From Sphingomonas sp. R647 (GTDB lineage Bacteria; Pseudomonadota; Alphaproteobacteria; Sphingomonadales; Sphingomonadaceae), in the NCBI RefSeq assembly GCF_020177055.1, contig NZ_JAIQXT010000005.1, positions 310,001 through 374,000 of the forward strand: a stretch of DNA of 64,000 bases, given 5' to 3'. Each line of letters opens with the position of its first letter. Within the stretch, counting starts at the first letter, position 1. Shown here in pieces: positions 1 to 64,000 of this stretch. The notes beneath the pieces are model-generated. The model had not been told where the DNA came from. It searched no databases and saw only the letters and a program-made list of their open reading frames with translations. Made by a program: the position numbers and the translations under genes.

Positions 1-3000
1 AACCACGGCGCGGGCAGTTTGCGCCGTTGCGGCCAGAGTTCGTCGAGCGTGTCGGCGTCGAACAACTGGCCACCGCGCATCACCAGGCTGACCGACCGCG
101 TGTTGCGGATATCGGTCAACGGATCGCGGTCGAACACCACCAGATCGGCATATTTGCCAACCTCCAGCGTGCCCATGTCGCCGAGCCGCCCGATCACCTC
201 GGCCGCGCCCGCAGTCGCGGCGTGGAGCACCGCGATCGGCGTCATCCCGCCAAGGACATGCGCCTCCATCTCGTAATGATAACCAATGCCGGGATCGTCG
301 CCATGCGCGCCCATGCCCACCAGTGCGCCGGCTTCGGCAAGGCGCGCGGTATCCCTGGCCAGCACGGGCGCACGGCTGGCGGCGAGCGAGGACCAGTCGC
401 GCTGGGCCAGCTTCGCCGCGATCGTCGCGGGCGGCCAGAAGCGGCGGACCTTGGGATCGAGCGCCGGGTCGTATTTGGCGACGAAATGGTGCCGGGCGGC
501 GGGGCCGCTGGTGTTGACGAGCAGGGTCGCGACATAGCTGGTACGGGTCAGCGCGAACAGCTTGAGGACATCCTCCTGCAACGGCGCGATCGGGAGCGCA
601 TGCTCGCTGCCGGCATAGCCGTCGAGCAGTTGGCTCAGGATCAGCTTGGGGTTGTGGCTGCCCTCGGTGGTCGGGATCAGGCCCTGCGCGCGCGCCTCCA
701 TCGCGATCCATTGGCGCACCGTGCGGCTCTCGCCGCGATATTGCTTGATGCTGGTCAGGCCCCACGCTTCGCTGTAGCGGCGCAGCATCGCGCGCACCTG
801 TTCCTGCGAGGTGAAGCGTTCGCGCGCGAAGATGCCGGGGCCGGTCGAGCGCAGCCGCGGCGCGACCATCAGGCCGGCGTCGATCAAATCCTGATAGGCG
901 ATCTGGTCGATGCTCAGGGTCGAGGGGTCGAACGCGGTGGTCACGCCAAAGGCGAGCCGCGCGCGCATCGATGTGTCCTCATAGGCAAGCGCATAGCGGC
1001 GGATCGAGCCGATATGGTCGTGATCGTCGATCAGGCCGGGCGCGATGGTCTTGCCGCCCAGCTCACGCTCCGGGGTACCGGCGGGCACGGTGAAGCTGCC
1101 ACGCGGCCCGATCGCGGCGATGCGGTCGCCGGTGATCAGGATGTCGGCATTCTCGATGATCCGGTTACCGCCCGCCATCGTGAGTGCGCGTCCGCCCCGC
1201 AGCAGGATGCTCCCTTGCGGACGGGCGCGGGGCAGTTCCGCGATCAGCTCGACATGGCTGGTCGGCACGGGCGCGCTTGCGTCGGGCAGGATTTGGAGGA
1301 AATTGCCAACCGACCAGACCAGCGCACCATCGCTGCGCCAGTCGTAGTAGTTCGCCCCGATATCGGTGACCTGCCGCGCGGGGCTATCCGCTGCGGCGAG
1401 GTCTACCGGCTGTTCAGGATCGGCGGGAACGGGGAGCAAATAGAGCTGTTCGCGCGCCTGCGCCGCCAGCCATTTGCCGTCCGGACTGATCCGAATATCG
1501 TCCATCTTCGCCGGGGCTTCGGTGAAATAGTAATTCTGGGTCAGCAGCTTGGCGACATCGCGCTTGGCGCCAGTGGCAAGGTCGATGGCGATCAGGCCAT
1601 CGTCACTCATCACATGCGCGGCGCCCGGTGCCGCGCGCGTGAAATGCGGGCGCTGACCCAGAATGCCCCGCGCGACGACCCGCACGGCGCCGCCGCTGGC
1701 GGGGAACGCAACCAGTTCGCCGTCGCGCAGCGGCGAGACGATGTAACCGCTCAACTGCCGCGCCGCCGCCGCCGAGCGCACCGTCACCACGCTGCGCCCG
1801 TCGGGCGTGAAGGCGGGCCAGGTGTAGAAGGCGGACAGCGCGCTCAGCTTCACCGGCGCGCCCTTGCCGTCCGCCGCGACGCTCCACACCGCGCCACCGT
1901 CGCGCTCGCTCCAGGTGACATAGGCGATGCGTTTGCCATCGGGGCTCCACCCCGGCTGGGACGCGGGGTCGCCGCTGATCGGCAGGCGCAGCGATGGCCC
2001 GCCCGCAACCGGCTGGACATAGATGCTGCCGAGCGCCGCGAATGCGACCCGCTGGCCATCCGGCGACGGGCTGGTCCCCATCGGGAGTTTGGCGCGCACA
2101 GGGCCAGTCGGCTCGCGCACCGCGATGCGCGTCGGCATCCCGACTTCAAGGTCGAGCTTCGCAGTGAAGGGAATCGGAGTCGCCGCCGATCCATCGACCG
2201 GGCGACGCTCGATCCTGCCGTCCACTGCGATCAGGATCGCCTTGTTGTCGGGCGTAAAGGTGTAGCGCGGGATCAGGTCCATCCACGCAGCCCCGTTCAT
2301 CAGGTCGAGCGGCGCGGGGCCGAGGTCGCGGTCGAGCCCGGTAGCAAGGTCACGCACCCGCAGCCGCGTTTCTGCCATGCGCCGCGTGGCATAAGCGAGC
2401 AGCCTGCCATCGGGCGAGATGGCGGGGCGAAAGAAGGTTTCCTTGGCCGCCTCACGCGCGCCCGAGTTGGTGATGACCGGCTGTTCGGCACCGGTGGCAA
2501 TGTCGCGGCGGACGATCGTCCACGCGACCGGCTGGTCGAAGGATGAATCAGCGATGGTGCGCGCGAAATAGAGATATTTGCCATCGCGCGAGGGCGACAC
2601 GCCCAATGTGCTTTGCGCGCCGCGCGCGGTCTTGATCGGGGCGACGAGTTCACCCGGCCTGCCATCGACCGGGTGGCGCCACAGCTCGTAATGGCCGACA
2701 CGAATGCGGTGGCGGCTGACATAGACCGACTTGCCGTCCGCGCTCCATTCGGGCGAGGTGCGCACCGCGCCTTCGTCCTCGTCCGTGATCCGGCGCGCGC
2801 CGCTGCCATCGGTGCGGGCGATCCACACATTGTCGCCGCCTGACCGGTCGCTGACATAGGCGATCCACTGGCCGTCGGGGGAGAAGGTCGGCTGAACCTC
2901 GAACGCGAGTCCCTGAGCGATCGGGATCGCGCGGCCACCGGTCGCGGGCATCGCGTAAAGCTCGCCCAGCATGTCGAACAGGATCGTCTTGCCGTCGGGC

Positions 3001-3140
3001 GACACCGCCAGCGACATGAAGGTGCCGCTCGACACCTCATAGCTGAGGGTCCGGCGCTCCTTCATCGGCAGGTCGTCCCTGGCCAGCGCGGGCGCAGCCA
3101 ACGCCAGCAATGAGACCAGTGCCAGCGCACCCCAAACCAT
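1..3140 (-). CDS. TolB-like beta-propeller amidohydrolase, secreted (3' end outside window)
   Basis: About 1,046 codons are visible and the gene runs off the left edge without a stop. It opens at ATG 3140 with a signal peptide (hydrophobic stretch ending ALA-RDD near residue 21). The first ~650 residues hold repeated SPDG(K/Q) blades typical of TolB/WD40-like (PD40) propellers. The last ~400 residues are a metal-dependent amidohydrolase with the metal motif GLIDDHDHIG, a later GMGAHGDDPG segment, and the C-terminal GTLEVGKYADLVVFDRDPL typical of the imidazolonepropionase-like group. Such proteins act in the periplasm on peptide-like or cyclic amide substrates; the substrate here is unknown. 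It follows, in the same direction, a cluster of two more amidohydrolases and proC, 130 bp away, so a shared role in peptide or imide turnover is possible. Confidence 0.88.
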   Translation of the reverse strand, partial: MVWGALALVSLLALAAPALARDDLPMKERRTLSYEVSSGTFMSLAVSPDGKTILFDMLGELYAMPATGGRAIPIAQGLAFEVQPTFSPDGQWIAYVSDRSGGDNVWIARTDGSGARRITDEDEGAVRTSPEWSADGKSVYVSRHRIRVGHYELWRHPVDGRPGELVAPIKTARGAQSTLGVSPSRDGKYLYFARTIADSSFDQPVAWTIVRRDIATGAEQPVITNSGAREAAKETFFRPAISPDGRLLAYATRRMAETRLRVRDLATGLDRDLGPAPLDLMNGAAWMDLIPRYTFTPDNKAILIAVDGRIERRPVDGSAATPIPFTAKLDLEVGMPTRIAVREPTGPVRAKLPMGTSPSPDGQRVAFAALGSIYVQPVAGGPSLRLPISGDPASQPGWSPDGKRIAYVTWSERDGGAVWSVAADGKGAPVKLSALSAFYTWPAFTPDGRSVVTVRSAAAARQLSGYIVSPLRDGELVAFPASGGAVRVVARGILGQRPHFTRAAPGAAHVMSDDGLIAIDLATGAKRDVAKLLTQNYYFTEAPAKMDDIRISPDGKWLAAQAREQLYLLPVPADPEQPVDLAAADSPARQVTDIGANYYDWRSDGALVWSVGNFLQILPDASAPVPTSHVELIAELPRARPQGSILLRGGRALTMAGGNRIIENADILITGDRIAAIGPRGSFTVPAGTPERELGGKTIAPGLIDDHDHIGSIRRYALAYEDTSMRARLAFGVTTAFDPSTLSIDQIAYQDLIDAGLMVAPRLRSTGPGIFARERFTSQEQVRAMLRRYSEAWGLTSIKQYRGESRTVRQWIAMEARAQGLIPTTEGSHNPKLILSQLLDGYAGSEHALPIAPLQEDVLKLFALTRTSYVATLLVNTSGPAARHHFVAKYDPALDPKVRRFWPPATIAAKLAQRDWSSLAASRAPVLARDTARLAEAGALVGMGAHGDDPGIGYHYEMEAHVLGGMTPIAVLHAATAGAAEVIGRLGDMGTLEVGKYADLVVFDRDPLTDIRNTRSVSLVMRGGQLFDADTLDELWPQRRKLPAPW

Positions 3141-3270
3141 ATGCTTCCCCCGAAACCGACACGCCGACCCTAACCCGCCCGCCTCCGGGTCGACACGGGC
3201 CAAGACCGGATTTCCATGCGCACCAATCAGGTCAGATGCCGATGCGCGCGGTGAATACTGCCCGTGGCCG

Positions 3271-4047
3271 CTATCCGGCGAGTTCGCGCGAACGTGCCGC
3301 CGCCGCATCGACAACCGCCCGGGCCAGCCGGTCGATCGCATCGTCCTGATCCATCTGCATCAGCCCAGCCGCGGTAGTGCCACCGGGGCTGGTCACCTGT
3401 TTGCGCAGCTCGGCCAGCTCGGCGGGGTCGGCGCCCGCCAGCGCCGCCGCACCGGTGAAGGTCGCGCGAGCCAGCTGCATCGCGAGGTCGGCGGGAAGGC
3501 CGGCCTGTGTCCCTGCTTTGGCCAACGCTTCGGTGAAGCGGAAGAAATAGGCAGGTCCGCTGCCCGATAATGCGGTCACCGCATCGATCTGGCGCTCGTC
3601 GTCGAGCCAGACGACCGGACCGGTCGGGGCGAGCAGCTGGTTGACCGTGGCGAAGTCGCTCATCCGCACATCGCGTCCGGACACCGCTGCGGTGATCCCC
3701 TGCCCGATCGCCGCTGGCGTGTTGGGCATCGTCCGCACCACGCGACCGCTGCCCAGCGCGTCGCCCAGTCCTTGCAGCGTGATCCCGGCCATGATCGACA
3801 CGAACAGGGCGTCGCGCGCGGCAAGCGAGCGCAGCGAGTCACCGATCGCGGGGAAGACCTGCGGCTTGACCGCCAGCACGACCGCGAGATCGCCGCCCGG
3901 CTCGATATCGGCGAACGCATCGACCCGCTCGCCGCCCTCGGGCAGGTCGGTCGCCATCGGATCGAACACCAGCACGCGGTGCGTGCCGCGCCAGCCGCGC
4001 GCCATCGCGCCGCCCATCCGCCCGCATCCAATCAGCAACACATCCAT
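3271..4047 (-). CDS. proC: pyrroline-5-carboxylate reductase
   Basis: Encodes 258 residues. It reduces 1-pyrroline-5-carboxylate to L-proline with NAD(P)H, in the cytoplasm. The N-terminus shows the Rossmann motif LLIGCGRMGGAMARGW. The C-terminal half carries the family signature (GSGPAYFF and the KQVTSPGGTTAAGL stretch). Length is slightly shorter than the usual ~270 residues. The ATG (4047) overlaps the upstream amidohydrolase stop by one base, so the two are translationally coupled. Sitting behind two amidohydrolases, proline formed from peptide or proline-derivative breakdown is one possible link, but this is inference. Confidence 0.93.
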   Translation of the reverse strand: MDVLLIGCGRMGGAMARGWRGTHRVLVFDPMATDLPEGGERVDAFADIEPGGDLAVVLAVKPQVFPAIGDSLRSLAARDALFVSIMAGITLQGLGDALGSGRVVRTMPNTPAAIGQGITAAVSGRDVRMSDFATVNQLLAPTGPVVWLDDERQIDAVTALSGSGPAYFFRFTEALAKAGTQAGLPADLAMQLARATFTGAAALAGADPAELAELRKQVTSPGGTTAAGLMQMDQDDAIDRLARAVVDAAAARSRELAG

Positions 4048-5303
4048 CAGCGCACATCCTTGTAGCGTTCGGCGAGCACGTCCTGGCGCGATCGGTTCGA
4101 CACCGCGCGCCCCTCAACGATCACCCGCACGGCATTGGTCGACGGCTCCAGCGGATCGCCGTCCCACACGACCAGATCCGCATCGGCACCCGGCACCAGC
4201 GTCCCGCCACCCCGGCCCCAGATGGCGAGCGGCGCGGTGGTGACCGAACGCAGCGCCTCGATCCAGCTCAGGCCATTGGCAACCGCGATCCCCGCGCCTT
4301 CGCGCAGCGCCATGCCGGCATTGTAATCGCTGTGGATCGCCCCGCCCGCCTGACCGATCGCAACGGCAACGCCCGCACGGCGGAGCAGGGTTGCATTGTC
4401 CTGCCGCGCGCCGAGCTGGTCGAAGCTGCCGGGCAGATTGATCTGCGGGTCGAGCACTACCGCGACGTTGGCCGCAGCGAGCACATCCGCCGCGCGCCAC
4501 GCCTCGGTCCCGCCGACGATCACGACGCGAATGCCGAACTCGCGGGCCAGCGCCGCGGCCTGACGGATGTCGCTTTCGCGATGGGTCTGGATGGCAATCG
4601 GGACGTCGCCGCGCAGCACGGCGCGGATCAGCGCTTCGCCCGCGCGCTTGCCGGGGGGCGGCGGGCCGTCATGCTTGCCCTTCTTCCACTTGCCCTTTTC
4701 CGGGGTCAGTGCGGGTCGCGCATCGACCAGCGCCTTGCGCAGCGCCGCCCATTGCACCGCACGCGACCCCAGCCGGTCCCACGCCCCACCGCCGATCACC
4801 GCATAGACGCCGACATCGGCGGCATCGAGAATGTCGACCCCCTCGCGCAGCCGCGCCATGCTCGCCTCGCCGTTGAACGGGGCGAAGCGCGACGGCGATG
4901 GATAGATCAGAGCGCGGGTGATGCCATCGGCGCGCGCCAAACTCACCAACGTCGAATTGCCATTGAGCGCGCTGCTCATGTCGAACCCGGCATTGCGCTC
5001 GTCGGCGGACGCCATGTCGCGGGTGTCGCCCGATCCCGAGACCTCGACCAGTCCGATCTGGGTCGCGGCGTTGACCAGCCCCGGCGTCACCGGCCTGCCC
5101 CGCGCGTCGATGACCGTCGCGCCGTCCGGCACCGCGCCGCCGGGCGTGACCGAGACGATCTTGCCCCCCGCGATCACGATTGTCGCATCGCGCACGGGGG
5201 TTTCGCCCTCGAGCGTCCATGCCTCGGCATGAGTCACCGCGATCGTTTGCGCGGACACGGGCGCGGCGATGACCAGCGCGATCAGCGGAGCGAGGCGCAT
5301 CAT
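4047..5303 (-). CDS. amidohydrolase-family protein lacking the HxH metal motif
   Basis: Encodes 418 residues with a Sec signal peptide (MMRLAPLIALVIAAPVSAQT). It has the amidohydrolase frame (IDARGRPVTPGLVNAATQIG near residue 70 and GADADLVVWDGDPLEPS near the C-terminus). Where active family members carry HxH (as in DAHSHLG), this protein reads VNAATQIGL. A later TH in AIQTHRES is kept. It may therefore be catalytically altered or a structural partner of the upstream paralogue. It overlaps that gene (stop inside its ATGATG start) and proC downstream, so the three are one operon. The family call is firm; the activity is unknown. Confidence 0.85.
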   Translation of the reverse strand: MMRLAPLIALVIAAPVSAQTIAVTHAEAWTLEGETPVRDATIVIAGGKIVSVTPGGAVPDGATVIDARGRPVTPGLVNAATQIGLVEVSGSGDTRDMASADERNAGFDMSSALNGNSTLVSLARADGITRALIYPSPSRFAPFNGEASMARLREGVDILDAADVGVYAVIGGGAWDRLGSRAVQWAALRKALVDARPALTPEKGKWKKGKHDGPPPPGKRAGEALIRAVLRGDVPIAIQTHRESDIRQAAALAREFGIRVVIVGGTEAWRAADVLAAANVAVVLDPQINLPGSFDQLGARQDNATLLRRAGVAVAIGQAGGAIHSDYNAGMALREGAGIAVANGLSWIEALRSVTTAPLAIWGRGGGTLVPGADADLVVWDGDPLEPSTNAVRVIVEGRAVSNRSRQDVLAERYKDVR

Positions 5304-6664
5304 GGTTTTGCACCCCCGCGGCCGGCCTCAAAATCGGAGACCGGCACCGCTGGCGGGCGGCTGCGATCATAGGCGACCGCGCCGTCGATCAGCACCAGAT
5401 CAGCCTTGGCGTAGATGCTGAACGGATCGCCTGACCACAGTACCACATCGGCCTGATAGCCCGGTGCAAGCGTGCCGACGCGCTTGTCGAGCCCCAGCAG
5501 CCGCGCCGGATTGCTGGTGGTCCATTTGATCATCACTTCAGGCGGAGTCGCGATCCCGATGCGCCGCCCTGCCGCCGCCGCTTTCGCCGCAGCGATGTTG
5601 AGCCGCTGGCCATCGGCGGGGGAGTCCGAGTGCATCATCACGCAGACGCCTGCACGTTCGAGCAGCGGGGCTTCGGCGCGCACAGCGTCCTGCGCTTCCA
5701 TCTTGAACCCCCACCAATCCGCCCAGACCGCAGCGCACGTCCCCGCCGCGCGCAAAAGGCCAGGGATCTTGTACGCTTCGGTCGCATGGTGGATTGCGCC
5801 GATGGTGAAGCCGAATTCCTTCGCCACCGCTAGCACCGACGCGATGTCGTTGGCGCGATAGCAATGAAAATTGACCCGGATATCGCCGGACAAAATCCCG
5901 GCGAGCGTCTCTAGCTTGAGGTCGCGTTTGATCGCCGCGCCGCGGTCGACCGCGCGCTTATACGCCTGTGCGTCGCTGAACGACTGGCGCATGAATGCGA
6001 CGACGCCCTGTCGGCTGGTCGGGCCATCATTCTTGTCATCGGCACCCCAGCTTTTGGGGTTTTCGCCGCACGCCATCTTGAATCCCTGAACGCCGCCCAC
6101 GGCCTTCATCCCCCAGACGGTCGGTGCGCGCACCGGTTTTACCACCACCGACCGGCCCGCGAAGATCGGGGTCGATCCGGGCAGGATCTGGATCGTCGTC
6201 ACCCCCGCCGCCAATGCGCGATCGAACGCCATATCCTGCGGGTTCACCGCGGTCTCGATCCAGGTGTCGGCGCTGTCGGGGGTTGCGACTTCGGAAACGT
6301 CGCTTGCCTCACGGTCGATCGCGGTGAGGGGGAGCACATAGGTGCCGTCGTGGCTGTGGACGTCGATCACGCCCGGCGTGATCCAGCGGCCCTTGGCATT
6401 CACCTCTCGCACGCCCGGATTGGCCAGTCCCTTGCCTACCGCCACGATCTTGTCGCCGCGTATCAGCACATCACCGTCGTCGATTCGCCCGCCGGCGCCA
6501 TCGAGCACGGTCGCGCCGCGCAGCAGCATGTCGTCGGGTGCTGGGGCCTGATAGCGGCTGGGGAACGGGTCCTGCTTCCACGGGGCAACCGACTGCGCGC
6601 CGGCAAAGGGAGCGGTCAGCAGCGCCGCCGCCATTCCGATCCCGATGTTCGCCCCCCGCCGCAT
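5300..6664 (-). CDS. metal-dependent amidohydrolase, exported
   Basis: Encodes 454 residues with a signal peptide (MRRGANIGIGMAAALLTAPFAGAQS). The catalytic motif GVIDVHSHDG (HxH) is at about residue 100. Later histidines occur in VNFHCYRAND and IGAIHHATE, and an aspartate region in MMHSDSPADG, as expected for the imidazolonepropionase-like amidohydrolase superfamily. The C-terminus has LAPGYQADVVLWSGDPF. It is followed with overlap by the paralogue that lacks HxH. It starts three bases after the stop of the PaiB-like gene. Likely periplasmic; the substrate cannot be named from sequence. Confidence 0.88.
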   Translation of the reverse strand: MRRGANIGIGMAAALLTAPFAGAQSVAPWKQDPFPSRYQAPAPDDMLLRGATVLDGAGGRIDDGDVLIRGDKIVAVGKGLANPGVREVNAKGRWITPGVIDVHSHDGTYVLPLTAIDREASDVSEVATPDSADTWIETAVNPQDMAFDRALAAGVTTIQILPGSTPIFAGRSVVVKPVRAPTVWGMKAVGGVQGFKMACGENPKSWGADDKNDGPTSRQGVVAFMRQSFSDAQAYKRAVDRGAAIKRDLKLETLAGILSGDIRVNFHCYRANDIASVLAVAKEFGFTIGAIHHATEAYKIPGLLRAAGTCAAVWADWWGFKMEAQDAVRAEAPLLERAGVCVMMHSDSPADGQRLNIAAAKAAAAGRRIGIATPPEVMIKWTTSNPARLLGLDKRVGTLAPGYQADVVLWSGDPFSIYAKADLVLIDGAVAYDRSRPPAVPVSDFEAGRGGAKP

Positions 6665-6667
6665 TCC

Positions 6668-7297
6668 CTACCGCCCCCGGTTGAACCGGCGCATCCACGC
6701 CGCCATGTCGCCATCGGGCAGCGTCTCGAGGATCGCGCCCAGCGTCGCATCATCCTCGTCCTGCCCAAGTTTGAACTTGCCCGACACGCTGGTCACGCGC
6801 GCGCGAAAGCCGATGATCCGGTCGAGCATCGCGTAGTAGCGCGGGCCAAGCTCTTCCACGCCCCATGGCGCGGCGCGGCCCGCCTCCATCGCGTCGATCA
6901 GCACCTTGAGCGCATATTCGGTGAGAGCGCTGTCGAACGCGATCTCCGCGCGAACCGTCAGCTGCGCATAGTTCCAGGTGGGCGCCCAGTTGCGGCGTCG
7001 CGCATGTTCCGGGCTGACATAGGCTTGCGGCCCGGAAAACAGGATCGTCGCGCGCGGATCGTCGCTCAGCGCCGCATGCAGCGGGTTGGAGCGCATCAGA
7101 TGCCCGATCAGTTCGACCAGATGCCCGGCTTCATCGAACACGCCGATCAGCGGCAACTGGCTCGACTCCAGCGCTGCAGCCGCCCCGCCGCACACCCAGG
7201 CGAGCGGATACCCCTCGACCAGCGCGCGAACATCGGCGTCACCGAACCGTTCGAACAGCGGAACCTGTACCCCCGTCATGCCGTCCGCGTCGCTCAT
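6668..7297 (-). CDS. PaiB-type FMN-binding protein
   Basis: Encodes 209 residues from ATG 7297; upstream ATG 7306 and TTG 7315 are alternatives. It belongs to the FMN_bind_2/PaiB family, described as FMN-binding negative regulators or split-barrel flavoproteins. Supporting motifs are GQAYVSPEHARRRNWAPTWNY-like residues in the middle (read in two parts: SGPQAYVSPEHA and WAPTWNY) and the C-terminal IIGFRARVTSVSGKFKLGQ. It is the first gene of the amidohydrolase-proC operon and divergent from a MocR-type regulator. PaiB genes commonly pair with such PLP-fold regulators, which supports the call. Confidence 0.85.
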   Translation of the reverse strand: MSDADGMTGVQVPLFERFGDADVRALVEGYPLAWVCGGAAAALESSQLPLIGVFDEAGHLVELIGHLMRSNPLHAALSDDPRATILFSGPQAYVSPEHARRRNWAPTWNYAQLTVRAEIAFDSALTEYALKVLIDAMEAGRAAPWGVEELGPRYYAMLDRIIGFRARVTSVSGKFKLGQDEDDATLGAILETLPDGDMAAWMRRFNRGR

Positions 7298-7376
7298 CTG
7301 CCTCATTACCCGCAATCAGTAGCCCCCTTTGTTTCCGAACGCTGGGGCAGGGACAAGCACCAATTCACAAAAGACC

Positions 7377-7463
7377 GATGGTCCACCCCCGGTTGCATGA
7401 CAGCGAGGTTACAGTTAGCGTTGGTACCATCATAGGCCAATTTATTGCAATGGAGATGGTCCA
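7377..7463. promoter_or_regulatory. candidate MocR operator: three GATGGTnCCA-like repeats
   Basis: The 166 bp spacer between the PaiB-like gene and the MocR-type gene has GATGGTCCA at 7377-7385, the inverted form TGGTACCATC at 7422-7431, and GATGGTCCA again at 7455-7463, just before the regulator's ATG. MocR/GntR-type regulators bind direct or inverted repeats in such divergent spacers. That this is the operator is inference from position and repetition. Confidence 0.45.
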
Positions 7464-8927
7464 ATGCTGCGACCGTGGCAAGTCAGCCTGGGGGATCGCA
7501 TCGATCCGTCGCGCGATGTTCCGATCTATATGCAGATCATTCAGGCGCTGATCCGCGACATCGAACGTGGGCGGCTGACATCGGGCACCTATCTTCCCAG
7601 CAGCCGCGAACTTGCGACGATCCTGGGCGTCAACCGCAAGACCGTCGTGCTGGCCTATGAAGACCTGATCGCGCAGGGCTGGCTGGATTCGGCGGGCACG
7701 CGCGGGACGATGGTTTCGGCCTCATTGCCCGAGCCCGTGACCCGTCAGCGCGCCGGTGTCGAGGCGACGATGAGCGACGTGCCGATCGACTATCGCTACG
7801 CCCCGCCGCCCGAACGTCCGCTCGCCCTCCCCTCCGGCCCCGGCCTCAAGCTCGACGAGGGCGCGCCCGACGGTCGCCTGTTCCCCGCCGACCTGCTCGC
7901 CCGCGCCTATCGCGCAGCCGCGCAGCGCGCGTCACGCGAAAACCTGTTCCAATACGGCAATCCGCGCGGCTCGCTGACGCTACGGGAGAGCATCGCGACG
8001 ATGCTCAAGAGCCAGCGCGGCCTCCCTGTGACGGCCGAGAATATCTGCATCACGCGCGGCAGCCAGAACGGCATCTTCCTCGCCGCGCACGTGCTGGTCC
8101 GACCGGGCGATACGGTCGTGGTCGAGGCGCTGACCTATGAGCCCGCAGTCGCAGCGTGCCGGTCGCTGGGCGCGAACATCGTCTCGGTCGGGCTGGATGA
8201 GGACGGGATCGACGTCGCGGCGGTCGAGCGCGCGTGCCGCCGCAATGCCGTGCGCGCGGTGTTCCTGACGCCGCACCACCAATTCCCCACCACCGTATCG
8301 CTGCGCCCCGAGCGGCGGCTGCGGTTGCTCGAACTCGCCCACCAGTTCGGCTTTGCAATCATCGAGGATGATTACGACCACGAATTCCACTTCGAATCAC
8401 AGCCACTGTTGCCGATGGCGGGCTATGGTCCCGGCCATGTCATCTATGTCGGGTCGATGTCGAAGCTGCTGCTGCCCGCATTGCGCATCGGCTATGTCGC
8501 CGCGCCGCCGCCGGTGATCGACGCAATCGCGCATATGGTCTCGCTGACCGACGGCATGGGGAATACCCTGACCGAAAATGCCGCTGCGGAGCTGATCGAG
8601 AATGGCGAGCTGCGCCGACATGCGCGCAAGGTGCGGCAGGTCTATGCCAAGCGCCGGGAGAATTTCGCGAAGGAGATCGATCGCGGCCTGGGTGACCTGG
8701 TCGACTATCGGATGCCTGATGGCGGGCTGGCCTTCTGGTTGCGTTTTCCCAACACCGACCTCGATACGATGGAGGCTCGCGCTGCAGCGATGGGGCTGCG
8801 CTTTGCCGCATCGCGGTCGTTCATGACCCGCGACGATGCCCCGCGCGGCCTGCGCATCGGCTTTGCCAGCCTCAACGAGCATGAGGCACGCACTGCCATT
8901 GCCGCGCTGCGCAAGGCGGCGGGGTGA
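7464..8927 (+). CDS. MocR/PdxR-type transcriptional regulator (GntR HTH + aminotransferase fold)
   Basis: Encodes 487 residues. The N-terminal GntR winged helix covers about residues 15-80 (IYMQIIQALIRDIERG, TSGTYLPSSRELA, VNRKTVVLAYEDL). A class I aminotransferase-like domain follows from about residue 115, with the PLP-lysine context YVGSMSKLLLPALRIGY near residue 330. Such proteins sense PLP or an amino compound and regulate the divergent gene. Here the divergent target would be the PaiB-amidohydrolase-proC operon. The start is ATG 7464, after GGAGATGG. Confidence 0.9.
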   Translation: MLRPWQVSLGDRIDPSRDVPIYMQIIQALIRDIERGRLTSGTYLPSSRELATILGVNRKTVVLAYEDLIAQGWLDSAGTRGTMVSASLPEPVTRQRAGVEATMSDVPIDYRYAPPPERPLALPSGPGLKLDEGAPDGRLFPADLLARAYRAAAQRASRENLFQYGNPRGSLTLRESIATMLKSQRGLPVTAENICITRGSQNGIFLAAHVLVRPGDTVVVEALTYEPAVAACRSLGANIVSVGLDEDGIDVAAVERACRRNAVRAVFLTPHHQFPTTVSLRPERRLRLLELAHQFGFAIIEDDYDHEFHFESQPLLPMAGYGPGHVIYVGSMSKLLLPALRIGYVAAPPPVIDAIAHMVSLTDGMGNTLTENAAAELIENGELRRHARKVRQVYAKRRENFAKEIDRGLGDLVDYRMPDGGLAFWLRFPNTDLDTMEARAAAMGLRFAASRSFMTRDDAPRGLRIGFASLNEHEARTAIAALRKAAG

Positions 8928-9313
8928 ACAGCACTGGTCCCGCGAGTCCCAACACAATTGGATGTTTGCTGATCCAGCCCCTGGATGGAAGGTGACGGCC
9001 AGGCAAACACAAGCATGAGCGATCGCATGACCGTCCTCGCCGTTATCGCTGGAACACCAAGGCCTAGTCGCGACTGATTCGCATTTGCTCAACAGTATGT
9101 CAGTGCTACGCACCATTGTCGGCGGCGTTCAGCGTTTCGGCTGAGCGACTTACCCGCCGCTGTGAAGCAGTTACCCAATTGGTCCCTTGCATCTGTGCAA
9201 ACTGGATGTTCCGCGGGCCAGTTCAGGCCGACATGCTGATCCTGCGATAACAGGCTTGGACCCTGATCCAGCCGTATCGGGAGGGAAGACACAACCAACT
9301 CGGGGGAAGTATC
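8928..9313. other. intergenic region, no gene recognised
   Basis: This is 386 bp between the MocR-type gene and the TonB receptor. No convincing reading frame or RNA gene was seen. It should hold the receptor's promoter. The ribosome binding site GGGGAAG lies just before ATG 9314. No clear Fur box was found by eye. Confidence 0.5.
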
Positions 9314-11512
9314 ATGGTTTCGAGAACGAATGCACTGCGCGGGGTCGGCCTCTTCGCGATGACTGCCGCGATGCTGGCGGGAGGGCCGGCGTTCGCGCAG
9401 GAGGCGCAGAGCGACGACGAAGTGCTGATCACCGCGCAGCGCGACAACCAGAGCCAGGTCAGCCGGAGCGGCAAGCTGGGCGCGCTCGGCGATCAGGACG
9501 CAATGGACACGCCCTTTTCGGTCAAGAGCTACAACGCCGCGCTGATCCTCAACCAGCAACCGCAGACGTTGGGCCAGGTTCTCGAAAACGATCCGGCGAT
9601 CCGCGTCAGCACCGCCTTCGGCACGCCCGCCGAGCTGTTCGTGGTCCGCGGGTTCAACCTTGCGTCGGACGATATCGGATTCAACGGCATGTACGGCCTG
9701 ACCCCGCGTCAGTTGGTCGCGCCCGAACTCTATGATCAGGTTCAGGTGCTCAACGGTGCCAGTGCGTTTCTGAATGGCGCGGCACCGGGCGGATCGGGTC
9801 TGGGCGGGGGTATCAACCTCATCTCGAAGCGCGCGGGTGACAAGGATCTCAACCGTGTCACGCTCAACTATGCGGGTACGGCGCATTTCGGCGGCGCGTT
9901 TGATTTCGGGCGGCGCTTCGGCGACGGCGCATTCGGCGTCCGCCTCAACGGCGCGTTCCGCGCCGGCGACACCGCGGTCGATGACGAGTTCCGCCGCGCG
10001 ACGGTGCTGGGCGCGAGCTTCGACTGGAACTCGGGCGGCCTGCGGCTGACCGCCGACTTCGCCTATCAGCGGCTGTTCGTACGCGGCCTGCGCCACAAGG
10101 TCGCGATCCCCACGACGACCACCGTGATCCCCGAAGTGCCGCGCGGCAATGTCAATTACTCGCAGCAATGGCAGACCTATGAACAGCGCGACGTGTTCGG
10201 GATTGTCGGGCTGGAATATGACCTGACCGACAAGGCGATGTTCTATGCCTCGTTCGGCGCGCGCGACGGGATGGAGGCAGGCGTGTCGCTCAACGCGGTT
10301 ACGCTCACCAACCTGGCGACGGGCGCTGCGGTCAGCGCCAACGCGCAGTTCACGCCGCGTACCGACAATAATGAGGCGGCGCAGGCGGGTTTCCGCGTCA
10401 AGGGCGACACGGCGGGCATTTCGCACCAGTTGAACCTTGGTTTCTCGCTCAGCTGGCAGGTCAACCGCAACGCCTATCAACGCTACGACACCTACACGAC
10501 CAACATCTACAACCCGGTTCAGGTCGCGCGTCCGGCGGAGAACGCCGTGCGTGGCGGCAATCTGGTCGATCCTTTCCCGGTCGCACGGACCCGCTATCAC
10601 AGCTTCTACGTCTCCGACACGCTGGGCTTTGCCGACGACATGGTGTTCCTGACGGTCGGTGCGCGCCACCAGATCATCAAGGATCGCCGCTACGCCTATA
10701 ACCAGACCGGCACGATCGCGCCGGGCGGACAGACCAGCCGGTACCAGAAGGGCACGACCACGCCGATCGTCGGGCTTGTCATCAAGCCGAGCGAGGGCAT
10801 CTCGCTTTACGCCAACCGCATCGAGGGACTGGTCGCCGGCAGCGTCGCTCCGGTGGATGCCGCGGTGATCAACTCGGGCGAGGTGTTCGCGCCGTTCAAG
10901 ACCACCCAATATGAGTTCGGCGGCAAGGCGGCGATCGGGAATTTCAACGCCTCCCTCGCCTTCTACCAGCTCAAGCGCCCCAATGCCTTTACCCGCAACA
11001 TCACGCCGGTGCCGACCGCCGGACCGACGCGCATCTTTGTGATCGAGGGTGAGCAGCGCAATCAGGGCGTCGAACTGTCGCTCGACGGGGAGCTGACCGA
11101 GGGGCTGCGCGTCATCGCCGGTGCCGCGATCAACGATGCCAAGCTGACGCGCAACGCCGACGCGACGCTGAACGGCATGAAGGCGGTGGGCGTGCCCGAC
11201 TATACCGCCAACGCCAATGTCGAATGGGACGTCATCGGCGGCCTCACGCTCACCGGCCGCGTGATGCACACCGGGCCGCAGATGGTGACGATGCGCAACA
11301 CGCTGGAATTGGGCGCATGGACCCGCTTCGACCTTGGCGCGCGGTTCGTGACGGTGATGGGCGGCAGCCCGATCACCTTCCGCGCCAATGTCGATAACGT
11401 GCTCAACGATCGTTACTGGGCGGCGTCGTTCACCAGCTTCCCGACCTTCGATGCGTCGCTGCTGCAAGGGCTGCCGCGCACATTCAAACTGTCGGTTACC
11501 GCCGACTTCTAA
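9314..11512 (+). CDS. TonB-dependent siderophore-type receptor
   Basis: Encodes 732 residues. A signal peptide (TAAMLAGGPAFAQEA) is followed by a TonB-box-like EVLITAQRD. The plug domain is at about residues 50-170 (DTPFSVKSYN, LGQVLENDPAIRV, VVRGFNL, LNGASAFLNGAAPGG). A 22-strand-type barrel ends in the typical terminal aromatic LSVTADF. These outer-membrane receptors import ferric siderophores or other scarce ligands using TonB energy. No neighbouring biosynthesis genes or FecIR-type regulators point to a substrate. GGGGAAG precedes the ATG. Confidence 0.93.
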   Translation: MVSRTNALRGVGLFAMTAAMLAGGPAFAQEAQSDDEVLITAQRDNQSQVSRSGKLGALGDQDAMDTPFSVKSYNAALILNQQPQTLGQVLENDPAIRVSTAFGTPAELFVVRGFNLASDDIGFNGMYGLTPRQLVAPELYDQVQVLNGASAFLNGAAPGGSGLGGGINLISKRAGDKDLNRVTLNYAGTAHFGGAFDFGRRFGDGAFGVRLNGAFRAGDTAVDDEFRRATVLGASFDWNSGGLRLTADFAYQRLFVRGLRHKVAIPTTTTVIPEVPRGNVNYSQQWQTYEQRDVFGIVGLEYDLTDKAMFYASFGARDGMEAGVSLNAVTLTNLATGAAVSANAQFTPRTDNNEAAQAGFRVKGDTAGISHQLNLGFSLSWQVNRNAYQRYDTYTTNIYNPVQVARPAENAVRGGNLVDPFPVARTRYHSFYVSDTLGFADDMVFLTVGARHQIIKDRRYAYNQTGTIAPGGQTSRYQKGTTTPIVGLVIKPSEGISLYANRIEGLVAGSVAPVDAAVINSGEVFAPFKTTQYEFGGKAAIGNFNASLAFYQLKRPNAFTRNITPVPTAGPTRIFVIEGEQRNQGVELSLDGELTEGLRVIAGAAINDAKLTRNADATLNGMKAVGVPDYTANANVEWDVIGGLTLTGRVMHTGPQMVTMRNTLELGAWTRFDLGARFVTVMGGSPITFRANVDNVLNDRYWAASFTSFPTFDASLLQGLPRTFKLSVTADF

Positions 11513-11520
11513 GCGAATGG

Positions 11521-11547
11521 GGGGCGCGCATCGCCGATGCGCGCCCC
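11521..11547 (+). terminator. hairpin terminator after TonB receptor gene
   Basis: A perfect 13 bp inverted repeat, GGGGCGCGCATCG / CGATGCGCGCCCC, starts 8 bp after the stop codon. Only a short T-poor tail follows (TTCC), so termination may be partial. Confidence 0.65.
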
Positions 11548-11836
11548 TTCCAGCCGGTTTATCGCACCGCAAAGCAGATCATGGTGACCCGGCTGACCAT
11601 CTGGTAGCTCGACTTGCCCCGCTGCATCGGTTTCCGGCGCCAGCATCCACCGTTCGGGCGAGACGCCTGTTGCGGCACCGGCCGCCAGGTGCCGCGCGAC
11701 TGCGGGCTCGACGAAGAACAGATCGAGCGTCTTGTGGAAGCGGGAATAGTACGGGCGAGCCAGCGCTGGCCCCCGACACAGGACCAGCCACACCAGCCGG
11801 ACGCGTGCCGCGATCGCATTGTTCGGATGAAGGTGG

Positions 11837-11920
11837 TGGTGCCCCTGGCCGGACTCGAACCAGCATGCCTTGCGGCGGTCGATTTTGAGTCGACTGCGTC
11901 TACCATTTCGCCACAGGGGC
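11837..11920 (-). tRNA. tRNA-Leu (anticodon CAA)
   Basis: An 84 nt cloverleaf including an encoded CCA end. The acceptor stem is GCCCCTG/CAGGGGC. The anticodon stem GTCGA/TCGAC closes the loop CTCAAAA, so the anticodon is CAA, reading UUG. A long class II variable arm (CGCCGCAAGGCAT) supports leucine. The T-arm is GCTGG-TTCGAGT-CCGGC. It lies on the opposite strand to rpoB, about 60 bp upstream of the rpoB promoter. Confidence 0.96.
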
Positions 11921-11980
11921 AGCGAGCGAGCGTGGCTAGACGAAGGTCCCGGCTTGGGCAAGCCTTTAAGGCGCATGCGT

Positions 11981-12009
11981 TTGACACTCGCCCTGCCCCG
12001 GCCTATATC
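11981..12009 (+). promoter_or_regulatory. sigma-70 promoter for rpoB
   Basis: TTGACA (11981-11986), a 17 bp spacer, then TATATC (12004-12009). This near-consensus sigma-70 pair points at rpoB. Transcription from about 12016 would give a leader of about 200 nt before ATG 12216. Confidence 0.7.
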
Positions 12010-12019
12010 GCGGCCCTAC

Positions 12020-12080
12020 CCCGTCCGGTCGGGACATGGTGTGCCGTCGCGCAGCGCGCCGTACGAATGGACCGGACGGG
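12020..12080 (+). promoter_or_regulatory. structured 5' leader of rpoB
   Basis: An 11 bp perfect inverted repeat (CCCGTCCGGTC at 12020-12030, GACCGGACGGG at 12070-12080) lies right after the predicted transcription start. A GC-rich sub-hairpin (GCGCAGCGC) lies inside its loop. The position suggests a transcript-leader structure that could tune rpoB expression. The function is inferred. Confidence 0.45.
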
Positions 12081-12215
12081 TATCATAGACGCTTGAGAGG
12101 CTGAGTTTTTCCCCGTTTCGACGAAGGGAATCGCTCGGCCCTTTTCGCGTCTGTTTGCGTGCCTGTCCCGGCGGATACCGGGGCGAAATTCAGGCTGAGA
12201 AGGCGAAAACAGCAC

Positions 12216-15200
12216 ATGGCAACCAAGGCGACCGAAGTTGGCGCGGCAACCCGCGCGAGCTCCAGCGGCACTGCAAAGCGCCGCATCCGCAAAGTGTTCG
12301 GCGATCTCCACGAGGTCGTGCAGATGCCGAACCTGATCGAGGTTCAGCGCGAATCCTACGAACAGTTCCTGCGGTCGGACCCGTCGATCGGTTATGTTTC
12401 GGGCCTGGAAAAGACGCTGCGCAGCGTGTTCCCGATCCGCGACTTCGCCGGCACGGCCGAGCTCGACTTCGTGACCTACGAGCTTGAGCATCCCAAGTTC
12501 GACGTCGAGGAATGCCGTCAGCGCGGCATCACTTACGCCGCGCCGATGCGCGTTACCCTTCGCCTGATCGTGTTCGAGGTCGATCCCGATACCGATGCCC
12601 GCTCGGTCCTCGATATCAAGGAGCAGGACGTCTACATGGGCGACATGCCCCTGATGACGGGCAACGGCACCTTCTTCATCAACGGCACCGAGCGCGTGAT
12701 CGTGTCGCAGATGCACCGTTCGCCGGGCGTCCTGTTCGACCATGATCGCGGCAAGACCCACGCGTCGGGCAAGTACCTCTTCGCCGCACGCGTGATCCCG
12801 TATCGCGGCTCGTGGCTCGACTTCGAGTTCGACGCCAAGGACATCGTCAACGTCCGTATCGACCGCAAGCGCAAGCTGCCGGTCACGACGCTGCTGTATG
12901 CGCTGGGCCTGAACAGCGAACAGATCCTCAACCACTTCTACAACACCGTCACCTATGTGCGCGGTCCAGGTGGCTGGCAGATCCCGTTCGCGCCGGAAAA
13001 CTGGCGCGGTGCCAAGCCGATGTTCGACATCGTCGACGCCAAGTCGGGCGAAGTGATCTTCCCCGCGGGCCAGAAGATCAGCCCGCGCGCTGCCAACAAG
13101 GCGGGCAAGGACGGTCTTGAGACGCTGCTGATCCCGACCGAGGAAATCTTCGGCCGCTACAGCGCGTTCGACCTGATCAACGAGTCGACCGGCGAGATCT
13201 ACATCGAGGCGGGCGACGAAGTGTCGGCCGAAAATCTCGAACTGCTCGACAAGGCCGGCATCGATCGCATCGAGCTGCTCGACATCGACCACATTTCGAC
13301 CGGTCCCTGGATCCGCAACACGCTCAAGGTCGACAAGGCCGAAGAGCGCGAGCAGGCGCTGTCCGACATCTATCGCGTCATGCGCCCCGGCGAGCCGCCG
13401 ACGCTTGAGACTGCAGAGTCGCTGTTCGGCGGCCTGTTCTTCGATCCGGAGCGCTACGACCTGTCGGCCGTGGGCCGCGTGAAGCTGAACATGCGCCTCG
13501 ACCTCGACGCCGAGGACACGGTGACGACGCTGCGCGTCGACGACATCCTCGCGGTGGTCAAGACGCTGGTCGACCTCAAGGACGGCAAGGGCGAAGTCGA
13601 CGACATCGACAACCTCGGCAACCGCCGCGTGCGTTCGGTGGGCGAGTTGCTGGAGAACCAGTATCGCGTCGGCCTGCTGCGCATGGAGCGTGCGGTCAAG
13701 GAGCGCATGTCGTCGGTCGACGTCTCGACGGTCATGCCGAACGACCTGATCAACGCGAAGCCTGCGGTTGCCGCGGTGCGCGAGTTCTTTGGCTCGTCGC
13801 AGCTGTCGCAGTTCATGGATCAGACCAACCCGCTGTCCGAAGTCACCCACAAGCGCCGCGTGTCGGCGCTTGGCCCGGGCGGTCTGACGCGTGAGCGCGC
13901 TGGCTTCGAAGTCCGCGACGTTCACCCGACCCATTATGGCCGCATCTGCCCGATTGAGACGCCGGAAGGCCCGAACATCGGTCTGATCAACAGCCTCGCG
14001 ACCTTCAGCCGCGTGAACAAGTACGGCTTCATCGAGACGCCGTACCGCAAGGTGATCGACGGCAAGGTGACCGACGAGGTCGTCTATCTGTCGGCAATGG
14101 AAGAGGCCAAGCACACCATCGCGCAGGCTTCGGCCGAAACCGATAGTGAGAAGCGCTTCACCGAGGATCTGGTCTCGGCGCGTCAGGCGGGCGAGTTCCT
14201 GATGGCGCTGCCCGACACGGTCACGCTGATGGACGTGTCGCCGAAGCAGCTGGTTTCGGTCGCTGCATCGCTGATCCCGTTCCTGGAAAATGACGACGCC
14301 AACCGCGCGCTCATGGGCTCGAACATGCAGCGCCAGGCGGTGCCGCTGGTCAAGGCCGAGGCACCGTTCGTCGGCACCGGTATGGAAGAGACCGTCGCCC
14401 GTGACTCGGGCGCCGCAATCGGTGCACGCCGTGGCGGCGTCGTCGATCAGGTCGATGCCAGCCGTATCGTCATCCGCGCCACCGGCGAAGTGTCGGCGGA
14501 AGAAAGCGGCGTCGACATTTACACGCTGATGAAGTTCGAGCGTTCGAACCAGTCGACCTGCATCAACCAGCGTCCGCTGGTGAAGGTGGGCGATCTGGTC
14601 AATGCCGGCGACATCATCGCCGACGGCCCGTCGACCGAGTTCGGCGAGCTGGCGCTGGGCCGCAACGTGCTCGTCGCGTTCATGCCGTGGAACGGCTACA
14701 ACTATGAGGATTCGATCCTCATCAACGAGCGGATCGTGAAGGACGACGTGTTCACGTCGATCCATATCGACGAGTTCGAAGTGATGGCCCGCGACACCAA
14801 GCTGGGGCCGGAGGACATCACCCGCGACATCCCGAACGTCGGTGAAGAAGCGCTGCGCAACCTCGACGAGGCGGGCATCGTGTACATCGGCGCCGAGGTT
14901 GAGCCGGGCGACATTCTGGTCGGCAAGATCACGCCGAAGGGCGAGAGCCCGATGACGCCGGAAGAGAAGCTGCTCCGCGCGATCTTCGGTGAAAAGGCCA
15001 GCGACGTGCGTGACACCTCGCTTCGCCTGCCGCCGGGCGTTGCCGGTACGATCGTCGACGTCCGCGTCTTCAATCGTCACGGCATCGACAAGGACGAGCG
15101 CGCGATGGCGATCGAGCGCGAAGAGATCGAGCGCCTGAAGAAGGACAGCGACGACGAGCGCAACATCCTCAACCGCGCCACCTGGTCGCGGCTGCGCGAG

Positions 15201-16400
15201 ATGCTGCTCGGTCAGGTCGCGACCGGCGTGCCGAAGGGCCTGAAGAAGGGCTCCGAGATCGATCAGGATCTGCTCGACAGCGTCGACCGCCACGAGTGGT
15301 GGAAGTTCGCCGTCCAGGACGACAAGGTCCAGGGCGATCTGGAGACGGTCAAGGCGCAGTATGACGAGGCCGTCAAGCGCATCAAGGACAAGTTCGAGGA
15401 CCGCCGCGAGAAGCTCGAGCGGGGCGACGAGCTGCCGCCGGGCGTGCTGAAGATGGTCAAGGTGTTCGTCGCGGTGAAGCGCAAGCTGCAGCCGGGCGAC
15501 AAGATGGCCGGCCGTCACGGTAACAAGGGCATCATCAGCCGCATCCTGCCGCAGGAGGACATGCCGTTCCTTGAGGACGGGACTCCGGTCGACTTCGTGC
15601 TCAACCCGCTGGGCGTGCCGTCGCGTATGAACGTCGGACAGATCTTCGAAACGCATCTTGGCTGGGCCGCGCGCGGTCTGGGCAAGAAGATCGGCGAGGC
15701 GCTGGACGCATGGCGTGAGGCAAATCCGAACCCGCAGGCGGGCGAAGCCCCCGAAGCGGTCAAGGAACTGCTGCTCGAAATCTACGGCGACAACTATGCC
15801 GAGCAGATCAAGAGCCGCGACACCGCATCGCTGATCGATCTGGCGCAGAATGTCCGTGGCGGCGTTCCGATGGGCACCCCGGTGTTCGACGGCGCGGTCG
15901 AAGCGGACGTGACCGACATGCTCCGGCTCGCCGGACTGGACGAGAGCGGCCAGGTCGACCTGTTCGATGGACGCACGGGCGACATGTTCGACCGCAAGGT
16001 GACCGTCGGGTACAAGTATGTGCTCAAGCTGCACCACCTGGTCGACGACAAGATCCACGCACGGTCGATCGGTCCGTACTCGCTCGTCACCCAGCAGCCG
16101 CTGGGCGGTAAGGCGCAGTTCGGTGGCCAGCGCTTCGGCGAAATGGAGGTCTGGGCGCTGCAGGCGTACGGTGCCGCCTACACGCTGCAGGAAATGCTGA
16201 CGGTGAAGTCCGACGACGTGGTCGGCCGCACCAAGGTCTATGAGGCGATCGTCAAGGGTGACGACACGTTCGAGGCCGGCATCCCCGAGAGCTTCAACGT
16301 GCTCGTCAAGGAAATGCGCTCGCTCGGCCTCAATGTCGAACTCAAGACCAATGAGGATCTTGGCTTCGGCGAGGACGGCCACGCGATCGCGGCGGAGTAG
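12216..16400 (+). CDS. rpoB: RNA polymerase beta subunit
   Basis: Encodes 1,394 residues from ATG 12216 (MATKATEVG), chosen because family similarity begins at [11 protein letters not shown] and GAGAAGG precedes it. It is the catalytic-core beta subunit. The rifampicin-pocket segment is present ([20 protein letters not shown] and [19 protein letters not shown]), as are [26 protein letters not shown] and the C-terminal clamp region [20 protein letters not shown]. Codon use is strongly biased, as for highly expressed genes. rplJ and rplL are not upstream; instead there is a tRNA-Leu on the other strand and a dedicated promoter. Confidence 0.99.
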
Positions 16401-16409
16401 GAATAGGCC

Positions 16410-16631
16410 ATGCGCATTGACCTTCAAAAGCCAATCACGCTTCCTCGCTGGCAGTGGCTCATGCCAAATCTGACAGCGATGATTTTCGCGATGATCGTGC
16501 TTTTGAAAAGCGATGCGTTTGGCTCGTTCCAACCGACCGCTGAGCCTGTTCTGCTGGCCATTGTCGGCATGCTCTTGATCGCAGCGGTTGTGGTGCTGGT
16601 TGCAGCTTTCAAAGCCCAATCCAGCAACTAA
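16410..16631 (+). CDS. small two-helix membrane protein between rpoB and rpoC
   Basis: Encodes 73 residues. Two hydrophobic segments (about residues 19-33, LTAMIFAMIVLLKSD, and 46-66, PVLLAIVGMLLIAAVVVLVA) predict a small inner-membrane hairpin with a positively charged N-terminus. The ATG follows the rpoB stop by 9 bp and is preceded by GGAGTAGGAATAGG, so it is very likely co-transcribed and translated. Codon use (CAA, AAA, CCA, TTG, GCA) is much less biased than in rpoB and rpoC, which suggests weak expression or later arrival. I do not recognise the family. Confidence 0.7.
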   Translation: MRIDLQKPITLPRWQWLMPNLTAMIFAMIVLLKSDAFGSFQPTAEPVLLAIVGMLLIAAVVVLVAAFKAQSSN

Positions 16632-16656
16632 ATTTGCCTCTACCGAGGGATAGAAA

Positions 16657-20937
<4,281 letters not shown>

Positions 20938-20972
20938 TCGCCCGCGTTCAGCGCCCCGCTGACACAAAAAAG

Positions 20973-21007
20973 GCCGCCGCCCGACAGATCGGGCGGCGGC
21001 TTTTTTG
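20973..21007 (+). terminator. bidirectional rho-independent terminator after rpoC
   Basis: A perfect 12 bp stem, GCCGCCGCCCGA / TCGGGCGGCGGC, with a CAGA loop. It is flanked by an A6 run on the left and a T6 run on the right, so it can end both rpoC and the leftward porin transcript. Confidence 0.93.
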
Positions 21008-21057
21008 TTGGGTCGGGGTCAGGCGGGAGGGTCGCTGACGCGCCCTCCCCCGCCCGG

Positions 21058-22431
21058 TCAGAAGAAAGTCGACAGCGTCAGATAGCCAAAGCGCATGTCG
21101 CCAGTCGCCGGGGCATTGGGGGCGTCGGTCAGGAACCGCCCCTTGGCGAGCCACGCCGCGCCCGCCTCGACCCGCAGCCGCTTGGGTACCAGCCAGTTGC
21201 GCACGCGCCCCTCGATCTGCGTACCGGCATCGCGGCCCGACGCGCCGCTCGCGTCACGGACCGAAGTTGCGGCAAAGCTGTCGGTGGCCGACGCCAGCAT
21301 GAACTTGCGCGCCTTGACCGAGAAGTCCCACGCCTTGCTCGGCTTCGCTTCGAGCGCGATGCCGGGGCTGACGATGTTGGACCAGCTGGCCGGGCCATAG
21401 AGGCTCAATGGGCCGTAATCGCCACGGCGCCCGCCGAACAGCGGATCGAAGCGACGATAATCGGTCGCGCTGGTGTCGCCGCTGGCATAGCCGACGAACG
21501 CAGTCACGCGCGGGGTCCAGCCCGAGGCAAAGGTGTAGCCGATCTCGACATTGGCCATGCCCGCACGCACCTTGCGATCGAGCACGTCGCTCGCCGAGGT
21601 CGATCCGCGCGTCGTGCCGCGCTGAAGCGCGCCTTCAAGTTCGAAATCGAGCTTGCCCTTGCCCGCGGCGCGGTTCACCCGGCCGCCAAAGGTAAACAGG
21701 TCGCGGTTGCGGGTCGCCCGTCCAGCGCGGTCGCGCTCGTCCAGCCCATAGGCAAAGACCTCGGCATTGGCGCCCGCCAGTGCCTTGGCGCGGGTGAACG
21801 ATCCGCCCCAGAAATGCACCCCGGCATTGGCGCGATCCAGCTCGACCTGGTTATCCTCGATCGAGGCGCGGTCCGACGGCAGCTTGTCGAACGGACGCAC
21901 CGCGATCAGCTGAAGCCGGTCGCCACGCTTGCTGCTCCAGTCGAGATTGGCGCCGAGGAAACTGTTGGGCGAATTGGACCAGTCGGGCCGGTCGAGCAGA
22001 CGGCCCGACCCGGACGAGGCGGTGAAGCGGCCAAGACGCAGCACGCCCTTGCCCTTCTGGTCCGCGACCGTGCCGAGGTCGATGCCGAGATACGCCTGAA
22101 GCGGCTCAAGCGCGTTGGACTCGCTGGTCCCCGCGGTCGACTGGCCATGCTGGAAATAGCTGCGCGCATCGTCGATTTCGCCGGTGATGTGAACGCCGCC
22201 AAAGTCATAGCTGGCCGTGATCAGCGTGCGGAACGAGAGCATCGCGTCGCTGTCGGGCGCATTGGGACGGACCTGTCCCTCCACCACCTCGGCGCGCGCA
22301 CGGACGCTGCCTTCGATGGAGAAGCCGGTCGCATCGGCATCCTTGCCCGATCCAGCCTGCGCAGTCCCTGCCCCGCCGACCAGCAGCGCGAACGCCGCGC
22401 CGCTCAACATGGCGGTGTACCCTGTCTTCAT
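21058..22431 (-). CDS. alginate-export-type outer-membrane porin
   Basis: Encodes 457 residues from ATG 22431, chosen because GAGGAT sits 7 bp upstream and a signal peptide follows directly (cleavage near GTAQA-GSG). The mature part is a beta-barrel of the alginate export (AlgE-like) group: an ITGEIDDARSYF strand, a QAYLGIDLGTVADQKGKGVLRLGRFTA-like segment read as AYLGIDLG and LRLGRF, and a final FGYLTLSTFF ending in aromatic F. It probably forms an anion or oligosaccharide pore; the substrate is unknown. A second member of this family is at 47,696-48,910. Confidence 0.82.
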   Translation of the reverse strand: MKTGYTAMLSGAAFALLVGGAGTAQAGSGKDADATGFSIEGSVRARAEVVEGQVRPNAPDSDAMLSFRTLITASYDFGGVHITGEIDDARSYFQHGQSTAGTSESNALEPLQAYLGIDLGTVADQKGKGVLRLGRFTASSGSGRLLDRPDWSNSPNSFLGANLDWSSKRGDRLQLIAVRPFDKLPSDRASIEDNQVELDRANAGVHFWGGSFTRAKALAGANAEVFAYGLDERDRAGRATRNRDLFTFGGRVNRAAGKGKLDFELEGALQRGTTRGSTSASDVLDRKVRAGMANVEIGYTFASGWTPRVTAFVGYASGDTSATDYRRFDPLFGGRRGDYGPLSLYGPASWSNIVSPGIALEAKPSKAWDFSVKARKFMLASATDSFAATSVRDASGASGRDAGTQIEGRVRNWLVPKRLRVEAGAAWLAKGRFLTDAPNAPATGDMRFGYLTLSTFF

Positions 22432-22599
22432 GCGTGATATCCTCAACCTGAAATCCGAACCTCTTTATAGACGACGCGGCGACGAATCGGCGGCGAGGCG
22501 CGGCAATCGAGGGTAAGAGACTGGCGGTTTACCGCGATACTACCGGTACAACTTCCCTTCAGCAGCTAAAGCCAAGTATAATTACAGTAGCGCCGCCCT

Positions 22600-23757
22600 T
22601 CAGAACTCGAACGTCGTCCGCAGGCCAGCGACCAGCACCGCGCCGCGCCCCCGCTCCCCGGCGGGATTGACGACCAGCTGAAGGTCCGGCTGGATGCTGA
22701 GCCAGGGCGCGAGGCGATCAGAATAGGTCAGCTCGAACGCGGTTTCAGCAGCCACGCTCTCGATCCCGTCCGCAGCGAGCACACGGCGATAGCCGTGCGC
22801 AAGATAGGCCTGATTGACGCCGAACGAGAGCTGCGCGTCTTCCCGGCCCGCAAACAGGCGGGTCATCAGCATCCCCGCCTGCCAGCCGCCGCGAAACGGC
22901 GTGGTCCGGCCATCGGAGATGCCGACGCGCGCAAAGGCGGCGATGCCCGGCACGCCCTCACGATCGCGCACCTGCACCTCGCCAATCGCATAGACGCCCC
23001 ACGCCGTCCGCTGAACCGGGTCGCCCGCTCCATCGGTTGCGTGAATATCGTCATGCCGGTCGGTATAACCCCAGCCACCCACGCCCAATTTGCCGCGTTC
23101 GTTGGCGATCCCGACTTCGCCGATCAGCAGCGCGCCAAAGTCAAAGTCGAGGTTGACGCCCTGAGGATCGCCCAGCGTCCCGGCAGCGGCATTGAGGACC
23201 GCAAACCGCGCATAACTGCCCCGCGTGTCGAGCTGCCGCTCGATCCGCACCGCGAGCGCGGTTGAGGGAAAGATCGACGGCCCATTGGCGCCGGTCGCAG
23301 CGATTTCCGATCCCACACCGAATGCGGGCGCGATCAGCAATCCCGCCGCGTCGTTCGAATAGAATTCGCTGTTGAGGTCGTACAGACCCAGGCGAACGCT
23401 CGTGCGCGCGCCCAACTGCTGTTCGACCCACGCCTCGAACAACCGCAGCCGCTGACTCGCCACCTCGATATTGTTCACGCCCTGAAGTGTCGCGGCACGA
23501 TCATTGGGCACGCCGCCGAGATTGTTCAGCACATGAACATGCGCCTGCCCACCGCTCCAGCCAAGCAGCGCATCGAGATCAAGATCGGCGACAACATCCA
23601 GATTATCCAACAGAAAAATATCGTCGGCACCACGTTCCGATACCGCAACGACGTCGACCGTTTCGACCGCCGAAATCTGGAAAGCGTCTTCGGAAAGTGC
23701 AGGATGTGCATGAATCGCAATGCAAAATGCGATTACTTTGAACAATCTAGTTCGCAT
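22600..23757 (-). CDS. OprB-family carbohydrate porin
   Basis: Encodes 385 residues from ATG 23757, which has GAGGAG 6 bp upstream; ATG 23781 is in frame but has no such site. A signal peptide is followed by a 16-strand-type barrel of the carbohydrate-selective OprB group (RTSVRLGLYDLNSEFYSND, GPSIFPSTALAVRI, GVNQAYLAHGYRR, AFELTYSDRLAPWLSIQPDLQ read in parts) and ends in FEF. It would allow sugar entry across the outer membrane. No sugar-use genes are adjacent. Confidence 0.88.
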   Translation of the reverse strand: MRTRLFKVIAFCIAIHAHPALSEDAFQISAVETVDVVAVSERGADDIFLLDNLDVVADLDLDALLGWSGGQAHVHVLNNLGGVPNDRAATLQGVNNIEVASQRLRLFEAWVEQQLGARTSVRLGLYDLNSEFYSNDAAGLLIAPAFGVGSEIAATGANGPSIFPSTALAVRIERQLDTRGSYARFAVLNAAAGTLGDPQGVNLDFDFGALLIGEVGIANERGKLGVGGWGYTDRHDDIHATDGAGDPVQRTAWGVYAIGEVQVRDREGVPGIAAFARVGISDGRTTPFRGGWQAGMLMTRLFAGREDAQLSFGVNQAYLAHGYRRVLAADGIESVAAETAFELTYSDRLAPWLSIQPDLQLVVNPAGERGRGAVLVAGLRTTFEF

Positions 23758-23862
23758 GATCGGCTCCTCAGCCCAGTTCATGCATATTTTAGAAGATGAC
23801 GACCGATTCGGTTCGCAAGTTAACTATAATGATCGTGACTGCCACTTTGAGGTGATGTTGCG

Positions 23863-25797
23863 ATGATTTCTCTGGACCTTGCCGCACGGCGGGCATCCGC
23901 GCTCATCCTGGGGCTCATGTTGCTCTGCGGCGGCGCAGGACTGACCGCGACCTGGATGTTGAGCGATGCCCTTACCCGGCAGCAGGAAGCCGCATCGTTG
24001 CTGCGATCGCATCTTGAGGCCGACATGATGCACGACGCGGTGCGCAGCGACGTGCTCGCCGCGCTCGCCTCCGCCGATCCGGCGACGGGCATCAAACGTG
24101 CCGAAGCCGCCGCTGACCTCGAAGATCACCTCAAGACCTTTGCCGAATCAATCGCCGAGGAGCGCGCCTATCAAGGCTCCGCGGAGATCACCAAACTCAC
24201 CGAAACCCTCGCGCCACCCCTCGCCGCCTATGGCGAGGCCGCCAAGAAGATCGTGACGCTGGCCGAACGCGATCAGGCCGGCGCACTCGCCGCGCTGCCC
24301 GACTTCTTCACCCGCTTCGGCGCGCTCGAAACCGCAATGGAAAGCGCATCGGGAGCGATTGAGGCGCATGTTGCGGAGGTCGGTGACAGCAGCCGCCGGG
24401 TCGGCATCATCGCCATGGTGCTGCTCGGCATCACACTGCTGCTTGGGATCGGCGTGGCGGTTCAGCTGTCGCGGCTCGCCCGCCGCCACCTCGTCACACC
24501 CTTGCTGGGCCTCACCGACGCGCTGCGTAGTCTGGGCGCAGGCGCGGGCGATGTTGTCATCCCACCCGCAGGGAACGTGAGCGAGCTGGGCGAACTGACC
24601 GCCGCGACTACCAGCCTGCAGCAGCAGCTTGCGACCGCCGCCGCCGAGCGCAACGCTCAGATGCAATTGATCGTCAGCAGCATCGGGACCGGGCTCGGCG
24701 CCCTCTCTCGCGGCGACCTGACCGCTGAGGTGACCGCAGACCTCGACGGTCCGTTCGCCACGCTGAAAACGGACTTCAACGGCGCGCTCGCCAACCTGCG
24801 CGACCTGATCGGAACCGTCGTTTCAGGCGCGCGCGCGATCCATAGCGGGTCGAGTGAGATCGCCCATGCCTCCGACGACCTCGCCCGCCGGACCGAGGGC
24901 AATGCCGCGAGTCTGGAGGAAACCTCGGCCGCCGTCACCCAGATGAACGATCGCCTGCGCCAAACCGCCGAAGCCGCGACGCGCACCGTCGCGCGGGCTG
25001 ACGGCGCAATCGCCGTCGTCGCATCGGGCCGCGCGGTCGCTGAGGAAGCCACGCAGGCCATGACCCGCGTCGCCGACAGTGCCAAGGGCATCGACGACGT
25101 GATCGAAGGGCTCGACAAGATCGCGTTCCAGACGCGAGTGCTCGCGATGAACGCCGCCGTTGAAGCCGGGCGCGCCGGCGAGGCCGGACGCGGCTTCGCG
25201 GTCGTCGCCGACCTCGTCTCGGCGCTCGCGATGCGCGCCGAGGAAGAAGCCGGACGCGCGCGCGAACAGCTGACCGTCACGCGCACCGACATCGGCTCTG
25301 CCGTCGAAGCGGTGCGGAAGGTCGATGGCGCACTGGTCAATATCTCGGGCGATGTCAGCGAAGTGCACGCGTTGCTCGGCCAGATGGCGGCGGACAATCA
25401 GGCGCAGTCGGTAGCGATCACCCAGATTTCGACCGCGATCCAGGCGATGGACCATTCGACCCAGCAAAATGCGGCGATGGTCGAACAGACCTCCGCCGCC
25501 GCACGCAACCTGTCGACCGAAGTGACGACGCTGACCGAACAATCGGCGCGCTTTAATATCGGCGCCAACGCCACGACGCGGACGACCGCGCCCCGCCCAT
25601 CGCCAGCCACACCTGAGACACCAGCCCCTGCGCCCAAGGCAAAAGCGCCCGCCAAGGCTGCTGCAAAGCCAAAGCCGGCGGCCAAGCCCAAGGCTGAATC
25701 CAGCGCCAAAGCCTATCGCTCGCCGGTCAAGGCGCTGCCGGTGACGAACGGGTCGGCTGCCGTCGCGATGGACGCGGATACATGGGACGCCTTCTGA
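23863..25797 (+). CDS. methyl-accepting chemotaxis protein
   Basis: Encodes 644 residues. The first membrane helix is at about residues 13-33, a periplasmic sensor region follows to ~180, and the second helix is at ~185-205 (VGIIAMVLLGITLLLGIGV). After that come HAMP and a signalling coiled coil whose tip reads LAMNAAVEAGRAGEAGRGFAVV, close to the family consensus. The C-terminal tail is rich in Ala, Pro and Lys and may be a flexible tether. It relays a ligand signal to CheA/CheW. No che genes are nearby, so it is an orphan receptor. GAGGTGATG precedes the ATG. Confidence 0.92.
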   Translation: MISLDLAARRASALILGLMLLCGGAGLTATWMLSDALTRQQEAASLLRSHLEADMMHDAVRSDVLAALASADPATGIKRAEAAADLEDHLKTFAESIAEERAYQGSAEITKLTETLAPPLAAYGEAAKKIVTLAERDQAGALAALPDFFTRFGALETAMESASGAIEAHVAEVGDSSRRVGIIAMVLLGITLLLGIGVAVQLSRLARRHLVTPLLGLTDALRSLGAGAGDVVIPPAGNVSELGELTAATTSLQQQLATAAAERNAQMQLIVSSIGTGLGALSRGDLTAEVTADLDGPFATLKTDFNGALANLRDLIGTVVSGARAIHSGSSEIAHASDDLARRTEGNAASLEETSAAVTQMNDRLRQTAEAATRTVARADGAIAVVASGRAVAEEATQAMTRVADSAKGIDDVIEGLDKIAFQTRVLAMNAAVEAGRAGEAGRGFAVVADLVSALAMRAEEEAGRAREQLTVTRTDIGSAVEAVRKVDGALVNISGDVSEVHALLGQMAADNQAQSVAITQISTAIQAMDHSTQQNAAMVEQTSAAARNLSTEVTTLTEQSARFNIGANATTRTTAPRPSPATPETPAPAPKAKAPAKAAAKPKPAAKPKAESSAKAYRSPVKALPVTNGSAAVAMDADTWDAF

Positions 25798-25821
25798 AGG
25801 GCATCGCAACGCTATCTCAGC

Positions 25822-26703
25822 CTAACTCCGCGGTGCCTGCCGTCGATAGCTCAGCGCCTCGGCGATATGGATGCGGCCCACCGTCTCGGCGCCCGCCAGA
25901 TCGGCGATCGTGCGCGCAACCCGCAGCACGCGGGTATAGCCGCGAGCACTCATCCGCATCGCCTCCGCCGCCTGCGCCAGCAGCTTGCGGCCCGGCTCGT
26001 CGGGAGTGGCCGCGCTGTCCAGCACCGGGCCATCAGCCTCGGCATTGGTGCGCGGGCCGTCACTGCCATAGCGAGCGCGCTGCACCGCGCGTGCCGCTGC
26101 GACGCGCGCTCCGACTTCGGCCGATCCTTCGGCTGGCGGGGGCAGGACGAGGTCGGCGGCGGTGACCGGCTGAACCTCGACATGCAGGTCGATGCGGTCG
26201 AGCAAAGGCCCCGACACCTTGGCCTGATAATCGGCGGCACAGCGCGGCGCGCGGGCGCAGGCGAGCGCCGGATCGCCCAGATGCCCGCAGCGGCACGGGT
26301 TCATCGCCGCGACCAGCTGCACCCGCGCCGGGAAGGTGACGTGCGCGTTGGCGCGCGCAACGCTGACCGTCCCGGCCTCGAGCGGCTGGCGTAGTGAATC
26401 GAGCACCGCGCGCTGGAACTCGGGGAGTTCGTCGAGGAACAGCACGCCAAGATGTGCGAGGCTGACCTCTCCCGGCTTGACCTTGAGTCCCCCGCCGGTG
26501 AGCGCAGCCATCGAGGCTGAATGATGCGGGCTGCGGAACGGCCGCGTGCGCGTCAGCCGCCCGCCTTCCAGCGTCCCCGCGACGCTGGCGACCATCGAAA
26601 CTTCCAGCGCCTCGGCGGCGTCGAGCGGCGGCAAGATACCGGGCAGGCAACTCGCCATCAGCGACTTGCCCGCGCCAGGTGGGCCGACCATCAACAGGTT
26701 CGA
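25822..26703 (-). pseudogene. comM: 3' part of comM (Mg-chelatase-like AAA+ ATPase), 5' half missing
   Basis: About 294 codons match the C-terminal part of ComM/YifB, a helicase-like AAA+ protein that helps branch migration in natural transformation. Walker A is NLLMVGPPGAGKS; Walker B context LGVLFLDELPEF; the Mg-chelatase C-terminal domain ends RIHIAEALSYRRQ. Similarity begins abruptly at NLLMV. Upstream codons (about 26,704-26,844) stay open but are unrelated to ComM, whose first ~200 residues are gone. The break is followed by mobile-element genes, so an insertion or rearrangement within comM is the simplest reading. No comM 5' half occurs elsewhere in the window. Confidence 0.88.
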
Positions 26704-27001
26704 TATAGCTACACCCCTATCGACGGTATCTGTGGATAGATTGCTAAAGGTTGGGCGGACGGCGGCTAGTGGGCCGGTTGCAGACTGGCAGGTTTCAGGC
26801 GGCCACCTTGCGAAAGCTGCCGCGGGTGTTGGGTGCTGACGCACGACGGCTGCCGATCAGATCGAGAAATTCGTTTCTGGCTGCACGAACGTCTTGGCCC
26901 GACAATAGCAGTCATTCGGGCTGCGTGCGGCCGCTGCGCCGGTGCCGCGGAGGTTGCGGATGTTGACGCCTGTATCCGATCGCCCCATCTGGTGATCGTC
27001 A
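26704..27001. other. element edge next to truncated comM
   Basis: A short spacer after the comM break. It holds an imperfect inverted repeat (CTATC at 26717-26721, GATAG at 26735-26739). A 36-codon leftward fragment lies at 26795-26905, reading AARNEFLDLIGSRRASAP and ending RGSFRKVAA, which may be the tail of a lost gene. No integrase gene was seen here. Confidence 0.4.
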
Positions 27002-27358
27002 CTTGTCGACATCGTCAAAGACCGAGCGCTTCGTAGCCGCAGGTTCCGGCGGTGATAACTCCTCTTTCTTATGCGTAACGATATGGGTCCAGTCCGTATC
27101 GTCTTCGGTCTCCTCGTCGCGCTCCTGCTTGCGCTCTTCGAGCCCGTCTATCGCCCGTTTTACCTGGTCTCGCGCGTCGTCAATCAAGCTGACCGCATCG
27201 TCATCCAGCTCGACGCCCATTTCCTTGATGCAATCGAGAGCACCGAGCAATTTCTTGAAGTGGCTGTCGGGTTCCTCATCCAGGTCGGCATCCGCAGCAA
27301 TTTCGTCGATCTTCTCCTCAAGGGCCGGCAGGAGATTGGTTCGCAGCGCCAAGCCCAA
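26999..27358 (-). CDS. acidic hypothetical protein
   Basis: Encodes about 119 residues, rich in Asp and Glu, likely helical (ALEEKIDEIAADADLDEEP, ARDQVKRAIDGLEERKQE) with a charged disordered tail. The first usable start is TTG 27358; the frame stays open further upstream, so the start is uncertain. It is divergent from traD. The composition suggests a soluble accessory or DNA-mimic-like protein, but no family is recognised. Confidence 0.5.
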   Translation of the reverse strand: MGLALRTNLLPALEEKIDEIAADADLDEEPDSHFKKLLGALDCIKEMGVELDDDAVSLIDDARDQVKRAIDGLEERKQERDEETEDDTDWTHIVTHKKEELSPPEPAATKRSVFDDVDK

Positions 27359-27384
27359 CCCGCGCAGCGCTGAGGCGGGCGACG

Positions 27385-27669
27385 GTGGCGCGCCACCGGC
27401 TGAACGCCAAAATCGCGCGTGACGATAAGCGGGACTGGGTGGTGAAGCGCCGCGAGCGTACGCGCCAGCTGATCGAACTTGGCGGGCTCGTCGCCAAGGC
27501 CGGGCTGATCGATCTCACTGACGACGATCGCGCGGTGATCTTCGGCATATTGGTCGATGCCGCAGCCAGGTTGCGCGGCGAGGATCGGGACAAAGCGCTG
27601 CTGCTTTGGTGGCGACGGGGCGCGCGCGCGTTTGAGGCACTTGCTCCCGAGCGCGAACCCCGCGCATAG
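27385..27669 (+). CDS. traD: TraD-like conjugal transfer protein
   Basis: Encodes 94 residues from GTG 27385, with GAGG 9 bp upstream. It matches the small alphaproteobacterial TraD family that flanks the TraA relaxase on Ti-like plasmids and integrated elements: KRRERTRQLIELGGLVAKAGL, LTDDDRAVIFGILVDAA, and a C-terminal W-x-RRGARAFEA. It is not the large coupling ATPase also called TraD. No relaxase gene is adjacent, so transfer functions appear incomplete. Confidence 0.8.
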   Translation: MARHRLNAKIARDDKRDWVVKRRERTRQLIELGGLVAKAGLIDLTDDDRAVIFGILVDAAARLRGEDRDKALLLWWRRGARAFEALAPEREPRA

Positions 27670-27676
27670 CTCGGCG

Positions 27677-27835
27677 ATGACCGAAGACCTCGAAGCGACG
27701 ATCCTCGCCTTCCTCAAGCGCGCGCCAGAATGGGTTCGCCGCGATCTGACAGCGAAGGACCAGAGCGCCCGCACCCAGGCCGAAGAAGCGTTCGCCGCGA
27801 TGCTCGCGGACGCGCTGCGGCGCGCGGGGTCCTGA
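27677..27835 (+). CDS. small hypothetical protein downstream of traD
   Basis: Encodes 52 residues (MTEDLEATILAFLKRAPEWV start). It begins 7 bp after traD, so it is probably co-transcribed. It resembles small uncharacterised sphingomonad proteins with a PEWVRRDLT-like core and an alanine-rich C-terminal helix. That likeness is from memory and unverified. Confidence 0.55.
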   Translation: MTEDLEATILAFLKRAPEWVRRDLTAKDQSARTQAEEAFAAMLADALRRAGS

Positions 27836-27860
27836 TTTCGAAGACGCGAACGACGCGCGA

Positions 27861-28761
27861 TCAGTCGCGCGGCGCGAGCCGCCGTTCGCAGACCTCGCGA
27901 ACCACATTCTGCAGGACTTCGATCCGCTCCATGAGCCACGCCAGCTCCTCCGGCGTGATTCTGTAGTGCGGCGAGTAGCGCGCATTGACGTAGGCCTGCT
28001 GCAGCAGTTCGAAGCAGCGCCGCGCGAACTTGGTATCGCGCGGCCAGACGCCGATCAGCTCATGAACCAGCGGCTCCGCCTGCGCGCGCAGGAAGTTCAG
28101 CTTGTGCGATTTGGGGCTGTACAGCGTTAGGGTCAGCAGCACGCAATGATACAGGCGCTCGGCGCTCTGGTGGAGCAAGAACGCTGCGTCGCGGGGCTTG
28201 CCGCTATCGATGTAAAACCTTGCACCCAGCCGAGCGCTTTCGGCCTGCTCAGACCAGTAGTCGAAATTCTTCTTCGCCTCTGCGCGTGCGGCCTCTTCTG
28301 TGAGCGGCTGCGGGGTCGCGAACGGTTGGCCGTCGGCCTCGTAAAGCACGACACCCTGCTCGATGGCATCGATGAAAAACGGGCGCCCGCGCATCAGCTG
28401 ATCGTTCACATCCGCAAGGCTGTGAACGATGAACGCGACCGGCGCGCTGATCCGCTTGGAGATGGTCACCTCGCGGACGAAATGGTCGTCCGCCTTGGCC
28501 CAATATTCCACCGGGTCGGTGAGCCTGCCGTCACTGACAACGACCAGAATCGTAATCGGAATAATAGCCCCCGACCGGGTCCTCGACCCAGTCGGTGCGC
28601 GCGTAGGAGCCGTAGAGGATCACCTTGAGGATGCGTCCCTGCTTCTTCCACTTCTGGGTGGCAAGCGCGGTCGCGTCCTCGAACTCCGAAAACAGAATCT
28701 GCACAATGCGCTCCAGCTCGCGCTGCTTGGTCGATGGAAGATGGTCGAGGCTGGTTTGCAT
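27861..28761 (-). pseudogene. nucleotidyltransferase-HEPN protein, split by a frameshift
   Basis: The first part (28,761 to about 28,545) encodes an MNT-type nucleotidyltransferase start with the motif GSYARTDW and SDYD. The second part (28,511 to 27,861, 216 residues) is a HEPN domain (SAERLYHCVLLTL, RITPEELAWLMERI). Reading continues if two bases are restored after GATTACGAT: ...SDYD then LVVVSDGRLTDPVEYW. The two pieces thus come from one ~300-residue gene. Such single-chain MNT-HEPN proteins resemble toxin-antitoxin modules carried by mobile elements. A real 2 bp deletion in an AT repeat is likely, but a sequencing error cannot be excluded. Confidence 0.8.
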
Positions 28762-28795
28762 GGGGGCATCCTAACGGCATGAAGATGCTTGGGAC

Positions 28796-28821
28796 AGCCT
28801 CGCCGACCAACCGGCGAGGCT
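28796..28821 (-). terminator. perfect hairpin downstream of the sigma-like gene
   Basis: A 10 bp stem (AGCCTCGCCG / CGGCGAGGCT) with a 6 nt loop, between the sigma-like stop (28829) and the frameshifted MNT-HEPN gene. There is no T run, so it may be a processing or weak terminator structure. Confidence 0.45.
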
Positions 28822-28828
28822 GCAATGT

Positions 28829-29101
28829 TCATTGCCGCAGCTTCGCGACAAACCGGCGGAGGATGCGCCTCCCTCTCGGTGTCTGCGGCTGCCGGTCAAG
28901 CGATTGGCGGAGCGCGAAAAGGCACTCTGCAAAATGCCGCTCGACCTGCTCGACACTTAGGCCTGTGCGCTCGGCGATTTCGACGTACGACGCGTCGTCC
29001 AACCGGATCGCGAGGAAGATTTCGCGCCGCAGTTTGGGCATCCGCAGCAACCCGGCCTCGAGCCGCTCGATGATTTCGGCGTCGGTAAGGTTGTCGCTCA
29101 T
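28829..29101 (-). CDS. sigma-70 region 4 domain protein
   Basis: Encodes 90 residues. It consists essentially of a sigma-70 region 4 helix-turn-helix (MPKLRREIFLAIRLDD, YVEIAERTGLSVEQVERHF) without region 2. ATG 29101 overlaps the ardC stop as ATGA, so the two are translationally coupled. Such short proteins are common on sphingomonad integrated elements and probably act as DNA-binding regulators rather than full sigma factors. Confidence 0.78.
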   Translation of the reverse strand: MSDNLTDAEIIERLEAGLLRMPKLRREIFLAIRLDDASYVEIAERTGLSVEQVERHFAECLFALRQSLDRQPQTPRGRRILRRFVAKLRQ

Positions 29102-29997
29102 GACAGCGCCTCCCCGGAAGGCGCAAAGGCGAGCAGATAGTCCGCCGCCTTGCTCGCGGCACTCGCCGCGCGGAAGATAGCCCGCTCGTCGTCGCGCAGC
29201 ACCGCAAGCCACGATCCGATGTAATCAGCATGCCGAACGGTCGGCGCGATCGCCAGCGACGCACACGCAAACGCACTCGCCATCTCCGCGACCAGTTCCT
29301 CGTGGGCATAATCAGCACTGCCGAACCCACCGCGCTGGTTGCGATCCAACCGGGTCGAATGACCAGTCCAATGGCCAAGCTCGTGCAGCGCGGTGCGATA
29401 CCAGTTGATCGGCTCGCCAAACGCTGCCTGCGGCGGCACCGCGACATAGTCGCCACCCGGCGAATAATAGGCCTCGCCCCCGCCAACCCGGAAGTCCGCG
29501 CCGCTCGCCTCGATCAGGCTGTGAACCTGCGGCAGGATATCCGCCTCCGCCGGAAGCTCGGGCAACTCAATCAATCGCTCGGGCAAGCCTTCACACTGCG
29601 CGACATTGAACACGGTGAACCGCTTGAGGAACGCCAGCTGCCGCGCCTCGCGATCCTCATCGCGCGCGCGTTCCGCCTCATCCTTTGGCGTAAATCGATC
29701 CGCATAACAGACGGTCGTGCCCCGCTCGCCCTTGCGAACACTCCCGCCCGCCGCCTGCGCCTGCTTGAAGGTCAGCCAGCGCTGCGACGCGTACTTCCCT
29801 TCGAGCACCGCCGCCCACAGGATCAGCACATTGATCCCCGAATAGCGCCGCCCGGTCACGGCGTTGGCGGGCATGGTGCATCCGCACGACGCTGCATCCC
29901 AAGGCTGCACCCATGGCAGCCGCCCTGCCTCCAACTCGGCAATCACCCGCGCCGTCACCTCGGCATAAAGGTTCGCACGCTCGTTTCCGGTCCTCAT
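29098..29997 (-). CDS. ardC: ArdC-like antirestriction protein with zincin domain
   Basis: Encodes 299 residues from ATG 29997, with GGAGCGAGGAG just upstream. The N-terminal ssDNA-binding domain covers about residues 1-130 (ARVIAELEAGRLPWVQPW, NAVTGRRYSGINVLILW). The C-terminal metallopeptidase has HELGHWTGH with a downstream EELVAEMASAF glutamate. ArdC proteins protect incoming DNA from host restriction during transfer. It heads a short leftward operon with the sigma-like gene and supports a conjugative-element origin for this region. Confidence 0.9.
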   Translation of the reverse strand: MRTGNERANLYAEVTARVIAELEAGRLPWVQPWDAASCGCTMPANAVTGRRYSGINVLILWAAVLEGKYASQRWLTFKQAQAAGGSVRKGERGTTVCYADRFTPKDEAERARDEDREARQLAFLKRFTVFNVAQCEGLPERLIELPELPAEADILPQVHSLIEASGADFRVGGGEAYYSPGGDYVAVPPQAAFGEPINWYRTALHELGHWTGHSTRLDRNQRGGFGSADYAHEELVAEMASAFACASLAIAPTVRHADYIGSWLAVLRDDERAIFRAASAASKAADYLLAFAPSGEALS

Positions 29998-30734
29998 CAC
30001 TCCTCGCTCCTTCAAAACCACCGCAACCGGCGCCGGAATGGCGGGGGTGGGCGGCAGGAGCGGACCGGCGATCCCGCCGACTGAGGCGGGCCGCACCCGA
30101 AGGGCCGAAATGCAATGGAGGACCCCGGCATAGCCGGGGTTGCGGCACGCCGCGGCGGGTTCAAAGGGTAGCGACGCCCACCTCCGCCAGATCGAGTGCC
30201 GGAGGCCAACGCCACCGCGCCCAGGCGCGGTGACCACAGCAATTCAGCGCGCAGCGCTGCTCAGCTCGAACAGAGCTGCACAAACACGCACTCTCGAAGC
30301 CGACCGGCCGTCGCGGCGGCGTGCGCGCGCAGCTGTGCGCCAGCCGCCGCCGCGCCCTCCGGTCGGATCGAGTGTGCCACGCGCAAAGCAAAAGGCACCG
30401 CCGACCCTGGCGGCTTCGCAGAAGTCCGCCAGCGCACGCACATCATCAATCGCGTTCCGTTTCCGGGCAGCGACCGGCCCGCGTCACGCGATCGTCACCT
30501 GGAAAGGCCGAGACGCCGCAGAGCGACTCGGCGACGCGCAAGCGGCGTAGAGCGCGGTCACGCGAAGCGTGAGACGCCATGGGATTCGAGCCACGAAAAT
30601 CGAACCTACGCGTGAGTATGTCTTTGTACGACACAGCACTGTCCTGGTGACGCTCAGCCCCATCCCCCTTGCACGGCAAGCTCGATTCTAATCCTGTTCG
30701 CGGGAAGCCAGACCGACGCAGACAGGACCAAGCC
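29998..30734. other. non-coding spacer between ardC and alpA with clustered hairpins
   Basis: A 737 bp stretch with no convincing gene. Perfect or near-perfect inverted repeats are CCCGCC/GGCGGG (30073-30090), ACCCCGGC/GCCGGGGT (30122-30140), CCTCCG/CGGAGG (30181-30205), ACCGCGCC/GGCGCGGT (30214-30231), AGCGC/GCGCT (30246-30258), CAGCTC/GAGCTG (30262-30278) and TCACGC/GCGTGA (30558-30572). Such a run could be a long structured leader for ardC, an oriT-like region or a partition site. Confidence 0.55.
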
Positions 30735-30947
30735 ATGCCCGAGATCCCCGACCGCATCCTCCGTCTGAAGAGCGTGCTCGAACGCACCGGACTCAGCCGC
30801 TCGACGATGTACCGCAAGATGCAGAACGGCACGTTCCCGCAGAACATCCGGATCAGCACGCGATGCACCGGCTGGCGCGAGTCCGCGGTAAATGAATGGA
30901 TGCGCAATCCAATCTTCTACGACAGATGCGATGGCTGTGCGGACTAA
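30735..30947 (+). CDS. AlpA-family excisionase-like regulator
   Basis: Encodes 70 residues: ILRLKSVLERTGLSRSTMYRKM followed by FPQNIRIS and GWRESAVNEWM, the winged-helix signature of the phage AlpA/MerR-like family. These proteins regulate or direct excision of integrated elements. It is divergent from ardC. An integrase that would normally accompany it is not in the window. Confidence 0.85.
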   Translation: MPEIPDRILRLKSVLERTGLSRSTMYRKMQNGTFPQNIRISTRCTGWRESAVNEWMRNPIFYDRCDGCAD

Positions 30948-31225
30948 TACGAACTGTCAGAATTCGGGGTTCGTCGATGCTCTAGCAACCTTGCGCGACC
31001 CAACGTCCATCACAAAAATCTGTGCATGGCACTGGGCCTGGTCGCCGCAAGCCCTTTCTGATGATCCGGGAAGGTTGGCTCGCCCTTCAGGATTGTTCGA
31101 ACCGAGCAGGCCCGACATGAGCGAGCGGACCATCGCTTCGCACCCCACATCGTAGACTGGATTTGCGTTATATCACAGCGGTTCGCCTCAAATACCCTAC
31201 CGGTCCATGGATGTTGGAGCAGTCA

Positions 31226-32395
31226 ATGGATAGCGACATTGTCATTGTCGGCGGCGGACCGGCTGGCCTGAGCTTGGCCACCTCCTTATCAGGCCATGGC
31301 CTGGCGATCACCGTCGTCGAACGTCAAACTCTGGAGCAGTTGGCCGAACCTCCATTTGACGGTCGAGAGATCGCTCTGACCCATCGCTCGATCCGCATTC
31401 TCGATGGGCTTTCGGCATGGACCCCGCGCATGGGCGACGAGGCCGCCCCGCTGCGCGCCGCAAAGGTTCTAAATGGCAGGTCTCAATTTACGCTGTGCTT
31501 CGAGCCAAGTTCGCGGATCGAAGGCTTGCTCGGCTGGCTGGTGCCAAACCAATGCATTCGACGCGAACTTTTTAGGACGACGGCTTCTCGCTCTGACATT
31601 CGCTTCCTTACCGGCATCGAGGTGACTGGCGTTCGGTCCCAACATGATCGCGTCGAAGTTGTCCTGAGCAACGGAAGCGTGCTCCACTCGAGAATGCTCA
31701 TCGCTGCGGACTCGCGCTTCTCGACGATTCGCGGGATGCTCGGCATCGGCGCGACGATGCAGCGCACGGGACGCTCGATGCTCGTCTGTCGTGTCGAACA
31801 TGAGGCGAACCACGCGCGTGTCGCGACCGAATGGTTCGATTACCGCCAGGCCTTGGCACTGCTTCCGCTGCACGGGCGAACATCGTCCGCTGTCATCACG
31901 CTTCCGTCCGCCGAGGCAGAGCACTTGGCCGGCCTTAGCGAAGCTGCGTTTGGTGAAGACATCAGCCGCAGGTTCGCGTTCCGGCTGGGCCAAATGCGCC
32001 TTGTCAGCACGCGGCACGTTTATCCGCTCACGGTCACCTGGGCGAAGCGCTTTGTGGCACCACGCGCTGCCCTGATTGGCGATGCGGCGGTGGGAATGCA
32101 CCCGGTGACGGCGCATGGCTTCAACCTCGGCCTGCTAGGGCAGCATGGTTTGGCGCGCGAGCTGCTTCAAGCGCATGGACACAGCCGCGATCCCGGAGAC
32201 GCGCACGCCCTACAGCGCTTCGAGCGGCTTCACAGGCTCGCCTGCCGTCCGGTCTTCGATGCGACCAATGCCATTGTGGGTCTCTACACCCGCGACGACG
32301 CGATTGCGCGGCTGGCGCGGCCCGCCCTGCTCCGCGCAGCCGGTCGCCTGCCGATGATCCGACGCGGCGTCGGGACGTTGCTCGCGCAACACTGA
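31226..32395 (+). CDS. UbiH/COQ6-family FAD hydroxylase, possibly UbiM
   Basis: Encodes 389 residues from ATG 31226, with GGAG 7 bp upstream; ATG 31211 is an alternative. The FAD-binding motif DIVIVGGGPAGLSLA is at the N-terminus. The UbiH family GD motif reads RAALIGDAAVGMHPVTAHGFNLG, given here as ALIGDAA and HPVTAHGFNLG. These flavoproteins hydroxylate the ubiquinone ring. The UbiM type, a broad hydroxylase spread by transfer, is the likeliest subgroup, but this is inference. The sequence is less GC-rich than its neighbours, and it lies between element genes and the molybdenum-cofactor/nar cluster. Confidence 0.8.
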   Translation: MDSDIVIVGGGPAGLSLATSLSGHGLAITVVERQTLEQLAEPPFDGREIALTHRSIRILDGLSAWTPRMGDEAAPLRAAKVLNGRSQFTLCFEPSSRIEGLLGWLVPNQCIRRELFRTTASRSDIRFLTGIEVTGVRSQHDRVEVVLSNGSVLHSRMLIAADSRFSTIRGMLGIGATMQRTGRSMLVCRVEHEANHARVATEWFDYRQALALLPLHGRTSSAVITLPSAEAEHLAGLSEAAFGEDISRRFAFRLGQMRLVSTRHVYPLTVTWAKRFVAPRAALIGDAAVGMHPVTAHGFNLGLLGQHGLARELLQAHGHSRDPGDAHALQRFERLHRLACRPVFDATNAIVGLYTRDDAIARLARPALLRAAGRLPMIRRGVGTLLAQH

Positions 32396-32483
32396 CGGCA
32401 CCGCACCGCACACGATGCACCGGTCCGGTTTTCAACGCCGCCGGCCATGGCTATGCTGTAGAGGCAGTGAGTCAAAACAAACC

Positions 32484-33080
32484 ATGACCATGATTGCCCC
32501 CGCTATCGTCATCGCCGCTGGCGGGGCCGGTCGACGAATGGGCGGAGGCAAGCCCCTCCGCCCACTCGCCGGGCACAGCTTGCTCGACCGGGCGATCGCG
32601 ATTGCGCAGGCCCAGTCCGATTGCATCGCGCTGGCGGTGCGCAAGCCCGACCAGCTTCCGGCAAGCGATCTTCCACTGCTTTGTGATGCCCGACCCGGCA
32701 TCGGCCCGATCAGCGCGCTCGACAGCGGCTTCCGCTTCGCGCGCGCGCAGGGCCGACAGCATCTCCTGCTTATCGGGTGCGACCAGCCCTTCCTGCCCGG
32801 CGATCTGGTTGCCACCTTGACCGCCGCGATCGCCGGGCATGATGTCGCAATGCCTGTGATCAATGAGCACTATCAGCCACTTGCCGCATTATGGCGCGTG
32901 GACCAGCCTGCGTTGGACGCCTATGTGCAGGCGGGCGGCACGTCGCTGTATCGCTTTGCCAGCACCCGCGACCTCATCCCTTTGCAATGGCCCAATGCGC
33001 CCGACGACGATCCATTTGCGAATTTGAACGACCGCGACGCGCTTGCCGACGCCGAGCGACGCCTCACGCGTCCGGCGTAA
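32484..33080 (+). CDS. mobA: molybdenum cofactor guanylyltransferase
   Basis: Encodes 198 residues. The GTP-binding start AIVIAAGGAGRRMGGGKPL and LLIGCDQPFLP are diagnostic. MobA attaches GMP to Mo-molybdopterin to make the bis-MGD form required by NarG. It is convergent with moeA, and their 3' ends overlap by 17 bp. ATG 32484 is used; ATG 32490 is possible. Confidence 0.92.
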   Translation: MTMIAPAIVIAAGGAGRRMGGGKPLRPLAGHSLLDRAIAIAQAQSDCIALAVRKPDQLPASDLPLLCDARPGIGPISALDSGFRFARAQGRQHLLLIGCDQPFLPGDLVATLTAAIAGHDVAMPVINEHYQPLAALWRVDQPALDAYVQAGGTSLYRFASTRDLIPLQWPNAPDDDPFANLNDRDALADAERRLTRPA

Positions 33081-34260
33081 ACGAAAGCGCCGCGACAGCC
33101 TGTCCGCATGGCAAGGCCGGCTGGCCAGCCGGGCACCGGATCAACCATCCGGCCTCGACCAGCGCGTGCTGCGCGCCGCTGTCCTGCATCGCGATCGGGC
33201 GGAGACCGGCATCGTCCCAGCAGGCCCGCACCAGCGTCTCGCGCGATCCGGTCGCACCGAGCGGGGCGGCGAGCGGAAGGTGGCGCCAGCGCAGCAGCTG
33301 CGCCACCGCCTGCCCCTGCAGCGCCGCCAGCAGGGGGAGCAGGAACAGCCGCGCGGTCACCATCGCCGATCCGGGGTTACCCGGCAGACCGACGACCCAT
33401 GTCCCGCGGGCGCGACCGATCCACACCGGCTTGCCCGGCTTGATCGCGACCTTTGCAAACAGCAGGTCCAGACCATGCGGGGCGAACATCGGCCGCGCGA
33501 AATCCCGCTCGCCAACCGATGCCCCGCCGGTCACCACCACCACATCGGCGCCGGCGACTAGCGTAGCGGCCAGTGCCTCCAGCATGTTGAGGTCATCGCC
33601 CCCGGTCGACCGCGTCACGACTTCCCCGCCCGCCTGTTCGACCATCGCGGCAATCCCATGGGTGACGCTGTCCGGGATTGCGTCACTCCGCTGCCAGGCG
33701 CTGCCGGGCGGCGCGAGCTCGTCCCCGGTGCCAAGGATCGCGACCCGAGGCCGGGCATGGACACTCAGCATCGCCCGATCGGCCGCCGCCGCAGCGACCA
33801 TAGCGCGCGGCCCAAGGCGCGTGCCCGCCGCGAGCAGTTCGCTCTCCGCTTCAAAGTCGCTGCCGGCAGCGCGCACATGCCACCCCGGGCCATAGCCGGG
33901 GGCGAAGCGCACCAGGTCGCCGTCACGGGTCGCATATTCCTGCATGATACAGCGGTCGGCGCCGTCGGGCATGGGTGCGCCGGTGAAGATCCGCACCGCT
34001 TCCCCGGCACCGACACAGCCGGCGAACCGCGCGCCCGCCCGGCTTTCGCCGATAAGGCGCAGCGGCGCATCGGGCACCGTGGTCGCGGCGCTCACGGCAT
34101 AGCCATCCATCGCCGCCACGGCGCTGCGGGGCGATGCACTGCGCGCGATCACCGGTGCGGCGAGCACGCGCCCGGCCGCGGCGTGGATCGCCACCTCTTC
34201 GCGCGCCAGCGGCGTCACCGCGTCCGCCAGCAGCGCGAGCGCGGCATCAAGGGTGATCAT
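33064..34260 (-). CDS. moeA: molybdopterin molybdenumtransferase
   Basis: Encodes 398 residues from ATG 34260 (MITLDAALALL). It inserts molybdenum into adenylylated molybdopterin. Motifs: SAVAAMDGYAV near residue 50, VRIFTGAPMPDGAD, the MoaB/Mog-like GGASVGERDF and the FAKVAIKPGKPVW, VGLPGNPGSAMVT stretch. The start overlaps the moaB stop (ATGA). It is the last gene of the nar-moa operon. Confidence 0.95.
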   Translation of the reverse strand: MITLDAALALLADAVTPLAREEVAIHAAAGRVLAAPVIARSASPRSAVAAMDGYAVSAATTVPDAPLRLIGESRAGARFAGCVGAGEAVRIFTGAPMPDGADRCIMQEYATRDGDLVRFAPGYGPGWHVRAAGSDFEAESELLAAGTRLGPRAMVAAAAADRAMLSVHARPRVAILGTGDELAPPGSAWQRSDAIPDSVTHGIAAMVEQAGGEVVTRSTGGDDLNMLEALAATLVAGADVVVVTGGASVGERDFARPMFAPHGLDLLFAKVAIKPGKPVWIGRARGTWVVGLPGNPGSAMVTARLFLLPLLAALQGQAVAQLLRWRHLPLAAPLGATGSRETLVRACWDDAGLRPIAMQDSGAQHALVEAGWLIRCPAGQPALPCGQAVAALSFTPDA

Positions 34261-34793
34261 GCGCAGACATCGCGTAGCCGGGGCAAGGCGCCGGCGATCG
34301 AGCAGGGCCGGTGCCGGCTGTCGAATTCCAGTTCGAGCAGCCCATCCCAGGCATCGCGGCACGCACCGGTCGATCCGGGCACACAGAAGATGAAGGCGTC
34401 GCCCGCCTGCCCCGCAAAGGCGCGCGACTGCATCGTCGCCACCCCGACCGTGGTCAGGCTCTTGGCATGAAACGCAGCGGAAAACCCGTCCATCTCGCGC
34501 CGCAACAACGGCTTGACCGCCTCGGGCGTATTATCGCGCGGCGAAAAGCCCGTGCCGCCGGTGGTCAGGATAATCTCGATCTCCGGCTGCGCCAGCCAGC
34601 GCTGCAACTGCGCGCGGATCGCCGCGATATCGTCGCGCACGATCGCCCGGTCGATCAGTGCATGCCCGGCCCGTTGCAGCCGCTCGACCAGCGTTGCGCC
34701 CGACGTGTCGGTGTCGAGCGTGCGCGTGTCGGAAATGGTCAGCACGGCTATGCCCAGTGTATAGAAGGTCAGGCTCTCGTCAATTCCGGGCAC
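34257..34793 (-). CDS. moaB: MoaB/Mog-type molybdopterin adenylyltransferase
   Basis: Encodes 178 residues. The MoaB/Mog fold is shown by VLTISDTRTLDTDTSG near the start, LTTGGTGFSPRDNTPEAV in the middle, and IFCVPGSTGACRDAWDGLL. It would adenylylate molybdopterin before metal insertion by MoeA. It lies four bases after moaE and overlaps moeA. Confidence 0.93.
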   Translation of the reverse strand: MPGIDESLTFYTLGIAVLTISDTRTLDTDTSGATLVERLQRAGHALIDRAIVRDDIAAIRAQLQRWLAQPEIEIILTTGGTGFSPRDNTPEAVKPLLRREMDGFSAAFHAKSLTTVGVATMQSRAFAGQAGDAFIFCVPGSTGACRDAWDGLLELEFDSRHRPCSIAGALPRLRDVCA

Positions 34794-34796
34794 AAT

Positions 34797-35255
34797 TCAC
34801 TCCTCGATCGGCGCCCAGCGCCGGACATCATCCATGTCGCGCTCGGTCGGCTCGATCCAGCGATCGATTGCCCCTTCCTCCCGCTTCCAAAACACCGCCT
34901 CGGTCTTGAGGCGGTCCATCATATAGTCAGCAGCTTCGAACGCCGCCCGGCGATGGCGGGCCGCGACCGCGACAAACACGATCGCCTCGCCCGGCGCGAT
35001 CCGCCCGTGGCGATGCACCACATCGCTGCGCGTGACCGCGAACCGAGCATGTGCATCGCGCGCAATTTCCCGCATCGAAGCGAGGGTGACGCCGCGATAT
35101 GCCTCCAGCACCAGCGAAGTCACCGCGCCCTCGTGGCCGCTCGCGCGGGCATGGCCGGTGAAACTGACCACCGCGCCCTCCTCTGCCGCCGCGCAACCGA
35201 AGGCCGCGAGCCGCGCCGCAGGATCAAACGCGGCCTCGGCAAGTTCGACTGCCAT
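34797..35255 (-). CDS. moaE: molybdopterin synthase large subunit
   Basis: Encodes 152 residues. With MoaD it transfers sulfur to cyclic pyranopterin. Family features: VVSFTGHARASGHEG, LEAYRGVTLASM, HRHGRIAPGEAIVFVAVAARHR read in parts, and the active-site lysine region TEAVFWKREEG. It starts two bases after moaD. Confidence 0.94.
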   Translation of the reverse strand: MAVELAEAAFDPAARLAAFGCAAAEEGAVVSFTGHARASGHEGAVTSLVLEAYRGVTLASMREIARDAHARFAVTRSDVVHRHGRIAPGEAIVFVAVAARHRRAAFEAADYMMDRLKTEAVFWKREEGAIDRWIEPTERDMDDVRRWAPIEE

Positions 35256-35257
35256 GA

Positions 35258-35530
35258 TCAGCCCCCCGACACCGGCGGAAACAGCGCGACCAGGTCGCCA
35301 GGTCGCACGATCGTCTGATCTGGAACGATCGTTTCGTTGATGCAGGCGCGGATGCGCCCCCGTTCAAGCGCCGGCAACAGCGCCGGAAAGCCCTGAACCA
35401 GCCGTGCGACCAGTTCGGGCACCGACAGCCCCGGGGCGGGAATGCCGATGCTGACCGATCGGCCGCAGGGATCGGCAAGGCGGCCGCACAATTCGACAGT
35501 AATCCGGGCGTCACCCGTCGTGGTAGTCAT
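35258..35530 (-). CDS. moaD: molybdopterin synthase sulfur carrier
   Basis: Encodes 90 residues of beta-grasp type ending in the required Gly-Gly (ALFPPVSGG). The C-terminal glycine carries a thiocarboxylate for MoaE. It starts three bases after moaA and precedes moaE. Confidence 0.92.
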   Translation of the reverse strand: MTTTTGDARITVELCGRLADPCGRSVSIGIPAPGLSVPELVARLVQGFPALLPALERGRIRACINETIVPDQTIVRPGDLVALFPPVSGG

Positions 35531-35533
35531 CGG

Positions 35534-36556
35534 TCAGCCTCCGATCGATGCAAGATGAGGAGTAGCACCGCTATCGCCGGCGTGCAGCCGATGCGCCGGA
35601 GCCTTGGTGGCAACCAGCCCCCGTATCCGCGCGAGCAGCGCCGCCGGATCGTCCCCGGTCAGCTGCGGCCGCAGGTCGATGCCGCCATCGCCGAACAGGC
35701 ACAGATGGAGCCGTCCGTCGGACGACAGCCGTAGCCGGTTGCAGCTCGCGCAGAAATCCTGCGAATAGGGCGCAATGATTCCGATCCGACCCTTGGCGGA
35801 GGGATGCCCCAATTCGATCGCGGGCCCCGCGCCGGGCTGGCGGGGCAGTCGCGTCCAGCCCGAAACTTCGAGCCGATCGATCACCGTCTGGCCCGCGACA
35901 TGGCGCGCGGCGAAGAATGCGGCATTGTCGTTGGTCCGCATCACTTCGATGAAGCGCAGCGACAGATCGCGGCTGGCGACGAAATCGACCATCGCCTCCA
36001 GCTCATCGTCGTTGATGCCGCGCATCAGCACGGCGTTGAGCTTGATGCTTTCGAACCCCGCCGCCTGCGCCGCGTCCACACCGCGCAGGATGTCGGCAAG
36101 CCGGTCATGGCCGGTGATCGCGGCAAACCGAGCCGGATCGAGCGAATCAACGCTGATGTTGATCGCGCTGATCCCGCAATCGCGCCACGCCTGCGCGCGC
36201 TCAGCCAGCCGATAGCCGTTCGTGGTCATTGCCACCCGACGGATTCCGGGCACTGCCGCCACCGTCCGCGCCACCGCATCGAAATCACGGCGCAGCGTCG
36301 GCTCGCCCCCGGTCAGCCGCACTTTCCACAAGCCCAGCGCCGCAAATGCTGTGACCGCCCGTCCGATCTCGTCTGGCGACAGTTCCACCGGGCGGTTGCA
36401 CGGCCGACGATAGCCGTCGGGCAGACAATAGGTGCAGCTGAAATTGCAGACATCGGTAAGCGATAGGCGCAGATATTCGAAACGCCGACCGATTCCGTCG
36501 CGCAGCGGCGGGGCGAGCGACAACAGGTCGGGCTGCCGGGCGCGAAGGTCAGTCAC
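35534..36556 (-). CDS. moaA: GTP 3',8-cyclase
   Basis: Encodes 340 residues from GTG 36556, which overlaps the PPIase stop as GTGA; an upstream extension is open but lies inside that gene. It is a radical-SAM enzyme that starts molybdenum-cofactor synthesis from GTP. The N-terminal cluster is C37-x3-C41-x2-C44 (DVCNFSCTYCLPDG), the second cluster lies in FCASCNRLRLSSDGRLHLC, and the C-terminus is the expected GG. The companion moaC is not in this window. Confidence 0.95.
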   Translation of the reverse strand: MTDLRARQPDLLSLAPPLRDGIGRRFEYLRLSLTDVCNFSCTYCLPDGYRRPCNRPVELSPDEIGRAVTAFAALGLWKVRLTGGEPTLRRDFDAVARTVAAVPGIRRVAMTTNGYRLAERAQAWRDCGISAINISVDSLDPARFAAITGHDRLADILRGVDAAQAAGFESIKLNAVLMRGINDDELEAMVDFVASRDLSLRFIEVMRTNDNAAFFAARHVAGQTVIDRLEVSGWTRLPRQPGAGPAIELGHPSAKGRIGIIAPYSQDFCASCNRLRLSSDGRLHLCLFGDGGIDLRPQLTGDDPAALLARIRGLVATKAPAHRLHAGDSGATPHLASIGG

Positions 36557-37365
36557 TGGACCAGCGGCCCGTCCGCGATCGGCAGTGCGACGCCCTCGAC
36601 CGTCACCTGGCTGGCCAGGATCGACAGATATTGGGCCATCGCCTTGCGGTAGCTTGCTTCCTCCAGATAGGCGCGGATCGACGCCTCGACCGCCTCGAAC
36701 GGCAATTGGCGCCCCTCGACCCGCCGTCCGGCACGGACTACATGGACGCCAAAGCGTGTGCGGACCGGTTCGGGACACAATTCCCCCTCGCCCAGCGCGA
36801 GCAACGCGGCTTCGAATTCAGCAACGGTCTGCCCCTTGCCGATCTGCCCCAGATTGCCGCCATGCTCCTTGGACGGACAGGCGGAGCGGCTGCGGGCGAG
36901 CTCGCCGAAACAGCCGGGCTCGGCCTGGATCTTGCGGATCGCCATCCGCGCATCGCCAACCGCAAGGCTATAGGCAAAGCTGTCGTCCGGACTGGCCGAA
37001 AACAGGATATGTTCAGCCTCGACCAGCGTATCGCTGGTGAAACGGTCGCGATGCCGGTCATAGAAGCGGCGCGCCTCCGGCTCGGTCGCGACCGGAACCG
37101 CAACCTCCTGCTCCAGCAAGGCGTCGATCCGCGCATCATCCTCGGCCAACGCCCGCCCCTGTGCATCGCTGCGCTCGGTCGCAGCAATGCCCAGCCGGTC
37201 GGCCTCGACCAGCAGCAGCTGGCGGATTGCGAGCGCCTCGGCCGCCTCGCGCCACGCGGTTTCGGCGTCGGGCGCGGGATGGTTCTGCGCCTCCGCCGCG
37301 ATCGCGGCTTCGGGAATTTCCACCCCCGCGACCCGCACCGGGCGGCGTTCCAGCACCTCATCCAT
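36553..37365 (-). CDS. parvulin-type peptidyl-prolyl isomerase of the nar operon
   Basis: Encodes 270 residues with no signal peptide, so it is probably cytoplasmic. An N-terminal helical chaperone part is followed by a PpiC rotamase domain at about residues 120-225 (VEAEHILFSA, GELARSRSACPSKEHGGNLG, RTRFGVHVVRAGRR). It overlaps narI by 8 bp and moaA by 4. The same nar-PpiC-moaA order is known from Pseudomonas aeruginosa. It probably helps fold or mature NarGH. Confidence 0.9.
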   Translation of the reverse strand: MDEVLERRPVRVAGVEIPEAAIAAEAQNHPAPDAETAWREAAEALAIRQLLLVEADRLGIAATERSDAQGRALAEDDARIDALLEQEVAVPVATEPEARRFYDRHRDRFTSDTLVEAEHILFSASPDDSFAYSLAVGDARMAIRKIQAEPGCFGELARSRSACPSKEHGGNLGQIGKGQTVAEFEAALLALGEGELCPEPVRTRFGVHVVRAGRRVEGRQLPFEAVEASIRAYLEEASYRKAMAQYLSILASQVTVEGVALPIADGPLVQ

Positions 37366-38059
37366 GGCTGAGGTTCCTGCGCGAACGGACGATCTGGTAG
37401 CCGCCGCGCCACAGATAGCGCACCGGCGCGCTCAACATGTGGACCAGCCGGGTGAACGGAAACAGCAGGAAGATCGTCAGGCCCAGAAAGATATGGACGC
37501 GGAAGATCCAGTGCGATCCATCGAGAAACAGCGAGGCGGTCGGGTTGAAGGTGAAAATCCCATTCGCCCAGCTCATGAACCGCACCATCTGCTCGCCATT
37601 CATATGGCCGAGCGAAATCGGCACGGTCGCCAGGCCGAGCGCAAGCTGGAGCCACAGCAGCGCCAGGATTCCGGTATCGGCAAAGGTCGAATGTTTGCGG
37701 ATGCGCGCGTCGAACAGCCGGCGATGCAGCAGCATCGACGCACCGATGAACGAGATAATGCCCGCCGTCCCGCCGCCGAACACTGCCAGCGCCTGTTTCC
37801 ATTCGTGGCGAACATAGAAGCTGTCGAATACCCAGATCGGCACGAGCAGGCCGACGATATGGCCGAACAATACGAACAGCACGCCGACATGGAACAATAC
37901 CGATCCGATCATGAGCTGCTTGCGCCGGAGCAACTGGCTGGAGCCGGTCCGCCAGCTATAGGGCTCGCGGTCGAACCGCATGATCGATCCGATCGCCAGC
38001 ACCGACAGCGCGATATAGGGGTAGATGCCGAACAGAAGGTGGTTGAGAAAGGTGTCCAT
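37358..38059 (-). CDS. narI: respiratory nitrate reductase gamma subunit (cytochrome b)
   Basis: Encodes 233 residues with about five membrane helices (YIALSVLAIGSIMRFD, VLFHVGVLFVLFGHIVGLL, GIISFIGASMLL, LALLWLQLALGL, IFLGLTIFLLFPFTRLVH). Histidines within helices serve as ligands for the two b hemes. It takes electrons from quinol and passes them to NarH. It lies 3 bp after narJ. Confidence 0.95.
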   Translation of the reverse strand: MDTFLNHLLFGIYPYIALSVLAIGSIMRFDREPYSWRTGSSQLLRRKQLMIGSVLFHVGVLFVLFGHIVGLLVPIWVFDSFYVRHEWKQALAVFGGGTAGIISFIGASMLLHRRLFDARIRKHSTFADTGILALLWLQLALGLATVPISLGHMNGEQMVRFMSWANGIFTFNPTASLFLDGSHWIFRVHIFLGLTIFLLFPFTRLVHMLSAPVRYLWRGGYQIVRSRRNLSHG

Positions 38060-38062
38060 GGC

Positions 38063-38767
38063 TCAGCTCCTGGGTGCCGGGTGGGCAGCAAGGGGGGCGC
38101 GCATCCGGTCAAGGATCGCGCTGACCTGCGGGCAGGCGGCGTTGGGGTCGGGCGCGGCGTCGGCGGTGAAGCGAATTTCCTCCTCCTCCCACTGCGCATC
38201 GAGGGTTTCGAGGTCCTGCGGATCCTCGACCGGCGGCAGCGCGTTGCGCGCCTCCGCGTCCATCTCGATCCCCGCAATGTCGCACAGCAGCGCGAATACC
38301 GGGGCATAATCGGAACCGCGCGCCTCAAGCCGGGCGGCAAGCGCGATCAGCACGACGCCGGGTTCGGCGAGCGTTTCGCGCGCCACCGCGTCGGGCAGGG
38401 TCGAGCAATAGTCGAGGAACAGCGGCAGATAATCGGGCAGCTCATTCCCCTCCGGCTCAAGCCCGGCGTCGAGATAACGCGCGCGCAGATCGACCATCGC
38501 CTGCCCACGGTCGCGGCTTTCGCCATGAACATGTTCGAACAGGTGCAGGCTGTGCGCCCGGCCCCGGTCGAACAACTCGACATAGACTTCCTGCACCGCA
38601 TAGATGTCGTCGGTGGCGAGGCGGTTCAGCAGCGGATCGAGCCGGGCCAGCGCCGCCGCCGGTACCGCCGGGTCCGCCGCCAGCCGCGCGCGCAACTCGC
38701 CCGCCACCGCCTGTAGTTCGAGCGAGGGATATTGCAGCAGCAGCGAGATCAGATGGAGCGCGCGCAT
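38063..38767 (-). CDS. narJ: nitrate reductase assembly chaperone
   Basis: Encodes 234 residues of the TorD/NarJ group. It begins MRALHLISLLLQYPS and contains ELFDRGRAHSLHLFEHVHGESRDRG, read in parts, which is the conserved NarJ signature. It binds NarG and aids insertion of the molybdenum cofactor and Fe-S centre. It shares one base with narH. Confidence 0.94.
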   Translation of the reverse strand: MRALHLISLLLQYPSLELQAVAGELRARLAADPAVPAAALARLDPLLNRLATDDIYAVQEVYVELFDRGRAHSLHLFEHVHGESRDRGQAMVDLRARYLDAGLEPEGNELPDYLPLFLDYCSTLPDAVARETLAEPGVVLIALAARLEARGSDYAPVFALLCDIAGIEMDAEARNALPPVEDPQDLETLDAQWEEEEIRFTADAAPDPNAACPQVSAILDRMRAPLAAHPAPRS

Positions 38768-40293
38768 CAGAACACCTCCGTCGGGGTCTGGAGCTTCTTG
38801 CGCGCCGGCGCGCCGAACAGATTGGCCGAGCTGCTGCCGCCCGAACAGCCATTGCCGAACGAAAAGCCGCAGCTGCCCTTTTCCTCGAACATGTCCTCGG
38901 CATCCTCGCGATGGCCGGTCGGAATGACAAAACGGTCTTCATAGTCCGCCAGCGCCATCACCTTGTACATCTCCTCGATCTGGGCACCGGTGAGCCCGAC
39001 CGCCTCGGCGATAGCTTCGTTGCGCACCCCCTCGACCGTCTTGGCGCGCATATAGCCGCGCATCGCCAGCATCCGCTCAAGGCACAGCGCCACCGGCTCC
39101 TCGGCGCCTGCGGTAAGCAGGTTGGCGAGATATTTGAGCGGGATACGCAACGATCGCACATCGGGCATATTGTTGTTCACCGAAATCTGCCCAGCGCTCG
39201 CCGCCGCGTTGATCGGCGAGAGTGGCGGCACGTACCAGACCATCGGCAGCGTGCGATATTCAGGGTGGAGCGGGAAGGCGACCTTCCACTCCATCGCCAT
39301 CTTCCACACCGGCGAATGCCGCGCGGCCTCCAGCCACGCTTCGGGCACGCCGTCCTTGCGCGCCTGCGCGATCACCGCCGGGTCATTGGGGTCGAGAAAG
39401 ATGTCGAGCTGCGCCTGATACAGATCCTCGACATTCTCCGCGCTGGCCGCCTCCTCGATGCGGTCGGCGTCATAGAGCATCACGCCGAGATAGCGGATGC
39501 GCCCGACACAGGTTTCGCTGCACACCGTCGGCTGCCCCGCCTCGATGCGCGGATAGCAGAAGATGCACTTTTCCGATTTGCCGGTTTTCCAGTTGTAATA
39601 GATCTTCTTGTACGGACAGCCCGACACGCACATGCGCCAGCCGCGGCACGCCTCCTGGTCGATCAGGACGATGCCGTCCTCATCACGCTTGTAGATCGCG
39701 CCCGACGGGCATGCCGCAACGCAGGTCGGGTTGAGGCAATGTTCGCACAGCCGCGGCAGATACATCATGAAGGTATTTTCGAACTGGCCGTAAATCTCCT
39801 TCTGGACCCCTTCGAAATTATAGTCCTGCGAGCGCTTGGAGAATTCGCCGCCCAGGATCTCCTCCCAGTTCGGGCCCCATTCGATCTTCTCCATCCGTTC
39901 GCCCGAAATCAGGCTGCGTGGGCGGGCAGTCGGAAATGCCTTACTCTCGCCCGCCTGCTGAAGATGGGCGTAGTCGAAGGTGAAGGGTTCGTAATAATCG
40001 TCGATTTCGGGCAGGTCCGGGTTAGCGAAGATCTTCGCCAGCAGCCGCCACTTGCCGCCCATTTTGGGCCGGATCGACCCGCCGGCCGTGCGCACCCAAC
40101 CGCCGTTCCAGCGCTTCTGATTCTCCCAATCCTTGGGATAGCCGATGCCCGGCTTGGTCTCGACATTGTTGAACCAGGCGTATTCCATGCCCTCGCGGCT
40201 GGTCCACACATTCTTGCACGTTACCGAGCAGGTGTGACAGCCAATGCACTTGTCGAGGTTCAGGACCTTGCCGATCTGCGCGCGGATTTTCAT
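38767..40293 (-). CDS. narH: respiratory nitrate reductase beta subunit
   Basis: Encodes 508 residues. The first ferredoxin-like cluster has C16, C19, C22 and C26 (CIGCHTCSVTC). Further clusters follow (CEHCLNPTCVAACPSG, ACRGWRMCVSGCPYKKIYYN); the tryptophan in CRGWRMC is typical of the [3Fe-4S] site. It forms the electron path from NarI to NarG on the cytoplasmic side. The start overlaps narG by 4 bp. Confidence 0.97.
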   Translation of the reverse strand: MKIRAQIGKVLNLDKCIGCHTCSVTCKNVWTSREGMEYAWFNNVETKPGIGYPKDWENQKRWNGGWVRTAGGSIRPKMGGKWRLLAKIFANPDLPEIDDYYEPFTFDYAHLQQAGESKAFPTARPRSLISGERMEKIEWGPNWEEILGGEFSKRSQDYNFEGVQKEIYGQFENTFMMYLPRLCEHCLNPTCVAACPSGAIYKRDEDGIVLIDQEACRGWRMCVSGCPYKKIYYNWKTGKSEKCIFCYPRIEAGQPTVCSETCVGRIRYLGVMLYDADRIEEAASAENVEDLYQAQLDIFLDPNDPAVIAQARKDGVPEAWLEAARHSPVWKMAMEWKVAFPLHPEYRTLPMVWYVPPLSPINAAASAGQISVNNNMPDVRSLRIPLKYLANLLTAGAEEPVALCLERMLAMRGYMRAKTVEGVRNEAIAEAVGLTGAQIEEMYKVMALADYEDRFVIPTGHREDAEDMFEEKGSCGFSFGNGCSGGSSSANLFGAPARKKLQTPTEVF

Positions 40294-43200
40294 GCTGCTG
40301 TCTCCCCGTCGGCCAGCGCGCCTTCGAGCCAGTCGACTTTGTGCAATTTTCGGACGATGACATATTCGTCGCGGTTGGAACCGACGGTCCCATAATAGTT
40401 GAAGCCATAGGCAAGTTGGACATAGCCGCCGATCATGTGCGTCGGCTTCAGCACCGCGCGGGTCACCGAATTGTGGATACCGCCGCGCTGACCGGTCAGC
40501 GGCGATCCGGGCACGTTGGTGATCTTCTCCTGCGCATGATACATGAACAGGGTGCCTTCCTTCATCCGCTGCGACACGACCACGCGGGCGACCAGCGCGC
40601 CATTGCTGTTGAAGGTTTCGACCCAGTCATTGTCGACCAGCCCCGCCTTGGCCGCATCCACCTCGCTCATCCACACGATCGGTCCGCCGCGCGACAGCGT
40701 CAGCATCAGCAGATTGTCGGTATAGGTCGAATGGATGCCCCATTTCTGGTGCGGGGTGATGAAGTTGAGGATGACGTGCGGCGCGTCCTTCGCGATGTCG
40801 AGCATCGGCTTGACCGCCTTGGTATCGATCGGCGGGCGATAGACGCAAAAGCCCTCGCCAAAGGCGCGCATCCATTTGTGGTCCTGATAGAGCTGCTGCC
40901 GCCCGGTCAGCGTGCGCCACGGGATCAGCTCGTGGACGTTGGTATAGCCGGCATTGTAGCAGACATGCTCGCTCTCCAGCCCCGACCAGGTCGGTGAGGA
41001 GATGATCTTGCGCGGCTGGGCCTGGATGTCGCGGAACCGGATTTTCTCCTCTTCCTTCGGCAGCGCGAGATGGGTGTGGTCGCGACCGGTCTTCCTGGAA
41101 AGTGCGGCCCATGCCTTGACCGCGACCTCGCCATTGGTTTCGGGCGCGAGCATCAGGATCACCTCGGCCGCGTCGATCGCGGTTTCGATCTGCGGCATCC
41201 CCGTGGCGGGCCCTGCTTCGAGCACCGGCCCGTTGAGCGCGCGGAGATTGGCGACTTCATGGTCGGTGTTCCAGCCGATCCCCTTGCCGCCATTGCCGAG
41301 CGATTCCATCAGCGGCCCCAGCGCAGTGAAGCGTTTGTAGAGATTGGGATAGTCGCGCTCGACCACGGCCACGGTCGCCATTGTCTTGCCCGGAATCGGC
41401 TCGACCTGCCCCAGCCCCCAGTCTGCAACGTCATATGGTTGGGCAATCTCGTTCGGGCTGTCATGCTGGATCGGGGTCAGCACCACATCCTGCTCGACAC
41501 CGAGCACTTCGGGCGCGATCTCCGAGAATTTCTTGGCGAGCCCCTTGTAGATGTCCCAGTCGCTGCGCGATTCCCACACCGGATCGACCGCCGCCGAGAG
41601 CGGGTGGATGAACGGGTGCATGTCCGACGTGTTCAGATCGTCCTTCTCGTACCAGCTCGCGGTCGGCAGGACGATGTCGGAATAGACGCAGGTGGTGGAC
41701 ATGCGGAAGTCGAGCGTCACCAGCAGGTCGAGCTTCCCCTTGGGCGCCTCGTCATGCCATTTGACCTCCTTGGGCTTCTGCGCGCCGGTTTCGCCCAGAT
41801 CCTTCCCCTGAACGCCATGCGCGGTGCCGAGCAGGTGCTTGAGGAAATATTCGTGGCCCTTGCCCGACGAGCCGAGCAGGTTCGAGCGCCACACGAACAT
41901 GTTGCGTGGCCAGTTGGCGGGATCGTCCGGGTCGAAGCAGGACAGTTCCAGCTCGCCGGACTTGAGCGCATCTGCGACATAGTCCTTCGCATCCTTGCCG
42001 CTGGCCTTGACCGCCTTCCCCACCTCAAGCGGGTTGGTCTTGAGCTGCGGCGCCGACGGCAGCCAGCCCATGCGTTCGGCCCGCGCATTATAGTCGATCA
42101 GGCTGGCGTCCCAGTCGCCATCGGGAGCGGTCGGCGACAGGATCTCGTCCACGCCCAGCGTCTCGTAGCGCCACTGATCGGTATGGGCGTAGAAGAAGCT
42201 GGTGGAGTTCATGTGCCGCGGCGGGCGGTTCCAGTCGAGGGCGAAGGCAAGCGCGGTCCAGCCGGTCTGCGGGCGCAGCTTTTCCTGGCCTACATAATGC
42301 GACCAGCCGCCGCCCGACTGGCCGACACAGCCGCACATCACCAGCAAGTTGATGATCCCGCGATAGTTCATATCCATATGGTACCAGTGGTTGAGACCGG
42401 CCCCCAGGATCACCATCGACTTGCCCTTGGTCGCTTCGGCATTGCTCGCAAATTCGCGTGCGACGGTGATGATATGATCGGCCGGGACGCCGGTGATCCG
42501 CTCCGCCCAGGCTGGGGTATAAGGGACCATCTCCCCATAATCGCGCGCGACATGTTCGCCGCCCAGTCCGCGGTCGAGGCCGTAATTGGCGCAGAACAGG
42601 TCGAACACTGTCGCGACATAGGCCTTGCCGCCCTTGAGCTGCATCTGACGCACCGGCACCCGGCGACGCAGGACGCTCGGATGATCGGTGCCCTGAAAAT
42701 GATCATGTTCGCGATTCCCGAAATAGGGAAAGGCGACGTCGATCACTTCATCGTGATGGCGTTCGAGAATGTTGGTGAGACGCAGCTTGGTCGCATTGCC
42801 GCGTCCGTCGCGTTCCTCGAGATTCCATTTGCCTTCTTCGCCCCAGCGGAACCCGGCCGAACCGGACGGGACGACGACCTCATCGGCGATGTCGTCGATC
42901 GCGACCGTCTTCCAATCCGGGTTGTTCGCCTCGGCCAGGTCATCCAGGAAGTCGGCGGCACGCAACAGATTTTCCGGGACCCACGCGCCATCCTTTTCAA
43001 CGAGGCGCACCAGCATCGGCATGTCGGAATATTTGCGGCAGTAATCCTCGAAATATTCGGCCTGCCGGTCGAGATGATATTCGCGCAGGATGACATGGCC
43101 CATCGCCATGGCAAGCGCCGCATCGGTGCCCTGTTTCGGGTTCAGCCACAGGTCGGCGAACTTGGTCGCCTCGGCATAGTCGGGGCTGACCACGGCAACC

Positions 43201-44027
43201 TTGGTACCGCGATAGCGCGCCTCGGTCATGAAATGCGCGTCGGGCGTGCGGGTCTGGGGCACGTTCGAGCCCCACATCATCAGGAACCCGGCATTATACC
43301 AGTCCGCGCTCTCCGGGACGTCGGTCTGCTCACCCCAGGTCTGCGGCGAGGACGGCGGCAGGTCGCAATACCAGTCATAGAAGCTCATGATCGTCCCGCC
43401 GAGCAGCGAGAGGTAGCGCGAGCCGGCGGCATAGCTGACCATCGACATCGCCGGGATCGGCGAAAAGCCGATGACCCGGTCAGGCCCATGCGTTTTGACG
43501 GTATAGGCGTTGGCGGCGGCGATGATCTCGTTGACCTCGTCCCAAGTCGAACGCACGAACCCGCCATGACCGCGAATGCCGGTGTAGCTTTTGCGCTTGA
43601 CCGGATCCTCGACGATCGAAGCCCAGGCCGCCACCGGGCTGTGCCGGAGCCGCGCTGCGCGCCACAGCTTCAGCAGCCGCGAGCGCACCATCGGGTATTT
43701 CAGCCGCTGGGCCGAATAGATGTACCAGGAATAGCTCGCCCCGCGCGGACAGCCGCGCGGTTCGTGGTTCGGCAGATCGGGCCGGGTGCGCGGGTAATCG
43801 GTCTGCTGGGTTTCCCAGGTAATGATCCCGCCCTTGACGTAGATCTTCCAGCTGCACGAACCGGTGCAGTTCACGCCATGGGTGCTCCGCACGATCTTGT
43901 CGTGCTGCCAACGCTTGCGATAGCCGTCCTCCCAGTCACGATTCTGGTTGGTCGTTACGCCGTGGCCGTCGGCAAATGCCTGTTTCTTCTGGCGAAAGAA
44001 GGTCAGGCGGTCGAGAAGCTGGCTCAT
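40290..44027 (-). CDS. narG: respiratory nitrate reductase alpha subunit
   Basis: Encodes 1,245 residues. It reduces nitrate to nitrite at a Mo-bis-MGD centre facing the cytoplasm. The N-terminal [4Fe-4S] site has H50, C54, C58 and C93, and the molybdenum ligand D222 sits in YCDLPPSSPQTWGEQ. All positions equal those of E. coli NarG. There is no twin-arginine export signal of the periplasmic Nap type. It overlaps narK upstream and narH downstream. Confidence 0.98.
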   Translation of the reverse strand: MSQLLDRLTFFRQKKQAFADGHGVTTNQNRDWEDGYRKRWQHDKIVRSTHGVNCTGSCSWKIYVKGGIITWETQQTDYPRTRPDLPNHEPRGCPRGASYSWYIYSAQRLKYPMVRSRLLKLWRAARLRHSPVAAWASIVEDPVKRKSYTGIRGHGGFVRSTWDEVNEIIAAANAYTVKTHGPDRVIGFSPIPAMSMVSYAAGSRYLSLLGGTIMSFYDWYCDLPPSSPQTWGEQTDVPESADWYNAGFLMMWGSNVPQTRTPDAHFMTEARYRGTKVAVVSPDYAEATKFADLWLNPKQGTDAALAMAMGHVILREYHLDRQAEYFEDYCRKYSDMPMLVRLVEKDGAWVPENLLRAADFLDDLAEANNPDWKTVAIDDIADEVVVPSGSAGFRWGEEGKWNLEERDGRGNATKLRLTNILERHHDEVIDVAFPYFGNREHDHFQGTDHPSVLRRRVPVRQMQLKGGKAYVATVFDLFCANYGLDRGLGGEHVARDYGEMVPYTPAWAERITGVPADHIITVAREFASNAEATKGKSMVILGAGLNHWYHMDMNYRGIINLLVMCGCVGQSGGGWSHYVGQEKLRPQTGWTALAFALDWNRPPRHMNSTSFFYAHTDQWRYETLGVDEILSPTAPDGDWDASLIDYNARAERMGWLPSAPQLKTNPLEVGKAVKASGKDAKDYVADALKSGELELSCFDPDDPANWPRNMFVWRSNLLGSSGKGHEYFLKHLLGTAHGVQGKDLGETGAQKPKEVKWHDEAPKGKLDLLVTLDFRMSTTCVYSDIVLPTASWYEKDDLNTSDMHPFIHPLSAAVDPVWESRSDWDIYKGLAKKFSEIAPEVLGVEQDVVLTPIQHDSPNEIAQPYDVADWGLGQVEPIPGKTMATVAVVERDYPNLYKRFTALGPLMESLGNGGKGIGWNTDHEVANLRALNGPVLEAGPATGMPQIETAIDAAEVILMLAPETNGEVAVKAWAALSRKTGRDHTHLALPKEEEKIRFRDIQAQPRKIISSPTWSGLESEHVCYNAGYTNVHELIPWRTLTGRQQLYQDHKWMRAFGEGFCVYRPPIDTKAVKPMLDIAKDAPHVILNFITPHQKWGIHSTYTDNLLMLTLSRGGPIVWMSEVDAAKAGLVDNDWVETFNSNGALVARVVVSQRMKEGTLFMYHAQEKITNVPGSPLTGQRGGIHNSVTRAVLKPTHMIGGYVQLAYGFNYYGTVGSNRDEYVIVRKLHKVDWLEGALADGETAA

Positions 44028-46771
44028 GCAGCGGCTCCTTTGGTAAATGCGGGAGTGATGGAAGTCGGGCGGGCAATCCCGCGTTCGATGTCATGAAGAA
44101 GGCCGCCACGCCTTGTGTAGGCGAACCAGGTCAGCGCGGCGCAGCTGGCGTAGAAGATCAGGAAACCCCACAGGGCCGCCATCGGCGAGCCGGTCGCGGC
44201 GATCGCGCTGCCGAAGCTCTTCGGGATGAAGAAGGCGCCATAGGCCGCGATCGCCGAGGTGAAGCCGACGATCGCCGCCGATTCCTTCTCCGCCTGGCGC
44301 AGTTGGGCTTCGGCGGGCAGGTGCGGCATCAGGCGCGGGACTTCACGGCGCATGATGTTGGGGATCATCTGGAAGGTGGAGGCGTTGCCGACCCCGGTCA
44401 TGAAGAACATGAAGATGAACCCGGCGAGGAAGCCCCACCAGCTGCCCGCGTCGATCGCCGCCATCACCCCGAGCACGCCGAGGATCATCAGCACGAACAC
44501 CCAGAAGGTAACCCGCGCCCCGCCCCAGCGATCCGATACCCAGCCGGTGCCTGCACGGCTGAGCGCGCCGACCAGTGGGCCGAGAAAGACGAACTGGAGC
44601 ACGTCGACCTGCGGAAATTGCTGCTTGGCGAGCAACGGCAGCCCGGCGGAGAAGCCGATGAAGCTGCCAAAGGTGCCGGTATAGAGCCAGCACATCAGCC
44701 AGTTATGCTTGCGCTGGAAGATCACCGCCTGCTCGGCAAAGCTCGCCTTGGCATCGGCAATGTCGTTCATTCCGAACCAGGCCAGCAGCGTGCTGGCGAT
44801 GATGAACGGCACCCAGATGAAGCCGGCATTCTGCAGCCACAGCTGGCCGCCGGTAGCCGTCTCCTGGCCCGCCCCGCCCAGCGCGCCGAACACGCCTGCG
44901 GTGATGATGAGGGGCACGGCGAACTGCATCACGGAGACGCCCAGATTGCCGAGCCCCGCGTTGAGCGCGAGGGCGTTGCCCTTCTGCGCCTTGGGAAAGA
45001 AGAAGCTGATGTTCGACATCGACGAGGCAAAATTGCCGCCGCCAAAGCCGCACAGCAGCGCCAGCACCAGGAAGATGAAATAGGGCGTATCCGGGTTCTG
45101 GACGGCATAGCCGATGCCAAAGGCCGGGATCAGCAGTGACGCGGTGCTGAGCGTCGTCCACAACCGCCCGCCAAAGATCGGGACCATGAAGCTGTAGAAG
45201 ATGCGGAACGTCGCACCGGACAGGCCGGGCAGCGCCGCCAGCCAGAAGAGCTGGTCGGTGGTATAGGCAAAGCCGATCACCGGCAGCTTTGCGACAACGA
45301 CCGACCACACCATCCACACCGCAAAGGCGAGCAGCAGCGCCGGAATCGAGAGGGTCAGGTTGCGCCGCGCGATGCGTTCGCCCTGGGTGCGCCAGAAATC
45401 GGGATCCTCGGGCGTCCATTGCGTCAGCACCCGGCTGGGCTGGGCAGCGGCGTGGCGGTCCGCGTCATGCAGGTCCGCCATTTCGGGGAATTGCGGCAGC
45501 GAGCGCGCGTCGATTCCGCTGGCCTTCTGTTCCATCTGGCGGATGGCGATGTGCATCCAGGCGAGCGCAACGCCGACCAGGGCAAACAGGACCATGAAGC
45601 AGCTGGTCCAGATGCCGGTCAGGTCGCTGACTGCACCGAACACGATCGGCAGCACGAACCCGCCAAGCCCGCCGACCATGCCCACCATGCCGCCGACCGC
45701 GCCGACATGATTCGGGTAGTAGACCGGGATGTGTTTGAACACCGCCGCCTTGCCGAGCGACATGAAGAAGCCGAGCACGAACACGGTAACGACGAACGGT
45801 ACCAGACCCATCGAGGTGGTGAAGGTGATGTCGCCATCAATGCCGTGGATCACATAGTCGGTCGCCGGATAGGACAGCATGAACAGGCAGATCAGCGACA
45901 CGCCGAAGGTCGCGTACATGATCCGGCGCGCGCCATATTTGTCCGACAGCATCCCGCCATAGGCGCGGAACAGGCTGGCCGAGAGCGAGAAGGTCGCCGC
46001 GAGCATGCCCGCGACCTTCACGTCCACGCCATAGAGGCCGACCATATATTGCGGCAGCCACAGCGCGAGCGCGACAAAGGCGCCGAACACGAAGAAATAA
46101 TAGAGCGAGAAGCGCCACACCTGTTCGTTGCGCAACGGGGCGAGCTGATCCTTGAGGCTGCGCGCGCCGATCCCCGCTGCCTTGCGTGCGGCATAGTCGG
46201 GGTCGTCGCGCGCGAACAGGTAGAACAGCACCGCGACGACCGCGAGCGTCCCGGCCCATATCTGCGCCACCCCCTGCCAGCCGACCGCGACCATCACCCA
46301 CGGGGCGAGGAATTTGGTCACCGCCGCGCCGACATTGCCCATGCCGAAAAAGCCGAGCGCAGCGCCCTGCCGCTCGATCGGATAGAATTTAGAGACATAG
46401 GCGACGCCAACCGCAAAGCCGCCACCCGCCAGGCCCAGGCCGAGCGCAGCGAGCAGCATGAGATAGTAATTGCCGCTGTAGGACAGCAGGAAGGTCGCCG
46501 CCGCCGAGCCGAGCATGGTCAGCGGAAACACGATCCGCCCGCCGAACTGGTCGGTCCAGATGCCCAGCATGAGGCGGACCAGCGACCCGGTCAGGATCGG
46601 CGTGCCGACCAGCAGACCGAACTGGGTATCGTTGAGGCCGAGCTCTGCCTTGATCTCGATGCCGATGATCGCAAAGATCGTCCACACGGCAAAACAGATT
46701 GTGAAGGCAAAGGTACTCAGCCCAAGGGCGAGCCCCTGTTGTCCTTCTGTTGCTGGCTGTCCGGCCCCCAT
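44024..46771 (-). CDS. narK: fused two-domain nitrate/nitrite transporter (NarK1-NarK2 type)
   Basis: Encodes 915 residues and about 24 membrane helices. Two MFS transporters are fused head to tail: residues ~1-440 and ~470-915, joined by a hydrophilic linker near ALTQWTPEDPDF. Each half has a nitrate-signature glycine segment (GLGLAGGGFAVGVAYVSKF in the first, LLCGFGGGNFASSMSNISF in the second) and a membrane arginine (GSLVRLMLG, GATFRIFYS). In Paracoccus such fusions combine a nitrate/proton symporter with a nitrate/nitrite antiporter. It is the first gene of the nar operon, with an FNR-type box upstream. Confidence 0.95.
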   Translation of the reverse strand: MGAGQPATEGQQGLALGLSTFAFTICFAVWTIFAIIGIEIKAELGLNDTQFGLLVGTPILTGSLVRLMLGIWTDQFGGRIVFPLTMLGSAAATFLLSYSGNYYLMLLAALGLGLAGGGFAVGVAYVSKFYPIERQGAALGFFGMGNVGAAVTKFLAPWVMVAVGWQGVAQIWAGTLAVVAVLFYLFARDDPDYAARKAAGIGARSLKDQLAPLRNEQVWRFSLYYFFVFGAFVALALWLPQYMVGLYGVDVKVAGMLAATFSLSASLFRAYGGMLSDKYGARRIMYATFGVSLICLFMLSYPATDYVIHGIDGDITFTTSMGLVPFVVTVFVLGFFMSLGKAAVFKHIPVYYPNHVGAVGGMVGMVGGLGGFVLPIVFGAVSDLTGIWTSCFMVLFALVGVALAWMHIAIRQMEQKASGIDARSLPQFPEMADLHDADRHAAAQPSRVLTQWTPEDPDFWRTQGERIARRNLTLSIPALLLAFAVWMVWSVVVAKLPVIGFAYTTDQLFWLAALPGLSGATFRIFYSFMVPIFGGRLWTTLSTASLLIPAFGIGYAVQNPDTPYFIFLVLALLCGFGGGNFASSMSNISFFFPKAQKGNALALNAGLGNLGVSVMQFAVPLIITAGVFGALGGAGQETATGGQLWLQNAGFIWVPFIIASTLLAWFGMNDIADAKASFAEQAVIFQRKHNWLMCWLYTGTFGSFIGFSAGLPLLAKQQFPQVDVLQFVFLGPLVGALSRAGTGWVSDRWGGARVTFWVFVLMILGVLGVMAAIDAGSWWGFLAGFIFMFFMTGVGNASTFQMIPNIMRREVPRLMPHLPAEAQLRQAEKESAAIVGFTSAIAAYGAFFIPKSFGSAIAATGSPMAALWGFLIFYASCAALTWFAYTRRGGLLHDIERGIARPTSITPAFTKGAAA

Positions 46772-46834
46772 GTCGAGCTCCCGTCACAAATCAAGTTCAG
46801 GGGTCTGCGGTGGAGGCTGTCGCGCCCCTCCCGG

Positions 46835-46848
46835 TTGATCAGGATCAA
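46835..46848 (-). promoter_or_regulatory. FNR/FixK box upstream of narK
   Basis: TTGATCAGGATCAA is a perfect TTGAT-N4-ATCAA palindrome centred 70 bp before the narK ATG. That distance fits a class II activator site at about -41.5 with a ~29 nt leader. Confidence 0.88.
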
Positions 46849-46927
46849 AAAGGGAGATTGGGCGCGACGAAAAGTCGGCCCGCCTGACCTATGCCGCGCA
46901 AGATGCCGACGCGGATCAACCCCCTGA

Positions 46928-46941
46928 TTGATCAGGATCAA
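46928..46941 (+). promoter_or_regulatory. second FNR/FixK box, narK-regulator spacer
   Basis: An identical TTGATCAGGATCAA copy, 93 bp from the first. It is centred about 50 bp before the regulator's ATG 46985. It may autoregulate that gene or assist narK. Confidence 0.82.
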
Positions 46942-46984
46942 TTTTACCGCTAGGCTCCGGACTGACCGGAGATGAAGTGAATTG

Positions 46985-47677
46985 ATGCGAATCGGCGAAA
47001 AGCCCGAAATTGCCCGTCTGCCCCTGTTCGGCGACATGGAAGAGGGGATGCGCGAGCGCGTGCTTTCGGGATCGTTCCTCCAGGTGTTTCCGCCACAGCT
47101 GATGCTGTTCGAAACCGGCCAGCGCGCCGATTTCCTGCATGTGCTCGTCGATGGTCTTGCCGAACTCTATGTGACCGCGTCAGGGCGCGACACGACGATG
47201 CGGATTGTCGAGCCGGTCAACAGCTTCATCCTCGCGGCGGTGGTCACCGACCTGCCCTATCTGATGTCTGCGCGCACGCTGGTCGCGTCGCGCGTCCTGC
47301 TCGTGCCCGCAGCCTTGATGCGCGAGGTGATCCGCAAGGACACCGCGCTGATGCAGGCGACGATGCATGAGCTGGCGCTGGGATATCGCGATTTCGTCCG
47401 CGCGCTCACCGACCTCAAGATGCGCCAGTCGACGGAGCGGCTGGCCAACCATCTGCTCGACTATAGCGCCCAGCGCGGCGGCGCGAACGCGTTCGAACTG
47501 GGGGGGGAGAAGCGGATGGTCGCGTCGCTGCTCGGCATGACGCCGGAGAATCTGTCGCGCGCCTTCGGCACACTGCGTAGCCATGGGATCGAGATATCCG
47601 GCGCCCGTGTCCAGATCACCGATCGCGCGGCGCTTGCCGCCTTTGCCCGGCCCGATCTGGTGCCGCCCGACCGCTGA
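46985..47677 (+). CDS. Crp/Fnr-family regulator divergent from narK (NarR-like)
   Basis: Encodes 230 residues from ATG 46985, with GGAGATGAAG upstream. It has a cyclic-nucleotide-type sensor domain (residues ~15-130) and a winged helix (KRMVASLLGMTPENLSRAF). It lacks the N-terminal cysteine cluster of FNR, so it does not sense oxygen by Fe-S. Position and type fit NarR, the nitrate/nitrite-responsive activator of narK-narGHJI in Paracoccus, but the DNR or NnrR subgroups are also possible. Confidence 0.85.
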   Translation: MRIGEKPEIARLPLFGDMEEGMRERVLSGSFLQVFPPQLMLFETGQRADFLHVLVDGLAELYVTASGRDTTMRIVEPVNSFILAAVVTDLPYLMSARTLVASRVLLVPAALMREVIRKDTALMQATMHELALGYRDFVRALTDLKMRQSTERLANHLLDYSAQRGGANAFELGGEKRMVASLLGMTPENLSRAFGTLRSHGIEISGARVQITDRAALAAFARPDLVPPDR

Positions 47678-47695
47678 CCGGCGGCACCAGCGCGT

Positions 47696-48910
47696 TCAGA
47701 AGCCCAGCTGCACCGAAAACCACGCCTTGGTCGTGTCGGTCGCGAACCGGTCGGCGCGATAGCGGGCGAATTTGGCGGTCACCGACAAGTCGGGGCGGAT
47801 CGGATAGTGCCCCAGCAAGTCGAGCTCGCCGCCATAGCGCCGGTCGATCGCGGTGGCGCGGAAGTCGTGATAGATCGCGCGCAACGCCAGCCCCTTGAGC
47901 GGCGACCCGGCACCGAAACGATAGCCCAGCTCGCCATAGAGGTCGCGCAGCCCGGTCGCCGGAGTGGTCAGGAATTTGTCGGCCCAGCCGTTAAACGCGT
48001 GCAGCGTGGCGAGCGGCGTCTGCACCGCCACCACCCCATTGCCGTCGAGCCGTTCCAGACCGGCCTTTGCCGTCCAGCCACCACGCGCTATGCCCGGTTC
48101 GACGAGCAGATAGCCAAGATCGAACCGGACCGGACCGCGCCCCCAATCCGTCTGCCGCGCATAATCGACGACATAGGTCAGGCTGAATCCACTCCCCACC
48201 GGACGTGCGCCCGAAATGCGTGCACCCAGAGTCCGCGACTGCGTCCCCAGCAGCGGCAAATCGAGCCAATAGCCATAGGCCGACAGCTCACCGACCGGCT
48301 TTGCCTGATAGGAGATCTGCGCGGCATGGATCCTGGCATCGCGCACCACGCCCTGCGGCGAGTCGGGCCCGAACACCCGATCCACCCGCCAGCTGTGCAG
48401 CGCGTCGAGGGTGAGTCCGGCCCGTGGACGCAGCGTCACCCGTGCCAGGTCAAGGGTCTGGTCGTTCTGACGCCAGTCGACCGAGCCGATCCAGCGCTGG
48501 TTGCCAAGATTGACGTTGCGCCGCCCCACCGACAGCTCAATTGCGGCATCGGGGCGCCAGTGGACATAGGCCTGGTTGAGATGGACCAATCCGGGGTCCG
48601 CCACCACCGGATAGCTGGTCTTGCCGTTCACCGTGTCGTTGAACCATTCAGGCCCTGGCCGGGCGACGGTTTCGCCCTCGACGTGCAGGCTCAGCCCCTT
48701 CCAGGCATCGAGCCGCGCGCCGGCCCGCAGCCGCAGGGTCGAAGCGGCGGCCGTTTCGGGCAGGCCAGCCTGATCGACCAGCTCGACCCGGTAGCGCAGC
48801 TCCACATAGGGATCGATCGAAGGTGCGGATGACTCCTGCGCCTGTGCCGCTACCGGCATGGCAATCAGCGGCAGCAGCGCGAGCGGGATCAGGGGCAGGC
48901 GATTGTCCAT
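47696..48910 (-). CDS. alginate-export-type outer-membrane protein in nar region
   Basis: Encodes 404 residues with a signal peptide (LPLIAMPVAAQAQE). It is a beta-barrel of the alginate export group: YVELRYRVELVDQ, QAYVHWRPDAAIELSVGRR, RWIGSVDWRQNDQT, and a final aromatic (KAWFSVQLGF). Similar porins occur beside nitrate and nitrite respiration genes and may admit these anions. It is convergent with the NarR-like gene and divergent from a membrane-protein gene, with a weak FixK-type box between them. Confidence 0.8.
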   Translation of the reverse strand: MDNRLPLIPLALLPLIAMPVAAQAQESSAPSIDPYVELRYRVELVDQAGLPETAAASTLRLRAGARLDAWKGLSLHVEGETVARPGPEWFNDTVNGKTSYPVVADPGLVHLNQAYVHWRPDAAIELSVGRRNVNLGNQRWIGSVDWRQNDQTLDLARVTLRPRAGLTLDALHSWRVDRVFGPDSPQGVVRDARIHAAQISYQAKPVGELSAYGYWLDLPLLGTQSRTLGARISGARPVGSGFSLTYVVDYARQTDWGRGPVRFDLGYLLVEPGIARGGWTAKAGLERLDGNGVVAVQTPLATLHAFNGWADKFLTTPATGLRDLYGELGYRFGAGSPLKGLALRAIYHDFRATAIDRRYGGELDLLGHYPIRPDLSVTAKFARYRADRFATDTTKAWFSVQLGF

Positions 48911-48943
48911 GCGCGATTGCTAGCCCATCGCCACGACCGGCAT

Positions 48944-48957
48944 TTGATCTGGCGCAA
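48944..48957. promoter_or_regulatory. weak FixK-type box between porin and membrane-protein genes
   Basis: TTGATCTGGCGCAA fits TTG[A/C]-N6-[T/G]CAA but is not a full palindrome. It is only ~40 bp from the porin ATG and ~35 bp from the divergent ATG, close for an activator site. Confidence 0.35.
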
Positions 48958-48985
48958 CTTTTCCCGGCACATCTGGTGCACGGTC

Positions 48986-49462
48986 ATGTCGATGGAGATC
49001 GACTGGTTCACCCTCGCCCGCGTCCTGCACGTCGTGTCCGTCGTCGGATGGATCGGCGGAGTCTGGTTCGTGACCTTTGTCATCATGCCGGCGGTCACCC
49101 GGGCGGAGCCGCCCCAACGGCGGCTCGTGGCATTTCACCGGATCGAACAGGGATTTTCGGCGCAGGCGCGCTGGTGGGTGGCGATTGCCGGCGGATCCGG
49201 CTTCTGGATGACGTGGCAGGCGGATCTGTGGTCGCGTTTTACCGATCCGGGAATGTGGTGGATGCATGCGATGCTGGCGTTGTGGCTGGTGTTTGCGCTA
49301 ATGCTGTTCGTGATCGAACCGCTGACGCTGCACCGGCGCATGGCGCATTCGCCCGCCCCCGCCGCTGACTGGCGGCGGATGGTGCGGCTGCATCGCATCC
49401 TGTCGGTCGCGGCGCTGATCACACTCCTTGGCGCGATGGCTGGAGCGCATGGCCTGATCTAG
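48986..49462 (+). CDS. four-helix membrane protein (CopD-like)
   Basis: Encodes 158 residues from ATG 48986. About four membrane helices carry histidines near their ends: ARVLHVVSVVGWIGGVWFVTF, WVAIAGGSGFWMTW, MWWMHAMLALWLVFALML, RLHRILSVAALITLLGAMAG (each read in part). The layout resembles CopD or DUF2269-type proteins, some of which bind heme or copper. Its place between nar and fixK/hemN suggests a respiratory role, but none can be assigned. Its 3' end overlaps the convergent fixK-like gene by 44 bp. Confidence 0.7.
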   Translation: MSMEIDWFTLARVLHVVSVVGWIGGVWFVTFVIMPAVTRAEPPQRRLVAFHRIEQGFSAQARWWVAIAGGSGFWMTWQADLWSRFTDPGMWWMHAMLALWLVFALMLFVIEPLTLHRRMAHSPAPAADWRRMVRLHRILSVAALITLLGAMAGAHGLI

Positions 49463-50189
49463 GGTCGCGCGTGATGAACGCGTCGGATGCAGGTGCGCGT
49501 GGCTCGACATTGCCCGCCTGACGCGCCAGTTCCGCCGCATCGTGCAGGATCACGCACGATCGGCCGCGGGTTTCGATGATCCCGGCATCCTTCAGCTCAC
49601 CGATCTGACGGCTCACGGTTTCGATCGTGAGGCCGAGGCTGTCGGCAATGTCCCGCCGCGACATCGGCAGGTCCATGCATCCCGGCACATGATCGCGGCA
49701 GTCGAGTCGCTCGGCCATCGCCAGCAGAAATCCGGCGACGCGTTCGCGCGCGGTCTTCTGCCCCAGATTCACCGCCTTGTCCCGACAGCGGAACAGGGCG
49801 GTTTGCGAGCGTTCGAGCAGGAGTCGCAGCACGCGTGGGCTGACCGCTGCGCGATCATAGAAGCCTTGCGCTGGAAACAGCGCCAGGCTGCAATCGCGCA
49901 ACGCCGTGAGCACATGGCGATGCAGCCCTTCGGCCGGGATCGAGATGATGTCCCCGGCAAAGTGAAAGGCGACGATCTGCTGCCGCCCGCGTGATGCGAG
50001 CGCCCCGAGCTTGGTCGCGCCATCGGCCACGAAGGCGAGTGTCGCGATGGTCGAATCGGTTTCGAGCGTTTCGCCCCGACGGACCCGGACCCGGCGACCG
50101 ATCTGATCGATCTGACGCGCGAACTCGCCCGCCGCGTCGATGCCCAGCAGCGCGCGCAGGACGGTCGAACACGGATCGGCATGTACCAT
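49419..50189 (-). CDS. fixK: Crp/Fnr-family regulator, FixK-like
   Basis: Encodes 256 residues from ATG 50189; the frame is open far upstream but only this start lies below the FNR box. The DNA-recognition helix (MSRRDIADSLGLTIETVSRQIG) has the E-x2-S-R pattern that reads TTGAT sites. There is no N-terminal C-x2-C cluster, so it is FixK-type rather than an Fe-S FNR. FixJ in this window could drive it, as in the rhizobial FixLJ-K cascade. It is divergent from hemN with a shared box. Confidence 0.83.
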   Translation of the reverse strand: MVHADPCSTVLRALLGIDAAGEFARQIDQIGRRVRVRRGETLETDSTIATLAFVADGATKLGALASRGRQQIVAFHFAGDIISIPAEGLHRHVLTALRDCSLALFPAQGFYDRAAVSPRVLRLLLERSQTALFRCRDKAVNLGQKTARERVAGFLLAMAERLDCRDHVPGCMDLPMSRRDIADSLGLTIETVSRQIGELKDAGIIETRGRSCVILHDAAELARQAGNVEPRAPASDAFITRDPRSGHALQPSRQGV

Positions 50190-50246
50190 CGCGCGCCTTT
50201 TCTTCGTCGGCTGGCTGCGATCATGCCTGTGTTCAGCAGCACTCAA

Positions 50247-50260
50247 TTGATGGAGATCAA
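50247..50260. promoter_or_regulatory. FNR/FixK box between fixK and hemN
   Basis: TTGATGGAGATCAA is a perfect TTGAT-N4-ATCAA site centred 64 bp from the fixK-like ATG and 122 bp before the hemN GTG. It can serve either promoter and implies autoregulation. Confidence 0.87.
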
Positions 50261-50375
50261 ATGCGATGCAGCGGCCGCCCGGTTCCCCCGATCGCCATCC
50301 GGTGCGTTCCCGAGGCGAAGTCTTCCGGCACAGGAGGTAGAGCCGGTCAAGCCCTACTCCAAGGAGCCACGCCGA

Positions 50376-51728
50376 GTGACCCCCGACCTGCTCGCCCGCT
50401 ACGCCGACCGACCGCTGCCCCGCTATACGAGCTACCCGACCGCACCGCATTTTGCGGCCGGGATGGATGGCGCCGACTATGCTGCCTGGCTTGCCGCGCT
50501 GCCCCCGGAGGCGCCGGTGTCGCTGTATCTGCACGTCCCCTTCTGCCGGTCGATGTGCTGGTACTGTGGATGCCACACCGCGATTACCGCTCGCGAAGCG
50601 CCGGTCACCCGCTACCTCGACGCGCTGTCGCGCGAGATCGACTGGGTGGCTGAACAGATCGGGCATGCGCAGCCCGCACGCCATGTCCATTTCGGCGGCG
50701 GAACGCCCAGCCTCATGCAGCCGGGGCAGTTCGTGGCGCTGATGGACCGGCTGCACCAGCGCTTTCGCTTTGATGATATGAGCGAGGTCGCGATCGAGAT
50801 TGACCCGCGCACGCTGGCCCCGGCGATGACCGCGGCACTGGCAGAAGGCGGGGTGACTCGCGCCAGTCTTGGCGTCCAGAGCTTTGATCCGAAAGTTCAG
50901 CGCGCGATCAACCGCGTGCAAAGCCTCGCCGAAACGGCGGCGGCCACCGAAGGACTGCGCGCCGTCGGCATTGCGGCGGTAAATTTCGACCTGATCTATG
51001 GCTTGCCCTACCAGACGCTGGAGTCGTGTCGCGACACGGTGGCCCAGGCGCTGACGCTATTGCCCGACCGCTTTGCCGTCTTTGGCTATGCCCATGTTCC
51101 CGACTTCAAAAGCCACCAGCGCAAGATCCACGCCGCGACCCTGCCCCGTGGTGCCGAGCGCCATGCGCAGGCGGAGGCAATAGCCGCGTTGCTGCAGGAC
51201 GCTGGCTATGTCCGGATCGGGATCGACCATTATGCACGCCGCGACGACCCGCTCGCCATTGCCGCCCGATCGGGCACGCTGCACCGCAATTTTCAAGGCT
51301 ATACGACCGACGCCTGCGATACGCTGATCGGGTTTGGCGCTTCATCGATCGGGCGGTTGCCCATGGGCTATGTGCAGAATGCCGTCCGGATTGACGCCTA
51401 TCGCGACGCCGTCGATCGGGTGGGGACGGCGATCGCGCGGTCCTGTCGCTTCAGCGAACAGGACCGGCTGCGCGCCGAGATCATCGAACGGCTGATGTGC
51501 GACTATAGCGTCGATCTCCCCGAAATCTGCGCACAGCACGATGCGGATCCCACGGCGTTGATCGCCAGCGCCAGAGGGCTCGGCGCGCTGGAGGAGGACG
51601 GGCTGATTACCGTGCGCGACGGCGTGATCGCCGTCGCGCCGGGGGCACGACCGCTGGTGCGGGCGGTTGCCGCCGCGTTCGATGCCTATCTCGACGGCAG
51701 CCCGGCGCGCCATTCACGCGCCGTCTGA
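50376..51728 (+). CDS. hemN: oxygen-independent coproporphyrinogen III dehydrogenase
   Basis: Encodes 450 residues from GTG 50376, chosen because AAGGAG is 9 bp upstream, because the FNR box lies before it, and because family similarity starts at PDLLARYADRPLPRYTSYPT. It is a radical-SAM enzyme (C-x3-C-x2-C in FCRSMCWYCGCH) that makes protoporphyrinogen without oxygen. HFGGGTPSLM and GLPYQT are typical. It supports heme synthesis during anaerobic nitrate growth. Confidence 0.94.
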   Translation: MTPDLLARYADRPLPRYTSYPTAPHFAAGMDGADYAAWLAALPPEAPVSLYLHVPFCRSMCWYCGCHTAITAREAPVTRYLDALSREIDWVAEQIGHAQPARHVHFGGGTPSLMQPGQFVALMDRLHQRFRFDDMSEVAIEIDPRTLAPAMTAALAEGGVTRASLGVQSFDPKVQRAINRVQSLAETAAATEGLRAVGIAAVNFDLIYGLPYQTLESCRDTVAQALTLLPDRFAVFGYAHVPDFKSHQRKIHAATLPRGAERHAQAEAIAALLQDAGYVRIGIDHYARRDDPLAIAARSGTLHRNFQGYTTDACDTLIGFGASSIGRLPMGYVQNAVRIDAYRDAVDRVGTAIARSCRFSEQDRLRAEIIERLMCDYSVDLPEICAQHDADPTALIASARGLGALEEDGLITVRDGVIAVAPGARPLVRAVAAAFDAYLDGSPARHSRAV

Positions 51729-51746
51729 TCCGCCCGCCCGCGCCGT

Positions 51747-53993
51747 TCAACTGCAGCGCGAATAGCCGCATTCAAGACAGCTGGCGCAACCCTCCGACTT
51801 GATCAGCGCCGCCGCACCGCAGTGCGGACAAGAGCGCGGCACCGCCTGCACGCCCGGGTCGGCCGCTGCCTGATGGTCGGCCGACGGCGCTGCGGGCGCA
51901 GCGCCCTCCCCCGGCTCAAGACCGGCGATATGCCGTTCGATCACCCCGCCGATCGCAGCCGGCAGCGACGGGACATAGCGGCCATGGATCCACCCGCCGC
52001 CGCGCGGATCAAACACCGCCTTCAATTCCTCGGCGACGAAGGACACGTCGGCGGCCCGGCGGAACACCGCCGAAATCATCCGCGTCAGCGCCAACGTCCA
52101 GGCATAATGCTCATTATTCTTCGAATTGACGAAAATCTCGAACGGTCGTCGCCCTTCGCCGCTCTCGACATCGTTGATCGTCACATAAACCGCGTGCGGC
52201 CCGTCGGGCCAGCGCAGTTTGTAGGTGGTGCCGTCGAGCGCTTCGGCGCGGGGCGCGAGCGCCTGGTCGGTCGCGACCACCGCGTCGACCTTGGGGGTGG
52301 GCGTGGTGCTGAGGATCGATCCGGTCACCGGGTTGGGGCGATAGGTGGTCAGCCCTTTGCAGCCGAGATGATAGCCCTCGATATAGATGTCGGCAAAGGC
52401 GTCGAAGTTGATATCCTCCGGGCAATTGACCGTTTTGGAGATTGAACTGTCGATCAACGCCTGGGCCGCGGCCTGCATCGTCAGATGGTCGGATGGCGTC
52501 AGCGTCTGGGCGCTGACGAACAGCGCTTCGGGCGGCGGCAGATCGCCCTTCTCGCGACGCCAGACCTGCATCGCGTAATCCTCGACCGCCTGCTCGCGCG
52601 TGCTCCCGTCGGGCTGACGGATCCGGCGGGTATAGGCATAGGCAAAGACCGGCTCGATCCCGGAGGAGACATTGCCCGCCAGCAGCGAGGTGGTGCCGGT
52701 CGGCGCGATCGAGGTCAGGCAACCATTGCGCAGGCCATAGGCTTCGATCAGCGCCCGGGTTTCGGCATCGAGCGATGCAATGTTCGGCCGCTCGAGCATC
52801 ACTTCGTCATAGGTCGGGAAGCTGCCCTTCTCCTCTGCCAGCATCGCCGAGGCGCGATAGGCTTCGCGCTTGATCACCCCCAGCCAGCGCCGGGTCAGCG
52901 CGACCGCCGCACTGCTGCCATAGGTAGCGCCGCAGAACAGCAACGCATCGGCAAGGCCGGTGATGCCCAGCCCGATCCGGCGCTTGGCGCGCGCTTCGGA
53001 TTCCTGTTCGAACAAGGGATAGCGCGACAGATCGATCACATTGTCGAGGAAGCGGACGGCGGTACGGGTGAGGTCCGCCAGCGCCTCCTCATCAAGTTCG
53101 GCACCGTCGGCAAAAGGCCGCTCGACCAGCCGGGCGAGGTTGATCGAGCCCAACAGGCAAGCCCCATAGGGGGGCAGCATCTGCTCGCCGCACGGATTGC
53201 TCGCCGCGATGCTCTCGCAATGCGCCAGATTGTTGGCGGCGTTCACGCGATCGACAAAGATCACGCCCGGCTCAGCGGTGTCATAGGTCGCGCGCATCAA
53301 CCGCTCCCACAGCGCCCGCGCCTTGACCGTGCGATAGCATTGCCCGCCAAAGACCAGCGGCCAGTCGCCATCCGCGGCCAGCACCTGCATGAAGGAATCG
53401 GGCACCAGCACCGACACGTTGAAATTGCGCAGGCGCGCCGGATCCCGCTTGGCGTCCATGAACGCCTCGATATCGGGATGGTCGATGCGCAGACAGCCCA
53501 TCATCGCGCCGCGCCGCTGCCCTGCCGACTCGACGGTGCGACACATCGCGTTCCAGCAATCCATGAAGCTGAGCGGGCCGGATGCCTCTGCACCGACGCC
53601 GCGTACCGCGCTGCCCGATGGGCGGATCGTCGAGAAATCCATGCCGACGCCACCACCCTGCTGCATCGTCATCGCGGCTTCGCGCAGATGCGCGAATATG
53701 CCTTCAAGACTGTCGGGGATCGTCCCCATGACGAAACAGTTGAACAAGGTGACCGAACGCTCGGTCCCGGCCCCCGCCAGTATCCGGCCAGCGGGGATGA
53801 AGCGGAAATCCCGCAACGCGTCCTCGAACCGCGCGCGCCAGACCGGGCGCAGCGCCTCCACCTCCACCTCGGCAACGGCGGCCGCGACGCGGGCGATGGT
53901 CGCGTCGATCGTGGAGTCACCCTCCCCCGGCGCGGGCGAAAACCGGTATTTTGCGGTCCAGATTTCTTCGGCCAGTGCGTTCTCAAAGTCCAT
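51747..53993 (-). CDS. nrdJ: adenosylcobalamin-dependent (class II) ribonucleotide reductase
   Basis: Encodes 748 residues from ATG 53993. It reduces ribonucleotides using B12, with or without oxygen. Motifs: FNCFVMGTIPDSLEG, GGGVGMDFSTIRPSG, the finger-loop region SNPCGEQMLPPYGAC, NGCLTSIAPTGTTSLLAGN, and a C-terminal cysteine tail (SCPHCGAAALI, CASCLECGYSRCS) for redelivery of reducing power. It is convergent with hemN. A FixK-type box centred 64 bp upstream suggests low-oxygen induction, matching its anaerobic role. Confidence 0.94.
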   Translation of the reverse strand: MDFENALAEEIWTAKYRFSPAPGEGDSTIDATIARVAAAVAEVEVEALRPVWRARFEDALRDFRFIPAGRILAGAGTERSVTLFNCFVMGTIPDSLEGIFAHLREAAMTMQQGGGVGMDFSTIRPSGSAVRGVGAEASGPLSFMDCWNAMCRTVESAGQRRGAMMGCLRIDHPDIEAFMDAKRDPARLRNFNVSVLVPDSFMQVLAADGDWPLVFGGQCYRTVKARALWERLMRATYDTAEPGVIFVDRVNAANNLAHCESIAASNPCGEQMLPPYGACLLGSINLARLVERPFADGAELDEEALADLTRTAVRFLDNVIDLSRYPLFEQESEARAKRRIGLGITGLADALLFCGATYGSSAAVALTRRWLGVIKREAYRASAMLAEEKGSFPTYDEVMLERPNIASLDAETRALIEAYGLRNGCLTSIAPTGTTSLLAGNVSSGIEPVFAYAYTRRIRQPDGSTREQAVEDYAMQVWRREKGDLPPPEALFVSAQTLTPSDHLTMQAAAQALIDSSISKTVNCPEDINFDAFADIYIEGYHLGCKGLTTYRPNPVTGSILSTTPTPKVDAVVATDQALAPRAEALDGTTYKLRWPDGPHAVYVTINDVESGEGRRPFEIFVNSKNNEHYAWTLALTRMISAVFRRAADVSFVAEELKAVFDPRGGGWIHGRYVPSLPAAIGGVIERHIAGLEPGEGAAPAAPSADHQAAADPGVQAVPRSCPHCGAAALIKSEGCASCLECGYSRCS

Positions 53994-54049
53994 GCGCGTC
54001 CTCACTGCAATGCTGAGATGACAGTCTGGCGCGCGGGCGGTGGGCCGAC

Positions 54050-54063
54050 TTGACCTGACTCAA
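54050..54063 (-). promoter_or_regulatory. FixK-type box upstream of nrdJ
   Basis: TTGACCTGACTCAA fits TTG[A/C]-N6-[T/G]CAA with one change from a perfect palindrome. It is centred ~64 bp before the nrdJ ATG, the same spacing as the narK and fixK sites. Confidence 0.7.
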
Positions 54064-54111
54064 ATGCGGAACTGACCGGCCTTTTTTGTGAGGCGGCGAC
54101 TAAGATCGCTT

Positions 54112-54147
54112 AAAAAAAATCGGCGGCAGGGGATCACCGCTGCCGCC
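54112..54147 (-). terminator. rho-independent terminator of the fnr transcript
   Basis: Read leftward: GGCGGCAG stem, 10 nt loop, CTGCCGCC, then GA and eight Ts. It lies 75 bp after the FNR gene stop and also separates that gene from nrdJ. Confidence 0.9.
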
Positions 54148-54222
54148 AAGTCGTGGAGGGTTTGGGTACAACCCAATTGCCGGGGTACGTGCTTACGCGC
54201 TCGGCCGCTTGCGCCAGCTCAA

Positions 54223-54990
54223 TTATGCCCGCGCCGGCGCGAATTTGACGTCGCTCATTTCCCAGCGACAGGCACTGTCGCGCAGCGCCACCGGGTCCAA
54301 AATATAGAGTTCATGCACCCCCAGCATGCGGATCAGCCCGGCCGCCTTCAATGCGCCCAGCTCGCGACTGACCGTTTCGATCCGCAACCCAAGATAATCG
54401 GCCATGTCCATACGCGACATCGGCAGCGCGACGCGTCGCGGTTCACTCGGAAATTGTTCTGAATGGTTCGCCATGTCGAGCAGGAAACTTGCGAGACGTT
54501 CGCTCGCCGTCTTTCGGCCCAACAGGACCACTTGCTCGCGCACCACCGTCAACTCGCGCGCGGCGGCGGCATAGAGCCCCTTTTGCATCTGCGGATGCGC
54601 GCTGACGAACGCGTCGAACCGCGTGCGACTGAACTGACACAGTTCGGCGCTGCCGATTGCCTCGGCGGTAAAGGGATGCTCCTCCTCCAGGGTGAGACCG
54701 ATGAAGTCCCCCGGAAAGGCAAAGCCGGTCACCTGTCGCCGACCGTCGGGCAAGTGCCGCGACAGGCGCAGCGCGCCATTGGTCAGGGTGTAGACATGCG
54801 TCACCGCATCGCCCTCCCAGCACAGCGCCTGGCCCGGCGACAATTTGCGGGTGACCCCGTTGCGGCGATATTCAGCCAGCTCGACCTGAGTCAGCGTGTT
54901 GCACAGGGCGGTGTCGCGGACCGTGCAACCATGACAGGGATGCCCCAGCGCGATATGCGGGTCAGCGGTAGCCAGATTGCTGAAATACAT
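54223..54990 (-). CDS. fnrL: oxygen-sensing Fe-S regulator FNR/FnrL
   Basis: Encodes 255 residues. The N-terminal cysteines C19-x2-C22-x7-C30 plus C118 (SAELCQF) match the [4Fe-4S] ligands of alphaproteobacterial FnrL/FixK1-type regulators. The helix-turn-helix reads MSRMDMADYLGLRIETVSREL, with the E-x2-S-R contact set for TTGAT. It should activate the boxes in this window when oxygen is low. It follows a lone receiver gene by 36 bp. Confidence 0.92.
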   Translation of the reverse strand: MYFSNLATADPHIALGHPCHGCTVRDTALCNTLTQVELAEYRRNGVTRKLSPGQALCWEGDAVTHVYTLTNGALRLSRHLPDGRRQVTGFAFPGDFIGLTLEEEHPFTAEAIGSAELCQFSRTRFDAFVSAHPQMQKGLYAAAARELTVVREQVVLLGRKTASERLASFLLDMANHSEQFPSEPRRVALPMSRMDMADYLGLRIETVSRELGALKAAGLIRMLGVHELYILDPVALRDSACRWEMSDVKFAPARA

Positions 54991-55026
54991 GCGATTTCCC
55001 CTCTTCGATGCGTTCGCCGATAGCGT

Positions 55027-55410
55027 TCAGGCGTGGAGCGGGCGTGCCACTTGCTTGATCAATTCCCGCGCGACCGTGGCGAGTTCGTCGCAGAGCAATG
55101 GCTTTTCGACCAACCGGGCACCCACCGCCCCTACCCGCTCAAGCAGGCGCGGGGTCGGGTTGCTGGTGATGATGATCGCCGGCGCCTGTTCCCCCGACGC
55201 GTGCAGCCAGGCGAGCAGCGAGAGCCCGTCCATCCCCGGGAGCCGCTGGTCGATCACGACACATGCGTATCGTCGCGACATTTCCCGCCCGACAACCTCC
55301 TCCGCGCTTTCGAACGCAGCGACGTCGAACCCTTCGATTTCGAGCGCGAAGCTGATCGATGATCGCACTGCGGGGTCGTCATCGACAAGAAGGATGCTGG
55401 GACGGGACAT
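55027..55410 (-). CDS. single-domain response regulator (FixJ-like receiver)
   Basis: Encodes 127 residues with only a receiver domain: acidic pocket DDD at 10-12, phosphoacceptor D54 (VVIDQRLPGMDG), ITSN and the lysine in VEKP. There is no output domain. It may compete with FixJ for phosphate from FixL or pass it on, like FixJ-associated single receivers in rhizobia. It lies between the alternative oxidase and fnrL. AAAGGA precedes the ATG. Confidence 0.87.
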   Translation of the reverse strand: MSRPSILLVDDDPAVRSSISFALEIEGFDVAAFESAEEVVGREMSRRYACVVIDQRLPGMDGLSLLAWLHASGEQAPAIIITSNPTPRLLERVGAVGARLVEKPLLCDELATVARELIKQVARPLHA

Positions 55411-55440
55411 AGCAACAGTCCTTTGGGCGACGGTCCTTTG

Positions 55441-55461
55441 GGGGCGGCGTTGTGCCGCCCC
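55441..55461 (-). terminator. hairpin between alternative oxidase and receiver genes
   Basis: GGGGCGGC / GCCGCCCC with a 5 nt loop, 9 bp after the oxidase stop. There is no T run. Two copies of GTCCTTTGGG follow it. It may partly end the oxidase transcript or process the mRNA. Confidence 0.5.
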
Positions 55462-55469
55462 GCATGAGG

Positions 55470-56159
55470 TCAGGCGGCCTGTTTCCAGACGGGCTCAAGC
55501 GCCTGATGCGGCGGACAAGGCGCCACCGCACAAGGCGGCAGTCCGGCCAGTTCGTTGGCATAGCCATGGTTGACGTCGCGATGATGCGCCTCGTCCGCCC
55601 GCACGACGAGCACCACGTCGCGCAGCGTCGCGTCTTCGGCCAGCCCCCAATAGCGCTTCGCGATTTCCGGCGCGGGAACATTCTGCGAGCGCCCCTCGTC
55701 GATCTCGGCCAGATAATGAGTGTAGCTGATGACCGCCTCTTCCTCGAAATAACCGACGACGCGGTGCGCGGTCTTTGCGCTGATCAGGTAGAGCGCGAAA
55801 AAGGCGAGGTAGAACACCCATTGCGCGCCGAGGATCACCGCGCGCTCATACCAGGTCGGCTTGCACACCGCGACGAAGGTCATGAGGTGCATCCGCTCAT
55901 TCTCCGCCTCGTCCATCAGCGTCTTGATCCAGCCGCGATCGTCACACATGCGGCGCAGGCTTTTGAGGTGATTAAGCGTCGCGCCGACCATTCCCGGCAC
56001 CGCGGCAACCGTCTCCAGCACGACCGCACGATGCCCGTAGCGCTCCGCGAAAAACGTGTCGGCGATCCAGCGCAGGCTCTTGGTAAAGCCGAGGGCAACC
56101 CGGTCGGACAGCCCGCGCGGGGCGTGGTGAACGGTGAGGTCGATATACGGGGCAATCAT
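55470..56159 (-). CDS. aox: bacterial alternative oxidase (cyanide-insensitive ubiquinol oxidase)
   Basis: Encodes 229 residues. All di-iron motifs of the alternative oxidase family are present: [10 protein letters not shown] (E49), NERMHLM (E88, H91), [12 protein letters not shown] (residues 138-149) and [12 protein letters not shown] (E190, H193). Two hydrophobic helices anchor it on the membrane. It oxidises ubiquinol and reduces oxygen to water without pumping protons. It is reported in few bacteria, including Novosphingobium. Here it heads a leftward set with a receiver and fnrL and is divergent from fixLJ, so control by oxygen or nitric-oxide stress is likely. Confidence 0.93.
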
Positions 56160-56186
56160 TTTGAATTATCCTTTCCGCCTGGATAT

Positions 56187-56200
56187 TTGATCCACAGCAA
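56187..56200. promoter_or_regulatory. FixK-type box between aox and fixL
   Basis: TTGATCCACAGCAA fits TTG[A/C]-N6-[T/G]CAA, one base off the full palindrome. It is ~34 bp from the aox ATG and ~128 bp from the preferred fixL start, so it is better placed for fixL activation or aox repression. Confidence 0.45.
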
Positions 56201-56321
56201 GTGCATGGCGGATTCTAGGCTGCGACTGCGGGAGCGGGAATTGGGTTTTCATCCTAAGGGACGCACCGGAGGTGACAGCGGCGCCGGAGCCGCGTTCCCG
56301 CCGACGCTGAAGGACGGCGCG

Positions 56322-57800
56322 GTGCCGCGCCCGCTGCTCGACCGGCTCGACCCGGTCTCGTCGCTGGTGGCTGCCCTTGTGGTGATCGCAGTCGCCTTTG
56401 CGCTCCGCCTCGCGCTCGATCCGCTGTTGCAGGAGCGGGCAACCTATATCTTCTTCGTCCCCGGAGTGGTGATCGCCGCACTGGGCGGCCTGCGCCCCGC
56501 GCTGCTCACGACCGCGCTGGGCGCGGGAGCGGGCGTGCTGGCCGACAGCATGACCGGTCAGGTTCTCACCGGGGACTGGATCGCCGCCAGCGTGTTCCTG
56601 GCGATCGGCACCGCGATCGCGGCGGGCGGCGCGTGGCTGCATCGTGCGCGCGAACGCGCGGCGGAAATCACCCGCCAGCTGTCGGCGCGGGAAGCGCATC
56701 TCACCTCGATCCTCAAGACCGTGCCGGACGCAATGATCGTGATCGACGAAGCCGGGCTGATCCGCGATTTCAGCGACACCGCCGAGCGCCAATTCGGCTG
56801 GCGCGCCGACGAAGTGACGGGGCGCAACGTCTCCATGCTGATGCCCTCCCCCTATCGTGAGGCGCATGACGGATATCTCCAGCGCTATTACCGCACCGGA
56901 GAGCGGCGGATCATCGGCGTCGGCCGCGTTGTGGTGGGCGAGCGCAAGGACGGATCGACCTTTCCGATGGAGCTGGCGGTTGGCGAAATGGCGCTGGCGG
57001 AAGGGCGATTCTTCACCGGCTTTGTCCGCGACCTCACCGAACGGCAAAAGACCGAGACACGGCTTCAGGAATTGCAGAGCGAGCTGGTCCATGTCTCCCG
57101 CCTCACCGCGCTGGGCGAAATGGCGTCGGCGCTGGCGCATGAACTCAACCAGCCGCTCAGCGCGATCGGCAATTATCTGATGGGCAGCAAGACGTTGCTG
57201 GGCCGCGACCCGGTTCCGCACGAACGGGTCGCCGACGCGGTCGATCGCGCCGCCAAGGAAGCGCTGCGCGCTGGCGAGATCATCCGCCGCCTGCGCGATT
57301 TCGTGTCGCGCGGCGAAACCGAGCGGCGGCTGGAAAGCCTGCCCAAGCTGCTGGAAGAGGCGAGCGCGCTGGCGCTGGTCGGCGCCAAGGAGCATGACGT
57401 GCGGGTGCGGATCGACATCGACCCCGTGATCGACTTGGTGCTGGTCGACAAGGTGCAGATCCAGCAGGTGATCCTCAACCTCGTCCGCAACGCCGTCGAC
57501 GCGATGACCGAGAGCGAGCGACGCGCACTGTCGATCCGTGTCCGCCCGGCGGGCGACGGTATGGCCGAGGTCATCGTCGCGGATACCGGCCCCGGCATCC
57601 ATCCGGACATTGCCGGGCAATTGTTCCAGCCCTTTGTCACGACCAAGCGGACCGGGATGGGGGTCGGCCTGTCAATCTGCCGCACGATCGTGGAGGCACA
57701 TGGCGGGAACATTTCGGTCGGTGACACACCGGACGGTGGCGCCACCTTCCGCTTCACCATTCCCAGCGTCAGTAAGGAGGAACTTGAGAATGCCAGCTGA
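56322..57800 (+). CDS. fixL: heme-PAS oxygen sensor histidine kinase FixL
   Basis: Encodes 492 residues from GTG 56322, preferred because AAGGA lies 7 bp upstream; an in-frame ATG at 56205 would add 39 residues. It has membrane helices at about 15-35, 42-75 and 85-105, then a PAS domain with the proximal heme histidine H182 (REAHDGYL) and distal arginine R202 (GVGRVV), matching B. japonicum FixL H200 and R220. The kinase histidine is H273 (AHELNQPLS), with N, G1 ([12 protein letters not shown]) and G2 (GMGVGLSI) boxes. It phosphorylates FixJ when oxygen is low. Its stop overlaps fixJ by 11 bp. Confidence 0.93.
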
Positions 57801-58401
57801 GCCGGTGGTTCATATCGTCGATGATGACGAAGGCGTGCGCAGCTCGCTCTCCTTCCTGCTCGAATGTTCGGACCTGACGACCCGCACCTATGAATCGGCG
57901 GTCGAGTTCCTGAAGGCGGTCCCGACGATGGCCCGCGGCTGTATCATCACCGATGTGCGGATGCCGCAGGTCAGCGGGATGGAACTCGTCGCCCGGCTCA
58001 AGGATCTTGGCGTCGGCGACCCGGTGATCGTCATCACCGGCCATGCCGATGTTCCGATGGCGATTGCTGCGCTGCGCCAGGGAGTGGCCGACTTTATCGA
58101 AAAGCCGTTCAGCGACGAGGCGATCCTGCTCGCGGTGCGTTCGGCGCTGGCCAAGCAGCAGAGCCGCGGCGAGGTCGAGATCGAACGCGACGCAATCCAG
58201 CAGCGGCTGGCGACCCTGTCCGGACGCGAACGCGAGGTGATGGACGGTCTGATCCTTGGCAAGGCGAACAAGGTTATTGCCTTTGACCTCGATATCAGCG
58301 CCCGGACGGTCGAGGTCTATCGCGCCAATGTGATGACCAAGATGCGCGCCCGGACCCTATCCGAACTGGTCCGCATGGCGATGATCGCACAGCTGGGCTG
58401 A
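57790..58401 (+). CDS. fixJ: response regulator FixJ
   Basis: Encodes 203 residues. The receiver covers about 1-125 with D55 ([12 protein letters not shown]), VITGHAD and EKPFSD. A LuxR-type helix-turn-helix follows ([39 protein letters not shown]). In rhizobia, phosphorylated FixJ activates fixK. The overlap with fixL shows co-translation. Confidence 0.94.
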
Positions 58402-58418
58402 GCCGAGCGCGGGCGCGC

Positions 58419-59043
58419 CTAATGCGTGCTCCATTTGCGCGCGACCCAGTCGCAGAAACGCGCGCGCGGATCGTGCAGCGTCGCGGACGGATCTTCGGCG
58501 GCGGCAACGCGCACCACCTCCGGCACCCAGCGCCGCACGGTCTGTTCGATCCCGCGCTTCAACGTGATCGGTCCGGAGGGGCAGCCACCACATGCGCCCG
58601 TCATCCGGATCCACGCCGTGCCGGAGTCGGCGTCGAAGCGGATGAGCATCGCGTCACCGCCATCGGTGCCTAGGCCGGGCCGCACCCAGCGGTCGAGCAC
58701 GTCTTCAATGCGCTGTTCGATCTCGCTGCGCTCCGGACGGACCGCCGCGATCGCGACGACAGTCGGTTCGAGATCGATCGCCGGCATTTCGAGCAGCGCG
58801 AACGCAATTTGCAGGCGCAACGCTTCCCAGTCGCGCGCCGGATCGCGCCCGCACCACGGTGACAAAGTCCAGACCGATCATCACCCGTACGATACCTTCG
58901 ATCGCCAGCAATGCGGCGGCGAGCGGATCGGCGGCGCGCTCGCCCAGCATGAACTGGCGCGGGGGGCCGGACGGCAAAGGGCGATCCGACACGATCCGCA
59001 GCGCGTCGGGGTTGGGGGTCGTCTCAAAGACGATCGCACTCAT
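58419..59043 (-). pseudogene. Nfu/NifU-type Fe-S carrier with a frameshift
   Basis: The N-terminal Nfu domain begins at ATG 59043 (MSAIVFETTPNPDALRIVSD) and the C-terminal NifU domain carries the cluster-binding CGGCPSG (residues near VRPGLGTDGGDAML). They lie in different frames. The switch is near 58,850-58,860: removing one G from GTGCGGGCGCGATCCG joins ...FVTVVR to RDPARDWEALRLQ. A one-base insertion, real or from sequencing, is the simplest reading. An intact protein would deliver Fe-S clusters, useful for FNR, NarGH and HemN. Confidence 0.82.
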
Positions 59044-59261
59044 GACATTGCCGGGTGACCGGAGCTGCCGACCGGCCCACGGGCACGCCCTGTCCGAACG
59101 GCAAGCCATCGCCACAGCAGACGCCACGGCATGGCGATGCGGGCGGGCGGGCATCGGGGCGAAACGAGCCTGTCGCAGAACGCGTCGGGTCCGCCGGGCA
59201 TCCCCGTTGGCCATAACAGGGCAATGTCACGCTCGGTGATCGTGGCGTTCGTCTGCAACAT
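59040..59261 (-). CDS. hypothetical protein upstream of nfu
   Basis: Encodes 73 residues from ATG 59261, with AAGG upstream. It overlaps the nfu start as ATGA, which suggests coupling. The sequence (ITERDIALLWPTGMPGG start region, many Arg and Trp) is not recognised. GTG 59333 would extend it. It may be spurious. Confidence 0.35.
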   Translation of the reverse strand: MLQTNATITERDIALLWPTGMPGGPDAFCDRLVSPRCPPARIAMPWRLLWRWLAVRTGRARGPVGSSGHPAMS

Positions 59262-59381
59262 GGCCTGAACCTTCAATGTGAGAAGCGACGCAGGTAGGAT
59301 GCCAACTCGCACCCTTGCCGCCAATTCGGTCACGTCCCTAAGGGCGCTACCGGAGGTGGGCCGGCGCGTCGCCGCAGGCGC

Positions 59382-60581
59382 TCAGGGGCGGCCATCCGGC
59401 CGCGCGTCGAGCAGATACGGGCCATAGGTCCACAGGAACAGGATGAACGCCCCGCTCCACAACAGGCCGCTGACCATCACGGTCTGGAGATAATCGAACG
59501 GAAGCGCAGCGGCAGCGACGCGCAACGCCGCGCCGACCGTTACCAGCGTGTAGATAGCCCGCGTCCAGCCATCCGCATGCAGCGTCCGGCCGGTATGGCC
59601 GAGCGTAGCGCGGGTCATCACCGCCAGCGTCATCGACGCCATCGCCCCGGTCCCCAGCGCATGCAGCCCGGTCGATGCGGGCATTCCCGGCAGATAGCCA
59701 GCGAGGCCGAGCAGAACCAGGCCGATCGGTAGCCAAGCGTAGGAAATATGAAGCATCAGCACCAAGGGGTCATGCCGCGTGCGCAGGCCAGACCAGCGCG
59801 CGAGCCGGATCGCCTGCAGCGCCCCGGCGGCGATCAGCAGCGTCGCTGTCCACGCGCCCTCCGGCGTAAGCGTCCACGCGACCAGCGCCAGCGCCAGTAC
59901 GGCCAGGGTGGCAATATCGAACCGGCCCGGCTGGGTCGGCAACCGCTGCGTCACCCCCTGTTTCGCGAGCCAGTTGCGGGTGAAGGAGGGGACGATCCGT
60001 CCCCCGATCAGGGCGATGAGCATCAGGACCGTGCCAAACCCGAGCCGCCACCCGAGTCCCGCTGGCACATCGACGCCCAGTGCCGCGCCATGGTCGAGTG
60101 CGCTCGCGCAGGTGAGCACCGCGATCACGATGACGACTGGCAGGTTGCGGTTCTTCGCCGCGATCACTTCGCGCGCGGCGACGAAAGCGAGCGTGGCGAG
60201 GAAGCCGATATCTAGTACCGCCGCGAGCAACGTGCCCAGCACGCCGGAGAACAGCACCGCGACGCGTGCCGCGAGCCAAAGCCCTGCAAACAGCGCGAGT
60301 CGCCCGCCCGCCATCGGCAGTCGGCCGGTCCAGTTGGGGATCGCCGTCAGCAAGAAGCCGGCAATGACCGCGCCGAGATAGCCGAACAGCATCTCGTGCC
60401 GGTGCCAGGCGAGCGCGTCGAATGCGGTGGGCAATGTCACCACCCCCGCCAGCGCGGCGAGCCATAACGCGACAACGACGAGCGACCAGATGGCTCCCCC
60501 CAAGAAGAACGGCCTGAAACCGCCCCGCCATAGCGGTGGCAAAGCCATCAGGCGGCGGTGGCGATGGTCTTCGGCCTTCAT
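59382..60581 (-). CDS. nnrS: NnrS family membrane protein
   Basis: Encodes 399 residues from ATG 60581; an in-frame start 21 bp upstream is possible. About twelve membrane helices are predicted. Family motifs: PPLWRGGFRPFFLGGAI, LAWHRHEMLFGYLGAVIAGF, TAIPNWTGR, GGRIVPSFTRNWL, HALGTGAMASMTLAVMTRATLGHTGR (read in parts). NnrS binds heme and copper and lowers nitric-oxide stress in denitrifiers. Here it would protect cells that make nitrite and NO from nitrate. Confidence 0.92.
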   Translation of the reverse strand: MKAEDHRHRRLMALPPLWRGGFRPFFLGGAIWSLVVVALWLAALAGVVTLPTAFDALAWHRHEMLFGYLGAVIAGFLLTAIPNWTGRLPMAGGRLALFAGLWLAARVAVLFSGVLGTLLAAVLDIGFLATLAFVAAREVIAAKNRNLPVVIVIAVLTCASALDHGAALGVDVPAGLGWRLGFGTVLMLIALIGGRIVPSFTRNWLAKQGVTQRLPTQPGRFDIATLAVLALALVAWTLTPEGAWTATLLIAAGALQAIRLARWSGLRTRHDPLVLMLHISYAWLPIGLVLLGLAGYLPGMPASTGLHALGTGAMASMTLAVMTRATLGHTGRTLHADGWTRAIYTLVTVGAALRVAAAALPFDYLQTVMVSGLLWSGAFILFLWTYGPYLLDARPDGRP

Positions 60582-60602
60582 CGATCGGGTTCCCACTGGC
60601 AC

Positions 60603-61167
60603 TTGCCGCCTAGTGGTCGCCGCCTCCCATGCTGGCCACTCGGGAGCGCGACCTAGGGGGGATACCGGATAGACGCTTTAACTCAGGACCTAGTCAATTC
60701 GACGATCGTGCTGAGCGGCACCTCGCGATGATCCGGAATGGCCGCAGCGGCGCGACGAGCCGGCAGCCCATCGTTGCCCAGACAATCTACAATGATATAT
60801 GCGGGAGGAGCCGACTGGGGACGTTCGATCGCAGCTACACCAAACTGGCGGAAGCCACCCTTGGCACCGTCCCGGAACGTGCCGCCGATCTCGGCAACAT
60901 CTGCAAGCGGACGGTCACTGATCGCCGCGACGAGGGTGTTGAGCCCAACATCGAAACACACACAGCCCCGCGCGCGCCCCGGCAAACGACGTCAACGCAG
61001 CCCGCCAAGGTCCACCAACGGCTGACCAAAAGCACTGATGATCTTCGAACAAGTCTCGCGTTGACATAGTCCAATCTCAGCTGCCAAATGGGGCACATGG
61101 GGATCGCGATCACCCCATGAGGCGAAAGGCTGAAGTATCGCGTCCTGCATATCTTAAGGGACGCGTC
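60603..61167. other. intergenic region before the chromate operon, no confident gene
   Basis: A 565 bp stretch. A 100-codon leftward frame (60,683-60,985, containing AISDRPLADVAEIGGTF) and a 146-codon rightward frame overlap it. Neither shows a known family or a good ribosome site, and the leftward frame seems to continue in another frame upstream, so it may be a decayed gene. A near-palindrome GATCGCGATC sits at about 61,102. AAGGG precedes chrB. Confidence 0.4.
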
Positions 61168-62016
61168 ATGCCTGCGATAAACACCATATCACCCGGCAAG
61201 CTCGCCCGACTGATCGGAATGCCCAGCGCGCCGCTGGTCATCGACGTCCAGACACCGGAGGACTTCGCCGCCGATCCCCGCCTCGTGCCCGGGGCGGTTC
61301 GGCGGAGTCATGAAAATGTCGCCGACTGGGCTCCAGGACTAAAGGGACGCCGCGCAGTCGTCGTTTGCCAGAAGGGCCAGAAACTCAGCGAAGGCGTTGC
61401 CGCCTGGCTGCGGCACGAAGGGGTTGAAGCCGAATCGCTGGAGGGTGGAGCGCTTGCCTGGGCCGCGGCGGGGCTGCCGATGGTGCCCGAAGCAGTCTTG
61501 CCGCCGCGCGACCCCCAGGGACGGACGGTTTGGGTTACGCGGGCCCGGCCGAAGGTCGATCGCATCGCATGTCCCTGGCTGATCCGCCGGTTCGTCGATC
61601 CGGACGCAGTTTTCCTGTTCGTCAGCCCGCCCGAGGTCGCCGGTGTCGCTGATCGGTTCGCCGCGGCACCATTTGACGTCGAACATGACGGCGTCTTCTG
61701 GAGCCACGATGGAGAGCGCTGCACCTTCGACGTAATGGTCGATGGCTTTGGGCTGTCAGGCTTGCCCGCGCTGGCACATCTCGCCGTAATCGTCCGCGGC
61801 GCGGATACCGCGCGGCCAGATCTGATCCCCGAGGCGGCGGGGCTTGTTGCGGTGTCGCTGGGCCTGTCGCGTATGTTCATCGACGACCTCGAACAGCTCG
61901 ACGCCGGAATGCTGGTCTATGACGCGCTCTACCGCTGGTGCCGCGATGCGACCAGGGAGACGCATGACTGGGTATCGCATCAGCCCAAGTCCTCGCGCCC
62001 CAAGGTGGAGGCATGA
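61168..62016 (+). CDS. chrB: sulfurtransferase (rhodanese)-ChrB fusion, chromate resistance
   Basis: Encodes 282 residues from ATG 61168 (AAGGG 7 bp upstream). The N-terminal rhodanese domain (about 1-115) has LVIDVQTPEDF and the catalytic cysteine C67 (VVVCQKGQKLS). The C-terminal ChrB domain starts at about 125 with RPKVDRIACPWLIRRFVDP and VEHDGV. Such fusions accompany chrA and are thought to act in chromate sensing or reduction. The stop overlaps the chrA start (ATGA). Confidence 0.9.
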   Translation: MPAINTISPGKLARLIGMPSAPLVIDVQTPEDFAADPRLVPGAVRRSHENVADWAPGLKGRRAVVVCQKGQKLSEGVAAWLRHEGVEAESLEGGALAWAAAGLPMVPEAVLPPRDPQGRTVWVTRARPKVDRIACPWLIRRFVDPDAVFLFVSPPEVAGVADRFAAAPFDVEHDGVFWSHDGERCTFDVMVDGFGLSGLPALAHLAVIVRGADTARPDLIPEAAGLVAVSLGLSRMFIDDLEQLDAGMLVYDALYRWCRDATRETHDWVSHQPKSSRPKVEA

Positions 62017-63416
62017 GCACGGCTGCTCTGGGGGCGATTCCCAGGACGATCCGGCCTGGCCCGGTTTCGATCGGCGAAGCGTTCTGGGTGTGGCTGCGGA
62101 TCGCGGCGCTCTCGTTCGGTGGCCCCGCCGGCCAGATCGCGGTGATGCACCGGATATTGGTCGAAGAGAAACGCTGGATCGGCGAGCAGCGGTTCCTGCA
62201 CGCACTCAACTATTGCATGCTGCTCCCCGGTCCGGAGGCGCAGCAACTCGCCACCTATATAGGCTGGCTGATGCACAGGACCCGCGGCGGGATCATCGCG
62301 GGCGGTTTGTTTGTCTTACCGGGCCTCTTCTCGATCATGGTGCTGAGCTGGATCTACGTACTCTACGGAAAGCTCGGTATCGTCGCGGCCCTGTTCTTCG
62401 GCCTCAAGGCGGCGGTGCTCGCGATCGTGCTGCAAGCCGTCGTGCGGATCAGCTCGCGCGCGCTCACGAACAACGTGATGCTGGCAATGGCGGCGGCCGC
62501 GTTCGTGCTGATCTTCTTCCTCGGCATGCCCTTCCCGATCATCGTGCTTGCCGCAGGCTTGATCGGCTATTTCGGCGGGCGTGCCGGACTGACGGTGTTC
62601 ATGGTCGGCGGCGGACATGGCGCGTCGAAGGGCGAACTCGTCGAAGATGTCGATACCCTGCTGGGCGAGGAGCTGCCGGACCATGCTCGCGTGACGCCGC
62701 GCCAGGCATTCCGAACCGCGGCGGTGTGGCTGGCGCTGTGGCTGATCCCGGTCGCGGTGCTGCTGCTCTGGCTGGGACCCGACAATGTCTTCAGCCATAT
62801 CGCGACCTTCTTCTCGACCATGGCCACGGTGACGTTTGGGGGCGCCTATGCGGTGCTCGCTTATGTCGCGCAGGAAGCGGTGCAATCCTATCGCTGGCTG
62901 CAGCCTGGCGAGATGCTCGACGGGCTCGGCATGGCCGAGACCACGCCGGGCCCGCTGATCATGGTGCTCCAGTTCGTCGGTTTCATGGGTGCCTATCGCG
63001 ACCCTGGCATGCTGCATCCGATGATCGCAGGCACGCTTGGCGGCCTGCTCGCGACCTGGGTCACCTTCATCCCGTGCTTCCTGTGGATATTCGTGGGCGC
63101 GCCCTTCGTTGAGCGGCTGCGCGGCAACGCCGCGGTCGCAGGCGCTTTGTCGGCGATTACCGCGGCGGTGGTAGGCGTGATCCTCAACCTTGCAATCTGG
63201 TTCGCGATCCACACCATTTTCCGTGCCGTGCAGCCGTTCAAGGCAGGCCCAGTCCGGTTCGACATGCCGGTACTCGCGAGCGTCGATCTCTGGGCGCTTT
63301 TGCTCTCTGCGGCGGCGATCCTGGCGATGCTGCACTTCAAGGCCGGGACGATCCCGACGCTTTTCGCGACGTCCGCCGCCGGCGTGCTGCTCTATTTCAC
63401 CGGCCTCATCCAATGA
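62013..63416 (+). CDS. chrA: chromate efflux transporter
   Basis: Encodes 467 residues of the long CHR family, with two homologous halves: half 1 has FGGPAGQIAVMHR and LPGPEAQQLATYIG, half 2 has FGGAYAVLAYVAQEAV and TTPGPLIMVLQFVGF. About ten or more membrane helices. It exports chromate, protecting the cell. It is coupled to chrB and followed after 25 bp by a superoxide dismutase gene. Confidence 0.95.
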   Translation: MSTAALGAIPRTIRPGPVSIGEAFWVWLRIAALSFGGPAGQIAVMHRILVEEKRWIGEQRFLHALNYCMLLPGPEAQQLATYIGWLMHRTRGGIIAGGLFVLPGLFSIMVLSWIYVLYGKLGIVAALFFGLKAAVLAIVLQAVVRISSRALTNNVMLAMAAAAFVLIFFLGMPFPIIVLAAGLIGYFGGRAGLTVFMVGGGHGASKGELVEDVDTLLGEELPDHARVTPRQAFRTAAVWLALWLIPVAVLLLWLGPDNVFSHIATFFSTMATVTFGGAYAVLAYVAQEAVQSYRWLQPGEMLDGLGMAETTPGPLIMVLQFVGFMGAYRDPGMLHPMIAGTLGGLLATWVTFIPCFLWIFVGAPFVERLRGNAAVAGALSAITAAVVGVILNLAIWFAIHTIFRAVQPFKAGPVRFDMPVLASVDLWALLLSAAAILAMLHFKAGTIPTLFATSAAGVLLYFTGLIQ

Positions 63417-63441
63417 ACCACCAGCTTGCAGGGAGCATCAC

Positions 63442-64000
63442 ATGCCCGACTCCAGAATTGACCGCCGCACTTTGCTCGCCACCGGCGCAACCCTCGGCGT
63501 CGGTGCGATGAGCGGCCTCACCGGCCAAGCATCGGCCGCACCGTCGCCTGCCGCCGCCCGGAGTTTCACGCCCCAGCCGTTGCCGTTCAATCCCGCCTCG
63601 ATCGCGGGCCTGTCCGAAAAGCTGCTCGTCAGCCATCACGACAATAATTATGTCGGCGCGGTGAAGCGGCTGGGTGCGATTGCGACCCAGTTCGCGAGCA
63701 TCGACCCCGCGTCCGCGCCGGGATTCACGATCAACGGGCTCAAGCGCGAGGAGCTCATCGCATGGAATTCGATGATCCTTCACGAGCTCTATTTTTCCGG
63801 GTTCGGGACCCCCTCTGACCCAATCGAGCCGCTGTCGCAGACGATCGAGCAGAATTTCGGGAGCTTCGATCGCTGGGCTGCCGAATTTGCGGGCATGGGC
63901 AAGGCGCTGGGCGGCGGTTCGGGCTGGGTGCTGCTAACCTGGAGCCACCGCGACAAGTGCCTGGTGAACCAATGGGCGGCTGATCACACCATGACGCTGG
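63442..64000 (+). CDS. Tat-exported Fe/Mn superoxide dismutase (3' end outside window)
   Basis: 186 codons visible. A twin-arginine signal (SRIDRRTLLATGATLG, cleavage near GQASA-APS) precedes a SOD domain with the first metal-ligand region VSHHDNNYVGAVKRL and GSGWVLLTW. In known chr operons (chrBACF) the chrC gene encodes a superoxide dismutase that removes radicals formed from chromate. GGGAG precedes the ATG. The remaining metal ligands lie beyond the window. Confidence 0.92.
   Translation, partial: MPDSRIDRRTLLATGATLGVGAMSGLTGQASAAPSPAAARSFTPQPLPFNPASIAGLSEKLLVSHHDNNYVGAVKRLGAIATQFASIDPASAPGFTINGLKREELIAWNSMILHELYFSGFGTPSDPIEPLSQTIEQNFGSFDRWAAEFAGMGKALGGGSGWVLLTWSHRDKCLVNQWAADHTMTL

Follow-up and report, generated by a model that had tools for sequence, protein, structure and literature searches.

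The respiratory island of Sphingomonas sp. R647 probably has two regulatory tiers, one in which Crp/Fnr-type boxes serve nitrate respiration and the ribonucleotide reductase gene nrdJ, and one in which the FixLJ pair acts on a different, conserved element upstream of the alternative oxidase gene aox. The predicted first tier (FNR/FixK) is essentially known by homology and is supported by conservation. For sphingomonads at large, we give about even chances to the proposal that FixLJ directly controls NO-tolerant and high-affinity respiration (aox, the single-subunit NO reductase and, in some species, cbb3) via CTCCGGT-N4-CCCTTAG, both in parallel to and upstream of the Fnr/FixK nitrate regulon. 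The first-pass annotation of the window (the whole analysed stretch of 64,000 nucleotides) had tied six boxes into a single FNR/FixK regulon. This is supported for narK, narR, porin/copD, fixK and nrdJ by box conservation and by the measured homologues in Sphingopyxis granuli TFA; it is not supported for aox/fixL and is doubtful for hemN.

The minus strand carries narI, narJ, narH and narG (37358..44027), which match the corresponding NCBIfam models above cut-off as well as Pfam, and narK (44024..46771), whose 915-aa product matches the NCBIfam NarK family over two stretches and is apparently a fusion of two transporter halves. Divergent from narK is a Crp/Fnr regulator gene (46985..47677, plus strand) with an NCBIfam FtrB match above cut-off and no cysteine in its translation; a narK match adjoins it in all 24 loci. 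Paracoccus NarR is a Crp/Fnr regulator without a cysteine cluster and is divergent from the nar operon. The regulator of the island, designated here as narR, shares the missing cysteine cluster and the divergence from nar, but its best family match is FtrB. NarR has been named as a relative of ftrB (PMC7713065).

Next come genes for a porin-like outer-membrane protein (47696..48910, minus strand; Pfam Alginate_exp, 23.2 bits, just below the cut-off of 25.2), a CopD-like membrane protein (48989..49462, plus strand; Pfam CopD, 24.3 bits, below the cut-off of 32.1) and a FixK-type Crp/Fnr regulator (49419..50189, minus strand; best NCBIfam match FixK, 113 bits, below the cut-off of 300). The N-terminal cysteine cluster motif was absent from this FixK-type protein and was found in 0/30 fixK-family N-termini. 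Both hemN, encoding oxygen-independent coproporphyrinogen III oxidase (50376..51728, plus strand; start codon inferred), and nrdJ, encoding the B12-dependent ribonucleotide reductase (51747..53993, minus strand), are above the cut-offs of their NCBIfam models (hemN and NrdJ_Z). An Fnr protein of the FnrN/FnrL type (54223..54990, minus strand) has an N-terminal C-x2-C-x7-C cluster and a Crp-type helix-turn-helix (HTH_Crp_2), and its best NCBIfam match is FnrL (161 bits, below its cut-off of 300).

The remainder of the island consists of a FixT-like single-domain receiver (55027..55410, minus strand; Pfam Response_reg), aox (55470..56159, minus strand; Pfam AOX, 1.1e-84), fixL and fixJ, and nnrS (59382..60581, minus strand; Pfam NnrS, 7.5e-110; start codon inferred). 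The fixL product is a PAS histidine kinase (56322..57800, plus strand; start codon inferred) that matches the FixL chains 8js5 and 1dp6 and Pfam PAS, HisKA and HATPase. It is paired, judging from sequence matches, with FixJ (57790..58401, plus strand), a Pfam-supported receiver plus LuxR-type HTH protein that matches FixJ 5xso (E 1.2e-55) and whose HTH closely matches a solved FixJ. The receiver is a single domain beside FixLJ, as is FixT, and is retained beside aox in most relatives bearing the aox element. No ccoN was found among the three COX1 matches of the genome, as judged by reading their translations; two of the three are presumably ctaD and coxA.

All six boxes reported earlier were recovered, at 46835, 46928, 48944, 50247, 54050 and 56187. 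Three of the six are perfect TTGAT-N4-ATCAA boxes, a number reached in 0 of 200 shuffles of the window (mean 0.01). The loose form TTG[A/C]-N6-[T/G]CAA, weaker on its own than the perfect form, occurs 9 times against a shuffle mean of 2.85, and 1 of 200 shuffles reached 9. In the whole 4.15-Mb genome there are 4 perfect boxes versus 0 for the backwards control (the box pattern reversed and run on the same loci or genome), and 84 sites with at most one mismatch versus 8. Three of the 4 perfect boxes lie inside 3.4 kb of the window and the fourth upstream of cyoA outside it; all precede respiratory or regulatory genes. From 37358 to 60600, where 1,375 of 23,243 bases are noncoding under the chosen gene set, all four sites with at most one mismatch are noncoding, and those with exactly two mismatches comprise 2 noncoding sites and 8 that run into coding sequence. 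Promoter-region boxes typical of an alphaproteobacterial FNR/FixK regulon are present above chance.

The claimed spacing of 64–70 bp was also confirmed, with distances from box centre to start codon of 70.5 (narK), 64.5 (fixK) and 63.5 bp (nrdJ); such boxes would fit class II activation, as judged by start-codon spacing alone. The corresponding distances are 50.5 bp for narR, 40.5 bp for the porin gene, 34.5 bp for aox and about 122 bp for hemN, and the last two do not suit a presumptive activator site at -41.5.

Footprinting supports five of the boxes (the narK/narR pair, porin/copD, fixK and nrdJ) as candidate operators; all boxes are given without strand. The perfect box TTGATCAGGATCAA occurs on the narK side (46835..46848) and again on the narR side (46928..46941). 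Among 24 narR loci, own included and with the near-identical pairs L203/L204 and L218/L219 in the set, the narK-side (distal) box is present with at most one mismatch in 22 and the narR-side (proximal) box in 23, against 0/24 for either backwards control. Between the porin-like and CopD-like genes, TTGATCTGGCGCAA (48944..48957; two mismatches) has a counterpart with at most one mismatch in 9/9 evaluable relatives, the other narR loci having no porin start; the backwards control, covering 8 of these 9, gave 0/8. The perfect box TTGATGGAGATCAA (50247..50260) lies between fixK and hemN. Within 300 bp of fixK, a box with at most two mismatches was found in 29/29 relatives and one with at most one mismatch in 24/29 (backwards control at two mismatches or fewer, 1/30). 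For nrdJ, whose box TTGACCTGACTCAA (54050..54063) has two mismatches, a box of at most two mismatches is located at 50–85 bp in 17 of 24 sphingomonad-type loci, the remaining 7 being without one, and within 300 bp in 55/80 loci (backwards control 1/80). These 24 loci were chosen by record title, except L120 (titled "Proteobacteria bacterium"), and L117 is hardly independent because it is 99% identical to the window.

The suggested control of hemN via the box at 50247 is doubtful at its distance, yet a box within 300 bp was present in 4/20 other hemN loci at one mismatch or fewer and in 9/20 at two or fewer, with genome G075 counted twice among the 20 (L118 is the same contig). Genomes G163 and G075 are not among the 4, and their best box-like sites before hemN have 4 and 2 mismatches, respectively. 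The description of the regulon as self-contained was wrong: cyoA, at a distance of some 165 kb, has a perfect box upstream, and another Fnr-like protein, with C-x2-C-x7-C in its sequence, is encoded on contig C10. Most cyoA loci examined are without such a box: with at most one mismatch at 63.5 bp it was found in 3 of the best 30 (that of R647 counted), and two at 91–92% identity do not have it.

The first tier can be compared with the homologous FnrN/FixK regulon measured in TFA (PMC7713065). As in the island, TTGA(c/t)-N4-(g/a)TCAA boxes precede narU, nrdZ, fixK and hemN2 in TFA, and several lie between narU and the divergent NarR-like ftrB. The TFA boxes are mostly at about -41.5, with that of fixK measured at -60.5 instead, and cyoABCDsurF1regBA is induced anaerobically. 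The two organisms differ at cyoA, which has no Fnr site in TFA by its authors' inspection and has a perfect box here, and in cbb3, which is present in TFA and has no ccoN counterpart among the COX1 matches of R647. The TFA fixK is said to carry a cysteine motif, in contrast to the fixK-family N-termini described above, and its relation to the fixK of the island is one of likeness rather than established orthology (PMC7713065). These data add a second genome, with broad conservation, to a regulon so far measured in one sphingomonad.

Box conservation at orthologues, observed for the two nar boxes and for those of porin, fixK and nrdJ, fails at aox. The box-like sequence TTGATCCACAGCAA (56187..56200; one mismatch) between aox and fixL is probably not functional and was rejected as an FNR target; among 68 other aox genes of the family, one has a box with at most one mismatch upstream (0/29 in one set and 1/39 in another), and a different element is conserved there. 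This element, CCTCCGGTGCGTCCCTTAGGA (56252..56272, minus strand; consensus CTCCGGT-N4-CCCTTAG), is a predicted FixJ operator. Across 347 genomes of the family there are 16 exact sites, of which 14 lie 94–110 bp before aox, versus 1 for the backwards control. For a score matrix, 26 aox loci (that of R647 among them) served as the training set, and 4 loci without divergent fixL were left out by design. On leave-one-out scoring, the element reached the threshold of 8 bits in 25/26 aox genes with divergent fixL, the exception (L240) scoring 6.0 at the expected place; the 4 others, scored apart, gave 0/4. Outside the training set, it was found in 5/5 aox loci with divergent fixL (L118, L119, L134, L178 and L185) at 9.1 (L134) to 21.3 bits, but neither in L132, an aox locus without fixL, nor in any of 39 further aox genes, of which 37 are without fixL in the stretch and the other 2 have a co-directional fixL downstream. 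Overall, aox genes without a divergent fixL neighbour have the element in 0/44 cases. The S. meliloti FixJ site, as given in PMC4999443, has the same right half (CCCTTA), and 9/16 positions are alike in the best register, a likeness that is not convincing alone.

A matrix scan of 1.39 Mb at a threshold of at least 17 bits yielded 16 matches versus 0 for the reversed matrix, with none in the Caulobacter and Phenylobacterium loci. In some sphingomonad-type loci, the element also precedes NorB-type genes (G163, G075 and L121) or ccoN (L120 and L121; 2/9 evaluable ccoN loci, L140 being excluded because its score came from beyond the end of the locus). It further precedes FixK-like genes in 8 Caulobacterales loci, three of these scanned. 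In the same search, it was found at 9/30 fnr-like gene matches, in 8 loci, one being a second regulator in L136, and at 0/2 sphingomonad-type fixK matches. In G163, which is without an aox match, the element sits between fixL and the receiver.

Binding of the element by a regulator other than FixJ, for example NsrR or RegA, is unlikely, though the most probable of the alternatives. Such a regulator would agree with the main response of TFA aox to NO and the presence of nsrR and regBA in that strain (PMC6472365), with the element at NorB-type genes, and with 7 of the 13 loci with an element of at least 17 bits (L120, L121, L138, L156, L160, L165 and L171), whose stretches have no fixL match. 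The element nevertheless tracks divergent fixL beside aox (25/26 and 5/5 versus 0/44), and in some Caulobacterales it precedes FixK-like genes, the known FixJ target. We consider it very unlikely that all six boxes form one FNR/FixK regulon with the box at 56187 acting on aox or fixL. Although that box is one base off the perfect consensus and noncoding, it is not conserved, its centre is just 34.5 bp from the aox start, and TFA aox is NO-responsive and does not appear in the list of operons with Fnr boxes in the available parts of the TFA reports (PMC7713065, PMC6472365).

Least probable, and hardly to be expected, is that the element does not act as an operator and instead reflects, on the other strand, where translation of fixL begins (its ribosome-binding site and initial codons). 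The fixL strand partly reads GGAGGTGA, resembling a ribosome-binding site, the element overlaps or abuts the fixL 5' reading frame in most loci, and fixL frames often pass through it. Stops are rare between the element and fixL (in-frame in 3/27 loci examined, one of the 3 without a true fixL), so a coding constraint may act on the element. Against a translation-start origin, NorB-type, ccoN, FixK-like and Nfu-region genes have the element without an adjacent fixL start, and, with the alignment read by eye, the window and the long-form relatives pass through it in different frames.

With FixJ as the preferred binder, a working model can be drawn. In the first tier, Crp/Fnr dimers (the cysteine-bearing Fnr, the FixK without a cysteine cluster and the NarR/FtrB-like protein) would use TTGAT-N4-ATCAA boxes before narKGHJI, narR, porin/copD, fixK, nrdJ and the distant cyoA, the pairing of protein with box being putative. 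In the second, FixL (the PAS kinase) together with FixJ, the presumed binder of the observed element, would act before aox and drive a likely aox–receiver–fnr run. Alternative oxidases are generally tolerant of NO. A NO-tolerant oxidase, a FixT-like receiver and Fnr would all be coupled to FixLJ, which would raise Fnr, and Fnr would switch on nitrate respiration; aox could also respond without Fnr.

The PAS kinase, FixJ and nearby single-domain receiver resemble the FixLJ-FixK-FixT system of Caulobacter crescentus, and fixK is the conserved FixJ target in Caulobacterales (PMC7078487, PMC4999443). Unlike in Caulobacter crescentus, the element here precedes aox rather than fixK, and the receiver has 2 cysteines rather than the 4-cysteine motif of Caulobacter FixT. 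The available part of a comparative study records FixLJ in Caulobacterales and Rhizobiales and names none in Sphingomonadales (PMC4999443), and searches of the open-licence PubMed Central literature turned up no paper in which FixLJ controls aox in a sphingomonad. The alternative oxidase of Vibrio fischeri is likewise NO-linked but is controlled by NsrR (cited in PMC6472365), in contrast to the regulator proposed here, whose element is tied to divergent fixL. If the proposal is true, direct FixJ targets would extend beyond fixK, in a group without FixLJ named in PMC4999443, and FixLJ would be the missing regulator of NO-linked aox induction in TFA. The aox element offers a concrete, testable answer to a question raised by the TFA papers, namely what turns aox on when nitrate respiration makes NO.

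A genome scan for the element at up to three mismatches gave noise (23 and 19 sites versus 57 and 57 for the control). A weak copy with two mismatches (60652..60670, minus strand), about 70–90 bp upstream of nnrS, falls below the 10-bit threshold of the matrix scan and is indistinguishable from chance. A second copy in the window, CCTCCGGTAGCGCCCTTAGGG (59336..59356, minus strand), precedes a short reading frame of about 70 aa and an Nfu-like gene, and in G163 the element (15.7 bits) likewise lies upstream of the Nfu region.

The island on contig C8 of the window genome (G000, 4.15 Mb) comprises narKGHJI, a divergent gene for a NarR/FtrB-like regulator, porin-like and CopD-like genes, fixK, hemN, nrdJ, a cysteine-bearing fnr, a single-domain receiver gene, aox, fixL-fixJ, an Nfu-like gene, and nnrS. 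The window itself spans C8:310001–374000. Relatives identified by protein matches bear Sphingomonas-type names. Convincing nrdJ orthologues were found in only 5 of 151 genus genomes, its own included (100, 84, 82, 68 (partial), and 47% identity), and the remaining matches were mostly at ~30–33% identity. Therefore, nrdJ is sporadic in the genus, and we infer the same for the island.

The first-pass annotation proposed that six FNR/FixK-type boxes (TTG[A/C]-N6-[T/G]CAA; window 46835, 46928, 48944, 50247, 54050, and 56187) define one self-contained low-oxygen regulon. All six are present at the sequence level. The window contains three perfect sites (TTGAT-N4-ATCAA), as against a mean of 0.01 in shuffled sequence. 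The whole genome contains four (none for the pattern read backwards), and 36 same-genus genomes contain 110 (2 for the control; summed from the per-genome table). A similar box density in coding regions would have spoken against the proposal; in the annotated stretch, of which 1,375 of 23,243 bases are noncoding, 4/4 sites with at most one mismatch were noncoding. The fourth perfect box of the genome (C8:191042; 6043–6056 of the compared locus L016) is located 63.5 bp before cyoA. The cyo genes (also covered by locus L325) are followed on the box strand by SURF1, a RegB-type kinase whose match was below the cut-off, and a RegA-like frame.

Five of the boxes are kept in relatives. A narK match adjoined narR in all 24 loci, and the proximal and distal boxes between them were present with at most one mismatch in 23 and 22 of these, respectively (own locus included; backwards 0/24 for both). 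The porin box was kept in 9/9 evaluable relatives (backwards 0/8), and the fixK box in 29/29 relatives with at most two mismatches and 24/29 with at most one (backwards 1/30 and 0/30, respectively). A box with at most two mismatches was found within 300 bp of nrdJ in 55 of 80 loci versus 1 of 80 backwards; in three sets of intragenic 280-bp control stretches, it occurred in 3, 6, and 7 of the 80 loci. In contrast, the box between aox and fixL was found with at most one mismatch in 0/29 and 1/39 other aox genes in two sets, and this part of the six-box proposal was not supported.

The proposed regulon belongs to a known kind, because the same kind has been measured in Sphingopyxis granuli TFA (PMC7713065). 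The TFA consensus is TTGA(c/t)-N4-(g/a)TCAA, the boxes are centered at -41.5 (nrdZ), -42.5 (hemN2), and -60.5 (fixK), and narU has three Fnr boxes upstream with a divergent NarR-like ftrB (PMC7713065). The aox gene marks a limit of the single scheme: aox is absent from the list of TFA operons with Fnr boxes (PMC7713065), and TFA aox (SGRAN_1792) responds to NO. Its induction was ~450-fold under anaerobiosis with nitrate; the figure was ~17-fold when nitrate was left out or narG was mutated, and 70-fold with NO but no nitrate (PMC6472365). The TFA authors suggested NO as the signal (PMC7713065).

Alignment of aox upstream regions revealed a conserved block that is missing from the earlier list, CTCCGGT-N4-CCCTTAGG (window 56252–56272, minus strand). 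The exact pattern occurs at 16 sites in 347 family genomes, and once when read backwards. Fourteen sites lie 94–110 bp before aox, one is at window 59337, and one is at a contig end of the compared genome G411. In leave-one-out scoring, 25 of 26 aox genes with a divergent fixL scored at least 8 bits, as did none of the four aox genes lacking it (reversed 0/30). Among aox loci outside the training set, the element was present in 5/5 with a divergent fixL (L118, which is genome G075, L119, L134, L178, and L185) and absent from L132, which has no fixL. It was found at 0/39 remaining family aox genes, of which 37 had no fixL in the stretch and two had a co-directional downstream fixL.

The element also occurs at other genes. 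A scan of the 80 nrdJ loci (1.39 Mb) at a threshold of at least 17 bits gave 16 matches versus 0 reversed; these are spread over 13 loci, with a fixL match in the stretch in six and none in the stretch examined in seven. At 12 bits or more within 350 bp upstream (reversed 0 for every gene), it preceded aox (4/6), hemN (2/19), NorB-type genes (1/6), and fnr-like genes (9/30, in eight loci of Brevundimonas and other Caulobacterales), and was not detected before window-kind fixK (0/2), nrdJ (0/80), nnrS (0/52), or narK (0/34). For three element-bearing fnr-like genes that were scanned, FixK was the best match (192–205 bits, below the cut-off of 300). The element preceded ccoN in two of nine evaluable cases (L120 and L121). 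In L120 it is found at 8326 and 11012, before a TonB receptor gene and ccoN, and in L121 at 15617 and 18299, including before ccoN; neither stretch examined contains a fixLJ match. Genome G163 has no aox match; there, one copy of the element lies in the fixL–receiver interval and another upstream of a NorB-type gene. In G075, aox and a NorB-type gene each have the element upstream. These single-subunit NorB-type genes lie near nnrS (L109 994–4648 in G163 and L112 4314–6605 in G075), and that of G163 is divergent from the 5-aminolevulinate synthase gene. As judged by eye from the translations, NorB is not among the three COX1 matches of the window genome.

The element is a candidate FixJ operator, because it tracks divergent fixL at aox and precedes FixK-like genes in some Caulobacterales, where PMC4999443 describes fixK as the conserved FixJ target. 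The window FixJ has an HTH that closely matches a solved FixJ. The Sinorhizobium meliloti FixJ site has the same right half (CCCTTA) and the same 6-4-6 layout; the overall agreement of 9/16 is weak taken alone. The assignment to FixJ is weakened because the element overlaps the fixL reading frame (an in-frame stop separates them in 3/27 loci) and because some element-bearing loci lack a visible fixL. From the observed sites, conservation, and gene order, we infer the binding, direction, signal, and operon structure of a two-tier scheme. Low oxygen, and perhaps NO, would act through FixL on FixJ, which would act on aox and, as the gene order suggests, on the receiver gene and fnr. Together with FixK and NarR, Fnr would act on the TTGAT boxes of nar, the porin gene, fixK, nrdJ, and cyoA.

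The Nfu-like gene (window 58419–59044) extends over two frames, with the Nfu_N domain in one ORF and the NifU domain in another, reflecting either a frameshift or a sequencing error. The interval from rpoBC to the island contains genes for HEPN-domain and ArdC-type anti-restriction proteins (window 27861–30237), which may point to mobile DNA. On the far side of the island are ChrB-type and chromate transporter genes (window 61117–63416). Outside the island, another Crp/Fnr-type protein with a C-x2-C-x7-C stretch is encoded at C10:87308 of the same genome (L331).
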